64,000 nucleotides of DNA from Strigamia acuminata (Eukaryota; Arthropoda; Chilopoda; Geophilomorpha; Linotaeniidae), in NCBI GenBank assembly GCA_949358305.1, contig OX442321.1, forward strand, positions 5,605,605 through 5,669,604. Reading direction: 5' to 3'. The stretch's first letter is position 1, and the number at the start of each line of letters is the position of its first letter. The notes below the pieces were generated by a model, which was not told where the DNA came from, made no database searches, and saw only the letters and a list, made by a program, of their open reading frames with translations. The position numbers and the translations under genes are program-made. Positions 1 through 64,000 of the stretch are shown here, in pieces.

Positions 1-43
1 CATTCCTGTAGTAAGCGCGCACATACCCCATTTTGTCTTCCAG

Positions 44-1673
44 AAAGTGTTCAGGAATCTCTAGAACGTCGTTTCGGCCGTAGCGGTGGCCGAATCCCAG
101 TAACGCCGAGCGCGGCATTCCAGAAACGAATATCCGTAAGTGGTTAAAGCGCAGTCATGCGTCATGTGTTTGTTATTTTTTGTTAATTTGCATTTTGGGT
201 TGATTGATTGATGTGCGCCATATTCTATTGCCGGTTTTGTTTCCTCGATGAAGTTGTGGTTGGTTATCTTCAGTCATAACTGTCATTGTTTTTGTTATTT
301 GTATAGAAAGCGTTCAAGAATCACTAGAACGCAGATTTGGTAGGTCTGGAGGTGGTATTCCGATTACAGCCAGCGAGTCTTTTTCGAAACGTATTGCTGT
401 AAGTTTCTCTATCTTGCTGCTATGTTGGGCATCTTATTTTCACTGCAGTTGCAATATTTTCTTTTTATTTCTTTTCATTTTTGTTTATTAGTAATTCTGA
501 ATTTGTCAGGATAAAATTAGATTTTTAGATTTTAGATTTCAACTTCCGCATGATGAAAATGAACTTGAGCACGTTGATAATTGGTGGTTAATCTTTTTAC
601 TTGTGATATGAATGAATGGCATTATGAATAATTTAATATTGGTATTTAACAAAACAAAATATAATTTGAGATTTTTTTTTGAAATTTTGAATTAATTTGG
701 GAAATTTTACTTACATTTTGTCAAAATTTGAGAAATTTGACAGAAATTAAGTCAAAATTTGAGAAATTTGACAGAAATTGAGTCAAAATTTGAGAAATTT
801 GAGAGAAATTAAGTCAAAATTTGAGAAATTTGACAGAAATTAAGTCAAAATTTGAGAAATTTGACAGAAATTAAGTCAAAATTTGAGAAATTTGACAGAA
901 ATGTCGACAAAATTTGAGAAATTTTTGTTGTTTTTGTATAAATTGTTGATTCTGTCTATCTTAATGATGTTTACACGCCATTTTCTGGGTTGTTGCCACA
1001 TTAATCCACTATGAAAAACATACTGTTTTCCCTCCACCCGGAATGGACTCTACTTTAAACCAGTGCTTCTGAAAATTCTGTCCGCAAATAAGTTTGGTAC
1101 AAATAAGTTAGTTATGCAAGTGATTAATTATAAACTAATTATAAACTTAATTTTAATCTCGTACAATCTGAACTGCACAGTATATCGTTGTTAATTTATA
1201 TATCTTTTTTGTTTTTTTAATCAGCGTTATGAATACAAATTAATAGAGTAAATAACAATTTTACTTTTTCGACAAACTTACATGATATTGGCTCAATACA
1301 ACACCATGGTCTTATTTTCGCGTGAAGACGGTAGTTTGAGAAGCACTGCTTTAAACATTGTATCAATTTCCAGAGTACATTCACCCAATTTTATAAACCC
1401 TCAAATAATTTCCCAAATCTCTTACTAGGGCGCATCTGAAAAGGACATTGTCCACTCAGGACTGGATTATTCAATGGAAAGATCTGCACGCGTAAGTCCA
1501 TCAACATTAAACCCAAACAAACAAAAATAAAACGAAAAACGATCCAATTGCAGGCGATAATGCGAACAGCGATGAAATACAACTTAGGCCTCGACCTACG
1601 CACCGCTGCCTACGTAAATTCCATTGAGAAAATTTTCTTAACTTATAGGGAAGCTGGGCTCACCTTTACATAA
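44..1673 (+). CDS. GLUD1/Gdh: Glutamate dehydrogenase, mitochondrial, 3' part with duplicated alternative exon
   Basis: This is the C-terminal part of the hexameric mitochondrial NAD(P)-dependent glutamate dehydrogenase, which interconverts glutamate and 2-oxoglutarate plus ammonia. Exons seen: 44-135 and 307-398 (two versions of the same segment), 1429-1491, and 1554-1673 ending at TAA. The constitutive part reads [21 protein letters not shown], then a stretch ending EAGLTFT, and follows animal GLUD1 to its last residues. The two upstream exons each encode a version of [16 protein letters not shown] and correspond to the descending part of the antenna, the allosteric projection of animal GDH. 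Both are 92 nt, with the same phases (2 nt entering, codon-complete at the end) and GTAAGT donors. Including both or neither would shift the frame, so they should be mutually exclusive. The 5' part lies outside the window. A likely poly(A) signal AATAAA is at 2073-2078. Confidence 0.93.
690..935 (+). repeat. Intronic 31-bp tandem repeat in GDH
   Basis: About six imperfect copies of a 31-bp AT-rich unit (core aaatttgagaaatttgac) lie in the GDH intron that separates the duplicated exons from the constitutive exon. No coding potential. Confidence 0.8.
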
Positions 1674-2133
1674 ATTTGTTTATAAGTTTCCTTCTAGGGA
1701 GTATTGTCAGTAGTTTTAATCATGTGGTAAAAAAAGATTCTCGATGTACAGACTGAAATTAGCAAATAAGCTTGAGATTGACTCGTTGATTGTATGTGAA
1801 ACAACTTATTTTGTAGTCATTTTTTCCCCCGTAGTCAACGGTAGATATTGTCTTTCAACTTGGGAGATTATTCATTGTGAACGTAGATGCTTAAGCAATA
1901 TTAACGGCCTCGAAAAGATGTCTGATAAATCAGTGTTAGTGTCTGACTTTTTCTTCTTTTTCCACCAACAAAACGAACCAGACGGCGAAAGATTTTTAGT
2001 TTTTTAAAATTAAATGTTGGTTAGATTAACGTTTCTTTAATCTGCGGCATGTCAGTTATCTTCAGATGAAAGAATAAAATGAAAAAATTTATTTGGAAAA
2101 ATTTTGTTTATTTTTTATAAACTACACGGTTTT
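1674..2133. other. Convergent 3' intergenic region GDH / uL1m
   Basis: Region between the stop codons of two convergent genes. It contains AATAAA on the plus strand at 2073-2078 for GDH and AATAAA on the minus strand at 2107-2112 for the ribosomal protein gene, so the two 3' ends probably abut or overlap by tens of bases. A short open frame at 1744-2007 has no recognisable features and is taken as 3' UTR. Confidence 0.6.
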
Positions 2134-4104
2134 TTATGCATTTTTCACTTCGATTTCGTCGTCCGAACTCTCGTCTACTGCAGGTATGTATTTGTTGTGT
2201 TGAATTAAGAATTTTTCATCCGTAGGTGGACACGTGAGGAAGAGTAATCTGATGATTGGTGGACCCATTTTGGGTGGTTTTTGCCTGCAAATGTCGTCTA
2301 GGAGAGATGTTAAATTCGCTTCGATTTGGGGTGTGGACATGTTGAGCTTGAAATGCGAGTAAATAATTAATTAAGTGGTTTTTGTTTGTTTTTATTTTTT
2401 TAAATAATACTTTTCCTATGGGGACGTTGAGCCAGGCGTATTGGGGTTCGGGTGGGTTGGATATGACTCGGTATTCGATGCAGTTTGTGAGTTTTTTCAC
2501 CATTGCACCGACGTCGAAGCCTGCCGTTCCTAGATTTGATTGGATTTTTGTTTGAAAAGGGAAGTTTTTGGTTTGTTTGTTTTTTTGGGATATTTTTTCG
2601 TTACCTTTTTTTGGGGCGGGAAATTTTCTGTTTAGGATGCCGCGAATTGGGACGAGTTCAGGTAAAAGGTCGGGGGTTGTGACGCAGTAGTCGAAATCGT
2701 CGTGTGGAACCTCGCCCTTTTTCATCTGTAAAAGAGAAGTTTGAATTTGAGAAATTTTTCGTACATTTTGACAAAATTTCAGAAATGATTAGTAAATTTT
2801 GACAAAATTTAAGAAATAATTAATAAATCTCGACAAAATTTCGACAATTTCAAAAATTTTAAATGAATTGCGACAAAATTTGAGCAATTTTAAATGAATT
2901 GCGACAAAATTTGAGCAATTTTAAATAAATTGCGACAAAATTTGAGCAATTTTAAATAAATTTTCACAAAATTTGAGCAATTTTAAATAAAATTTAAGCA
3001 ATTTTTATAAATTTTGAGCAATTTTTAACAAATTTTGACCAATTTTTAACAAATTTTGACCAATTTTTAACAAATTTTGACCAATTTTTAACAAATTTTG
3101 ACCAATTTTTAACAAATTTTGACCAATTTTTAACAAATTTTGACCAATTTTTAACAAATTTTGACCAATTTTTAACAAATTTTGACCAATTTTTAACAAA
3201 TTTTGACAAATTTCAGAAAAATTTGGACACAATTTATGGCAATCAAATATCATTCAACTTATTATTATTATTCACCATTTTAACGTAATCCGGTTTGACT
3301 ACAAGGTATGCCCCAGCCTTAGTCGCAGCTTCTTCTTCCTCCGGTCGCTAAAAACAACAAAACACATCTCATAACGGAAAATAAATCATTTTAAACGATT
3401 TACCTTACAAATAACCAACACTTTATAAGGTTGGCTGATATTCAACTCGTTCGGGTAATGTACTTTCGACTCAAACTTATCCAAACACTTATTTTGCTGT
3501 TAAAAAATCCAGAAAATAAAAATCAGAAAAAAATCAAAATTAAAGCACACATTCAACGTGCCTTGTTATGCAAACTCATGTCGAGCTCCACAAAAGCATT
3601 AACGATCGCATCGGGATCGTTGTAAATCGATGGATGATGAGACTCCGTGTGCATTTTCATCGCTTCTTCCACAGAATAAGTTTGGAATTTATAGTTTTGA
3701 AAACAAAACACGTTGTCGACCGGATCCTCCATTCGAATCGTTTTATCCAACTTGGAAAGCACGGTCAGAGTTTTCCTGCCATCAAAACACAATTAACTCG
3801 AGTCAAATCGTTGAAGTATTACCCGTGCTCACGATTTGCCCGATTTGGCTATTACACCTTTCTTAATGGGTGTATCGACGGCTCCTTTACCCGATTTGGC
3901 CAATTTTTGGGCCTTGATTGCTTTTACACCTTGTCTTTTTGCGTAATTTCGCTGCTGAATGGATAAATTCAGGTAGAAATTGCTAGCACAAATTATGCTT
4001 CGCGTTTTCACTGCTGAAAACACTAGAAATATAACCAATGGGAATTAAAAACGATGATTTTTGATGATTTTTCGGTGATATTTACAACAACTTATGGCCG
4101 CCAT
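2134..4104 (-). CDS. MRPL1: Large-subunit mitochondrial ribosomal protein uL1m (MRPL1)
   Basis: uL1m builds the L1 stalk of the mitochondrial ribosome. Eight coding exons on the minus strand: 4086-4104, 3833-4022, 3562-3775, 3404-3496, 3276-3347, 2605-2725, 2411-2529 and 2134-2346, giving about 346 residues (human about 325). The start MAAISCLFSAVKTR fits a mitochondrial targeting peptide; start and second exon join in phase. Family landmarks as I remember them: TESHHPSIYNDPDAIVNAFVELDM, here split as HTESHHPSIYNDPDA and VNAFVELDM; then DDFDYCVTTPDLLPELVPIR; then GTAGFDVGAMVKKLTN. The third intron keeps frame only if a GC-AG donor (AAG|GCACGT) is used. The 3276-2726 intron holds a 21-bp repeat array. 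The gene starts head-to-head with the deadenylase gene downstream. Identification rests on remembered orthologues. Confidence 0.88.
2745..3230 (-). repeat. Intronic minisatellite in uL1m gene
   Basis: A tandem array in the uL1m intron. The core at about 3005-3210 is nine or so nearly identical copies of a 21-bp unit (accaatttttaacaaatttt plus g), with more diverged units towards 2745. It gives two apparent protein repeats on the minus strand (SKFVKNW and QNLLKIG) that are frame artefacts of a 21-bp period. Confidence 0.9.
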
Positions 4105-5737
4105 TGATGGAAACTTGAGAAATAAACAAATAAACAAATGAATAGATGGTTTTAAAAATTTAAATTGAATACTACCCGAATACCTTTTTCTTTTCTAAAC
4201 CTCTTAAATATATAAAAATGATGATATATATGAACAAATTGGTATTTTTATGAGTAATGTATTATGTATAGCAGACTACAAAATTATATTCAGTTTCCAG
4301 CCAATTACGACAGGGGGTTGAATCAACTACGCAGTAAATATTTATAAAATATAAATTCAAAAAAGTATTTATATATATGTTTTAGTGAAAATAAATATAA
4401 TTCAAATAAAAAATAAAATAAATGAATGATTAAAGAAAAATGAACGGAGTTGTAGCTCCATTTTTAAAATAAATAAAACTTAATTCTTTCGGGATAGTTT
4501 TGTCACACCGCCATATTTATTTTCCTTGCTGATTATCTCTGGCCTAACAAAACTCGAGCAAAATAGTAAACATATTAAAACTCCAATCGTTTCAACTCGA
4601 TTTCTCCATTCTTCGTTGCAAATGCATAGATGAAGGTGAGATAAAACGATCGCTATGTTGAACCAAACTAAATCGCGAATAAACTTAATGGGAAAAGTGA
4701 AAAAAAAGCTGAAAAATATTTATATCAATTGGAAATTGAAACAAAACTATAAATAACCATTTTTCAGACAACCGAACTATTTTCAATCGACGTTTAACGC
4801 CAATCTCGCGTTACGAGTTAAAAATAACGCAGAAAACTCGAAAAAATTGGTCAAATTTGATGTTGCCATCAAACGTGGCCCAGGTGCAATTAGATATACA
4901 AAATCGAGTGCAAATTTATCCGATTTATTTGTTAAATGGTGTAAAATAGTGTAAAATGAATTGTTTATTTGCAGTTGGCTCGTAAGTATGCTCCAGAATC
5001 CTTCCACACCACGAATGCCTCCGTGGAATCAAACGTCATGTCCTTCACCAGGTAGGCTAAGAAGCTGAACCGACTTGTGTATGAAGTGGATTCTGCAATC
5101 ATCCATAGATATAAGGCTAGACATTTCAAAGTTTGTTTTTCACTTTTTTTATTCTCATTGATAATTTATTTAACCTCATTTCCCCATTTTTTCACTGTGA
5201 ATGCGATTTTTGTTTGGTTTTGTTTGTCGTTTTTCGTTTATAAAATCTGAATTTTCTCATTTTAAATCAGCAAATGTGATTGTTCTTATTGTAAATGCGA
5301 TCTTTCATACGGAAAACATGATTTTTCACACCGGAAACGTGTTTTTTCATACCGAAGCGTGATTTTTCACACAAAAAATGTGAATTATCGCTATAAAAAT
5401 CAGAAAATTTGATTTTTCACACAGAAAATGTGAATTTTCTCACTGAAAATCAGATCGTTTGATTTTGCACGCTAAAAACGTGATTTTTCTCCCACAAAAT
5501 GTCAATTTTCTCATTAAAAATCAAAATTTAATTTTTCTCATTGCAAATGTGATTTTTCACTCCGAAATCGTAATTTTCAACACCGAAATCGTAATTTTTC
5601 CCACCGAAATCGTGATTTTTCACACACAAAACGTGATTTTCCAACCGAAAACGTGATTTTCCATTCTATAAATGTAAAATTCCACCCATCAACACAGACT
5701 AATTTGTATTTACAACAAAAAAACCATTTCAGATTTC
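4105..5737. promoter_or_regulatory. Divergent intergenic region and probable 5' UTR/intron of CNOT6
   Basis: Region between two head-to-head genes. The first CNOT6 coding exon is preceded by a good splice acceptor (ccatttcag, 5724-5732), so at least one untranslated exon should lie here, but I could not place it. From about 5240 to 5690 there is a degenerate tandem repeat of about 21 bp (core cgtgatttttcacac). The rest is AT-rich with no recognised gene. Confidence 0.5.
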
Positions 5738-8700
5738 ATGTCAAGAAGCAACAAAGACAAATATGAGCCACCGAACCCACGACGGGCGCACACAATCATG
5801 TCCCTGGATGACGTGGTGGCTGGGAAAAGATCGCATTGGCCTGAACTCGAAATCACTGGTAACTTCAACCCAAATTACACGAAACAACCAAACCAAAACT
5901 AAACGAAATTTCCACAGGGACAATCCGTAATCTCAGCCCGCAGTTGTGGAGTTTAAATCATCTCACATCCTTGTACCTCAACGATAACAATCTATCCCGC
6001 ATTCCTCCCGACATCGCTCGTCTCACCTCACTAAAGTACCTGGATTTGTCGTGCAATAAGTTGCGTAGCCTGCCGGCCGAGCTCGGCGATTTAGTTCTGC
6101 TCAGGGAGTTGCTGCTAAATAACAACTGCCTTCGTGTATTGCCCTACGAGCTGGGAAAATTATTTCGTTTGAATAATTTAGGCTTAAAAGGCAATCCGCT
6201 ATCACCAGAAATTGTCAATTTATATTCAGAACCGAATGGAACTCTTAAATTATTGTCATATCTATTGGACAATTTGGCTGGTAATGTTTTTATATTGTTT
6301 TTATTTGTTTATTTATTTGGTTTGTTGATTTTTTTTGTTGGTTTTGGTGCAGTGAATGCTTCACAGCCTCCTCAACGACCCTGGGTCGCTCTAGCACAAG
6401 CCGACAGGCACAGACCCGTGTGTATTTTTACAGTAATGTGTTACAATGTGCTTTGTGACAAGTACGCTACTCGACAAATGTACGGATATTGTCCCAATTG
6501 GGCCCTCAATTGGGATTACAGACGGAAGGGGATTATCGACGAAATTAGACAGTATTCCGCTGATATTATTAGTCTTCAGGTAATGACAAAATCAGATTTG
6601 TTTTTTAATTTTTTTAATTTTCTTGATTTTTCTGGAATTTTTATTGAATTTTGCAGGTTTTATTAAATTTTTGCAATTTTTATTGGATTTTTGCAATTTT
6701 TATTGAAATTTTTGTTGAATTTTTGCATTTTTTGTTGAATTTTTGCAGTTTTTGTTGAATTTTTGCAATTTTTGTTCAATTTTGCAATTTTTATTGAATT
6801 TTTGCAATTTTTGTTTAATTTTTGCTGTTTTTATTAAATTTTTGGGATATTTATTGGATTTTTACAATTTTTATTGGATTTTTGCAATATTTATTGAATT
6901 TTTGAAAATTTTGTTAAATTTTAAAATTTCTGTTGAATTTTTGCAATTTTATTGAATTTCTGAAATTTTTATTGTTTTTTTGAAATTTTTATTGTTTTTT
7001 TGAAATTTTTATTGACTTTTTTCAATTATTTTTTAATTTTTATTGAATATTTGCAATTTTTATTGACTTTTTAAATTTTATTCAATTTTTTCAATTTTTA
7101 TTCAATTTTTACAATTTTCATTCAACTTTTACAATTTTCATTCAATTTTTACAATTTTTATTCAATTTTTACAATTTTTATTCAATTTTTACGATTTTCA
7201 TTCATTTTTTTTCCTTTTTCTGCTTTTTCCATTGAAATTTTTCGACATTTTGAATTTTTCTGATTTTTTTTGCTGAATTCATAACTATTTTAAATTTTTC
7301 GAGTGTATTTCAAACTTTATTTTGACTTCCAGGAGATCGAAACGGACCAATTTTACAATTTTTTCCTACCCGAGTTAAAACGCGACGGATTTGACGGTAT
7401 TTTTTCACCCAAATCGCGAGCAAAAACGATGCCCGAAAGCGAGCGGAAATACGTAGACGGCTGCGCCATTTTCTACCGCACCAGCAAGTAAACCCTCACC
7501 AACAACACATCCAACTCGAACCCTCATAAAATAACATTATCATCTCAACAGATTTACTCTTCTCAGTGACCACTTGGTGGAATTCAATCAACTCGCAATG
7601 GCAAACGCTGAAGGCTCCGTCGACATGCTCAATCGCGTCATGACCAAAGACAACATTGGTCTCGCGGCCCTTTTGGAGACGAAAGAGGGCATTTGGGACA
7701 CGGGTAACAAAAACTCAAACTTCCTCCAACATTTCCCACAATTTCTCACTTCGTTTCCGTTTCAGGCGTCGCACCCGAACCGTCCAAGGCCCGACAACCG
7801 TTACTCGTGTGCACGGCGCACATTCACTGGGACCCCGAGTACTGCGACGTCAAACTCATTCAAACGATGATGCTTATGCATGAATTACGCACCATTGTGG
7901 AAGAATCGGGTCGCAAATTCAACCGATGCGGCACTAAACTTGACACTAGCATGACGCCCTTGTTGTTGTGTGGAGATTTTAATTCGTTTCCGAGCTCAGG
8001 TGAATGATTTTTTACGGGGTTTTTAGGCGTGTTTTGCTTGAATTTTTTTTTGTTTTTTAGGCGTGATCGAATTTTTAACGTCGGGTCGAGTCTCCGCTGA
8101 TCATTCCGAGTTCAAGGATTTGGGATATCGAGGTTGTTTGGCCAAATTGAGCAGTTCCGAACGATCGAATGAGTTTTCACATTCTTTTAAGCTGGCACGA
8201 GCATACACGGATGACGTTATGCCATACACGAATTACACGTTAGAGAATTTTATGATTTTCAATTAATTTTCAATTGATTTTCAATGATTTTTCATGATTT
8301 TTAATGGATTTTCAATGATTTTTAATGATTTTTTCATGATTTTTAATGATTTTTTCATGATTTTTAACGATTTTTCGATGATTTTTAACGATTTTTCGAT
8401 GATTTTTAATAATTTTTCAATGATTTTTAACGATTTTTCAATGATTTTCAATTGATTTGCAATGATTTCTATTAATTTTTGATGATTTCTATTAATTTTC
8501 GATGATTTCTATTAATTTTTGATGATTTCTATTAAATTTCAATCATTTCTATTGATGTTTAATGATTTCTGTTGGTTTTCAATGATTTTTATTGATTTTT
8601 AATGATTTTTATTGATTTTCAATGATTTTTATTGATTTTCAATGATTTTTATTGATTATAAATGATTTACATTGATTTTCATTGATTTGTATTGATTTTT

Positions 8701-8968
8701 AATGATTACTAACAATTCTTAATAATTTCTTTTCTGTTTTTTTAGGTTTGATTTTAAAGGTATTATTGATTACGTCTTTTATACGAAGCAATATATGAAC
8801 CCGCTTGGTTTATTGGGCTGCTTGGATCACGAATGGTTTCGTGAACATAAAGTGATTGGTTGTCCTCATCCTCACATTCCATCGGATCATTTTTCTCTTT
8901 TGGTTGAATTCGAGATGTTCGTGCCACTCAATATCCCTCCAACAAGTAACGGACTTGTACGGCGGTAG
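5738..8968 (+). CDS. CNOT6: CCR4-NOT complex deadenylase subunit (CNOT6/twin)
   Basis: Cytoplasmic poly(A)-specific 3' exonuclease of the CCR4-NOT complex. Coding exons 5738-5858, 5918-6280, 6353-6579, 7333-7487, 7552-7703, 7766-7999, 8061-8238 and 8746-8968 join in frame to about 550 residues (human CNOT6 557). The N-terminus contains KYEPPNPRR and SHWPELEITG; then leucine-rich repeats (about residues 50-140) such as LTSLYLNDNNLSRIP; then the endonuclease/exonuclease/phosphatase domain. The expected catalytic positions are present: Asn in MCYNVLCDKYATR, Glu in ISLQEIETDQ, Asp and Asn in LLCGDFNSFPSSG, His in HPHIPSDHFSLL. MLNRVMTKDNIG and TNYTFDFKGIIDY are also typical. The start is the ATG just after a splice acceptor. 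Introns are 59-75 nt except two (753 and 507 nt) filled with tandem repeats. It looks complete and functional. Confidence 0.96.
6590..7210 (+). repeat. Intronic 20-bp degenerate tandem repeat in CNOT6
   Basis: The 753-nt third CNOT6 intron consists largely of degenerate copies of a unit close to 20 bp (attgaatttttgcaattttt). Open frames seen here are repeat artefacts. Confidence 0.85.
8250..8715 (+). repeat. Intronic 20-bp degenerate tandem repeat in last CNOT6 intron
   Basis: Roughly twenty imperfect copies of a unit near aatgatttttattgattttc fill the last CNOT6 intron between the donor at 8239 and the acceptor at 8744-8745. The motif differs from those of the other introns. Confidence 0.85.
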
Positions 8969-10213
8969 CACAAGAAGTTTTAAAACAGAACTCGTAATTT
9001 AAACAAATACGTTTTATGAGGCGAAGAGGCGAATCGGCGGACCAAAGCTCATGATATTTCTCATCGTTTTTCATTTTGTCTTTTTCTTTTATTTTAATTT
9101 AATTTTAATTTTTTTATTTTATTTTAATTTTTGGCTTTTTGTTATTGTAAGAAATCAGTGGCAATGTACAAAAACAATCAAAGTTCAGTTGTGTCTGAGC
9201 TTTTTTTGTTACTGCAGAATAACATATCTTAATGTAATTAATTACATCATGTTTTTATTTTGTTTTGTAATTATTGCAATTAATCCGTCATGTCAAAGTG
9301 TTCAATTTTTATTTTAATTTTTTGGCAAATTTTTTTTTTTTTTTTTTAAATTAAATTTAATTAAATTTATTTTTTTTTTTAAATAGAAAAATTATAATGG
9401 AGCTTTGTTATTTTAACAAAATTTAAACCAAAGTGTAGCATGGCTTAATGACTCGTTAACTTGAAATGTATCGTGGAGTTTTCCTGTCAGAAAAAAAACA
9501 AAATGAAACGAAAAATTATTATTATTATTATTTTTGAGACCATCGAATCAATGTGATATTTAATTTTCTATCTTTTTTTCATTATTATTAGGAAAATATT
9601 TCTATATTATTATTTTTTTGTATTTGTTTATTTGTTTACTATTTATTATTATCATTATTATTGATGTAAAACGCTTTTTTTGACGAATATTTCTGACTCA
9701 GGAACGTTCCGTGCTTTTTATGGTCTTGAAAAATATGCAAATTTCAAGCTGACAGGCTTGCATGACGCCATTGTTACATGAAATTTAAGTCGTAGCTGTG
9801 TAATTTACGTTTGTAAACTCATTTGGTGAAGCTGCTGATTGAATATTTTTAAAAAAAATGAAAAAAGAAATGGAAATGAAAATGAAAAAAATCAAATTGT
9901 AAGTCACTGTCTCACCGCACAACATTGACTTTTATCATTTATATATTTTTTCTTTTTAAACGGTAAAAAAAATGGATCACTGTATTGAAAGGTGAAACAA
10001 TGCTATTTTTTTGTTCCATCTTTGTAAACAGATTGTTTAGTATTTAGAAGATTTGAAAAAAAGAAAGAAAAAAAAACACATTCCTTTATTGGTTCAATCA
10101 TCATTAACATTTCGTTAACAAATTTTTGATGATTAAAAATCCAGAGCAGTGTAAATGAAATAAATGGTTCATTGCCCAATTTTATGTTAAAAGAAAAACA
10201 ACAACAAAATAAT
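8969..10213. other. CNOT6 3' UTR and AT-rich intergenic DNA
   Basis: Very AT-rich DNA downstream of the CNOT6 stop, with poly-T and ATT runs. Short open frames here (for example 9051-9317) are low-complexity and phenylalanine-rich. I see no gene. It ends at the left edge of the DIRS-like element. Confidence 0.6.
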
Positions 10214-10425
10214 ACATTCACTCTTTGTAATCTCCGGCTAAACAGGAGATGGCGCTACTAGTCGGGTTACGTCACTTCCGGTTCTACTAACGGGTTGCGC
10301 GGTCAGGTTCGAATTGCTCTACGAGAAAATTTTCAATAAGTATCGTTTTTTCTACCTTTTTCAAAAGAAATTGTTATATTTTTCGAACCCCTTTGTAATA
10401 TCATTGTTTTTTATAGTTACATAAA

Positions 10426-11779
10426 ATGAATTCCTTCGTTAAGGTTATCGGTTTCCCGATTATTAATGACAATGACGATAATACTGACCACGCGGTCCAA
10501 ACTTTGAACCAACAATCGCCGCTGCCTTCGCCGAGAAGGATGAACCAGCGGCTAGATGTGCTAACCGACGAAATTGCGCGGTTTGATGCAGACTATCGCT
10601 GCAAATCAGATTGCTGCGGGAACGGTCGTCGTTCTTCCGCAGACTGGCGTACTTCCTGTGGCTGGGTCAGGCGCCGTGCCTGAACCGCTGACCACTAACG
10701 TCTTGGCTGGACGTCTTGGCTTTCTAACATGTGTTGGATAAACAGCCGGCGGAAACGGTTGTCGTTTTACCGCAAAGAAACCTTATCGCTACGGACGGAA
10801 CGGTTAATATATCCGTTCCGACTTCCGTAAACGGAACAAAAATTTTTATTTTTTTGAACCCCGTTCTTGCGACTTCCCCTGTCGTCACAGGCGGAGCAGA
10901 TCCCGAGCAGATCCAATAGTCGGGACAAACTGTGTTTTGTACTCCTTTCTGGCGAAATCCCCTGTCGTCACAGGCGGAGCAGATCCAATAGTCTGGACAA
11001 ACTGTGTTTTGTACTCTGTTCTGGCGAAATCCCCTGTCGTCACAGGCGGAGCGGAATGCCCCTGTCGTTACAGGCGGAGCGGAATGCCCCTGTCGTTACA
11101 GGCGGAGCGGAATGCCCCTGTCGTTACAGGCGGAGCGGAATGCCCCTGTCGTTACAGGCGGAGCGGAATGCCCCTGTCGTTACAGGCGGAGCGGAATGCC
11201 CCTGTCGTTACAGGCGGAGCGGAATGCCCCTGTCGTTACAGGCGGAGCGGAATGCCCCTGTCGTTACAGGCGGAGCGGAATGCCCCTGTCGTTACAGGCG
11301 GAACGAATCCAAATATCAGGACAAACTTTGTTTTGAACCTCGTTCTGGCAAAATCCCCTGTCGTCACAGGCGAAGCGGATCCATTAGTCGGGAAAACTTG
11401 TTTTTTAGCCCCGCACTGGCGATTGCCCCTGTTGTTACAGGCGGAACGGATCCAAATATTGGGACAAGCTTTGTTTTTGAACCCCGTCCTTGCGAATACC
11501 CCTGTCGTCGCAGGCGGACCGGTAATTTTATCCGCTTCGGATCCAACCGTAAACGGTACATACGCAGACGGATCGAACAATGTTTCTGATCCCGTCATCC
11601 CGGATAATATGGTTAATTTATCCGTTCCTATTACTGACGAATCGAACATGTTCCGATTCCGTCATCCCAATCTCCCCTGTCGCCCAGTTGTTTCGGCTTG
11701 CGAGTTCTTGAGAGCCACTAGACAGATGGGCGAGCCACTAGACAGATGGGCGGACCACCGCTCGTTGGGGTCACATTGA
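10426..11779 (+). pseudogene. Possible gag-like region of the DIRS element, interrupted
   Basis: An ATG at 10426 opens an 85-residue frame (MNSFVKVIGFPIINDNDDN...) rich in polar residues, placed where DIRS elements carry their first ORF. It stops at 10683 and further frames follow (10731-10919, 10937-11779), the longest running through a tandem repeat that reads PVVTGG. I do not recognise a domain. Whether the region is a broken gag or unrelated repeat-driven sequence cannot be decided here. Confidence 0.4.
10868..11520 (+). repeat. 28-bp hairpin-bearing tandem repeat inside the DIRS element
   Basis: From about 11030 to 11300 there are about ten near-perfect copies of a 28-bp unit containing cccctgtcgttacaggcgg; diverged copies at larger spacing occur on either side. 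Each unit contains CCTGT-CGTT-ACAGG, a 5-bp stem with a 4-nt loop. The array is GC-rich compared with its surroundings. It is readable in more than one frame, so the apparent proteins across it are not good evidence of coding. Confidence 0.88.
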
Positions 11780-13995
11780 ATGCAAATTGATCGGGAAGTT
11801 TGTGCGCATGAAAATGAAAAGTAGGTTTTGACCGAAATTTAAGTCATAACTAAATTTAGTTATAAAGATCTTGTATTAGAATCACAAGAAGTGAAAAATA
11901 TTCACTTTAATTTTGATTTTCTGTAGAAAAATCGAACATCTTCGTAAAACGAGAATTCTACCACGTGGTAAAACCATAAACAGGTTAATAAATAAAAATT
12001 ATTTTATAAATCTACCACGGGAAATTATAAAATTCAGTCCGAATTTATCGTTGTTTTGTCCGCCTACGGAACGTCGTTTTCACCGAATTCAAATTCGAAT
12101 TATTTTCAATCGGCCATTTCAAGAAATTGACAAAAAAGTTATCAGACACTTACACCAACTTTTATTTGGGAAATAAGTACAAAGGAAAGTCGATACTGTT
12201 TAAAGAACAGGTTTATTTGTTCTCAAATTTTGGTTACAAGATTAACACATACCTCATACCTGATCAACCTTACTTTCGTTTCGTATAATCAAGACCGTGA
12301 TTTTAAAATAGTAAAATCCAACAAGGCAAGGATTATCGCTCGAATGTTCTAATCCGATGAAAACATTTTACAGCTGCTTTGCCTAGAAACCAGAAGCGCC
12401 AAGAATCCAACGATTTAGCGTGCTTCCTAATTGTTATTAACAATTTTTCAATCATGAATTCAGATTGTTTTAATCACAATCTTTGTTTATTTCGATTTAT
12501 AACTTATATCGAATCAGAGTGTCACAGTTCTCTTGTACGCATTTACGAAAGTGAATGAGATTGGTTTAGACAAATTTACTGGAAAAAGTTTCGATTGAAA
12601 TAAATAGGAACAGAAATTTATCTATAATGTCTAAAAATATTCCGCTTTATTCTTGTGCTGTCAATTACAAGAAAGAAAGTTGCATTCACTTTAATGCTAA
12701 AATTCTTAAAGGCAAATAGGTAAACTTTGCGAATTGCAAAAATCGAATCATTTCAGTACGGGAAAAAGGAATAAAGTTTACTCTTCATTCTCAAAATAAA
12801 TAGAATACATATCAAATTGGTAAATGAATCAATTTATTTTATTCTGATTTTACAAAATGGTAAACATATTTACCAGAACTATAAGTATTTATTCAGTTCA
12901 AGAACTTTTTTGAAGCCATCTGCACACTAATTGTATGTAGTAGCAGATCGTTCAAAAGAACATTTCAATATTAAAAGTCCCTTTTTAAAATAAAATTGGA
13001 ATATTTTAGAAGTTAGGTCAATCCAGACCATCACCTTTTACACTTGAAAGTATAATTTATTACCAAGTTAAAGCACTTGCTTTTTCTCTAGTTTGTTGTA
13101 AGAACAACACGTCAAACATTTCGACTATTTAATAGATATTACGAATATGAATAAACCAGATGACCTTTTAAATCCCTGATTATTAAGCGCAGTTAATAAG
13201 AATTCAAACGAATACTTTATTTGCATTACTTTTCAATAAGATTGGAAAACACTTGGTTTTTATAAAGTTTTATTTAAATAAAACATTTTATGTCGTTCAT
13301 ACTTGAATAACGATACATTAAGATCAATTGATAAATTTGCGTCGCCACAAGTGGAAATTCTATCGAATCACCATACGTAAGGGATCCCTTGAAATATTTA
13401 AGATAAATGAGAGATTTTTCATTAACATCATCTGTAACCGAGATCTGAATCTAAATTTATTTTGCAAGAAATGAAATTTATCGTAAAAAAGTTAATTTTA
13501 CCACTCGGTAAGACTTTTTAAAACTTATCATCGGAGGCTGAAAATTAAGCCGACTGGGACATAATCATGCCCACCTAGAAAATACGGCAGATACTGTCTA
13601 TTCTGAAAAGAAAGCATGTGTTGGATAACAACAAAGAACGCGATTACAAGAAATCGCAATTTCGAAAGAATTCGAAATAAGATCAAAAAAAAAAAAAATC
13701 ATTGCATTCTGAAATATGAATCTGAACTAGCCACGTATAATTTCGATTAAGTAAACAGGTTAATAAATAAATATATTTATTTTCATACTTATAAAAAATA
13801 AGGATATACCTGATTACAAAGTAAAACTTTTTACATAAATAGGATTATTTTCACAAACCCATATTATTTATCTGGAATAGTCCATCGAATTACGATCGAA
13901 GTCCATATCGAAATCGTTTGCCAAAGAGAAAGCGAAGAAATGGAATGTAACACATACAATAATGTATTCGTTGTTGTCTAACAACTAATAGTAGT
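11780..13995. other. AT-rich interior of the DIRS element, no ORF recognised
   Basis: A DIRS element should carry reverse transcriptase and RNase H here, but no frame longer than 87 codons is open and I could not recognise RT motifs. Scattered TACCACG/GGTAAA patches are seen. The region is either heavily decayed or was replaced by unrelated DNA. Confidence 0.5.
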
Positions 13996-14475
13996 TCGCA
14001 CTCTAAAAGGAGTTACTAATTTACGACCTAGTCTGCCACGGTACGTGGCAACATGGGATGTGGGTTTGGCTCTCAACGAATTGCGCAAACTCTGGCCACA
14101 CGACAACTTAGATTGGATATGTCTACAAGAAAAGACACTTATTCTGCTTGCTTAACTACTGCAGCTAGAGTAAGCTCACTGCAACAATTGAAAACCTCGG
14201 AAATGACAGTGTCAACCGACGCTGTAATTTTCAACTCCAAAACTATGCACAAGATTCTCGTGCGGGTCACCATACGGTTTACCGTCAAGAGTTCGGTGCT
14301 CATTCGACGCGAGCTGCGGCCACCAGTGCAGCCGCCAGTGTTATTCCGGTGCAACAAATATTAGGTGTTGCCGGTTGGACCTCCGAACAAACATTCGCGA
14401 GGTTCTACAACAAAACTATTGTCAACCACAATGCTTTTCAAGAATCAGTCCTAAACAGACCGATTCCAAAATAAT
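13996..14475 (+). pseudogene. DIRS-type tyrosine recombinase, frameshifted C-terminal domain
   Basis: Read across frames, the segment gives LRPSLPRYVATWDVGLALN and ELRKLWPHDNLDW, then TTAARVSSLQQLK (box A with the catalytic Arg), then HSTRAAATSAAAS (H-x-x-R box) and GWTSEQTFARFYNK (the probable nucleophilic Tyr), ending at a TAA near 14474. Two frame changes are needed, one before LTTAARVSSL and one before HSTRAAA, so this copy is inactive. Position directly upstream of the internal complementary region fits DIRS architecture. Confidence 0.82.
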
Positions 14476-14573
14476 TTCATAAAATAAAAAATGATTAAAC
14501 TGAAAAATTGTTAAACTTGTTTTTTCCAAAACATTTTTATTTTTATCCTATGGAAAAAAGTTACCTTTCAAGT

Positions 14574-14699
14574 CTCCTGTTTAGCCGGAGATTACAAAGA
14601 GTGAATGTAATCTCGGCTGAACGAAGTGAAGCGGAGCGAAGCGGAGCGAACGAGTGAAAGCCGATAGCATTCACTCGTGTAATTGGAGGTTTAACAGGA
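14574..14699 (+). other. DIRS internal complementary region (ICR)
   Basis: A 126-bp segment whose first 35 bases are the reverse complement of the left terminus (10214-10248) and whose last 96 bases (14604-14699) are the reverse complement of the right terminus (14915-15010). The two parts overlap by 5 bp (ACATT/AATGT), as expected for a template of the circular junction. Confidence 0.9.
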
Positions 14700-15186
14700 C
14701 CCACCACATCCTCCCTTGTCACAACTAATTCATTTGGTCTCCATTTACCTCCAGCTAATAACTTTTAGTTACACTCTAACGCTTATAATTAAGAAATATC
14801 GTAAATACGCTTACCGTCAACTCGGTGCTGTTGTTGACTCCATTTTTTTCCTTCACTTCCTTTTTTCCAGGATATAGCTTTTAAGACTGACGTAACCCGA
14901 CTAGTAGCGCCATCTCCTGTTAAACCTCCAATTACACGAGTGAATGCTATCGGCTTTCACTCGTTCGCTCCGCTTCGCTCCGCTTCACTTCGTTCAGCCG
15001 AGATTACATTTTTATTAACGAAAAATGGCCGCATGAAGCTTCCACTAACAGCGCTTTTAAAATACCTAGTTGAATAAATTCGCACTAGATGGCTCGAGCG
15101 AGCCATTTCAACAACAAAGTGAAAGGCGTAGTTTCAAGCATGTTTTTTCTTGTTCTTAGTTTCAGAAGACATAAGAATACAATTTA

Positions 15187-18100
15187 ATGCCGAAACGAAA
15201 GCTGAGTAAGTCGAAAGATGACAATAAAGAAGAAAACGATGATTCCTTTACAAACGCGCAATGCGAAATTCCAATAAAAAGAGGTCGGGGCCGCCCAAGA
15301 GCCGTTCGACCAGTAGATGGAGATAAAGATAAACCGCATGTATTTTAGACAAAAGCGCACGTACCATTCGCGACATTTTATCTCGTTTTTCCTTTATCTA
15401 GGACTTAGATCAGAGTCCCGTAACACCGTTAAGCCCGACCCCTGACGAAAAACAAATCGGACGGCGCAAAAAACAATCATCACGTGATTATTTATTCAAA
15501 TTAAAAAAATGTATATTTTATGAATATTTAATTAAATTAATCGATTTTTTTGTCGTCAGCAGACGATGAATCGAAGGAAGAAGAAGAGCCCAACGAGTCG
15601 TGTTCGGAAAAGAAGGAAGAACCGGAAAAGAGGAGTCTTAGGGCTACGAATAGTCGTCGGTCGCGTGAAGCACTCGCTCGGCACATGCTAGCGGAATCGG
15701 CCGCCATTGCGGCGCAGAAATCATTACTCGATAAAAATATTCAAGAAAAAGACGAACAACAAGTAGATTTAGGTGTCGAGAAAGAGAAATTAGACGAGTC
15801 TGTTGCGGTATGGGAATTATTTGAAGAAATTTGTGGTTTTTAGAGGTTAATTTTGTTGAATTTTGGTGTAGAATGACGACGAAGACGCCGCGAAATGCGA
15901 ATTAACCGATTTGGACGTTGTTCCGAGCGTTGAATCACCGAATACGAAGATCGTGCGGAATTATTTGCCTCCGAGTTCGCCGACATCGAGTGAAATCGAG
16001 GATTTAAGAGTGAAAAAAGTATTTTTTTTTTTTGTTTTTTAAATTTGATTTGATTAATTAAACGTGTAAATTTAATTTAGGTGATGCTCACACCACCGCC
16101 GGAGCCTCGGAAGCCGATCTGCATCGAAGTGCGGGAACGATATTTGACCGACACGCAGGAAATTGACGAAACCGAAGCAAAAACCGACAAGGGACACGAA
16201 GAAAAGCAATCTGACTCTGTCGATTCACCTAACATTCAAACAGATGACGCGGATGAACCAATAAAATCAGATGAAGCCGAGAACGAGAACGAGGAGAAAA
16301 GAAAATGTCAAGCGCAAACCAGCGACGATAAAGACGCCGCGAGTAGCGCTGGGAGGTCGTCGAGACCCAGACGAATTTCACATCGGCCTGGGATCGAATT
16401 CCGACTCGGGGGGCGTCTGGAGGCGTGCGATTTCATGTCCAATTGGTGATTTGGGTGGGAATTGTGGGCGTTTAAGTGGAAATTTAATTTTGTTTTTGTT
16501 TTTGTTCAGGTATGCTTCAAAGATTGTGGGATTGGATTGGAATGAGAAGGAAGTTTTGATTCATTTCGAGGGTTGGAGTTCTCGGTTTGATGAATGGGTT
16601 TCTATGGACAGCCACCGTTTACGGCCAATTACACGAACTTCAGCAAGAAAAGAACATAAACAGAAATTAAAGGAAGTACGTACTAGTGTAAGAAACAAAT
16701 TTAGACCGATTCTGGGTTTTATTTAATGAATTTAGACCGATTTTGGATTTTGTGATGAATGATTTTTTTTTTTGAATTGATTTTTAGGAATTTAAAGTTC
16801 ACGAAAATGTGCTAGCCAAGTGGGTAGATGGAAAAATGTACCCTGCCAAAGTTGTTTCTGTTAATGCTAATGGTAAGTTTTAATTATTCTAGCGTGAAAA
16901 TTGCATTTTGTGAATTTTTTACACACAAATTTCTGCTTTTTTAGCTTAAATAATGCACTTTTGTGCCTAAAAAGTGCATTTATGTGCTGAAAATTCATTA
17001 TTGTGCATGAGAAATGCATTATTGTGCTTAAAAAATACATTTGTATGCTTAAAATATGCATTTTCTGCCTAAAACGTGCATTTTATGCCTAAAATTTGAA
17101 TTTTTGTTTCTAAAATTTGAATTTTTGTGTCTAAAATTTGAATTTTTGTGTCTAAAATTTGAATTTTTGTGTCTAAAATTTGAATTTTTGTGTCTAAAGT
17201 TTGAATTTTTGTGTCTAAAATTTGAATTTTTGTGCCTAAAACGTGCATTTACGTGCTGAAAATTTATTATTGTGCATGAGAAATGCATTATTGTGCTTAA
17301 AAATTACATTTGTATGCTTAAAATATGCATTTTTATGCCTAAAACGGGCATTTTTATGCCTAAAACGGGCATTTTTATGCCTAAAACGGGCATTTTTATG
17401 CCTAAAACGGGCATTTTTATGCCTAAAACGGGCATTTTTATGCCTAAAACGGGCATTTTTATGCCTAAAACGGGCATTTTTATGCCTAAAACGGGCATTT
17501 TTATGCCTAAAACGGGCATTTTTATGCCTAAAACGGGCATTTTTATGCCTAAAACGGGCATTTTTATGCCTAAAACGGGCATTTTTATGTTTAAAACGGG
17601 CATTTTTATGCCTAAAACGTGCATTTTTATGCCTAAAACCGGCATTTTAAGTTATTTTGGGAGTAGAAAAGACGTCGTCCAGTGTCTAACTTTGTTTATC
17701 CCAATTATCTAAGGTTCTTGTCAAGTCACGTTCTTGGACGATGGAATACAGAAATCAGTGAAACCCATGCACTTACGCAAAGTAACGAAAGAGGAATTTG
17801 CATATCATGTGGGTAGTTTAATTCTAATTGAATTTGGGATGTTTTTATAATCGAATGTCTATTTTATATTTTTCTATTTTGTTAGGTAAGCCAAGCGAAA
17901 CCACTGGACAGAAAGGGACGTTTCGGGAAAAGAAAGTTTGTCTCGTCTTCCGAGGACGACGAATCGTCGGATAATCCAGAAGCGAAAAGCTTTAAAGGCG
18001 AAGAAAAAGAAGCTCGAACAAAAAGGGGTTTCAAACACGCAAAAACCGATAAACTGTCCCCGCCACAAGGTGTGAATGTGAGGCGAAAAAAACTATTAAT

Positions 18101-21100
18101 TGGTGGAATTTTTCAAGCTAAAAGAACGTTCCAGGAATCTCAAACGGTGAAAAAACGTGCGTCACGTTCGCGTGACCATGAATCCGGACGACCCGGTCGT
18201 AAAGTAATTGAATTTAAATGTGAATAATTGAAAATATCGATAAATTTATTTTTTTTTTTAAATAAATTTTAGCCGATGCGTTTACCTGGACTGAAGGTGA
18301 AGCCGGGTCGAGCTAAAAGTGCGAAAATTTTAAACGAAATTAATTCGACCGTCGAAGAATCGACCCCCGTTGCGGATTCCAACGATAATGCGAACGAGGA
18401 GCAACGAAAAGTCGGAAGTGGTACGCGAAAAAAATCAATTTTTGTTCGAGAATATTAATTTTTGTTCGAGAATATCAATTTTTGTTCGAGAATATCAATT
18501 TTTGTTCGAGAATATCAATTTTTGTTCGAGAATATCAATTTTTGTTCGAGAATATCAATTTTTGTTCGAGAATATCAATTTTTGTTCGAGAATATCAATT
18601 TTTGTTCGAGAATATCAATTTTTGTTCGAGAATATCAATTTTTGTTCGAGAATATCAATTTTTGTTCGAGAATATCAATTTTTGTTCGAGAATATCAATT
18701 TTTGTTCGAGAATATCAATTTTTGTTCGAGAATATCAATTTTTGTTCGAGAATATCAATTTTTGTTCGAGAATATCAATTTTTGTTCGAGAATATCAATT
18801 TTTGTTCGAGAATATCAATTTTTGTTCGAGAATATCAATTTTCGTTCGAAAAATACAATTTTTATTTGAAAAATACAATTTTCATTCGAAAAATACAATT
18901 TTCATTCGAAAAATACAATTTTCATTCGAAAAATACAATTTTCATTCGAAAAATACAATTTTCATTCGAAAATTCCAATGTTTATTCGAAGAAATCAATT
19001 TTCATTCAAAAAAATCAATTATTCTTTTAAAAAAAAACATTTTTATTAAATTTTTTTTAAAATTTTAAAAATTTTTTAGCTCGTAAAGAATTCATTATCG
19101 AGGAAGATCACAACCATTTTAAATGCCTTTTCGACAACTGCGGCAAAGCCTTTCGAAAAGAATCGCTGCTGGCATCGCACATGAAACATTACCACGACAA
19201 CTCGGCCAAAACGCCCCGAAAACGCGACGTGAGCACTTCCAGCGCCAGTGCGAAGTTACCTCAAGAAACACCGACAATTCCTTTGGATAAAGAATCGGAT
19301 TTGTCGGACGTTTCGCCGAATGTCGAACCCAAAGCTGCGAAAACGATCAAAAAGGGTCGCGGATTCAAACACAGCTTTGCCAAACACAAAGTCAACATTG
19401 CTAAACGACGACCGATGTTATTATACCGAAGAAAACCGAACGAACCCGAAGTTACGGACAAAATCGTGGACCCCGTCAGCCCCAAAGTGAAGGGAAACAA
19501 GAAAAAACCCGCGCGAAAATCGGATTTGGCGTCTCTACCCGTCGCGGAGGACGAAAATATTGCAAACAGTAGTGAAAATCATTTAAAATTCAACTCTAAA
19601 CCGCAAAAAAACAATTTATTTCTTTAATTTTTGCAGTAGAAACGCTTGTAAAAGCCGAACCGGACGTCACGGGAGCTGACCAGCTCGTCGCCGCATCACC
19701 CACCTCATCTCCGATGAAGAAAAGCGGTCGGAAACGAAAATGGCGATGCAATATTCGGTCGCCGAAGAAACTCGACTCCACACCGGTGGCAAACGAGGCG
19801 ACGGAAATGGTTAAATTGAGCCCCGAATCGCCCGACGTTCCGTTTCCGGTGGTCGACGACGATTGCAGCCGCGAAGAAGTGGTCAATTGCATTTGCCGGG
19901 TGCTGGAAGAAGACGGACTGATGATGCAATGCGAAACGTGCATGGCGTGGCAGCACGGCGTGTGTTTCAACATCGAAGAGGAAGACAAAGTGCCGGAGAA
20001 ATACGTTTGTTTTGCTTGTAAAAATCCGTCAGGTAGAAAAATCGGCGAAATAAGGGAGAGAAATGAAATAAAAATAATTTTTACTCAATTTGTTTGTTAT
20101 TTTGAAGGTCAGCGAGAAAGTTATCGATATTGGTACGATCAGGATTGGTGGAAAACGGGGCAAGTTGCGAGGTTCAGTTTCACGCCCAAAGACGAGGCGA
20201 AGGATCGAAAAGTGGCCACGAGCATGTTGAAAGCGCATGCGCTGGCTGGTAACGTGATTGCCGTTAAGAAGCTTCTTCATTGTTTAGAACAGAAATTGGA
20301 TTTGGCGAGGTTTGTTGACATTTTTGGTTTATTTTCAATAAAAATGTGAAATTTGATTGATTTTGTTGATTTTTTTGTTTCAGAAATGGCAGCGAATCGA
20401 ATTTGTCGACGTGGAACAAAGTTTGGAGTTTGAAATCGAGTCTGCGGGAGAAAACTTCCGGTTCCGGTGATGGCCGCCATTCCGCTTTGCATTTCGATCA
20501 TTCCTATTCGGTGCCGAGTAAAAATGGAGTCGAGGTTAAAATTGACGACATCTTATCCAATGCGCCGTATGTTGGATAATCAAGTTTTTTTTTTGTGTTT
20601 GTTTTGATTTTTTTTTTAAATGTTTTGTGGAATTTTGGTTTCAGGTTGGAATTGGCGGAGGAAAAAGTGGAAATTGCCGACGAGGCGCAAGCGGAGCCGG
20701 CCACACCCACGGCGAACGGAATAGACAAACAGGAAGCGGCCATTGACGTAACGACGGTGGAAAATATAGACGAAAAGAAATTCCAGCCGCCCGATAACAA
20801 TTACACTTTGTTCCTGGATCACCTGGATCACATGCAGGACGAAGTGGATCACAGACTCGATGAAATCAGTCAACACATTGAAGGTGCAAATCGAATTTTT
20901 AGACCGAAAATTGATTTATTGATTCTTTTAGAACTAATGTTTGTTTATTTTTTTTGGATTTTTGGATTTTTTAGACTTAAAATTAACACATTTTTTCAAT
21001 TTTTCGATTTTTTAGACCCATATTTAATTAATTTTCGAATTTTTTTGATTTCAAATGAATATATCTTTTGATTTTTTGATTTTTAAAACCAAAAGTTTGT

Positions 21101-21412
21101 TTTTTTTCGATTTTTTAGACCTAAAATTAGTAATTTGTTTAGTTTTTTCGATTTTTTAGACCTAAATTTAATTGATTTTCCAATTTTTTAGGCCTAAAAA
21201 AAAAAAATCTGTTAGTTTTCCGATTTCTAAGCATAAAATTGATTAATTTTTTTTATTTTCCGATTATTTTTCTAGCTTTAGAAGTAGAGTGGGACGACGA
21301 TTCGTTTTCACCGCACGGCAATTCTTTGGGGGACCTCCCCGTAGTCAAGAAAATGCTTAAAGTGCTCCAAGTGAATCTGGACAAAGTCCTGCGGATGGCA
21401 ACTTATCATTAA
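15187..21412 (+). CDS. PHF20-like: PHF20 / MBD-R2-like chromatin reader (AT-hook, 2 Tudor, C2H2, PHD)
   Basis: Predicted nuclear subunit of the NSL (MOF) histone acetyltransferase complex, by orthology. Exons: 15187-15339, 15402-15483, 15560-15807, 15872-16018, 16081-16445, 16510-16675, 16788-16872, 17714-17818, 17886-18077, 18135-18203, 18273-18420, 19080-19571, 19637-20032, 20108-20309, 20384-20576, 20644-20883, 21276-21412; about 1,139 residues, all junctions in frame. Order of domains: AT-hook KRGRGRPR (about residue 33); first Tudor/MBT-like unit with [20 protein letters not shown] and [12 protein letters not shown]; second Tudor with [20 protein letters not shown]2H2 finger [14 protein letters not shown] then HMKHYH; PHD finger [24 protein letters not shown] and CFAC; then [10 protein letters not shown] and a C-terminal helix with [15 protein letters not shown], both conserved in human PHF20. 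The 18078-18134 intron could be retained without stop. Introns 7, 11 and 16 hold tandem repeats. The start lies about 180 bp after a DIRS element. Confidence 0.92.
16900..17660 (+). repeat. Two intronic 21-bp tandem arrays in the PHF20-like gene
   Basis: Intron 7 (16873-17713) contains about seven copies of atttttgtgtctaaaatttg(a) at 17085-17240 and about fifteen copies of tttttatgcctaaaacgggc(a) at 17320-17650, both with a 21-bp period. The two units share the skeleton gcctaaaa...attttt and probably derive from one ancestor. 21 is a multiple of 3, so spurious protein repeats (KRAFLCL, MPKTGIF) appear in several frames. Confidence 0.93.
18421..18980 (+). repeat. Near-perfect 20-bp tandem array in the PHF20-like gene
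   Basis: Intron 11 begins at the donor gtacgc (18421) and from about 18436 has over twenty almost identical copies of a 20-bp unit (tttttgttcgagaatatcaa), then a related unit (ttcattcgaaaaatacaatt) to about 18980. The splice acceptor is at 19078-19079. Long open frames reading through it (for example 18370-19068) are artefacts. Confidence 0.93.
20890..21270 (+). repeat. Degenerate repeat in PHF20-like intron 16
   Basis: The last large intron contains diverged copies of a motif near cgattttttagacctaaaat, spaced by about 40-60 bp. It looks like an older array of the same general type as those in other introns. Confidence 0.6.
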
Positions 21413-21623
21413 GAGATTTTTTTGTATTGCAAATTAATTAAATGAAAGTTTTCTTTTTTAGCGTGTCAAGTGTTTTTGTATTTTTATTATTATAATTATT
21501 TTTATTCTGTATAAATTAAATTGCCCAAGGCTGAATAGTTTTAGTTTTTTTTTCTTCCTTATTTTATCATTAATTTCGATTAGTTAACGATTTCGCACGA
21601 ACACGGCCGCCTGATATTGAATT

Positions 21624-21896
21624 TCACGGATCCGCGGCCCCGTACACGCCTTCATATCTCAATCCAACGCCGCACTCGCAGTGGTTATCGACACATCCGG
21701 GCGAAACGCAGTAAAGGTGCGCGCAGCCATGAGGGCAACCGAAATTTACGACAGCTGTTGACACGCAAAATGCGAGGAAAAGTATCGCAAATCCGATCGA
21801 CAACAAACTCTTCATTAATGATGTTCTAATAGGAAAAAAATCGGTTGGAAAATGATGCGCAAATGTTGACAAATTGTGGTTTTCTTACCCGGTCAT
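21624..21896 (-). CDS. Small secreted cysteine-rich peptide 1
   Basis: Exon 21826-21888 is a predicted 63-nt intron, giving CDS 21889-21896 plus 21624-21825 (69 residues) starting MTGTSLMKSLL; alternatively the inner ATG at 21815 gives 63 residues. A hydrophobic signal peptide (LLSIGFAILFLAFCVSTA) is followed by a short mature chain with six cysteines, C-X3-C-X4-C-X4-C-X4-C-X-C, containing CVDNHCECG. A TATATAA box is on the minus strand at 21957-21963, about 60 bp upstream of the ATG. The last five cysteines have the same spacing as the peptides at 23.0 and 62.7 kb, so I treat them as one family. Function unknown; the size and cysteine pattern are compatible with a defence or venom-like peptide, but nothing shows which. 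Confidence 0.7.
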
Positions 21897-21956
21897 GTTG
21901 TTCTCGTTCAAGATCCTGTGGTAAAGTGAATAATAAACTCGTAGGAAAGGTTTTGG

Positions 21957-21963
21957 TTATATA
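21957..21963 (-). promoter_or_regulatory. TATA box of cysteine-rich peptide gene 1
   Basis: TATATAA on the minus strand, placed about 60 bp before the predicted upstream start codon at 21896, which suits a short 5' UTR. Confidence 0.5.
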
Positions 21964-22089
21964 ATGACTGTAACTTTGAGTACCGGGAATTCAATTGGTT
22001 TCGTCGTTTTATCGAAAAACAAACGTAAATTTATTTCAAGGTTAAAAAATTGAGTGAAATTCGTTGAAAACCATTCGCCCATGCCATGA

Positions 22090-22302
22090 TTAGCCCAGAT
22101 TTCCAGCATCAGGCTGCAGGTAGGGCTATATCCTGCTGCAATCTAGGGGCCTTGAACAAGTGGGAAACATTTTTATAATTTTATAATTCTACTCACAATA
22201 AATACTTGTAGCTGCAACGGCCGTTGTCATGCAAAACACAAAAAAACAAAGTCGGAACAAAACCAAAAAATCTTCATCAACATTTTCTTGAAAAAAAATG
22301 AA
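22090..22302 (-). pseudogene. Remnant of a cysteine-rich peptide gene (copy 2)
   Basis: On the minus strand an ATG near 22286 starts MLMKIF, matching the first codons of the intact peptide at 63034, followed by sequence similar to its signal peptide and a gtgagt donor at about 22197. The frame is broken after about six codons: the remaining signal-like residues (VFCMTTAVAA) are in another frame. No second exon with the cysteine framework is recognisable. The flanking sequence is clearly related to that around 62.95-63.15 kb. Confidence 0.55.
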
Positions 22303-22994
22303 TACAATAAGACGAATAAGTGACACTGAATGAAAATATAGTACGTGCTTACAAATGTGATAAAAACACGTTTAATCAGACTGACACTCGAGATGTACCG
22401 GTACGATAAATGTTTAATCAACCGACATCTCTCTCGGCTTTATTTCTGCAATTTTAATAATTTATTTCCTGGGAAATATTTTACAGGAAAAAAATCATCA
22501 AAAACATCAAACATAACAAAAAAATGCTAATTACGTCCCAGCAGCTTGAATATCTAGCAAATTTAATATTTTAATCCTCCGAATTGATAAAATTTAATCA
22601 AATTCAGAATTTTTACGTCCTAGAAGTGCCAGAATGTCGTCATTGATATGCACTTTGGTGTTCAATTGGTTCTATTGAAGTGTCCACCTATCTTCAACTG
22701 AAGTAAATTGACAATACAGGGATTAGTCATGGGTTTTTACCATAGAATACTTATCCCACGGATGTTCCATCAAAACTTATGCAACATATCACGAACGATG
22801 TGAAATTAAATGAAAACATAACATCAATTTGATGATAACTAATTTATTGCTTAAGTATATAAAAGAAATAAAAATAAAAGTTTCTGCGCGTGGGCTATAT
22901 TTTATTTATTTATTTTATCTATTATTTCCTTACATTTTAATATTTTAACCATTACATGACACATTGATCGCTTATTTGCGTTTTGTAACATCGG

Positions 22995-23063
22995 CAGGGG
23001 CGGATCTAGCCTTTCGAGGGTCCTGGGCTCAAATCCTAACTTATTAGCCCTTATCCGCTCCTG
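22995..23063. mobile_element. 69-bp hAT-like MITE inserted in a coding exon
   Basis: Ends are caggggcgga at the left and its near inverse tccgctcctg at the right, flanked by an 8-bp direct repeat aacatcgg at 22987-22994 and 23064-23071. CAGGGGCGGA ends with 8-bp duplications are typical of hAT elements. The copy at 61.3 kb lacks it. Confidence 0.8.
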
Positions 23064-23298
23064 AACATCGGCATTCATGATTGAGACAATACGGTAAAAA
23101 ACACCGTAAATGGTTGCAATGTTCAACTTCATCCGGAGTGCAGTTTTCCGCTATTAAACAAAACAACAGTCAAAACGTAATCTGCGCACACACGAACGAG
23201 AGTATTTTTTATTTTTTCTACTCACTGTAAACCTCTGCGACCATTGACATACAAATAAGAAAAAGTGCAAACAAAACCGAAGAAATCTTTATCAACAT
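23044..23298 (-). CDS. Small secreted cysteine-rich peptide 3
   Basis: Exon 1 (23226-23298) encodes a signal peptide, MLIKISSVLFALFLICMSM and more, ending at a gtgagt donor. Exon 2 (23044-23150) encodes a mature peptide with six cysteines, C-X7-C-X4-C-X4-C-X4-C-X-C (59 residues in all), containing CLNHECRC. This is the same framework as the peptide at 62.65-63.03 kb. The final codons and the stop codon come from a 69-bp transposon inserted in the exon right after the last cysteine. Secreted role inferred; target unknown. Confidence 0.75.
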
Positions 23299-23793
23299 TT
23301 TTAGAGATGTGATGAAAACACGTGTAATCGGGATGTAAATAGTTTACTTTTACAATTAAACTCAAGAAACACATCCTGCTCAGGTAATTTATGCTTCTAA
23401 TTTTACGTCTTATCACTATTGTTCTTGCACTCCAACACTTACTACCGGTACGTAGAAATGTTGAACATTAAATAAATAGATAAATACCGGTATTGCATTC
23501 CAATATGATATTGTTTTATTCAGAGACAGTTTGTTATAATACGGAGTTTGTGCTTTGGAAAGGATCCGATTTACATCGCCCATGGACGGAATGCAAGAAA
23601 TTACTTAAGATTTGCAAAGAACTCGGTTTATAGTCCACGTACGGAATGGAATGCAAGTACAATAATTACTTGCGATTTTGAAAGAGCACGGTTTGTCGCT
23701 TACGGAATGAATATTGAATATTTAGAAATGACCCTTTCAAGCAATGAAGATGCAGTTTTAAGTGAAATAAAATTGTGTGCTGCACATTAGAAT
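23299..23793. other. Upstream of peptide 3; an unassigned short open frame
   Basis: The first part resembles the upstream region of the copy at 62.3 kb. An 80-codon open frame at 23548-23790 (+) ends just at the Tc1 element; I recognise no family, signal or domain in it, and its reality is doubtful. Confidence 0.4.
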
Positions 23794-24182
23794 TACAACT
23801 CAAAGACATGAAATTAGAATACACACCTCTGTCAAAACAAAAGTTGTGTTTGAAATTACATCACACAAAAAATAAGCAACATATAACTAAATGTTTATTT
23901 TTCCCAATACAATGAGCATAAAATGAATCAAATAAACAAAATTTGATGGAAATTAATCAATTTTTTCAGAAGTTATCATGAAAAATGATTGGGCCCTGCA
24001 AGACACTAAATTAGAATCCTCAAGAATTAGAGGCATGAAATTAAAATATTGAGCAGGAATGCAAATTATAATGTGTAATCATCTCAAACTCACCTGCAAT
24101 TAATGAGCTAAGCTCAAAAAGCGAATATATATTCATTATTTGTTATTACATTATGCCAATGTCACTTCAAATTGAATCCAAG

Positions 24183-25835
24183 ATGGGAAAGCGATCAGAC
24201 TTAACTGATCGTGAAAATACCAAAATAATTACTTTATTTCAACAAAAAATTGAAGCAAATTGACATAGCCAAAGCTATTCCTTGCTCCCAGTCAACTATG
24301 TCAAAAGTTATAAAACAATTTAAGGCAAATGGTGATGAGATTTTTGACTAGCAAAAATATAAACAACGCGCTTGTAAAACATCTAAACGGACGGACAGCT
24401 CCCTTCGTGAGATTGTGAAGAAAAATATGTTCAAGAATGCTGAATAAATAACTCAGGAATGGAAACAAACATCTAAAATTCAAGGGTCAACTCGCACAAC
24501 ATTAAGAAGGCTAAAAGAAATGGGATTCAAGTCTCGAGTTCCTAAACACAAACCACATCTTAATGCAAAACGATTATTGTGGGCAAGAAAACACACGAAA
24601 TAGAATGTTGATCAGTGGAAAAAGGTCATTTGGTCAGATGAGTCTCGATTTTGTATAACATTTGGTGATTCTGGGCCCAGAATCTGGCAAAGAAAAGGAG
24701 AGGAGTATGTTCACAAATGTGTGAGGTCTACAGTGAAGCATCCCACATCTGTTGTGGTGTGGGGTTCTATGGCTGCAAAGGATTAGCACTCTCTTGTTAG
24801 TTGAGGGTACTATTAATGCTGGAAAATAAAAGATATTGTCATGGATGTGTTGCAAACAAAAGGACACGGCGCACATGGCCGCAACTAACACGGAAGAATG
24901 AACTCGGCGAATCGGACCCGATCGCTTCGTGCGATCGTATCGACAAATAGGTGAGTTGTAAAACCCCGACGATGAAAAACCTCAGCAGCATAGTTGAAAC
25001 TCGGCAGAAGCACGCCAGCAGGAACAGCAACGATCTCAGGTGGAAATAAAGCTCGACTACTCACAATTCATAAACGTTTAACAAAAAACGGGAACCAATA
25101 TTTATTGCGTGTGAAAGCAATGGATGCATACAATGTAGTAGTGAATAAAAACCAAATTTACACTTTTAACAATAGAAACCACCATGCGCTCATCAATTAA
25201 ATCTCGAGCGTAACAAACAGACACTTGAAAGTAAAAATTTAACCCTAGATGGTTGCTAGGAAAACAAAAGAAAAAAGAGCACAGCCAAAATGAAAATCAA
25301 TGAGGCAAACACTAAACATGGATTTAAATACACGAAAAAGATCACAAAGACCTCAAGAACACAAAATGTAATCGTAACCCATGTGCAAAAACGTGACAAA
25401 TGCCTGAAAACTCATAAATACCAAATGTAAATAATGTCACCCAATCAGGATGAAGCACACTAAACGTCATATAGATTAAGAAAATTGTTTAGCTTGAAAA
25501 TCATGACAAACTTAGGGAAAAATCTAAAACGAAAAACTGCAAACACAAAGCAACACAGTTACATATTAAGTTTGACAAAAAATAAACAAGTGTTGATTAA
25601 AAAACCGCTTCAAATAAAACCTCCAAATTGCTGGCAACAGATGGACTTTTGACTTCATTAAAACGAGGAGGATACTTTTCTGGTTATTCATTTCAACATG
25701 ATTTAGCACCGGCACATTCAGCTAAAGTTACTCAAGATTGGTTCAAGTATTAGAGTGGCCAGGTGGAATCTATGCCCAGATGTATTAAGGCAGTAATTAA
25801 TGCAAAAGGCGGACCTACAATACAAGTATATTAAG
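24183..25835 (+). pseudogene. Tc1-family transposase, interrupted
   Basis: Reading across frames and stops, 24183-24855 encodes MGKRSDLTDRENTKIITL, a helix-turn-helix part IDIAKAIPCSQSTMSKVI, WARKHTK and the first catalytic region WKKVIWSDESRF, then KHPTSVVVWGSM. After a foreign insert the frame resumes at about 25618 with FQHDLAPAHSAKVTQDWF (second Asp region). The segment holding the third catalytic acidic residue is missing: the sequence jumps to the typical end SMPRCIKAVINAKGG. In-frame stops occur at several points, so it is dead. Confidence 0.85.
24856..25617. other. Foreign insert within the Tc1 transposase
   Basis: About 760 bp separate the two transposase parts. It starts near ggacacggcgcacatggccg, is GC-richer for about 200 bp, then AT-rich. 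I could not see terminal repeats or a target duplication, nor recognise a coding sequence. Confidence 0.5.
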
Positions 25836-26109
25836 GACAAATATTCTAATTTCATGCCTCTAATTCTTAAGGATTCTAATTTAGTGTCTTGCAGAGCCCA
25901 ATCATTTTTCATGATAACTTCTGAAAAAATTGATCAATTTCCATCAAATTTTGTTTATTTAATTCATTTTTTGCTCATTATATTGGGAAAAATAAGCATT
26001 TGGTTATATGTTGCTTATTTTTTGTGTGATGTACTTTAATTTCAAACACAATTTTTGTTTTGACAGAGGTGTGTATTCTAATTTCATATCTTTGAGTTGT
26101 ATGTGACAA

Positions 26110-26670
26110 TCCGCAACTGCAAGTGCTAGCAGAAGCAATTATCAGTTTGAACATGTTCTGCGCAGTGGGCAATAAATTCGGATTCATTTTGTGGATTTGC
26201 TATGCAATTTCAACAAGTTTAGCACGGTTCAGGTTCAACAGGTTCAACAAATTCAACCCTGTGCGATAAATTCGGAAACGTTTTTTTGGACTCATTGTGC
26301 AAATTGAAGCTAGTTTTGATCGTGTGCGATAAATTCGGATACATATTTTGGTTTTGCTGCGTAGTTTCAAAGCTTTGCACGGTGGGCGATAAATCGGGAA
26401 GCTTTTTTGGATTTATTGTACAGATTGAATCTAGTTTTGATCGCGTGGTTTTGCTGTTGAGTTTCGACAAGTTTTGCACAGTGGGCGATCAATTCGGATA
26501 TATTTTGTGGATTTGCAGTGAAGTTTTAACAAGTTCAGCACACTGGGCTATAAATTCGGATACGGTTTTTGGATTTGCAGATGAGTTTTAACAAGTTTTT
26601 CACGGTGGGCGATATATTGGACTCAACAGTTTAGTTTCAAATATAGGTTTTGTGCGTGGCGAATAAGTTA
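26110..26670 (+). repeat. GATAAATTCGG satellite-like repeat, block 1
   Basis: Imperfect units of about 70-80 bp with the core cgataaattcggatacgttt followed by ttggatttgcagtgaagttt and caacaagttttgcac. More units occur at 40.25-40.33, 40.69-40.77 and 42.24-43.13 kb, and inverted at 43.26-44.17 kb. The block is interrupted at 26671 by the hAT-like insertion, across which it continues. Confidence 0.8.
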
Positions 26671-26999
26671 TCTGACACTAGGGATTGCAGTACCGGTTTC
26701 AGTATCGGTTCCAGTACCGGTATTGGTACCGGGATTCAGTACCAGTCTTGGTACCAATTTTTTTTTCTGTCGGTACTGAGGGCCGGTACTAGTACCGTAA
26801 GCTTTTCTTGGTACCGGAACCGTCCCTCACACCGGAACCAGAACCGGTACTTTCCATCATCATAAACAACACAACAACGTCACCTACTACCAGCATTTCT
26901 AATGATGTAGGTGGTGACAAATTTTATTTCACTCGTTATTTACTCCTTTTAAATTAACTTGGAAATAGTGATAATGGCAAATGGCTGAACTAGAACTGC

Positions 27000-29900
27000 A
27001 AGCATTTGCATATGGCACAAAAAAAAGACTTGTACTAAATTTCCAAATCTGGTGCCACAACTTCAAACCCCAATATCTCAACAACCTGACCACGGATTTT
27101 TTTATTTATAAAACCAAATGATATAGAGGACCTTCTCCTCTACAAACCCTAAAAGGCAGAACACTCTACCCCTCTTGGTTTTCGAGCGGCGACCGTTTGA
27201 ATTTGGTGCAACTGAAATTACAAAACCCAAATCTTCCATGTTTTCAGCGTTTCTGCGTTTCAGAGTTTTTGATTTCCGTGCTGGCTCCCCAGCGGGCTCC
27301 CCAGCGGGCTCCCCAGCGGGCTCCCCAGCGGGCTCCCCAGCGGGCTCCCCAGCGGGCTCCCCAGCGGGCTCCCCAGCGGGCTCCCCAGCGGGCTCCCCAG
27401 CGGGCTCCCCAGCGGGCTCCCCAGCGGGCTCCCCAGCGGGCTCCCCAGCGGGCTCCCCAGCGGGCTCCCCAGCGGGCTCCCCAGCGGGCTCCCCAGCGGG
27501 CTCCCCAGCGGGCTCCCCAGCGGGCTCCCCAGCGGGCTCCCCAGCGGGCTCCCCAGCGGGCTCCCCAGCGGGCTCCCCAGCGGGCTCCCCAGCGGGCTCC
27601 CCAGCGGGCTCCCCAGCGGGCTCCCCAGCGGGCTCCCCAGCGGGCTCCCCAGCGGGCTCCCCAGCGGGCTCCCCAGCGGGCTCCCCAGCGGGCTCCCCAG
27701 CGGGCTCCCCAGCGGGCTCCCCAGCGGGCTCCCCAGCGGGCTCCCCAGCGGGCTCCCCAGCGGGCTCCCCAGCGGGCTCCCCAGCGGGCTCCCCAGCGGG
27801 CTCCCCAGCGGGCTCCCCAGCGGGCTCCCCAGCGGGCTCCCCAGCGGGCTCCCCAGCGGGCTCCCCAGCGGGCTCCCCAGCGGGCTCCCCAGCGGGCTCC
27901 CCAGCGGGCTCCCCAGCGGGCTCCCCAGCGGGCTCCCCAGCGGGCTCCCCAGCGGGCTCCCCAGCGGGCTCCCCAGCGGGCTCCCCAGCGGGCTCCCCAG
28001 CGGGCTCCCCAGCGGGCTCCCCAGCGGGCTCCCCAGCGGGCTCCCCAGCGGGCTCCCCAGCGGGCTCCCCAGCGGGCTCCCCAGCGGGCTCCCCAGCGGG
28101 CTCCCCAGCGGGCTCCCCAGCGGGCTCCCCAGCGGGCTCCCCAGCGGGCTCCCCAGCGGGCTCCCCAGCGGGCTCCCCAGCGGGCTCCCCAGCGGGCTCC
28201 CCAGCGGGCTCCCCAGCGGGCTCCCCAGCGGGCTCCCCAGCGGGCTCCCCAGCGGGCTCCCCAGCGGGCTCCCCAGCGGGCTCCCCAGCGGGCTCCCCAG
28301 CGGGCTCCCCAGCGGGCTCCCCAGCGGGCTCCCCAGCGGGCTCCCCAGCGGGCTCCCCAGCGGGCTCCCCAGCGGGCTCCCCAGCGGGCTCCCCAGCGGG
28401 CTCCCCAGCGGGCTCCCCAGCGGGCTCCCCAGCGGGCTCCCCAGCGGGCTCCCCAGCGGGCTCCCCAGCGGGCTCCCCAGCGGGCTCCCCAGCGGGCTCC
28501 CCAGCGGGCTCCCCAGCGGGCTCCCCAGCGGGCTCCCCAGCGGGCTCCCCAGCGGGCTCCCCAGCGGGCTCCCCAGCGGGCTCCCCAGCGGGCTCCCCAG
28601 CGGGCTCCCCAGCGGGCTCCCCAGCGGGCTCCCCAGCGGGCTCCCCAGCGGGCTCCCCAGCGGGCTCCCCAGCGGGCTCCCCAGCGGGCTCCCCAGCGGG
28701 CTCCCCAGCGGGCTCCCCAGCGGGCTCCCCAGCGGGCTCCCCAGCGGGCTCCCCAGCGGGCTCCCCAGCGGGCTCCCCAGCGGGCTCCCCAGCGGGCTCC
28801 CCAGCGGGCTCCCCAGCGGGCTCCCCAGCGGGCTCCCCAGCGGGCTCCCCAGCGGGCTCCCCAGCGGGCTCCCCAGCGGGCTCCCCAGCGGGCTCCCCAG
28901 CGGGCTCCCCAGCGGGCTCCCCAGCGGGCTCCCCAGCGGGCTCCCCAGCGGGCTCCCCAGCGGGCTCCCCAGCGGGCTCCCCAGCGGGCTCCCCAGCGGG
29001 CTCCCCAGCGGGCTCCCCAGCGGGCTCCCCAGCGGGCTCCCCAGCGGGCTCCCCAGCGGGCTCCCCAGCGGGCTCCCCAGCGGGCTCCCCAGCGGGCTCC
29101 CCAGCGGGCTCCCCAGCGGGCTCCCCAGCGGGCTCCCCAGCGGGCTCCCCAGCGGGCTCCCCAGCGGGCTCCCCAGCGGGCTCCCCAGCGGGCTCCCCAG
29201 CGGGCTCCCCAGCGGGCTCCCCAGCGGGCTCCCCAGCGGGCTCCCCAGCGGGCTCCCCAGCGGGCTCCCCAGCGGGCTCCCCAGCGGGCTCCCCAGCGGG
29301 CTCCCCAGCGGGCTCCCCAGCGGGCTCCCCAGCGGGCTCCCCAGCGGGCTCCCCAGCGGGCTCCCCAGCGGGCTCCCCAGCGGGCTCCCCAGCGGGCTCC
29401 CCAGCGGGCTCCCCAGCGGGCTCCCCAGCGGGCTCCCCAGCGGGCTCCCCAGCGGGCTCCCCAGCGGGCTCCCCAGCGGGCTCCCCAGCGGGCTCCCCAG
29501 CGGGCTCCCCAGCGGGCTCCCCAGCGGGCTCCCCAGCGGGCTCCCCAGCGGGCTCCCCAGCGGGCTCCCCAGCGGGCTCCCCAGCGGGCTCCCCAGCGGG
29601 CTCCCCAGCGGGCTCCCCAGCGGGCTCCCCAGCGGGCTCCCCAGCGGGCTCCCCAGCGGGCTCCCCAGCGGGCTCCCCAGCGGGCTCCCCAGCGGGCTCC
29701 CCAGCGGGCTCCCCAGCGGGCTCCCCAGCGGGCTCCCCAGCGGGCTCCCCAGCGGGCTCCCCAGCGGGCTCCCCAGCGGGCTCCCCAGCGGGCTCCCCAG
29801 CGGGCTCCCCAGCGGGCTCCCCAGCGGGCTCCCCAGCGGGCTCCCCAGCGGGCTCCCCAGCGGGCTCCCCAGCGGGCTCCCCAGCGGGCTCCCCAGCGGG

Positions 29901-30335
29901 CTCCCCAGCGGGCTCCCCAGCGGGCTCCCCAGCGGGCTCCCCAGCGGGCTCCCCAGCGGGCTCCCCAGCGGGCTCCCCAGCGGGCTCCCCAGCGGGCACC
30001 CCAGCGGGCTCCCCAGCGGGCTCCCCAGCGGGCTCCCCAGCGGGCTCCCCAGCGGGCTCCCCAGCGGGCTCCCCAGCGGGCTCCCCAGCGGGCTCCCCAG
30101 CGGGCTCCCCAGCGGGCTCCCCAATGTTTAAGTGTCCGCCGCTCGAAAACTAAGAGGGGTAGAGTATTGTGCCTTTTAGGGTTTGTAGAGGAGAAGGTGC
30201 TCTACATCGTTTGGTTTTTTAAATAAAAAAACTGTGATCAGTTTGTTGAGATGTTGGCGTTTGAAGTTGTGGCACCAGATTTGGAAATTTAGTACAAGGC
30301 TTTTTTGTGCCATATTCAAATGCTTGCTGCTCGAA
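27000..30335. repeat. Inverted repeats flanking the 12-bp array
   Basis: About 200 bp at 27000-27200 (with ctggtgccacaacttcaaac and ccttctcctctacaaaccct) reappears as its reverse complement at 30130-30335 with roughly 90 % similarity by eye. A partial third copy lies at 30336-30400. The array of 12-bp units lies exactly between the two arms, so arms and array probably moved as one unit. Confidence 0.85.
27283..30122. repeat. 12-bp minisatellite, about 236 nearly identical copies
   Basis: A tandem array of ccagcgggctcc, about 2.84 kb, GC-rich in an AT-rich region. I saw a single variant unit (ggcacc for ggctcc, near 29998). The unit has no stop codon in any of the six frames, so frames of more than 950 codons run through on both strands (PAGS, APQR, AGEP, GSPL repeats). 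None of them shows an independent sign of being a gene. Confidence 0.97.
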
Positions 30336-30573
30336 AACTAAGAGGAGTAGAGACTTGTGCTGTTCACGGTTTGTTTAGGAGAAAGTCCTCTATCTTTTCG
30401 TGTAAAAACCATTGAAATACTTGGTAAAAAAAAAATTTGGATTTGTTCTATCTGTAGTTGAGGCAAATGTGAATGTGTTGCCAACTTCAGCCTGGTAAAT
30501 AAATTGTAGTCCTCCAGTATTATCTAATTATACATGACAAATAAATATTTTTGTTGAAAAATAGATTGACTAT

Positions 30574-31091
30574 TGTTACGAGGTTGACGAGCACACTGTG
30601 AACCAGTTGTCGCCACCTCGCTTCCGTAACTAAACGATTCGAATTAATGCTGTAAACCCTCACTAGAGTTCGCCTTAAGCGAATGATCTCACTAATTTAC
30701 CCATTAAGTAATAGTAGAATCACCCAAGTTTACTTGGCTGATGAGGAGAACTGAAACGTCAGTTCATTCCGAGCTTTCATTCCGAGAGGTTGTCGGGCAG
30801 GTACTGCCGCGGCATCTTGAGGTTCTTCACCCACCAAAGTTATTCATGCTTACTAGATTTAAGATAGTTTTATAAGATTTAGTTTTAAGTTAATCTTTGG
30901 TTCATTTCAGATTGTATTTATGATTTAATAAACATACAGTTATATTTTATTAATAATACAATGAGTCCTCTTTATTTCCTTCTTATTAGCAACACAGTTA
31001 AATGCTAGTTTAACTTAATGCAATTACAAACCCCCAGTTTAATAGTAAAGTATTTACGTGGTCAAACAGTAGTCAGTCTGGCCACGTAACA
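30574..31091 (+). repeat. 5' LTR of the Ulp1-bearing gypsy element
   Basis: 518 bp, starts tgttacgaggttgacgag and ends ggccacgtaaca. An AATAAA lies at about 30926. Same length and, by eye, same sequence as the 3' LTR. Confidence 0.95.
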
Positions 31092-32056
31092 AAGTGGTGG
31101 AGATTGCGGTTCTTTCTATTTGAGACCCATTAATTGGCTAAAAGTAGTGAAAAGTAGTAAAAGTAAAGTGAAATTGGCCAGTTATTTGCTAAAATTAGAA
31201 GATCCATTTGAAATCCGTACAAATTTGCATTAAAATTCAGTAAAATTCAAATAAAAGTCATATAAAATTTTGAAAAGTTGCAAACTCATTTGCATGAGTG
31301 ATAAGATTGAAAGGTGACTCATTGTGAAAACTTTCTTTTAGGGTCAATTGCAGTTGAATATTTAATTATAGTGCACTAATAAGATTTACATATTTGAATT
31401 TATTAAAGATATTTACTCAAGTTGAATTTATAATAAAATGAGGTTGTTTTGGAGGTTAAGAGTGGTGAATATTCAATGTTTGTTTAATGATAAAACTTAT
31501 ATTAATAATGATTCAATTATAGGAAATGTTTTCTTTTTGGTTTATGTAGAAGTTTATGTTGATTTTGATGATTAATTTTGATTATTTTTCAGGAAATAAT
31601 AATAATTTTTTTTTGTTATTGAAATTTATTTTGAATTAGTGACTAATTGTGATAATTAATTGTGCATAAGTTTATTTCAGGGTTAGTAAAAGTTGTGAGT
31701 TGTTAAGAGCGTTCTGTGAATAAAGTGAAGGTATAATTAAAGGCTTAACAGTGGATCAGCCAGTTAAGTTATCACAGGCGCAAGTGGATAATCTACTGGA
31801 CTTAAAGAATCAAGAATTAGAAAGAGAATTAGTAAGCACAGTGGATGATTCCAAAGTAGCGGTTAGAAAAAGGAAAACAACTTCACAGTCGGAACCTGGA
31901 ATAAAGGAGGTTGAGCAAAATACTTCCACATTGGATGATAAACTTGTTTTTGCAACCCCATTAAAATTTGCGCAATCAAAGTCTTTTCAATCAGTATTTG
32001 AATTGTTAACGCCAGTAAAATTAAAGGAATCCACATCAAAAGGAACTGTATCCAAG

Positions 32057-33100
32057 ATGGCGGATCCAACAACAGTTTTAACTGATCTTCTCAAGGGTAT
32101 TTTGATACAAAAGCGCGAAGTTGTTTGTTATGATACAGAAAAAGGTAACATCGACCAATGGCTTGTGGCTTATGAAGCTACAATAGCATCAGATGATGAA
32201 CGAGTGAAACAATTGCCGTTAGCCCTTAAGACTGACGGACTGGCATGGTTTGTGGAACAATATAAAACGAATCCAACCTGGACTTGGACAGAATGGAAGC
32301 CACAAATCGAAAAGAAGTTCAGGAAAAGCCAGGAAAATGTATTGAACACTCTTCATTTTATGAGGCATTCAGATGGTAAAGCCGATGCATTTATGAAGAA
32401 GGTCTTGGCCGAATGTGCTTATGCGCGACCAGAATTACCTGAGAATTTGAAGATTAATTATATTTTTCAAGGATTGAAGCCGGAAATGCAAAAGATGTTG
32501 ATTACTGTATTCCCGAAGACTTTGGCGGATATGGAAGAGAGAATTAAGTTATTCGAAAGTCATAAAGTAAAAGACCCAGCAGATGTTCTACTTGCAGCGT
32601 TTAAAAAAATCGTGGATGAGAAGGTGATCCCGGTAACAGCAGGTAAACTGAGTGGAACCGTGGGGACCCAACCAACCCACGCTGAGTTAATAGCTGAAGT
32701 CGCTGATTTAAAGCGGCGATTGTTAGAGGCAGAGTCAGTGGATTTGCTGGATGAAGAGTCGATACTGATACAAAATCAGTGGTATGCGCCAATAAGGAAT
32801 AGGGGACAGTATAATCAAGGAGGTAGAAGTAGAGGCAGTAGACAAGGCTTTAATCCTAATTACAATAATTATAATACTAACAATAGTAATGATTCTAATA
32901 ACCGTTCATGCGGATGTTATCATCATTTCAGCTGTGAGTTTTACAATCCACCCAGGCAACAACAACAACAGCAACAACAGCAACAGGAAAGAGGTGGAAG
33001 TAACAGCTGGAAGTGGAATAAAAAGAGGAGAAGAGGTGAACAGCAAGATGGAAACCCTAATCCTCAGGCACAAACGAAGGCCCAAAATTCGAAAAACTAG
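32057..33100 (+). CDS. gag: Gag polyprotein of the Ulp1-bearing gypsy element
   Basis: The frame is open from 31751 but its first ATG is at 32057 (aagATGGcg, a good context), giving about 347 residues starting MADPTTVLTDLLKG. Capsid-like segments include WTWTEWKPQIEKKF and FMKKVLAECAYARPELPENL, typical of Ty3/gypsy Gag. There is no CCHC knuckle; instead the C-terminus is rich in Asn, Arg and a poly-Gln run, with a lone C-G-C-YHH-FSC cluster. It ends AAA AAC TAG inside the start of the pol frame, which is open from 33061, so pol is probably made by a -1 frameshift near cgaaaaac (33091-33098). Confidence 0.88.
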   Translation: MADPTTVLTDLLKGILIQKREVVCYDTEKGNIDQWLVAYEATIASDDERVKQLPLALKTDGLAWFVEQYKTNPTWTWTEWKPQIEKKFRKSQENVLNTLHFMRHSDGKADAFMKKVLAECAYARPELPENLKINYIFQGLKPEMQKMLITVFPKTLADMEERIKLFESHKVKDPADVLLAAFKKIVDEKVIPVTAGKLSGTVGTQPTHAELIAEVADLKRRLLEAESVDLLDEESILIQNQWYAPIRNRGQYNQGGRSRGSRQGFNPNYNNYNTNNSNDSNNRSCGCYHHFSCEFYNPPRQQQQQQQQQQERGGSNSWKWNKKRRRGEQQDGNPNPQAQTKAQNSKN

Positions 33101-36100
33101 TTGAACGGCCACAGAGAAATTGTTGCCACCCAAAGAAAAGGAAAAGACAAAAGAAGAAGAGTAAGATAATTATAATTGACGTTCAGGTATCAGAATCATT
33201 GTTGGAGATCCCAGTAATTGTAAAAGAAATGGAAATAAAAGCGGTAATGGACACTGGAGCCAAACGAAACCTGCTAAGCGAAGAAGTTGCAATAGCTCTT
33301 CAATTGGATTATTCACCCAGCCCTAACATTAGGCTACGTGGGATAGGAAAGGATTTGGTAGTTCCAGTGGGTAAAACAAAAATGAACATTGCAATTGGAA
33401 AACTGACCTATAGAGTGGAAGTGTTAATAGTGTCAGGATTTCATCATCAGCTTTTATTGGGGGATCCATTCATGAGGTCAACGAGAACTGTCGTCGATTA
33501 TGATTTACAAAAAATCTTTGTGGGCCGGAACAATGATAGTGGAGTAGAAGAAGCAGTTTTTCCAATAAATAGATCATTTTCGGACCAGAGTTATGTTGCC
33601 AGAGTAATGAAGAATATCTCAATTCCACCAATGCATGAATGCGTTATACCAGTTTATTTAAATACAAAATTAACCACAGAAATGTTTATGGAACCTCTAG
33701 GAAATGTAATAGATAGGTTTGGAATTTTGTGTTGTAAAACATTAACAAATTTTGAGTATGGTAAAGGAGTTCTGCGTGTGGCTAATCCAACAAACAAATC
33801 AGTCTTTCTGAAGGAGAAATCTGCAATTGGTAAGGCGTACTACATTATTGAGATTGGGTTGTTGGATGAAAAGCAAGTGTATTGCACTGACTCCTCAACC
33901 AAAGCGGTTGAGTTGACAGATGAAAAGCAAGTGCATTGCTTTGACTTTGACTCCTCGATTGCTAAAGATAAGATGAACAAAAGCCAACAAGAGCAGATGA
34001 AGCAGTTACTTCAAAGGAATCAGGATAGATTTGCAGCCACAGACAAAGACTTAGGTAGAGTAACAACATTTAAACACAAAATTGATACGGGGGACCATGA
34101 TCCAATACATTTGCAGCCTTATAGACGTTCAATCGCAGAAAAAGAAGTAGAGGCAGAAGAGACCAGAAAGTTGCTTGAGATGGGAGTCATTAGGGAGTCA
34201 GAAAGTCCATGGAGTGCACCAGTACTTCTCATCAAGAAAAGAGACGGTAAATGGAGATTTTGTGTCGATTGGAGGAGGTTAAACGCGATCACAAAGAAAA
34301 TGGTATACCCACTGCCCAGAATTGACGATACATTGGACCAACTGGCAGGGGCCCAGTATTTTTCGATGATGGATCTTATTCAAGGATATTATCAAGTCGA
34401 AATAGATGAACAAGATCGTGAAAAAACAGCGTTTACCACTTCAAGCGGACATTTTGAGTTTAACGTCCTAGGAATGGGATTATGTAATAGCCCAGCTGCG
34501 TTTCAGAAATTGATGAACAAGGTGCTTGGTAATCTTCTTGGCAAGGTCTGTATAGCTTATATTGACGACCTTATAATCTTCTCGAAGACTTTTGACCAGC
34601 ATCTTCAGGATCTCGATGCTGTCTTCAGTAAGCTGCGGTTGGCAAACTTAAAGGTTAAACTTAGCAAATGTACGTTTGGTACTAATACCATCAAATATTT
34701 AGGCCACATAGTTGATTCTGATGGAGTGTCACCTGATCCACGTAATTTGGAAAGTGTAGCTAAATTTCCAAAACCAACAAATTTGAAGCAGTTGAGAGGG
34801 TTTTTGGGTTTATGTTCGTATTATCGAAAGTTTATTCCAGGATTTGCGGACGTATCTAAGCCCTTAGCCAACTTAACTCGCAAAGATGAAGCTTTTGATT
34901 GGGGACCACCACAGGAAACAGCGTTTAAGGCCTTACGGACAGCTTTAGTTACGGTACCAGTATTGGCACATCCAAATTTTGCAGAGCCATTCATTGTATC
35001 TACGGATGCAAGTGCTTATGGGCTTGGTGCAATTTTGAAGCAGCGTATTAACAAGCAAGAACATGTGATTTGTTACGCCAGTCGATTGTTAAGTACAGCG
35101 GAACAAAATTACACAGCTACGGAAAGAGAATGTTTAGCCATAATATTCGGCATTAACAAGTACAGACCATATCTTTACGGTAGGAAATTTACAATTGTGA
35201 CAGACCATTCTGCGTTACAATGGCTGAATAAGGTGAAAAATCCCAACGGTAGGTTGGCCAGGTGGAGTTTACAACTGGTAGATTACGACTACGATGTGAT
35301 GCATAAGTCAGGCAAGAAGCACACGGACGCAGATGCTCTTAGCCGAATCCAAGAAGAGATTGGTGAGGAAGAAAAAGAAATTGTTCCCTTACTACTTCTC
35401 GAAAAACTCAACTTACCTGTAGAACAGCGTAAGGACGAGAAAATTTTGGAGATCATCACCGCAATGGAGAACATTGAGCAACTTCCAAGAAACAGGAAAC
35501 GTCCTTTAAAACAGTTCGTTCTCCTGGATAACACGTTGTTTAGAAAGAAAAGTTACAATTCTCTAAACATGGAAGGAAACCTTTTAGTAGTACCGCAGCA
35601 TTTACGTAAGCAAGTGTTAGAAGAAATGCATGACGGGCTCGTAGGTGCTCATCTCGGCCTAAATAAGACGTGGAAAAGAATTAGAGTAAGATTCTTTTGG
35701 CCGAGGATATACAGGGACGTAAGGAATTACGTTCTCAGTTGTCCACATTGCGCAGGAAGTAAGTCAATGACCACTCCACAAAAAGGTTTATTACAACCTT
35801 GGTCGACGATTTCAAGACCGTTTGAGAGGATTGGTATAGACACGTTAGGAAGCTTTCCAGTTTCAAATAGTGGAAATAAATATGTTTTTGTTATCACTGA
35901 TTACTTGTCGCGTGCAGTCATCGCCAGAGCGGCTCCAGCATGTACAGCGTTGGAAGCAGCGAAAACTCTTGTATTCGAGGTGATGCTCAAAGAGGGAAGT
36001 CCACGCGAGATACTCAGCGATAAGGGGACAGAGTACAGGAACGAAATGATCAATGAAGTATCAGCACTGTTTAAATCCCAGCACAAATCTACTTCCGGGT

Positions 36101-37143
36101 ACCATCCAAGGACCAACGGATTAACGGAAAGATTTAATGCAACATTTGCCAAAATGTTGACATGTTATACTAATAAAGATCACACAGATTGGGATGAATT
36201 TTTACCATTTGTCATTTTCTCCTATAATTCAGCAGTCCATGAAACAACTGGATATACCCCATATTATTTGTTGAAAGGTTATGAAGTTGATTTGAGTGTG
36301 GATGTGAACTTGAATCTTCCTCGAAAGGAATTCACTCTTCGCACTTCTAGATTTATGCGGGAGATGCGGAAAATTGCCAACGAAAGACTAGAATGGCAGA
36401 GTGAGAAAAGCAAGAGAAGATTTGATTTGGACAGAATTGTGGTGGAATTCGAACCAGGGGAATTAGTTTACTTGAAAACTCCGAATAGGAAAGTAGGGTT
36501 AAGCGAAAAACTCCTGCCACCATTTTCTGGACCATATGAAATAGTTCGACGCACAGCGCCAAACGATTATGAAGTAAGGAATTCATCAGGAAAGAAAACT
36601 AGTATTGTCAATGTTGAGCGTTTAAAACCATATAAGCCGCGAGAGGAAATTCCAGAAACTATTCTGCAGGATCTACCATTGAAGAAAGTAACATTTTCTG
36701 ATGAAGTGCAAGGAAGTTCGCAAAAAGACGATCAAAATGCGGAAATTGTGAAGAAGGACGATGATCCGCGAGATAGGCCTAAAGTAGGAGCGAAGGAAAG
36801 GTTTATTGATGATGATGATCAAATTTCGTTGAGGAGTTTCTTTGAATCCGGAGATAAAACGTCGGATTCGCCGGTTCTAACTGAAAGGGAGCGATTGAAG
36901 GCAATTTACGGGCCGAAAGAAATTGAGGCACGTCGAGTGAAAAAGGAAGTTGAGTTAGAACAGCGAAATCAGTTGCTAAAATCGTCGCCAGACGAAAGCA
37001 AGAAGAATCGGTTGCAGAAACCATCACCAGGTGTCGCAAATGCTGTTGGCGCCGATACGCATGCGCGACGTCCTGCTGAAAGTGATTTCCGGTCACGACG
37101 ACTTAGATCGCAACCACGCCAAGATTACACTGCATTTTACTAG
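33061..37143 (+). CDS. pol: Pol polyprotein of the Ulp1-bearing gypsy element
   Basis: The frame lies -1 relative to gag and has no ATG near its beginning. Counting from Leu at 33199: retropepsin active site VMDTGAKRN (Asp about 18), reverse transcriptase with YIDDLIIF (Asp 456-457), RNase H with STDASAYGLGAIL (about 600), then a zinc-binding HHCC region ending CPHC, and integrase with Asp 881, Asp 941 and Glu 977, a D,D(35)E triad. The order PR-RT-RH-IN is that of Ty3/gypsy. The charged tail of about 150 residues after the integrase has no recognised chromodomain. All catalytic residues are present. Confidence 0.95.
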   Translation, partial: SSGTNEGPKFEKLVERPQRNCCHPKKRKRQKKKSKIIIIDVQVSESLLEIPVIVKEMEIKAVMDTGAKRNLLSEEVAIALQLDYSPSPNIRLRGIGKDLVVPVGKTKMNIAIGKLTYRVEVLIVSGFHHQLLLGDPFMRSTRTVVDYDLQKIFVGRNNDSGVEEAVFPINRSFSDQSYVARVMKNISIPPMHECVIPVYLNTKLTTEMFMEPLGNVIDRFGILCCKTLTNFEYGKGVLRVANPTNKSVFLKEKSAIGKAYYIIEIGLLDEKQVYCTDSSTKAVELTDEKQVHCFDFDSSIAKDKMNKSQQEQMKQLLQRNQDRFAATDKDLGRVTTFKHKIDTGDHDPIHLQPYRRSIAEKEVEAEETRKLLEMGVIRESESPWSAPVLLIKKRDGKWRFCVDWRRLNAITKKMVYPLPRIDDTLDQLAGAQYFSMMDLIQGYYQVEIDEQDREKTAFTTSSGHFEFNVLGMGLCNSPAAFQKLMNKVLGNLLGKVCIAYIDDLIIFSKTFDQHLQDLDAVFSKLRLANLKVKLSKCTFGTNTIKYLGHIVDSDGVSPDPRNLESVAKFPKPTNLKQLRGFLGLCSYYRKFIPGFADVSKPLANLTRKDEAFDWGPPQETAFKALRTALVTVPVLAHPNFAEPFIVSTDASAYGLGAILKQRINKQEHVICYASRLLSTAEQNYTATERECLAIIFGINKYRPYLYGRKFTIVTDHSALQWLNKVKNPNGRLARWSLQLVDYDYDVMHKSGKKHTDADALSRIQEEIGEEEKEIVPLLLLEKLNLPVEQRKDEKILEIITAMENIEQLPRNRKRPLKQFVLLDNTLFRKKSYNSLNMEGNLLVVPQHLRKQVLEEMHDGLVGAHLGLNKTWKRIRVRFFWPRIYRDVRNYVLSCPHCAGSKSMTTPQKGLLQPWSTISRPFERIGIDTLGSFPVSNSGNKYVFVITDYLSRAVIARAAPACTALEAAKTLVFEVMLKEGSPREILSDKGTEYRNEMINEVSALFKSQHKSTSGYHPRTNGLTERFNATFAKMLTCYTNKDHTDWDEFLPFVIFSYNSAVHETTGYTPYYLLKGYEVDLSVDVNLNLPRKEFTLRTSRFMREMRKIANERLEWQSEKSKRRFDLDRIVVEFEPGELVYLKTPNRKVGLSEKLLPPFSGPYEIVRRTAPNDYEVRNSSGKKTSIVNVERLKPYKPREEIPETILQDLPLKKVTFSDEVQGSSQKDDQNAEIVKKDDDPRDRPKVGAKERFIDDDDQISLRSFFESGDKTSDSPVLTERERLKAIYGPKEIEARRVKKEVELEQRNQLLKSSPDESKKNRLQKPSPGVANAVGADTHARRPAESDFRSRRLRSQPRQDYTAFY

Positions 37144-37705
37144 CTTTTCTTTAAGTGAACGCAAGTTATTTGCAGTGAGCGAAGGGAATTGTTATTCTCC
37201 GAGTGTGATTGACGAGGATTTCGCATATTTTCTGTGAAAGTAGGTACTTTTAATTGACGAAAGTTAATATGAACGCAGACGAGACGTGACACGATTTTGA
37301 AGTTGTATTTTCTTGTTTTTTGAGGCGAACGCAAGTTATTTGCAGTGAACCAAGAATAACTCGAATTTACTAGTTGATTTGAACAATTTTGAGACATTTT
37401 TCTCCAGTTTTGGATAATATTAATAAAAGTGCCGAAAGTGAACAGAACGGAACGAATCTATCGCCATTTTTCCAGCGAATAAAGAGAACTTCGCACATTT
37501 TTGAAATGTTAACTTGACATTTAATTTTGAAATTTAATAGAAATAGCTATGAATATTTAATTGGTTTAGATGAAATAATTTGAATATTGTATAAAGTTAA
37601 AAGTTTAACGAAATTTAGACAAATTGATTGTGAACATGAATTGTATTGGCCATTAATCAATTGTAATTAATGAATTTAATTTATTTTTGCACATATTAGA
37701 CTTGA

Positions 37706-39067
37706 ATGGACGATATGACGGGAAAATTTAGTCGGATGGACGTAAAAGACAGCTCAGACGAAGACGACAATATTTCCGTGTGTTCGGGAGTTTCGACCCA
37801 GATGTTTGACTTATATGACAGGCAGTCGGAGTTGGAACACTTGGATGTCTTGGCTGAGGAGGAAGACATTGCAACTGTTCCCATTAAACCGTTGTCCGAA
37901 CTGGTAACATTTAAGCGACCATTCTCCGAACGTAAAGAACTCGGTGCGCGGCCGAAAGTTTATGACAAGCCCTTGACGCCGAAACAACTTAGCAAGATTG
38001 AGCGCCGAAAACGCTGTGAGCAAAGGAGAAGAATGGCGGATACAGCGGAAAAGCGCGCATTCACGAAAAAGGGACTTCAAGTCATCAAGAAGCAGGCTGA
38101 GAAGACAGTAACCCGAAATGAGAAGCGTCTTGGAGAACTTAGAGTCGAGCAGCGCTGTATGACCGAGGAAGTGAGGAAAAAAGGTCTGAAAGGCCTTGAT
38201 GGACGGTTGGTTTTTGAAGCATGGTTTCGTGCGGCAGATAAATTGCTTCAGTATGAGGCCAAGATCAGACGCAATATCCAGCGTGCGAAAGCGCTCGGGC
38301 GGCGCGAGTATAAAGAAGACCCTTGTGTAATTTTGCCAAAACAACTGATACTCTATCGCGTTCGTTTACAAGGAGATCAACAGATGGAGGCGTTGGAAGC
38401 AACGGTAGCTTTTAGTTATCGACCAAAGCATGAAACAGCGATTACTATGTCAGATGACCCGTCCATAATTATAACCAATAGGGAAATGGCGTCTCTTGGA
38501 CACCTTGCGCCAGGTGAAAGGGCTTGGGTTCATCCAAGTGTGATTGATCATTATTTGCGAATGCTCGCAAAATTTAATGAACGAGTATGGGCAGTCAGAG
38601 TCGACTTTGTCGAAATGATACTAGACGCCGAGCGGTTTCCAGAAGCATGGAGATGGATGAAGAAAACCCATGACCATTATGGGAAGTCAATTTGGATTTT
38701 TCCTATACCGGAAATCGATCACTGGCAATTGTTTGTGGTCGATTGGACCAAATTTCCAACACAGGTAACGCTCTACGATCCGAGTGGGGTTCTGACTTTC
38801 AGTTGCCCTGCTTGGGAGCGAGTGCATAATTGTATTGTCGGGGCTGGAATGGTTTTTCCACGGGGCTATGAGAAGTGGGACCCGCCCCGTATGCAACAGC
38901 TTGACGGCGACAGCTGCGGGCCCACTATCTTATATTTTGCCCGCCGATATATTGAAGACAGGGACAACATGCGCCATGGCCATCCGATCGATTTGCGCCA
39001 GCGAATAGTGTACGAGATCTTACACGAGAAGTTGATCCCATTCGAAAAGGAGGAAAACCAGCCTTAA
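37706..39067 (+). CDS. ORF3: Ulp1/SENP-like (C48) cysteine protease carried by an LTR retrotransposon
   Basis: 453 residues from an ATG at 37706. The N-terminal half is acidic, then very basic (KLSKIERRKRCEQRRRM type) and probably partly coiled coil. The C-terminal half has features of the Ulp1 SUMO-protease fold: WVHPSVIDHYLRML, IWIFPIPEIDHWQLFVVDW with the catalytic His 339, VTLYDPSG with Asp 358, and MQQLDGDSCGPTILYFARR with Gln 398 six residues before Cys 404, the Ulp1 spacing. It sits in the position of env but has no signal peptide or membrane segment. A splice acceptor-like stretch (tgcacatattag) lies just before the ATG. Predicted activity is removal of SUMO or a related modifier; the true substrate is unknown. 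Confidence 0.85.
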   Translation: MDDMTGKFSRMDVKDSSDEDDNISVCSGVSTQMFDLYDRQSELEHLDVLAEEEDIATVPIKPLSELVTFKRPFSERKELGARPKVYDKPLTPKQLSKIERRKRCEQRRRMADTAEKRAFTKKGLQVIKKQAEKTVTRNEKRLGELRVEQRCMTEEVRKKGLKGLDGRLVFEAWFRAADKLLQYEAKIRRNIQRAKALGRREYKEDPCVILPKQLILYRVRLQGDQQMEALEATVAFSYRPKHETAITMSDDPSIIITNREMASLGHLAPGERAWVHPSVIDHYLRMLAKFNERVWAVRVDFVEMILDAERFPEAWRWMKKTHDHYGKSIWIFPIPEIDHWQLFVVDWTKFPTQVTLYDPSGVLTFSCPAWERVHNCIVGAGMVFPRGYEKWDPPRMQQLDGDSCGPTILYFARRYIEDRDNMRHGHPIDLRQRIVYEILHEKLIPFEKEENQP

Positions 39068-39540
39068 TCGGACATTAAGAGTTGTGTGAAATTATTTTTT
39101 TTGTGTATTATTTATTTTGTATTATTCGTCAATGATGTGAGCCCAGGTGTACTGGAGCGAGCAGAGACATTATTTTTTTTATTATTTGAAGTTGATATTG
39201 TTTTTCTTAATTTTGTTATTGTTTTCATTTTCATTCACATTGAATGTAGTGTATATTATTTTTTTTGAATTATTAGGTTGTATAGAAAATAGGAAAACTG
39301 AAAAAAAAAAGTAATATAAGTGTAAAAATATCAAAAAGTGTTAATCTTGAAAGTGTATTTGTGTAATAATTGACATATGATTTTGAATTTTTGTAATTTG
39401 AAATTGTTTTTAGTAAATATTGTTTAAAGTATAAGTTTTGTGAAAGTAAGCATGAATAACAGGGAATGAACTCATATATAAGCATGAACAACAAGGGAGT
39501 TTGTTTAGTTAAATAACTTGTTTTTGGGGTCCAAAAATCT

Positions 39541-39552
39541 AAAGGAGGGGGC
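39541..39552 (+). promoter_or_regulatory. Polypurine tract of the Ulp1-bearing gypsy element
   Basis: aaaggagggggc directly precedes the 3' LTR start; it would prime plus-strand DNA synthesis. Confidence 0.85.
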
Positions 39553-40070
39553 TGTTACGAGGTTGACGAGCACACTGTGAACCAGTTGTCGCCACCTCGC
39601 TTCCGTAACTAAACGATTCGAATTAATGCTGTAAACCCTCACTAGAGTTCGCCTTAAGCGAATGATCTCACTAATTTACCCATTAAGTAATAGTAGAATC
39701 ACCCAAGTTTACTTGGCTGATGAGGAGAACTGAAACGTCAGTTCATTCCGAGCTTTCATTCCGAGAGGTTGTCGGGCAGGTACTGCCGCGGCATCTTGAG
39801 GTTCTTCACCCACCAAAGTTATTCATGCTTACTAGATTTAAGATAGTTTTATAAGATTTAGTTTTAAGTTAATCTTTGGTTCATTTCAGATTGTATTTAT
39901 GATTTAATAAACATACAGTTATATTTTATTAATAATACAATGAGTCCTCTTTATTTCCTTCTTATTAGCAACACAGTTAAATGCTAGTTTAACTTAATGC
40001 AATTACAAACCCCCAGTTTAATAGTAAAGTATTTACGTGGTCAAACAGTAGTCAGTCTGGCCACGTAACA
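39553..40070 (+). repeat. 3' LTR of the Ulp1-bearing gypsy element
   Basis: 518 bp, same boundaries as the 5' LTR; followed by the target duplication CTAT. Confidence 0.95.
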
Positions 40071-40401
40071 CTATCCAGAACCGGTACCAATACCGGTACC
40101 AGTACCACTTTCGGTAGTTTCATTCGGGACCGGAACCGAATATAGTACCGGAAAAAAATTTTAGTACCGAATACCGGTACCATGAAAACCGTCCGGTACT
40201 GCAATCCCTATCTGACACGTTTTTCATCTCCATTTCAGATTAAATAGGTTTTTACTCGCGGGCAATAAATTCGGATACGTTTATTCATATTCACAGTTCA
40301 GTTTCAAACCGGTTTTGCACGAAGGCATGAAGGTAAAAATTGTAAATTTAATCAGGTGACTATAAGTACTTGTTAGTACTTGTTTTATTAGGTGAACCGA
40401 T

Positions 40402-40689
40402 GGGTTTACTTTAGAATATGGCCCGCTTCAGAATGGGCCCAAAATTTGGTTACTTACCAAATAAAGCCTCCTGGGTCCGAATGACACTCAAAAGTGTCGG
40501 AAATGAACCTAACCTTAACCTAAGGTTAACCTGGCCTAGTCAATCCTTAACCTAACAGTGGCTAGGCTAACCTAAGGTTAGGTTAAGGATAGGCTAGGCT
40601 AACTTAAGGTTAGGTTAAGGATCGGCTAGGCCAGGTTAAGTTACGTTAGGTTCATTTCCGACATTTTTATGTGTCATTTTCGGACTCGG
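40402..40689. mobile_element. Palindromic MITE with CCTAA-rich core, copy 1
   Basis: Starts gggtttactttagaatatgg, passes through gtgtcggaaatgaacctaac into a core of alternating ccttaacctaa and aggttaggtta blocks, and returns as the inverse. The right end is cut short at cggactcgg. Related copies are at 42059-42252, 43448-43641 (inverted), about 45440-45598 (inverted) and one split by the second LTR element (45590-45626 plus 60527-60657). Confidence 0.75.
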
Positions 40690-40800
40690 TAAATTCGGAT
40701 GGAGATTTTGTGAATTTGTAGTGAAGTTTCAACAACTTTAGCATGATAAGCGATAAATTCAGATACACTTTTTTGACTGGTACGGATATTACGTACCACT

Positions 40801-42055
40801 TTGTCTCCCAAGTTCGTTATTGCTTTAAATGCAGTTAATGATCAACAACAATGTAAATAAAGAGTAATTGTTATGTTTTAACGCCAGGTTTTCTTAGTTT
40901 GTTACACATAACCTTCATAATCGGTTACAATAATTGATTTTCTTAACACCACAATGCCCCCACAAGTGAAAACAAAGATTATTACTGGAAATCGATTTGC
41001 TATGGACGTGCAGAGTTACTGTGAAAATGTTGAGAATAATAAATCGACTACATGTACGAAAGCAAGTTGGAGGGCTGATGTGGTCATTAAAAAAGGGATA
41101 AGATTTGGGCCTTTTCCAGGCAAAGTCTGTATTTACTGTTTGATAATTTTTAACAGTTCAACTTGTCAACTTGTTTTCCTAGGATGCAATGGATGTAGAA
41201 GATTCCGAATGGATGTTTATAATAGCAGAAGTTGATGAATTAAAAGATGCTAATTTACTCCCTACTCTAAGAAACAAGAACGTGTATTTTGAAGCAATTA
41301 GGGACATTGCTGTTGGTGAACCTCTCTTAGTATACCTTACTCCTGAACAAGTGATGGCAAAGGATGAGCCAAGAAAAGAAAGTACATATGTTTGTCCTCC
41401 ATAGCTTGTCAACCAAGTTTTAAATAATGCATTTGCAATTTTTCTTAGCTTGTGTAAAGACTGTGGACATCTGATTTATTTAGCATACTAAAACCGAATA
41501 GAAAATTAGAACGCAATAACGTTCAGAAGAGAAAATTATTTTCGTAAAAAAATTTGACAAATGTAAGAAATGAAAGAAATTTTCTGGAATTGTTATTTGA
41601 TTTTATAATAAAGATTTTATCAGGGGGTACGACATTCAACCGAATCTCTGACATGGGCTTTCGAATCCCGTACCGGATCCCCGAATCCCAAATCTTTACA
41701 TTTTATAAGAATTTTGAATTTTTTGTCGGTAATTAGACAAAAGTTAAAATATTTTCGATTTTTTTATTAAAATAATCATCTAAATCAACCAAATCCCATC
41801 CGAATCCTATGAAAGATTCGAATCTCTGACACGCAGATTCTGATTGACGTAACCTCTGTGATGGGCAGTATTCATTACAGTATTGTTTCGATCTGTTGTC
41901 TCTAGATGGCAGAAGCGACCAGAGACAGCTTGCGGTAGGAAAACAGTGGCGCCATCTATGTATCCAAGTTGCTATTAATTAGGAGTTACAATTTATATTT
42001 GGTGATTATGCTTTGAAAAAAACCCAAATTATCGCCCATGAAAAGAATGCAACAC
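40801..42055 (+). repeat. Left arm of a 1.25-kb inverted repeat
   Basis: From ttgtctcccaagttcgtt to gaaaagaatgca, this arm matches the reverse complement of 44181-45436 with a few per cent of differences by eye. It contains a complete PR/SET gene and its flanks. The 2.1-kb spacer between the arms consists of MITEs and GATAAATTCGG repeats that are themselves partly inverted. Confidence 0.9.
40954..41404 (+). CDS. Small PR/SET-domain protein, copy 1
   Basis: Two exons, 40954-41124 and 41183-41404, joined by a 58-nt intron (aaa|gtctgt ... ttttcctag|gat), give 130 residues. The sequence KKGIRFGPFPGK, a region with SEWMFIIAEVDE, ANLLPTLRNKNVYFEAIRDI and VGEPLLVYLTPEQV match the PR subtype of SET domains found in PRDM proteins (GxRFGPF ... 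W ... NL ... IYY ... I ... GEELLVWY). No zinc fingers follow. PRDM proteins are histone methyltransferases or DNA-binding repressors; this protein is a bare and short PR domain, so activity is uncertain. Another nearly identical copy lies inverted at 44830-45280, and both frames and splice sites are intact. Confidence 0.75.
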
Positions 42056-42058
42056 GTT

Positions 42059-42252
42059 GGGTTTACTTTAGAATATGGCCCGCTTCAGAATGAGCCCAAA
42101 ATTTGGTTACTTACCAAATAAAGCCCCCTGAGTCCGAAAATGACACTCAAAAGTGTCTGAAATGAACCTAACCTTAACCTAAGGCTAACCTGGCCTAGCC
42201 TATCCTTAACCTAACCTAAGGTTAGGTTAAGAAGTGTCATTTTCGGACTCGG
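42059..42252. mobile_element. Palindromic MITE with CCTAA-rich core, copy 2
   Basis: Same left end and core as the copy at 40402 (gggtttactttagaatatgg, then cctaaccttaacctaaggct), ending at cggactcggt. Confidence 0.75.
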
Positions 42253-43130
42253 TAAATTCGGATGTGTTTTGTGGATTTGCAGTGAAGTTCCAACAAGTTT
42301 AGCACGGCAGGCGATAAATTCGAATTTATTTATTGGTTTTGCTGTTTATTTGTTTCTGCAAGTTTAGCACGGAGGCGATAAATTCGGATGGATTTTGTGA
42401 ATTTGTAGTGAAGTTTCAATAAGTTTAGCATGATCAGCAATAAATTCCGATACATTTATTGTTTTTGCTGTTTACTTTCTACAGGCTTTGCACCGTGGCG
42501 ATAAATTCGTAAGTGTTTTATGGATGTGCAGTGAAGTTTCAACCAGTTTTACACCCTGGGCCGATATATTCGAATGCCTTTTTTGGTTTGCAGAGGAGTT
42601 TCAACATTAACGGTAGGCGTTAAATTCGGATGCGTTTTGTTGATTTGCAGTGAATTTCAACAAGTTTATTACAATGGGCGATACGTTTTGATGCATTTTT
42701 GAACTCACGGTTTATATTCAAACATATTATGAATGTGTACAATAAATTCGAATACGTTTATTGAATCTAAAGTGGAGTTTTTAGCTTATTTTACTCGTGT
42801 GCGATGATTTCGGATACGTTTTGTGAATTTGCAGTTGAGTTTCAACAAGTTTTGCACTCGGGTCATAAATTCGGATACGGTTTTTGGATTTTCACTTGTT
42901 TTTACAAGTTTTTTGAACACGTTTTGTCGGACTCATAGTTTAGTTCTAAACATAGGTTTCGTGCGTGGGAAATAAATTCTTATTTGTTATTTTGGATCTC
43001 TATTTCAGATTCAATCGGTTTTCACGAGGGCATTAAATTCGGACACGTATTTTGGACTCACAGGTTAGATTCAAACAAATTTTGAATGGGGACAATAAAT
43101 TCGAATTCGTTTTTGGGATCTACAGTGTTG
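42253..43130 (+). repeat. GATAAATTCGG satellite-like repeat, block 2
   Basis: About a dozen imperfect units of the same 70-80-bp repeat as at 26.1-26.7 kb, in the spacer of the large inverted repeat. No coding function; short open frames are incidental. Confidence 0.8.
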
Positions 43131-43259
43131 ATTACGTAGATTTTGTTAGCGATACAGAGTGTACTTTTCAGAGCGCAACCGAATGCAACTGGGGTACAAA
43201 TTGCGGCCGTTCCCCATACCGATGTGATAGTTGCAAGCGGTGGTACGGAATATCCGTAC

Positions 43260-44180
43260 CGGTCAATATTTATCGCCACGGTGCAAAACTTGTAGAAAGT
43301 AAACAGCAAAACCAATAAATGTATCGGAATTTATTGCTGATCACGCTAAACTTGTTGAAACTTCACTACAAATTCACAAAATCCATCCGAATTTATCATC
43401 TACTGTACAAAACTTCACTGCAAATCCACAAAACACATCTGAATTTACCGAGTTTAAAAATGACACTTCTTAACCTAACCTTAGGTTAGGTTAAGGATAG
43501 GCTAGGCCAGGTTAGCCTTAGGTTAAGGTTAGGTTCATTTCCGACACTTTTGAGTGTCATTTTCGGACTCAGGAAGCTTTATTTGGTAAGTAACCAAACT
43601 TTGGGCCCATTCTGAAGCGGGCCATATTCTAAAGTAAACCCTCGGATTTATTTATTTATTTATTTTATTTATTGAAACTACACAGCAAAACCAATAAACG
43701 TATCCGAATTTATTGAAACTACACAGCATAAAATGCATCCGAATTTATCGCCCACCATTCAAAACTAGCTTCAATCCTTACAATAAATCTAAAAAAGCAT
43801 TTGAATTCATCGCCTATCGTGCTAAACTTGATAGAACTTACTGCAAATTCACAAAACACATCCTAATTTATCGCCTACAGTGCTAAACTTGTTTGAACTT
43901 CACTGCAAATCCACAAAACACATCCGAATTTATCGGATATGGATATTTATTTATTTATTTATTTTATTATTGAAACTACACAGCAAAACCAATAAACGCA
44001 TCCGAATTTATCGCACACGATCAAAACTAGCTTCAATCCGTACAATAAATCCAAAAAAGCATCCGAATTTATCGCTCACCGTGCAAAATTAGCTCAAATT
44101 CCACTGTAGATTCAGTAGACGTATCCGAAATTATCGTCCACCGTGGAAAACATGTTGAAACTGAACGGTGAGTAAACGTA
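43260..44180 (-). repeat. GATAAATTCGG satellite-like repeat, block 3 (inverted)
   Basis: The same repeat in the opposite direction (aaacacatccgaatttatcg), with an inverted copy of the MITE at 43448-43641 in its middle. Together with block 2 this makes the spacer of the palindrome a rough inverted repeat. Confidence 0.8.
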
Positions 44181-45436
44181 TTGCATTCTTTTTATGGGCG
44201 ATAATTTGGGTTTTTTTCAAAGCATAATCACCAAATATAAATTATAACTCCTAATTAATAGCAACTTGGATACATAGATGGCGCCATTGTTTTACTACCG
44301 CAAGCTGTCTCTGGTCGCTGCTGCCATCTAGAGACAACTGACCGAAAATATACTGTAATGAATACCGCCCATCAAAAGGGTTACGACAATCAGAATCTGC
44401 GTGTCAGAGATTCGAATCTTTCATAGGATTCGGATGGGATTTGATTGATTTAGATGATTATTTTAATAAAAAAGTCGAAAATATTTTAACTTTTGTCTAA
44501 TTACCACAAAAAAATTCAAAACTCTTATAAAATGTAAAGATTTGGGATTCGGGGATTCGGTACGAAATTCGAAAGCCCATGTCAGAGATTCGGTTGAATG
44601 TCGTACCCCCTGATAAAATCTTTATTATAAAATCAAATAACAATTCCAGAAAATTTCTTTCATTTCTTACATTTGACACATTTTTTTACGAAAATAATTT
44701 TCTCTTCTGAACGTTATTGCGTTCTATTTTTCTATTCGGTTTCAGAAATGCTAAATAAATCAGATGTCCACCGTCTTTACACAAGCTAAGAAAAATTGCA
44801 AATGCATTATTTAAAACTTGGTTGACAAGCTATGGAGGACAAACATATGTACTTTCTTTTCTTGGCCCATCCTTTGCCATCACTTGTTCAGGAGTAAGGT
44901 ATACTAAGAGAGGTTCACCAACAGCAATGTCTTTAATTGCTTCAAAATACACGTTCTTGTTTCTTAGAGTAGGGAGTAAATTAGCATCTTTTAATTCATC
45001 AACTTCTGCTATTATAAACATCCATTCGGAATCTTCTACATCCATTGCATCCTAGGAAAACAAGTTGACAAGTTGAACTGTTAAAAATTATCAAACAGTA
45101 AATACAGACTTCGCCTGGAAAAGGCCCAAATTTTATCCCTTTTTTAATGACCACATCAGCCCTCCAACTTGCTTTCGTACATGTAGTAGATTGATTATTC
45201 TCAACATTTTTACTGTAACTCTGCACGTCCATAGCAAATCGATTTCCAGTAATAATCTTTGTTTTCACTTGTGGGGCCATTGTGGTGTCAAGAAAATCAA
45301 TTATTGTAACCGATTATGAAGGTTATGTGTAACAAACTAAGAAAACCTGGCGTTAAAACATAACAATTACTCTTTATTTACATTGTTGATGATCATTAAA
45401 CTGCATTTAAAGCAATAACGAACTTGAGAGACAAAG
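44181..45436 (-). repeat. Right arm of the 1.25-kb inverted repeat
   Basis: Reverse complement of 40801-42055 with scattered substitutions; it carries the second PR/SET gene. Confidence 0.9.
44830..45280 (-). CDS. Small PR/SET-domain protein, copy 2
   Basis: Exons 45110-45280 and 44830-45051, same structure as copy 1, 130 residues. By comparing translations, about nine residues differ (for example Pro2 to Ala, Glu24 to Lys near SYSKNVENN, Lys57 to Glu at the exon end, Glu to Gly near the C-terminus). The frame, donor, acceptor and stop are all intact, which suggests either recent duplication, gene conversion between the arms, or selection on both. Confidence 0.75.
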
Positions 45437-45518
45437 CCTATCATTAACCTAGGCCAGGTTAACTTTAGGTTAAGGTTAGGTTCATTTCCGACATTTTTAA
45501 GTGTCATTTTCGGACTCG

Positions 45519-45536
45519 GGGGGGGGGGGGGGGGTT
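45519..45536 (+). repeat. Poly-G tract
   Basis: About 15-18 consecutive G within an inverted MITE copy; a related copy after the second LTR element has another G run at about 60583-60596. Confidence 0.9.
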
Positions 45537-45626
45537 TGTTTGGTAAGTAACCAAATTTTGGACCCATTCTGAAGCGGGCCAGGTCAACCTTAGGTTAGGT
45601 TATGGATAGGCTGGGCCACGTTAAGT

Positions 45627-47758
45627 TGTGACGGAATAAAATTAGGCATGAATATATAATTAGTATAATATGAAGGAATAACTAAGGGGTAAAGTTAGGC
45701 TGTACTGCAATGGCAATTGCAGTAAGGCGGGAAAGGAATCTCTTGAGTGACGTGAGTCACTTGAGAGGTAAAGGGGGTCGCTGGCAAGTGACCACAAATA
45801 ATCTAGAGGCTAGACAGGTATAAAACAGTGAGATAACATAAATAAATGGAGAATAAATATCTGACTTCGTGAAATATGCGACATATAAATTGATAGATGA
45901 ATGTAGTTAACTATGAATAATATTGAGCCAACACAAGTGTGTAAACTATAATAAAGCTAATTTATTAGCGAGTCCAAATGATCATTAAACCATAATCCAA
46001 AATACATACATATATACAAATACACAAGCGCTATAAACAAGGCCTCCAATAATCATTGGGGTAATACAAAGACATATCAAAAGGTAAATACGCTGACAAA
46101 ACTAGAGCATTGGGAGGCATGAGGAATTCATGGCCCAAGGCAAAAGGGGGACTTGAACAGGAGTGAAAGAGAAGCGCTCTTTTAATTACGCTGAAACTGT
46201 AGTTTAAGGGGATTAAAAGGGGACATTTAAAATGGCGGCTCAATCGAGGCTTTGATTGCAATTCGGTTCGGTGTGGCTTTAATAACGATGTCGTCACAAA
46301 TAATGCATTGACTTTGAAGAAAGCCAATGCTGCCTAAAACTTAATTGTTCAATTAAAGCAAGATCTAAAACAAGAGTGTAAACTCTTGATTAAGCGGTTT
46401 GGTGGGTGAAAGACCCAAGAGTTGGCTATGAGAATGGCAACATGTCATTGAATAGGCCTAACCAAGAGTAGAGCAGTTCTGCTAAACCAGAGGTTCACAT
46501 TGACTGGATACATCATTTAATGGCTAGGTTCTTGGCTAACAAGTGCAAGGGGTTTGTGAGCGAGTGCTCGAGACAGAGAAAGACAACTACACATATTTAG
46601 GTGTAACTCAGATTGCTCTGAGTTCAAATGTCTATGCGTAACAACTTTCAGGAGAAGGCTGACTAGCGCATTTAGGACTAAGCATAAATGCAAAGTAATG
46701 CTACGCCATTGAGAACCATAGCAAAGGTAAGGGAAGTTACTATTAAATTAATAGCAAGTTCTTATAGCAAGTAGAAGGATTGATTGACTAACAATGGACA
46801 ACAAAAGGACTAAGCCGAACTAATAAATCTCCCTCAACTTAGCAACAATTGACCACTTCAATGGGAATCCACTGAAGTAATTCTAATTACCAATTTGAGA
46901 GCAATAAATGAAATAAGGCTTACCAGTACTTTGATTCCGCGGTCCAGGGTCATTGAATCCAGTGTCAAAAGGGTTGTGGAATTTTGGCGGGAAAATCCAC
47001 CAACAAAGCCAGGGCGGCAAAGTTGGAGTAGAGGCAACAAAACCTATCTTTTCTCCTTCATCTTCACCTCCATTGCCATCCTACTTCCCCCAGCTGTCAA
47101 CTGCAGGAAGTTTTACATCTCAACCCAGTAATCGAATACCAAATAGGCTCGGATGTTGCTCGTAGGGCAACCAACTAAAGCGAGATAGTGCGTCAAAACC
47201 TTGACGCACAACATAAGTCAAAACCAAAGGCAAGAACAAAATGTGTAAAGTCAAAATATATGGGCAAAATCTCTGTAGGAAGCTTTGAACAAAGCTTATA
47301 TAGACAAACCAAACAATACCTCATTGGAATGGAACCAATGGGGTAAATAGACCAATGACAAATGAGAGCTATCTCATTAGTATGAAGCGGGAAAGCTTCA
47401 CAAAGCAAATACCTCATTAGAATGTAAACAAGGAGGAGTGCATAAGGGGTCAAGAGTTCTCTTGGCCTTTGTAAGGTCACTCTCTCTAATGTTTAGAAAC
47501 AACACAAGGGGAAGTAAACAACATAGTCGCTCAGTCTTGGCTTCACTGTATAGTGACTCATCCAAGATGGCGACTGGTGCAATAACACACTATAAACTGT
47601 AAGAAAATGCTTATGGCCGTGAGCCAGTGGCTCACTTATAGCGCCTAGGACTCATATAATATAAAAGTAAATTAAAGAATTCAACTTAAAACCTTGAATT
47701 AAATATAAATAGTTTTATTTATCTTTAACCAAAACTACGGTATTTTGGTACCGTCACA
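45627..47758 (-). repeat. 3' LTR of the 14.9-kb element
   Basis: 2,132 bp, apparently identical with the other LTR. Long for a gypsy element. Small open frames in it recur in the other LTR simply because the sequence is duplicated. Confidence 0.95.
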
Positions 47759-48233
47759 CGTGCTCCGGAAAAGAGTGCGTGCGTCCTACGCATGCATCTA
47801 AATCGACAAGACCAGAATAAAAAGTCAAAACTGAAGAGAAAAATTTATTGAGGTAAAAACCCCTAAAAAACTCTTGGTGCGAAGGCACCCTTACAACAAA
47901 TAATCAAAAAAAAAAAAAAAAAGAAAATTGAACAATTAATTTATGCTAAGATTTTAAGACTAAATTAAAATGACAAGTGAGTCACAAACTCTACAGACAG
48001 AATATATACAAAGCGAAAGGAACACAATATAAAAGGAAAATAAAAATTATACACCATACAAGACCATAACCGAACGGTTAAGTAAGTCTGTAAACAAAAT
48101 TCAAAGATTTTCTTTTGAGAGATACACTAAAATAATTATAAAAAATGAACGGTCGTATATTACACTTGTTTTGACTTGACACACTAAATGAAACATAGAA
48201 TTTATACAAGTCAGGCAGATATCGCTCTCTCTC

Positions 48234-49826
48234 TTAAAATTCAGGACTCTCACCATGTTCAGGCGAATTGGGTGCCGTGACGTATTGGGGTTTAGGGGAA
48301 GTGGGAGTTTCTCCTAGCTCCATCGTCAAGTTAAGCGGGAGCTCTGTAACATCGGGGAGGGACTCGTCTGACTCAATAAGCGCGGCAATTTCGGGGTCGG
48401 ATAAAGCAACCGCTTCTGTCTGAGAACACAACATATTTACCGCCGCGTTCACTTCCTCCATTTGGAAGACATTCGGGGGTCTCTCGTGTTGCTGACCGGA
48501 AAAGGGGGAAAGCCCTTTCTCTAACTGCGCGGAGTTGTACGACTCCAAGTACTTGGCAGAATCCAGTGCAAACGCACTTGGAACGTGCTGCATCCATAAG
48601 CGGGTCATTGTTCTGTGCAGAACGAATACCCGCTCCCATGACGCGTCCCAGACATCACACCTGATGTGGTACGCAGGGTGGAGATCAACCAATCCCAAAA
48701 TTGCGATCTGACCTCGCTTTAATTTGCCGATTAATGCAAAGTACCCTCCAAACCTATTTGCTACGTTAAGAATCGCTCGCCCCATCTCGTACATATAACC
48801 GCTCAAAGCTGGGACGACACCTCGGCAGCGTATCATCATCATCTCGGGAGATAATAAAAATACGGGGGAAAAGGTCGGCATGTTTAATTCACCCGGGTCC
48901 TCGATATCCTCATAAGGGGTTGCTCTTACGTCTAACGGCTTGCCTTTTATCGTGGCCTCTAACCGTCGTATCTTTTCATGAGCGGATGCAAGTGCATCGG
49001 TTAACAAGGCCAACTGTTTAGTTAGGCGGGCGTGCTCGGCAGGGTCAATTGGTGTGGTGGGTTCGGCCGTGCTCAGCAAGATCTTGTCTAAATTTAACTT
49101 TGTGCTTTCAATGTGCCAATCTACATCAGTGGGAGAGTTGGCACCGAGAAGAAAAAGGGGTGGAGCAGCCACCTCCAGGGAATGCTTATCTGGGTTCACA
49201 ACGAAAAAACACTTGCTACAGAGGGACCAACGGCGCGCGGCAGACGACCAGGCCGTCATGACCATAATATTTTTTATCCCTGGTAACCAGGGAGATCCTC
49301 GGGGCCGTTTTCCCTCACCCCGACAGTTGATGCAGGCCATGAGATGCTGTCCCCCATATGCGCCGCACATCCAACTGCTGCCGGTGCAGCAAGGGCACTG
49401 CACGAAGTAGCGGGTGTCAAAATTTGGGACCAAATGGGGAATACCTTTACCCACATCATCGTCACACTTGTCTCGGCGCTTGACTACCAAATCAATTTTA
49501 GCTGCGGAGGCGTCACTTCTAAGTTCATGCCACTTGTACGATTGGGACTTGCTGGCTTCCGTTGCTGTTACTGGTCGCTTGAAGTCACCGTACGGATTGT
49601 CCGGAGATCTTGGTTCTACGAAGCATAATGCTCCACGGGGACGACTAAACCTCCTTTGCATCAAAGCGGGAATGGGAGGCGGTGTTTCCAAATCCTCCTC
49701 AACGCATCGCGGAGCCTTGACAGGTGGCTCGTCGGTAGGAAGGGGTTCCTTGACAGCGAGCATTCGCTTCCTCGGGTCCGGGTTGATGCGGCCGACTCGT
49801 GGTTTAAAACCTCCCCGCGAATACAT
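48234..49826 (-). CDS. ORF3 of the 14.9-kb element, unknown cysteine-rich protein
   Basis: 530 residues from an ATG at 49826, downstream of pol where retroviruses have env. I do not recognise the family. Visible features: basic, proline-rich N-terminus (about 1-100); a cysteine cluster at residues 144-206 with FVQCPCCTGSSWMC (C144, C146, C147, C154), ACINC (C165, C168) and CSKC (C203, C206), probably binding zinc; a predicted coiled coil at about 262-298; a hydrophobic-mixed domain at about 320-440; and an acidic, proline-rich tail. There is no signal peptide or clear membrane segment, so it is unlikely to be an envelope protein. It could be a nucleic-acid-binding or regulatory factor. An intact 530-codon frame argues that it is maintained. 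Confidence 0.8.
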   Translation of the reverse strand: MYSRGGFKPRVGRINPDPRKRMLAVKEPLPTDEPPVKAPRCVEEDLETPPPIPALMQRRFSRPRGALCFVEPRSPDNPYGDFKRPVTATEASKSQSYKWHELRSDASAAKIDLVVKRRDKCDDDVGKGIPHLVPNFDTRYFVQCPCCTGSSWMCGAYGGQHLMACINCRGEGKRPRGSPWLPGIKNIMVMTAWSSAARRWSLCSKCFFVVNPDKHSLEVAAPPLFLLGANSPTDVDWHIESTKLNLDKILLSTAEPTTPIDPAEHARLTKQLALLTDALASAHEKIRRLEATIKGKPLDVRATPYEDIEDPGELNMPTFSPVFLLSPEMMMIRCRGVVPALSGYMYEMGRAILNVANRFGGYFALIGKLKRGQIAILGLVDLHPAYHIRCDVWDASWERVFVLHRTMTRLWMQHVPSAFALDSAKYLESYNSAQLEKGLSPFSGQQHERPPNVFQMEEVNAAVNMLCSQTEAVALSDPEIAALIESDESLPDVTELPLNLTMELGETPTSPKPQYVTAPNSPEHGESPEF

Positions 49827-51192
49827 CTACTTGTGTAAAGTAAACACCAAATGGACCAAATCAGTAAGATAATTCCAACATATCCCAAAACGCGAGAGAA
49901 CTTATAAAGAAATATACTAATATATTCTCATGAAAGGCTGTTGAAACTCGTCTTTATGATTGGGAATAAATTACGCGGGACAATTATCCTGTGCGCCATC
50001 TGTTGATCAGATAAGCCATAAAATAACTAACTATCACTAATGACATCTGGTGGCGGATTTCTACTGAACGCGCCATCTTTAATTTTCTTTGAATTCGGAG
50101 GTTTAAGCTTTAAAATTATGCGCATGGAAAATCTATAATTACGCCAAATTGATCGCGAAAACTTCCGTAAAGCGGTTAAAATTAAATCAATGAATCGATT
50201 CTTACAAGGAAAACTGCTTAAAATCTGCACGGGTAATTTAAGTGTGCGGCGTGTAGATACACGGTAATCAAAACTGGCAAACGCGAATTTTGGGGCAAAA
50301 ATACTGATTAAAATAATAATCAATCAACGAGAATATACAGTAAAATGGTATAACGAACAAACTTACGGTTGTGTGCACAACGCTGTCGAATAATCAGAGA
50401 CTAACACTGGAAGTACGCACGTGCTTCCGATCGGTGTATAAACGTAAAAGAACGCTAGATGACAGAAAATTTATCCGAATGACATAAACAAGATATCGGA
50501 AAGGAGTGAATCTTTTTTAACCACAAAATATCTTACACGAGAGGATCCAGCGGTTGGATAACGGTCGAGGGACGCGTGGCGATAAATCGAAACTAACGCC
50601 GTAAAAGCTGGAAAATTTGCTAATTTCAACACCACATATATCCGAAACAATTTGATTAATGCATTTACCCAAGTAGAGGCGGAAATATATCCAAGGAAGG
50701 TCGGAATAAACGAAGCTGCCGGTGTTCCAGGATCGGACGAGAAACTAACGTGTAGTAGAAGTTTTGCAAAGAACTAGTCAACCGGAAATGGACTTAAGCT
50801 GGTGTGGAATCTCTAAAGACAATAGGGGTGACAAATGACGTCAACAGTCATGATACCACAGATGCTAGGAATCATAAATTCTGAAGTAGAGGGGGAAATC
50901 AAAGTTCGACCACTAATTGTTGTCAGCTGCAAATGCAACATGAACCCTGCTAATCCGAAGAAGTAGGAAGTTGGAAGTGCAACTAAAGCTTGACCCACAT
51001 TTAATAAAATTGAAACGACAATTATTTTTGGAAAGTACGAATAAAATAAAATGAGAGAAACCGACTAGGTTTTTCTAAAGTGAATGCGACCTGTCCTTTT
51101 TATATTTGAAGAAGTCAAAACAATAATAATCAACTAAATAAATTAGCTAAATTCAAACTCAAGCAAAATCTACAACAACGAGATTCGAAATC
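49827..51192 (-). other. Non-coding spacer between pol and ORF3 in the 14.9-kb element
   Basis: About 1.37 kb without a significant frame. It may hold the splice acceptor or promoter for ORF3 expression, but I could not identify one with confidence. Confidence 0.5.
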
Positions 51193-54100
51193 TTACGCGG
51201 GATTCTCGGAATCGAGACACCTGACAAAATCTTTAGTGTAACGTGGGTTGACAACACGTGGTCGCTTCGAAGTTCGGGGTTCGACGTCATCACGTCTCGG
51301 CGTTACAATACGCGTGGTAAGCGGAGTGACGTCAGTCGCGAGTTCCATTGGTTCTGCTTGCTCCGAACTTGGACTTGGTAAATATTCATCGTTTTCCATC
51401 CAACTGGGAGTCGGGTGTGCCGAATCCGTGCCGTGTGTCTGGTTTTCGACCCACTCTTCAATCGGGTATTCCGGTAAATAGGGGGTAAGGTGCTTGATAT
51501 TAATAGAATTCTCTATTGTGCCATCTTCTAACTTTTCCAGGCGATAAGCGGTACCGCCTAGTATCTTTATAATTTTCCAGGGTCCGTCTCGTACTTCGGC
51601 CATTTTTGCTGAAAACTGCCGGTCGGCATTTGACAAATGATGCGTCTTTCGCCAAACTAAATCGTCTAAATCGAACGTTCCGATCCGGTATTTCTTGTGA
51701 TGAATTTTCCTATGTTTCTCATAATTTTCTTGAATTTTAGTGAACATCACGTTTTGTGCGAGGCGAATCGTATTCTGAATCGACGCGATATACTTCTCGG
51801 GGTCGTTGGGATCGAGTTTGACGGAATTATTCAACGTATTGGGATTCCAAGGTGGGGTAATTATTCTTCCTGAATTTAATAGCAATGGCGTTGAGCCTGT
51901 TGCCTCTGAAATGGATGTACGTGTTGCGAACGCAAAATCGTGAATAAGTTCGTGCCAATTTTTGTGCACGTCACTGAACAGAGCTATCATCACTTTCAAA
52001 TTTCGGTTGGCCCTTTCAGTTGGGTTGGCCGAGGGATTGTAGGTGCTTGTGTGCTTTACTGTTATGCCCTGTCGTTCACAGAATTTTCTGTAAATCAGGG
52101 CGCAGAATTGGGGGCCGTTGTCACTTATAATCTTTTTGGGTGAGCCATGTCTACATGCAACCTCATGTAGCTTTTCCACAATTATTTTGGCTGAAGCTGT
52201 ATGCAGCGCAAATACTTCGATATATTTCGTTGCATTGTCCATGATTACAAGTAACCATTTAAACTTATTACCTGGTTTGGGACCCATTAAATCTACTGTG
52301 ACCGTTTCCCAAGGAAATGTCATACCTAAAGGCACGTATTCGCCGGCAAGGGGCTTTCTTTGTAGAGGCTTATACATCTGGCAATGTTGACAACCTGTCA
52401 CATAACCACGTACGTCACGGGACATACCAAACCAATGATATAACATCTTTGCTCTGTCTAGAGTCTTTGCTACACCTGAGTGGCCTGCCATTGGGTGCCC
52501 GTGGCACGCAAATAACGCACGCTTAAGTAAACTGCGAGGCATTGCAGCCTTGAACCCATTTCCGGTATCCAACAATTCCTCGTCGAACGTCGGAGCAAAT
52601 CTCGCAAGTAGATCGCCGTCCATCATATAATGTCGGCATAATTTTTTAAAATCTCGTAAATGCAATTTATTATTTTTGGGCAGCTCATCTTTAGAAATGA
52701 ACTGAATAATGTCGTACAAAAAAGGGTCAGCACGTTGTGCGTTTATAATTTCGTCGCGGGAGGGCGGAACCGTTTTTAACGCGTCTGTGAGTGCAGACAT
52801 CAAAGTCTCATTGCGTTTGCAATTTTTATCAGTCTTTTTTGTAGTGTCGAGAAAATTTAAAATTTCATCTGGAGTTATCACGTCAGGGCTACCATCCCCC
52901 TGTGTTTCAACAGAATTGACATACTCAATTCTGAGGGAACACAACTGTTCTGTACTTTCTTTGAAAACATTAACGCCTTTATTTCTATTTCCAGTCCACT
53001 CGGGCCAGTATTGGGTCACTTCAGTGTGTTCTACGTGGTCGGTAGACGGGATATGCTCTTCAGAGAGCGGGGCTCGGGAGAGGGCATCGGCAATTTGGTT
53101 ATATTTGCCCTGGCGGTATTCAATTTTGAACGCGCCGGCCTGCAGTCGGGTGGCCCATCGACCAAATCGTCCGGAGGGCTCTGGTGACGTCATCAACCAT
53201 TTGAGCGCCTGCGCGTCACTTTCCAGTTGAAAAGTGGTGTACTCTAGAAACGGACGGAAACGGTCGACTGCCCAAACGACAGCCAAACATTCAAGTTCAG
53301 GGGTATTATAGCGGACTTCCGCTCCTTTTAACACTCGACTAGCGTATGCTGCCGGTTTTAAAGTCTTTTTTCCATTTACCTCTACCTCTTGCATGAGAAC
53401 AGCTCCTAATCCTTCATGACTAGCGTCTGTCTGAATTACGAACGGTTTACTCAGCTCGGGTCGGAGCAAGCAACCGTCAGTCATAAGCTTTTCTTTTAAA
53501 GTTTTGAATGCCGTTTTCTGCTCTTCCTCCCAAACAAATGGTAAATCTTTTCTTGTTAATGACGATAAAGGCCTGGCAATAGAAGCATAATTGGGGACAA
53601 ATTTACGTAGATATCCCGTCATGCCCAGAAATCTCTGAACTTCTTTCACCGTGGTGGGGGCAGGAAAACTGTCTATGGCCAAAAGTTTTAATGTGTCGGC
53701 TTTAGTGCCTTCTTTTGTAATTCTAAAACCTAAAAATTTGATTTCAGTTTGTCCAAAACGGGACTTGGTCATGCTCACGGTTAAGCCTGCATTACGTAAG
53801 AGTTGTAACACTTGCTTAACATGCTGTAAATGTTCCTCCCACGTCTTGGAATAAATAATAATATCGTCTAAATAGACCAAACAGAACTGGCCGGTTACTG
53901 GGGCCAAAATTTGTTCCATCAGATTTTGAAATGTGGCGGGAGCGTTACACAAGCCGAACGGCATGCGTTTAAATTGGTATTTTCCCATTGGGGTGTAAAA
54001 TGACGTGATCGGTCGGCTATTGGGGTCCATTTCGACCTGATAATATCCCTTAACGAGATCCATGGACGTAAAATATTTTGCGTCACCTAAATATAATAAC

Positions 54101-55383
54101 ATCATATTCAAATCTGGCATGGCGATCGTATCCTGTACGGTAGCCGCATTGACCCATCTATAATCAATGCACAACCGGTATGATCCGTCGGGTTTGGACA
54201 CGATCAAGGGGTGCGACACATAAGGACTAATAGCAGCGGGTTCAATCAAGTCCAAATCGATAAGTTCTTGTACAAGGGTCTTAAGTATGTCACGCTTGGT
54301 TGGATTATACATCCGGTATGGAGATTTTCGAGGATTGTCACGTAGCATAATTGTATGCTTGACTATATGAGTACGGCCGGGAGTGTCACTAAACACTGAC
54401 TGGACACTTTCTAACACTGCTTTTAATAGAAGGCGTTGATCGGGCGTACAATCGGCGTTTTTAACCAACTTCTCACTCCAGTCGAGCGAACGCTCAATTT
54501 GTCGTGATAGCGAAGGAATGTCCTTGGCGTAAACTGGTGGCACTAGACAATCTTTGGGGACGCCAGGAGGGGTAAAAATTGCGTCATGAGGGTCGAGGTC
54601 AGCAATCTCCTCTAAAGTAGTACTTGCATTCACAAGCGCTTTTCTTACTGCTTTCTTCGCTTTAAATCTCTTGGAACGTAAAACCTTTAAACATTGCTTT
54701 TCTAATTTATTAATTTCTTTTTTAGTGGCATAAGGAATCGCTACATCCGGGTCGTTACCACATCTCGCCAATTGTTCGTCGGGGCGCAAGTATAGAGAGG
54801 TTTTGCGCATAAAATTGTGACCAATCGTTAAATTTGTCACCCTGGGGGGCAAAACTATGAAGGTAAAGGGTGTATGATGATTTGCCCACTGTATAGTGAT
54901 GTCTACTTTGCCCACCGGCTTGTGTTTAATTCCGGGGGCAGAAATTCGCACATTCTTTTTAATTTGGCGGACAGATTCGTATTTAATGCCAAAGACAGGT
55001 AGAAGCTGCTCGCCAATAAAACAACTGGTGGCGCCAGAGTCTATTAGCGCCAAGGAGGGGACTCCATTTACGTGAACATTAATTTGGGCGTGGTCCGTAG
55101 TTGAGGATGACGTCATTGACATCAAACGTTCTGTGAAACGTTCTTTTAAATCGTGGTGAGGCGAGGGATGGGAGGAAAAGGGAAAATCCTCCGAGCCTGC
55201 TAGAGCAAGGGACATTTTGTTAAAAGAGTTGCATAAATTTAAATCTGGGTTAAGAAGTGGGTTGTTAAATTTAATTCCGGTTTGTATTTGGGACTGAACT
55301 ATTTGGGCGTCAGTCCCGGGTTTAAGTTTTTTAGAATGGGGCAGTCTTTTGCACCATGTTCCGCCTCTCGACAGAGGGGGCAT
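51193..55383 (-). CDS. pol: Pol polyprotein of the 14.9-kb gypsy element
   Basis: 1,396 residues. Protease active site [15 protein letters not shown] (Asp 115); reverse transcriptase with YLDDIIIYS (Asp 506-507) and the surrounding [10 protein letters not shown] and [10 protein letters not shown]; RNase H with [16 protein letters not shown]; integrase with the zinc-binding HHCC region ending CQHCQMYK, then [17 protein letters not shown] and [11 protein letters not shown] (D, D and E). This is the PR-RT-RH-IN order of Ty3/gypsy. The frame overlaps the end of gag by 85 nt and lies -1 to it, so a Gag-Pol fusion by frameshift is likely; the ATG at 55383 may be incidental. The tail after the integrase is acidic then basic, without a recognised chromodomain. 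Confidence 0.95.
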
Positions 55384-57158
55384 TTTGCTAATTCCGCCAG
55401 CATTTTAGCAATTAAGGGATCTTCGTGTTTGCTCTTTTTAGCGTCCTGGGAATTGTGGGAATGAGAATTGGGTCGGTGTTCACGCTTTTTATTATGATCG
55501 TTATTGCCTTTAAAGGTGGGGCATTTATTTCGAAAATGATCCTTACTTCCACAATTGAAGCAAGTCCCTTTCTCAAACCTTTTTACCTGTTGGCTGATAT
55601 GATTTAACAATTCCTCACTATGTTCTTGGGTCTCGTTTTCAGATGCGTCAGAGTTTTCTGAGCTGTCTGAGTCCGAGGAAGTCGACATATTATTTAAAAT
55701 TTTCTTAGCAGAGTTTTTATATTTATTGTGGTGCCAGTGACGCTTGTGTTTACCGTCGTTATGCTTGACACCTTCTGAATTTTCAGATTTCTTTTCTTCC
55801 TTTGTTTCTTTGGGGGCGTCGGCTGCCTTGGCAGCTGTGGGTTTGTCATCTTTATTATCTTTAGGTTTAGATTTTGTACCTGGGGCGATGGGGTCATTGC
55901 CCACTTTGACATCGTACTTCTCCTTGTCTGCTAATACTTTCTTGTATATCCGCTCTAGATCACCTTTGTCTAAATTGTTTATTTCTAGACGGCTACGAAT
56001 ATCAGGGGTTGCGTAGCGTTGCATCATTTTACGCGCAACAATTCCGTTGTACGTAGATTGCTGTCGCCAGCAGTTATAATAGCGCAACACGTAGTGATAC
56101 ACTGTCTCTCCTTCCTCTGCGACTTGCTCAAAGCAGAGCTCGCCTCTCTGATCCTCATTTAATCCAAATCTGTTTTGGAAAACGGTCTTAAAATCTTCCC
56201 AAACAGTGAGAGTCGGCGCGAAATCGTCATACCAGGTGGCAGCCACTCCTGTGAGGTATGAGGGAACACATTGAGTGATCGCCTCGTTCAGAGGGCAACC
56301 TTTATTTCGCGCTGCAGCGATTACAGCGTCGATAAACAAATTACATTCTGCAGGAGTGCCTTCTCCTGTGAAGCGGGGCACCTCCAAACCTTTGAAAGTG
56401 TAACGACGAGGGTCGTTCTGTGTAGAATTTGATTGATCATTGGGGGGAGGAGTACGATCTCGCTGTCGTCGCTGATCAGCTTGGTCAGCCTGGAAGGTTG
56501 TAAAACTTGTGGCTAGCTGCCTGATACTGTCAAACATATTAACTAACATATCATTCGAGACCGTAGAAGTACTAGAAGAATGCGAGCGGGCAGGGGACGT
56601 GTTTATTCGTCTACGAGGGTTTCCGTGCGGAGTCGAATGGTTATGTAAATTGGGGTCAATAATACGTGGTGGAGTAGTGGGTCTAGGTTGATGGGTTGGT
56701 GTGTTTCCACCAGCATTAGCTTGTTGATTTAATGTGGCTTGTGCCTGAGCTTGGGCTAATGCTATCGCATCGGCTTGGGCTTTGGCTTGGGCATCCGTCT
56801 GAACTTTGGCTAATGCTAACGCATCGGCTTGGGCTTGGGCTTGGGCATCCGTCTGAACTTTGGCCTGAGCATCTGCCTGAGCTTTGGCCTGAGCATCTGC
56901 CTGAGCTTTGGCCTGAGCATCTGCCAAAATTTGTGCAGTTCTTGCAACAAAGTCATTAATATCTACGTAACTGGCGGGGTCTATTCCCACCAACACACCA
57001 AGATTCAGGAGAGCGGGCAAATCAACTGTCTGGGCGGCGCTGAGGTCCAAAGTAACCTGCTGCCCTTGACTACCGCCGGCCTGAGGCTCGATATTACTCG
57101 AATTTAAATCACCAGGGGAAGTCACTACAGTGGGGTTCGTTTTATTACGGCCCGTCAT
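55299..57158 (-). CDS. gag: Gag polyprotein of the 14.9-kb gypsy element
   Basis: 619 residues from the first ATG (57158, [12 protein letters not shown]). An Ala/Gln-rich heptad-like region with repeated AQAKAQAD units covers about residues 85-150, probably a coiled coil. The central part has Gag capsid features ([18 protein letters not shown] and [13 protein letters not shown]). Near the C-terminus are two CCHC zinc knuckles of C-X2-C-X4-H-X4-C type: [14 protein letters not shown] (about 531) and [14 protein letters not shown] (about 593), which would bind the RNA genome. A basic, Lys-rich linker precedes them. Confidence 0.93.
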
Positions 57159-58394
57159 TATTACCACGGATGTCAAAATTTAAGCTTTCAAATAATTATT
57201 TAAAACACTTTCCTTCCTCTTCTTGAATTATTTCTGATATTCTCAGAAAACTCAAGCGATAAATGGATCAAGTCTAAAATTGATCGGTACACAATGGAAT
57301 TCCTAAATTCAAGCGAATTCAAGAAGCTTATGATTCTAGTGCAAAATATCAAAACGTCTCAACAATACTAACAATTACTTTTCTCGTGATAGAAAATGTC
57401 AAAATGAAATTTGCCTACCGTCGGTGGAGAGTTCGAATCGGATTTCGGGAGTCGTCTAAAGTTTGCAGTGTTTCAGCTTTTCAGGGAAGTGGTCGTCTGG
57501 TACACGTGGGTATGCAGAAGAAGTACTTCGAGAAGTGAACAGAATCGAGGGAAAACTAGGGTTTTATAACTTTGATATTTACAAAGGAAATAATTATTTG
57601 GCAGACATAGGATTATGTTAATGGCAATAATTGCCTGTCTGGCGACGTTGAGTCGGCACAGGGAAAGTTTGGCATAAAGGACAGGAACTTGAAACAATAG
57701 GGATTAGGTTTCACAAGATGGTGCTACAAATTTTTAGTTAGAGCAATTATCCAGAAATATGTTTGAAGTCTGAAGAATGTAAGGTTTCAAGATGTTAATC
57801 CAATTTAATTATTGAACATAAGAGAAGAAATTAATTTTAATGTCGTTTTGTTAGGAAATATAATTTTATTTTTAATTCTAATACTTATTTTTATGAAAAG
57901 CAAGGAATGTGAAAGTAAATGTCAGGAGAATCCTTTATCAAAAGAATCCTTGAAAGTAGTTATGGGGAAATGAGTATTTATTCATAGTGAAATGTTTAAT
58001 TTGTAGAGTATTTTTAGTTTGTATAATTGGTTAAAGCTGGGGTCTTTGACTTGTAAACCCAGTAGGTGGTTGAGGGGTGAGCGGCAAAGAAGGAAGGGGA
58101 AAGGTCGTTAAGTGGTAGCCTTAGGCTGGCTGACCAACATCTGTTCCTTGGCACACTTCAACCTATTTTTTACACACACTGAAAAATACACTTTATACAC
58201 AAATTAATACACAAAACCCATAAATTTAGATTTTAAAACACTATAATTAATGAAAACATTTAAGACTCTTTGATTTTCAAACACAAATCAAATATCATAT
58301 TTTCGCAATTTTTCAAAATTGCACCAGATTGATCTATCAATTTGAATATGCAAATTAACTACTTAATTATGCACATCCTGTCGCGGACGCCACT
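57159..58394 (-). other. 5' leader of the 14.9-kb element
   Basis: 1.2 kb between the 5' LTR and gag, starting with the primer binding site candidate at 58392-58376. It presumably contains packaging signals and perhaps a splice donor. No frame of note. Confidence 0.6.
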
Positions 58395-60526
58395 TGTGAC
58401 GGAATAAAATTAGGCATGAATATATAATTAGTATAATATGAAGGAATAACTAAGGGGTAAAGTTAGGCTGTACTGCAATGGCAATTGCAGTAAGGCGGGA
58501 AAGGAATCTCTTGAGTGACGTGAGTCACTTGAGAGGTAAAGGGGGTCGCTGGCAAGTGACCACAAATAATCTAGAGGCTAGACAGGTATAAAACAGTGAG
58601 ATAACATAAATAAATGGAGAATAAATATCTGACTTCGTGAAATATGCGACATATAAATTGATAGATGAATGTAGTTAACTATGAATAATATTGAGCCAAC
58701 ACAAGTGTGTAAACTATAATAAAGCTAATTTATTAGCGAGTCCAAATGATCATTAAACCATAATCCAAAATACATACATATATACAAATACACAAGCGCT
58801 ATAAACAAGGCCTCCAATAATCATTGGGGTAATACAAAGACATATCAAAAGGTAAATACGCTGACAAAACTAGAGCATTGGGAGGCATGAGGAATTCATG
58901 GCCCAAGGCAAAAGGGGGACTTGAACAGGAGTGAAAGAGAAGCGCTCTTTTAATTACGCTGAAACTGTAGTTTAAGGGGATTAAAAGGGGACATTTAAAA
59001 TGGCGGCTCAATCGAGGCTTTGATTGCAATTCGGTTCGGTGTGGCTTTAATAACGATGTCGTCACAAATAATGCATTGACTTTGAAGAAAGCCAATGCTG
59101 CCTAAAACTTAATTGTTCAATTAAAGCAAGATCTAAAACAAGAGTGTAAACTCTTGATTAAGCGGTTTGGTGGGTGAAAGACCCAAGAGTTGGCTATGAG
59201 AATGGCAACATGTCATTGAATAGGCCTAACCAAGAGTAGAGCAGTTCTGCTAAACCAGAGGTTCACATTGACTGGATACATCATTTAATGGCTAGGTTCT
59301 TGGCTAACAAGTGCAAGGGGTTTGTGAGCGAGTGCTCGAGACAGAGAAAGACAACTACACATATTTAGGTGTAACTCAGATTGCTCTGAGTTCAAATGTC
59401 TATGCGTAACAACTTTCAGGAGAAGGCTGACTAGCGCATTTAGGACTAAGCATAAATGCAAAGTAATGCTACGCCATTGAGAACCATAGCAAAGGTAAGG
59501 GAAGTTACTATTAAATTAATAGCAAGTTCTTATAGCAAGTAGAAGGATTGATTGACTAACAATGGACAACAAAAGGACTAAGCCGAACTAATAAATCTCC
59601 CTCAACTTAGCAACAATTGACCACTTCAATGGGAATCCACTGAAGTAATTCTAATTACCAATTTGAGAGCAATAAATGAAATAAGGCTTACCAGTACTTT
59701 GATTCCGCGGTCCAGGGTCATTGAATCCAGTGTCAAAAGGGTTGTGGAATTTTGGCGGGAAAATCCACCAACAAAGCCAGGGCGGCAAAGTTGGAGTAGA
59801 GGCAACAAAACCTATCTTTTCTCCTTCATCTTCACCTCCATTGCCATCCTACTTCCCCCAGCTGTCAACTGCAGGAAGTTTTACATCTCAACCCAGTAAT
59901 CGAATACCAAATAGGCTCGGATGTTGCTCGTAGGGCAACCAACTAAAGCGAGATAGTGCGTCAAAACCTTGACGCACAACATAAGTCAAAACCAAAGGCA
60001 AGAACAAAATGTGTAAAGTCAAAATATATGGGCAAAATCTCTGTAGGAAGCTTTGAACAAAGCTTATATAGACAAACCAAACAATACCTCATTGGAATGG
60101 AACCAATGGGGTAAATAGACCAATGACAAATGAGAGCTATCTCATTAGTATGAAGCGGGAAAGCTTCACAAAGCAAATACCTCATTAGAATGTAAACAAG
60201 GAGGAGTGCATAAGGGGTCAAGAGTTCTCTTGGCCTTTGTAAGGTCACTCTCTCTAATGTTTAGAAACAACACAAGGGGAAGTAAACAACATAGTCGCTC
60301 AGTCTTGGCTTCACTGTATAGTGACTCATCCAAGATGGCGACTGGTGCAATAACACACTATAAACTGTAAGAAAATGCTTATGGCCGTGAGCCAGTGGCT
60401 CACTTATAGCGCCTAGGACTCATATAATATAAAAGTAAATTAAAGAATTCAACTTAAAACCTTGAATTAAATATAAATAGTTTTATTTATCTTTAACCAA
60501 AACTACGGTATTTTGGTACCGTCACA
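58395..60526 (-). repeat. 5' LTR of the 14.9-kb element
   Basis: 2,132 bp; functional 5' LTR because the genes run on the minus strand. Same sequence by eye as 45627-47758. Confidence 0.95.
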
Positions 60527-60657
60527 AAGTTAGGTTAAGGTTAGGTTCATTTCCGACATTTTTAAGTGTCATTTTCGGACTCGGGGGGGGGGGGGGTTTG
60601 TTTGGTATGTAACCAAATTTTGGACCCATTCCGAAGCTGGCCATATTCTAAAGTAAC
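60527..60657 (+). mobile_element. MITE half separated by the 14.9-kb element
   Basis: aagttaggttaaggttaggt followed by tttccgacatttttaagtgt, a G run and ccatattctaaagtaac: the right half of the palindromic MITE whose left part lies at 45590-45626. Confidence 0.75.
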
Positions 60658-60699
60658 TCCGAATTGATTGCAATTCCTCCTGAAATCGACAATTTATCG

Positions 60700-61352
60700 A
60701 ACCGAACGGCCGTTCAACGAGCGGAGTTACGATTACCGTACGAATATCTCAGTTTTCCAGCATCAGGCTGCGGTTAGTTATCGGTTTCGAAAGGGGCCAC
60801 GAAGGATATATCCATCCCCATGCTTTAATCCAAGGCTCCGATTAAAGGAAAACATTTTTAAAAATTAAATTTTATTTGTTTTTATAATTTTGTTGTCTAA
60901 TTTATTTAAAATTCCAAATTTTGACGTAATTCTAGAAGTGTCAGAAATTCGTCACTGATGTACTTTGGTATTCAATCGGTTCTATTGAAGCGTAATGGTG
61001 AGTCCACTGAAGTAAATTGACAATACAGGGATTAGTGGTGGGTTTTTATCACAGAAAAACTAGTCCTACGGATGTTCCATCGTATAAAACTTATGCAACA
61101 TATCACGAACGATGTGAAATTAAATGAAAACATAACATCGATTTGATGATAACTAATAAATATATTTATTGCTTTCAAGTAAATAAAAGAAATAAAAAGA
61201 AAAATTTATGCGCGTATATTTTATTTATTTATTTATCTATTATTTCCTTACATTTTAATATTTTAACCATTACATGGCACATTGATTGCTCATTTGCATT
61301 TTTTAACATGGGCATTTATGATTGAGACAGCGCGGTTGAAAACACCGTAATT
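60700..61352 (-). pseudogene. Duplicated block B with truncated peptide exon 2
   Basis: 60740-60850 resembles 22.09-22.15 kb, and 60930-61352 resembles 22.62-23.11 kb. On the minus strand at about 61310-61352 a partial mature exon reads CFQPRCLNHKCPC then TAA, which shows the cysteine framework and the peptide end in a copy without the 69-bp MITE. The exon's 5' part, with the first cysteines, is missing because unrelated DNA follows. Confidence 0.65.
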
Positions 61353-62187
61353 CTTTACGTCGCCCTAACGATTTCCCGAAACCTTACGGCCGGACCTCTT
61401 GCGTCCAATTAAAACCATGGCCGTCTAAGACTGATCGTCCAAAATTTTTGGCAGGCATTCTCAAACAATAATACGAAACTGTTATGTCTATAACAACTAT
61501 TACAAATCATGCAACAATGTATCTCGTTGTCAAGCATGAACAGAAAATCAGTTCATATTTCACATTTGTGAAACATCACAACATCTCTAGGAAATGTTTT
61601 TTGACAACTTCCTTTCAACCTTTAAGATGGAAGACAGAAATAAAAGTTTTAAAAACAAATTTAGATAATAAAAATTTTAATTTCAGATATTTACAATACA
61701 CATTAAAATATTGAAATTATCTAAAATGTGCAAACAAGCTAGTAGTTTTCAAATTTTATTAGAATCGTCTTTTTCCTGACAATACAATTTTGCCACTTCC
61801 CAATTGAGTTCCACGATTTCGTTAAACAATTTCAAACCCATAAATTCGAAAGATGTAAACACAGTGTAGTCAGGACTTGTCTTTGTCTTGTTTTTCATCT
61901 CACGGCTCAAATACAAAGTCATTTGTCGTCCTTCGTTCACGTAAGCACAGACAGATCAATAATCAAATTCAGGTCCTCACCGATTGAGATGCAAACCGGG
62001 TCAAAATCGCGCGGATCCGATGGTGGCTTAAAGCAATCGGGACTCGAGATTCTGACGACTTCTTCCACGCGATCCAGCGTTTTCTTAGATGTCAAAGTTT
62101 ACCCATTCGGGGCAAGAGATCGGTAAAAGTCTCAATCCATCAAAGACACTCCCATTCAAAATTTTACACAGCAAATAGAAAACAATA
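61353..62187 (-). other. Unrelated insert in duplicated block B, possible gene fragment
   Basis: About 830 bp absent from block A. On the minus strand there are two consecutive open stretches, one with DRVEEVVRISSPDCFKPPSD (about 62090-61980) and one with KNKTKTSPDYTVFTSFEFMG and LNWEVAKLYCQEKDDS (61940-61749), which look like ordinary globular protein rather than chance. I cannot name the family. It may be a captured gene fragment or a piece of an unknown transposon. Confidence 0.4.
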
Positions 62188-62189
62188 AC

Positions 62190-62425
62190 TTATTTTTTCT
62201 ACTCACTGTAAACCTCTGCGACCGTAGACATTCAATAAGAAAAAGTGCAAACAAAACCAAAGTAATCTTTATCCACATTTTTAGAGATGTGATGAAAACA
62301 CGTGTAATCCGGATGTAAATAGTTTACTTTTACAATTAAACTCAAGAAACACGATCTGTTCAGGTATTTTATGCTTCCAATTTTATGTCTTACCATTATT
62401 GTTCTTGCACTCCAACTATATACGA
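62190..62425 (-). pseudogene. Signal-peptide exon of a cysteine-rich peptide (copy B), frameshifted
   Basis: Matches 23.20-23.42 kb. The minus-strand exon starts MWIKITLVLFALFLI and then loses frame relative to its counterpart because one nucleotide is missing (cttattgaatg against cttatttgtatg). With its mature exon truncated 0.85 kb away, this copy is a pseudogene. Confidence 0.7.
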
Positions 62426-62648
62426 CGTAAATAGATAAATAAATAAACAATCAGAAGAAGCCTTTACAGGCTAGATTATAATTATTCAATTTTAATTTTC
62501 TTTCTTTGGATTGACAAATTACACTTTTTTGGGGACAAATGATGTCTCGGGACAGAATTTTCTAGAGGACATTGAAATAAGACTAAATTTGACTAATTCT
62601 GTAAGAACTGTCATTAGGTCGTTTCGTTCCGAGAGGTCGCCGGTAAAC

Positions 62649-63034
62649 TTAATAGTCGTTTGCGTTGAAACCACAGCGGCATACGTGATTGAGGCAGCCA
62701 GCATTGACACAAAAGCGCATTGAGCAGCGATAAGCTTCCTCCCGTGTGCAGTTTATGGCTACAAACAAATTAAAAAACAAATTTAACGTTAATTACGCAA
62801 CAGTGGTAACGTGATCTGCGCATACACACGAGCTAGGGCAAAATGTAGTTGCCTCGTATCTTCTTAAGCTTAAATAGCGTCTTAAATTACGCATTTTAAT
62901 CAACTAGATAATCGCTTTGAAGGTGAACAAACAACTTATTTATGTTTTTACTCACAATTAAAATCTTCATCGGCCGTTGAGATGCAAAAAACAAGAAAAA
63001 GTCCAAACGAAAGTAGTAAAATCTTCATCAACAT
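62649..63034 (-). CDS. Small secreted cysteine-rich peptide 4
   Basis: Exon 1 (62956-63034) encodes a signal peptide beginning MLMKILLLSFGLFLVFC; exon 2 (62649-62758) encodes the mature peptide; total 62 residues. Donor gtgagt and acceptor tttgtag join in phase. Six cysteines with C-X7-C-X4-C-X4-C-X4-C-X-C, containing CLNHVCRCG, exactly the spacing of peptide 3. The intron after the signal peptide is shared with peptide 3 and differs from peptide 1. Intact and probably functional; role unknown. Confidence 0.75.
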
Positions 63035-63489
63035 TTTCCTAAAAAAAAAAATTAAAACAATAAGTCGAATAAGTGACTAAGAATGAAAATATTTTGCGTA
63101 CAAATGTGGCGAAAACACGTCTATAGTCAGGCTGACAATGTACGTATGCAATGTATGTATGCAATTTTGTTCCTGTAAATAGATCAATAGACAGGGACGG
63201 AAATTTCACAAGGACGGATATTTCACCAATGTCATTGAAATAATATAAAATTGGACCAATTAAATTGTGAAAACTTTTATTTTTAATTTATTTATAAAAG
63301 AAAAACATTACATTGAAATATTTTCCGGAAAAAAGAACGATCAAATTAAATTATTAAACTAAATTAAAGATTACATAAAAAAATGCTTAATAGACCACAC
63401 CATGTTGAAAATTTATCAAAATTAGTATTTTTAAATCTTTAATAAAAAAATCCAGTAAAAAAATTAATTACATCAATTTTTTCACACAG
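63035..63489. other. AT-rich intergenic region
   Basis: Upstream region of peptide 4, similar in its first 150 bp to 22.30-22.42 kb. Nothing else recognised. Confidence 0.5.
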
Positions 63490-63567
63490 GAAATGAAGAA
63501 AACGCTTGTACTGCCGCGGTTCGAATCGAAGCAAGAGCTGAATGACTTCTTGTGTTTGTTTAATATC
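63490..63567 (+). CDS. Possible isolated exon, unknown gene
   Basis: A 78-nt open stretch reading EMKKTLVLPRF and KQELNDFLCLFNI, bounded by an acceptor (ttcacacag) and a donor (gtaggt). Could be a true exon of a gene continuing beyond the window or a remnant; no family recognised. Confidence 0.25.
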
Positions 63568-63678
63568 GTAGGTTTGTGAACACTTTAAAAAAAAAACCAT
63601 TGAATTATTAAGTTGATTTTAATAATTTTAAATAAAATAAATAAAAATGAAATTTTTTATATATTTTATTGAATTTTT

Positions 63679-64000
63679 GTTTCAAAAAGGCAACGAATCG
63701 AATCTGTCGACTTGGAACAAAGTTTGGAGTTTGAAATCGAGTCTGAGGTTGAAGACTTCCGGTTCCGGTGATGGCGGCCGCCATTCAGCTTTGCCGAATA
63801 AAAACGGTGTAGAAGAGGTTAAATTGACGACATCTAATCCGTATGTTGGATAATTAATACGTTGTTACTTTATTTTTAAATATTTTGTACAATTTTTATT
63901 TCAGGTTGGATTAGGCGGAGTAAAAAGTGTAAATTGCCTACGAGGCGCAAGCGGAGCTGGCCACACCCACGACCAAGTGAATAGACAAACGGGAAGCGGC
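63679..64000 (+). pseudogene. Partial duplicate of PHF20-like exons 15-16
   Basis: Aligns with 20384-20750, starting at the exon that reads [17 protein letters not shown]. The splice acceptor is changed (tttcaaaaag against tttcagaaat), about 24 nt around HFDHSYSV are deleted, and the following exon copy has an early stop (aagtgaatag). It runs out of the window. The copy includes intron sequence, so it arose by DNA duplication, not retroposition. Confidence 0.85.

Follow-up and report, generated by a model that had tools for sequence, protein, structure and literature searches.

A conserved C48 protease-like gene in the env position of a recently inserted Ty3/gypsy element of Strigamia acuminata

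We describe a Ty3/gypsy retrotransposon of Strigamia acuminata in which the position of env is taken by a conserved third open reading frame (ORF3) encoding a predicted C48 (SENP/Ulp1-type) cysteine protease. The element lies in the window, the 64,000-nucleotide stretch of DNA that was analysed, and ORF3 occupies 37706..39067 on its forward strand, running from ATG to stop over 453 codons (453 aa). A frame of 453 codons is not expected by chance, since the longest open run in 300 simulated 9.5-kb sequences of the element's composition was 235 codons. A sequence-only reading of the window had proposed a Ulp1-like protease in the env position of a young element, with His 339, Asp 358, Gln 398 and Cys 404 and the Q-x5-C spacing in an intact frame; the residues are as it gave them, and both the protease relationship and the youth of the element are borne out by the evidence below.

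ORF3 shows a significant sequence relationship to peptidase family C48 across the catalytic domain (residues 248-444; 38447..39037, forward strand), in a phmmer comparison with SENP1 (E 1.3e-8) as well as with a family profile. Up to E 1, the 17 distinct PDB sequences matched by this profile, which was built from 25 ORF3 copies, are without exception C48 proteases, including SENP1 (1.3e-11), SENP5 (9.4e-8), SENP2 (1.5e-6), SENP3 (2.5e-5), yeast Ulp1 (5.3e-5) and XopD (5e-4). The pairwise alignment of ORF3 with SENP1 has 32% identity. Catalysis by SENP1 relies on a His, an Asp, a Gln and a Cys, and the four residues of ORF3 stand in the C48 order and align with these counterparts. Conservation was assessed in an alignment of 46 rows, namely the window and 45 loci; as L004 among these is the copy in the window itself, 45 copies are represented. 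His339-Trp340 (38720..38725), Asp358 (38777..38779), Gln398 (38897..38899; the oxyanion-hole position by alignment) and Cys404 (38915..38917; the nucleophile by alignment), all on the forward strand, are present in 46/46 rows, and Gly405 is likewise invariant (46/46). Trp274 (38525..38527, forward strand), which aligns with the Trp of SENP1 'NWLND', is found in 45 of the 46 rows, with one gap. At the position of the SENP1 'WLND' Asp, the window ORF3 has Pro (residue 277); 13 of 25 aligned copies, all of the L049, L057 and L066 groups, have Asp, and the other 12 have Thr, Ser, Ala, Pro or a gap.

The Pfam model PF02902 scored 14.4 bits on the window ORF3, under its 20.7-bit cut-off, and matched 3 of 25 ORF3 members at E 0.01; the C48 domain would therefore be missed by routine annotation. 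A Ulp1 fold may be expected from the sequence relationship; a single-sequence AF2 model of the catalytic half had a pLDDT of 39.8, and its fold search named no SUMO protease. The N-terminal half is acidic at its start and then basic, and the N-terminal 240 residues gave no match in Pfam, PHROGs or NCBIfam at the thresholds used. ORF3 has a GC3 of 0.50 against 0.36-0.38 in gag and pol, and codon-usage correlation does not single out its frame (0.42 for the true frame, 0.49 for another).

The surrounding element, at 30574-40070, is a complete Ty3/gypsy element with LTRs, target-site duplication, purine tract, gag-like frame and pol. Its 518-bp LTRs (5' LTR, 30574..31091, TGTTACG...CGTAACA; 3' LTR, 39553..40070; both on the forward strand) are identical over 518/518 positions, and CTAT stands on both sides (30570..30573 and 40071..40074). 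The TG...CA ends together with a 4-bp duplication are those of Ty3/gypsy LTRs, and the identical LTRs mark the element as a recent insertion. A candidate primer-binding site region (31092..31109, forward strand) lies directly 3' of the 5' LTR, a stretch that also follows the LTR end in L100, and a polypurine tract (39541..39552, forward strand) lies directly 5' of the 3' LTR. ORF1 (provisionally 31751..33100, forward strand, frame open from 31724) is assigned as gag-like by its position and its Gln/Arg-rich tail, and had no Pfam match. Pol (33199..37143, forward strand, frame open from 33061; a 1360-aa open frame in the genome search) comprises protease, RT, RNase H and integrase (Asp_protease_2 1.5e-7, RVT_1 7.9e-37, RT_RNaseH 6.1e-38, Integrase_H2C2 2.6e-21), and by Pfam positions their order, PR-RT-RNaseH-IN, is that expected of Ty3/gypsy. 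It has 1001 relatives in the protein database; every organism named among the best 120 of the 1001 is an arthropod (pseudoscorpion, spiders, tick, Daphnia), and among the matches listed the closest full-length relative is 47% identical over 86% of pol.

Between pol and ORF3 lies a non-coding spacer (37144..37705, forward strand, GC 0.30) in which a T-rich AG (37698-37699) is a candidate 3' splice site, with an exon that would begin at 37700. Splice-site scoring supports it weakly, this acceptor ranking 24th of the 727 AGs in the element under a matrix of consensus values; several subfamilies have a T-rich AG 5-8 bases upstream of the ORF3 ATG, a pattern that, by eye, the L057 and L066 groups lack. 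The spacer also holds an imperfect 39-bp repeat (37146-37184 and 37316-37354), which is found in L109 too and in part in L110. The window contains further repetitive structures: a 12-bp satellite array of almost 3 kb at about 27200-30130, with several frames open on both strands; a large inverted-repeat structure directly behind the ORF3 element (40398-45523), whose main arms are 95-98% complementary; and a second, apparently complete gypsy-like element on the reverse strand (45627-60526), flanked by AAGT at either end, whose LTRs of about 2.13 kb are identical and whose third ORF (530 codons, 48234-49826) has no Pfam or PDB match and no strongly hydrophobic segment.

The sequence-only reading had named the presence of ORF3 in this single copy only as a ground for its refutation; ORF3 is in fact multi-copy. 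A search of the 237.5-Mb genome (157 contigs) returned at least 95 ORF3 matches, down to 39% identity (450 candidates, 93 scored), all copy counts being lower bounds, as the searches score the best candidates only. We read 48 ORF3 loci, 8 returned by the search and 40 picked from the list, mostly intact-looking; 45 have an ATG-to-stop frame of at least 399 codons, and three were set aside. Identity to the window ORF3 is 92-100% within its own family and 39-55% in other subfamilies, and a 17-row tree, which carries a long-branch warning, places the window family beside several well-separated groups, six or seven. In 43 of the 48 loci ORF3 is preceded by the end of pol; no pol end was found at L043, L058, L065 or the short L078, and L070 has no recorded result. 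At L058 the 1.2 kb upstream of ORF3 hold a gag-like frame but no pol match, and this is perhaps a copy that deleted pol and kept ORF3; L065 is an ORF3 fragment with a 415-codon open frame beside sequence that by eye is P450-like. Among ten own-family copies checked, six recent insertions (L003, L005, L006, L009, L010 and L064) show 99.6-100% identity between their two LTRs, over the part compared, and 4-bp ATAT duplications; L008 and L063 have no 5' LTR in the piece read, L060 and L062 have a partial one, and LTRs of a second subfamily were compared over 73 bp only. Among 5.8 billion proteins, neither the full ORF3 (E 1e-3) nor its catalytic part (E 10) had a relative outside this genome. Viral contigs gave no relative with ORF3, pol, a pol alignment or a SENP1 plus ORF3 alignment as query, and a motif pattern search gave two viral loci, L001 and L002.

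The ratio of dN to dS across copies, which the sequence-only reading had named as a check, also agrees with a functional gene. In nine of 11 own-family comparisons with the window ORF3 it is 0.03-0.08, with dS up to 0.64, the other two being identical; listed pairs in other subfamilies have 0.07-0.15, except L041/L042, where a small number of changes gives 0.39 overall (1.4 for the N-terminal half). Of the 16 comparisons listed, 7 have saturated dS and so give no ratio. Judged by these ratios, ORF3 is under strong purifying selection, its protein having been kept functional over long times. The history of ORF3 appears tied to that of the integrase. Between subfamilies ORF3 is 39-50% identical, compared with 78-85% for the integrase C-terminus, and the two sets of distances correlate at 0.92 (0 of 2000 permutations) over 29 of the 46 rows, 17 of the 45 loci having been dropped for an absent, short or interrupted integrase piece; as near-identical copies are among the 29 rows, the permutation result looks stronger than the evidence is. 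Since ORF3 and integrase distances run together, a common ancestor probably carried ORF3, consistent with a single acquisition and faster ORF3 evolution thereafter. A recent capture of the host SENP1 is not supported: ORF3 is not closely related to the single SENP1-like exon found in the host, on a piece of which its profile scores 9 bits and SENP1 itself 105 bits, and the same profile scores 43.6 bits on another C48 locus, L036. A single-copy or decayed capture is ruled out by the 95 matches, the invariant residues and dN/dS.

Many copies of the same family lack the gene. The pol search scored 35 copies of 7021 candidates, 29 of them with a full frame without a stop. Within the 3.5 kb downstream of pol, a same-strand match to ORF3 is present in 13 of the 35 (three of these broken or fragmented) and absent in 22, of which 19 have a full uninterrupted pol frame; the test used 25 of the 95 ORF3 rows, those of at least 83% identity and three others, and an ORF3 displaced by an inserted element would count as absent. 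The view of ORF3 as a kept part of this family is supported, the catalytic residues being invariant in the 45 intact copies read, and is qualified by these 22 copies. Fourteen elements are listed with both LTRs, five with ORF3 (LTR spacing 8451-8986) and nine without (7296-7839). In seven of the nine, both LTRs score equally against the window LTR, which suggests recent insertion. The stretch from pol to the LTR, read in four of the nine, reveals three different deletions: one common to L109 and L112, from about 37594 to 39087, one in L110 (about 37709-38844) and one in L111 (about 37711-38948), the latter two keeping an end piece of ORF3 that the genome search does not list. Separate losses are the probable explanation, but one deletion might in principle be an enlargement of another. 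Given so many same-family copies without it, ORF3 is apparently dispensable in cis for transposition, and any gain from it must be modest, shared or conditional.

With SENP1, SENP2 and Ulp1, ORF3 shares the His-Trp, Asp, Gln and Cys positions and the 'NWLND' Trp, and nearly the whole SENP1 catalytic domain is aligned; unlike them, it is encoded by a retrotransposon and has an N-terminal half without a known domain. Among mobile elements, Ulp1 domains are reported in Ginger1, Mutator, Crypton and NeSL/Utopia (PMC2836005, PMC13317346, PMC3212892, PMC4640811), in line with the earlier remark that such domains are known from some DNA transposons but not as a standard part of Ty3/gypsy elements, with the addition that non-LTR retrotransposons carry them too. 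Among the papers searched, by title, opening lines of the abstract and selected passages, none described an LTR retrotransposon with a Ulp1/C48 gene. Ginger1 likewise has a Ulp1 domain downstream of a gypsy-type integrase, but the accessible description gives it terminal inverted repeats, mentions no RT and makes Ulp1 the C-terminus of the transposase (PMC2836005), whereas the present element has LTRs, a full pol with RT and a Ulp1-type protease in a separate ORF; we accordingly reject identity with Ginger1, as terminal inverted repeats without RT contrast with the LTRs and RT found here. NeSL/Utopia elements are also retrotransposons with a Ulp1-like protease, but are described as non-LTR elements in which it is the N-terminal domain of the RT protein (PMC4640811). 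Cryptons can have a C48 peptidase as an additional protein, but are tyrosine-recombinase DNA elements, those bearing C48 being mainly oomycete (PMC3212892). The KIU/VANC proteins of plant MULEs are Ulp1-bearing accessory proteins, with action on the own family reported for KIU, but belong to DNA transposons of plants and have another partner domain (PMC13317346); for ORF3 the action in trans is our proposal. Bdelloid LTR retrotransposons have an enzyme gene, also an ORF3, in the env position, which is a GDSL esterase or DEDDy exonuclease (PMC5408684), compared with the C48 protease of the window element.

PF02902 matches 29 places in the genome, of which at least one, L011, looks like a host SENP and others look like mobile elements. 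A C48 frame of 1075 codons occurs at six places with equal scores (L016-L021) and shows, by eye, a SWIM-like Cys/His motif as in Mutator-like elements; another, at L023/L024, has 1828 codons. Of the further C48 loci retrieved, the ORF3 profile matches L036 (L036:265-2082; G000:C1:50728761) best; this frame of 605 codons combines an mRNA capping-enzyme domain with a C48 domain and has what, by eye, is a Cys-rich tail. A second gypsy lineage (L039:1279-3265 and L108:220-2115; G000:C1 around 11631459-11635414), whose RT region is 34% identical to that of the window element, has a C48+PHD frame directly behind its integrase, with nine genome matches of which only its own covers the whole query; the domain pair is known from one Ginger1 transposon. 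Because of this second lineage, C48 domains have probably joined gypsy-type elements in this genome more than once.

Kept by selection and apparently unneeded in cis, ORF3 behaves like a trans-acting product, and its catalytic set points to SUMO removal. The reading we favour, at a little short of an even chance, is that the conserved ORF3 is a trans-acting SENP/Ulp1-type protease that strips SUMO from host silencing proteins, so that copies of the family stay transcribed. From the C48 domain onward we infer every step, including the substrate and the role in silencing. ORF3 would be expressed from its own, probably spliced, RNA; its protein may work in the nucleus by means of the basic stretch in its N-terminal half and would cleave SUMO at its Gly-Gly end, and this deSUMOylation would affect silencing of the piRNA or heterochromatin type. 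The product would be shared among copies, and copies lacking ORF3 would use it at no cost. The counter-silencing part draws on Panx/SUMO data and the KIU precedent. In Drosophila cells, repression by Panx requires SUMO, and a SUMO fusion that host deSUMOylases can cleave gave limited rescue of repression, compared with the wild-type level for an uncleavable one (PMC13195609); Su(var)2-10, a SUMO ligase, belongs to Piwi silencing (PMC7272611). The KIU genes of plant MULEs, VANC genes that include a Ulp1 domain, bring about hypomethylation within their own family and lift its silencing, the contribution of Ulp1 there being not known (PMC13317346). No host SUMO gene was recognised among the 23 Rad60-SLD matches, of which four places were read (three ubiquitin-like, one SLD-like exon). 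Single ubiquitin-like frames that end in LRLRGGD and have similar flanks are dispersed in the genome (L104, L105 and L106, and G000:C5:11682418), possibly spread by a mobile element.

ORF3 could instead guard the element's own integrase or Gag, or repair factors, as a deSUMOylase or deubiquitylase, or aid integration or repair, without a part in silencing. Ginger1 transposases have Ulp1 and OTU domains for which such a role has been suggested (PMC2836005), and here the tie of ORF3 to the integrase through family history would suit it, as would, weakly, the Psi-K-x-[DE] motifs of gag (two) and pol (two). ORF3-less copies with intact pol and equal-scoring LTRs indicate that help in cis is unneeded, although help in trans would be compatible, and we consider this role rather unlikely but still of some weight. 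C48 enzymes include proteases of other modifiers, and the 32% identity to SENP1 and the replaced 'WLND' Asp of the window copy leave room for a protease of ubiquitin or NEDD8 that counters degradation or immune signalling. Its best profile matches are nevertheless SUMO proteases (SENP1, 5, 2, 3 and Ulp1) and both aligned Trp positions are retained, which makes another modifier an unlikely target.

The adenoviral protease belongs to the same fold class as C48, and two GG pairs near the end of Gag (residues 357 and 415) might be read as sites for an adenain-type enzyme cutting Gag or core proteins during particle maturation. We regard this as improbable, as pol retains an aspartic protease domain of its own, DTG motif included, ORF3-less copies have spread and the nearest matches of ORF3 are SUMO proteases. 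An envelope or exit protein would fit the location behind pol with a candidate splice acceptor, but we reject the comparison with env-bearing gypsy elements and errantiviruses: ORF3 has C48 homology and no strongly hydrophobic segment (highest 19-residue Kyte-Doolittle mean 0.69), and such a function is very improbable. Least of all do we expect a host gene captured by chance and carried along without function; the three different deletions and a GC3 above that of gag and pol would be in keeping with it, but dN/dS of 0.03-0.08 and catalytic residues invariant in subfamilies down to 39% identity speak strongly against it.

We know of no LTR retrotransposon with a SUMO-protease-like gene of its own. 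In the broader picture, to which we give an appreciable chance, though one clearly below even, an animal LTR retrotransposon would have replaced env by a SUMO protease that disarms silencing in trans, its product being a public good and the ORF3-deleted copies cheaters. If ORF3 works as predicted, it would represent a direct enzymatic counter-defence against SUMO-dependent silencing, and since copies with and without ORF3 occur in one genome, its cost, its benefit and its action in trans would be measurable.
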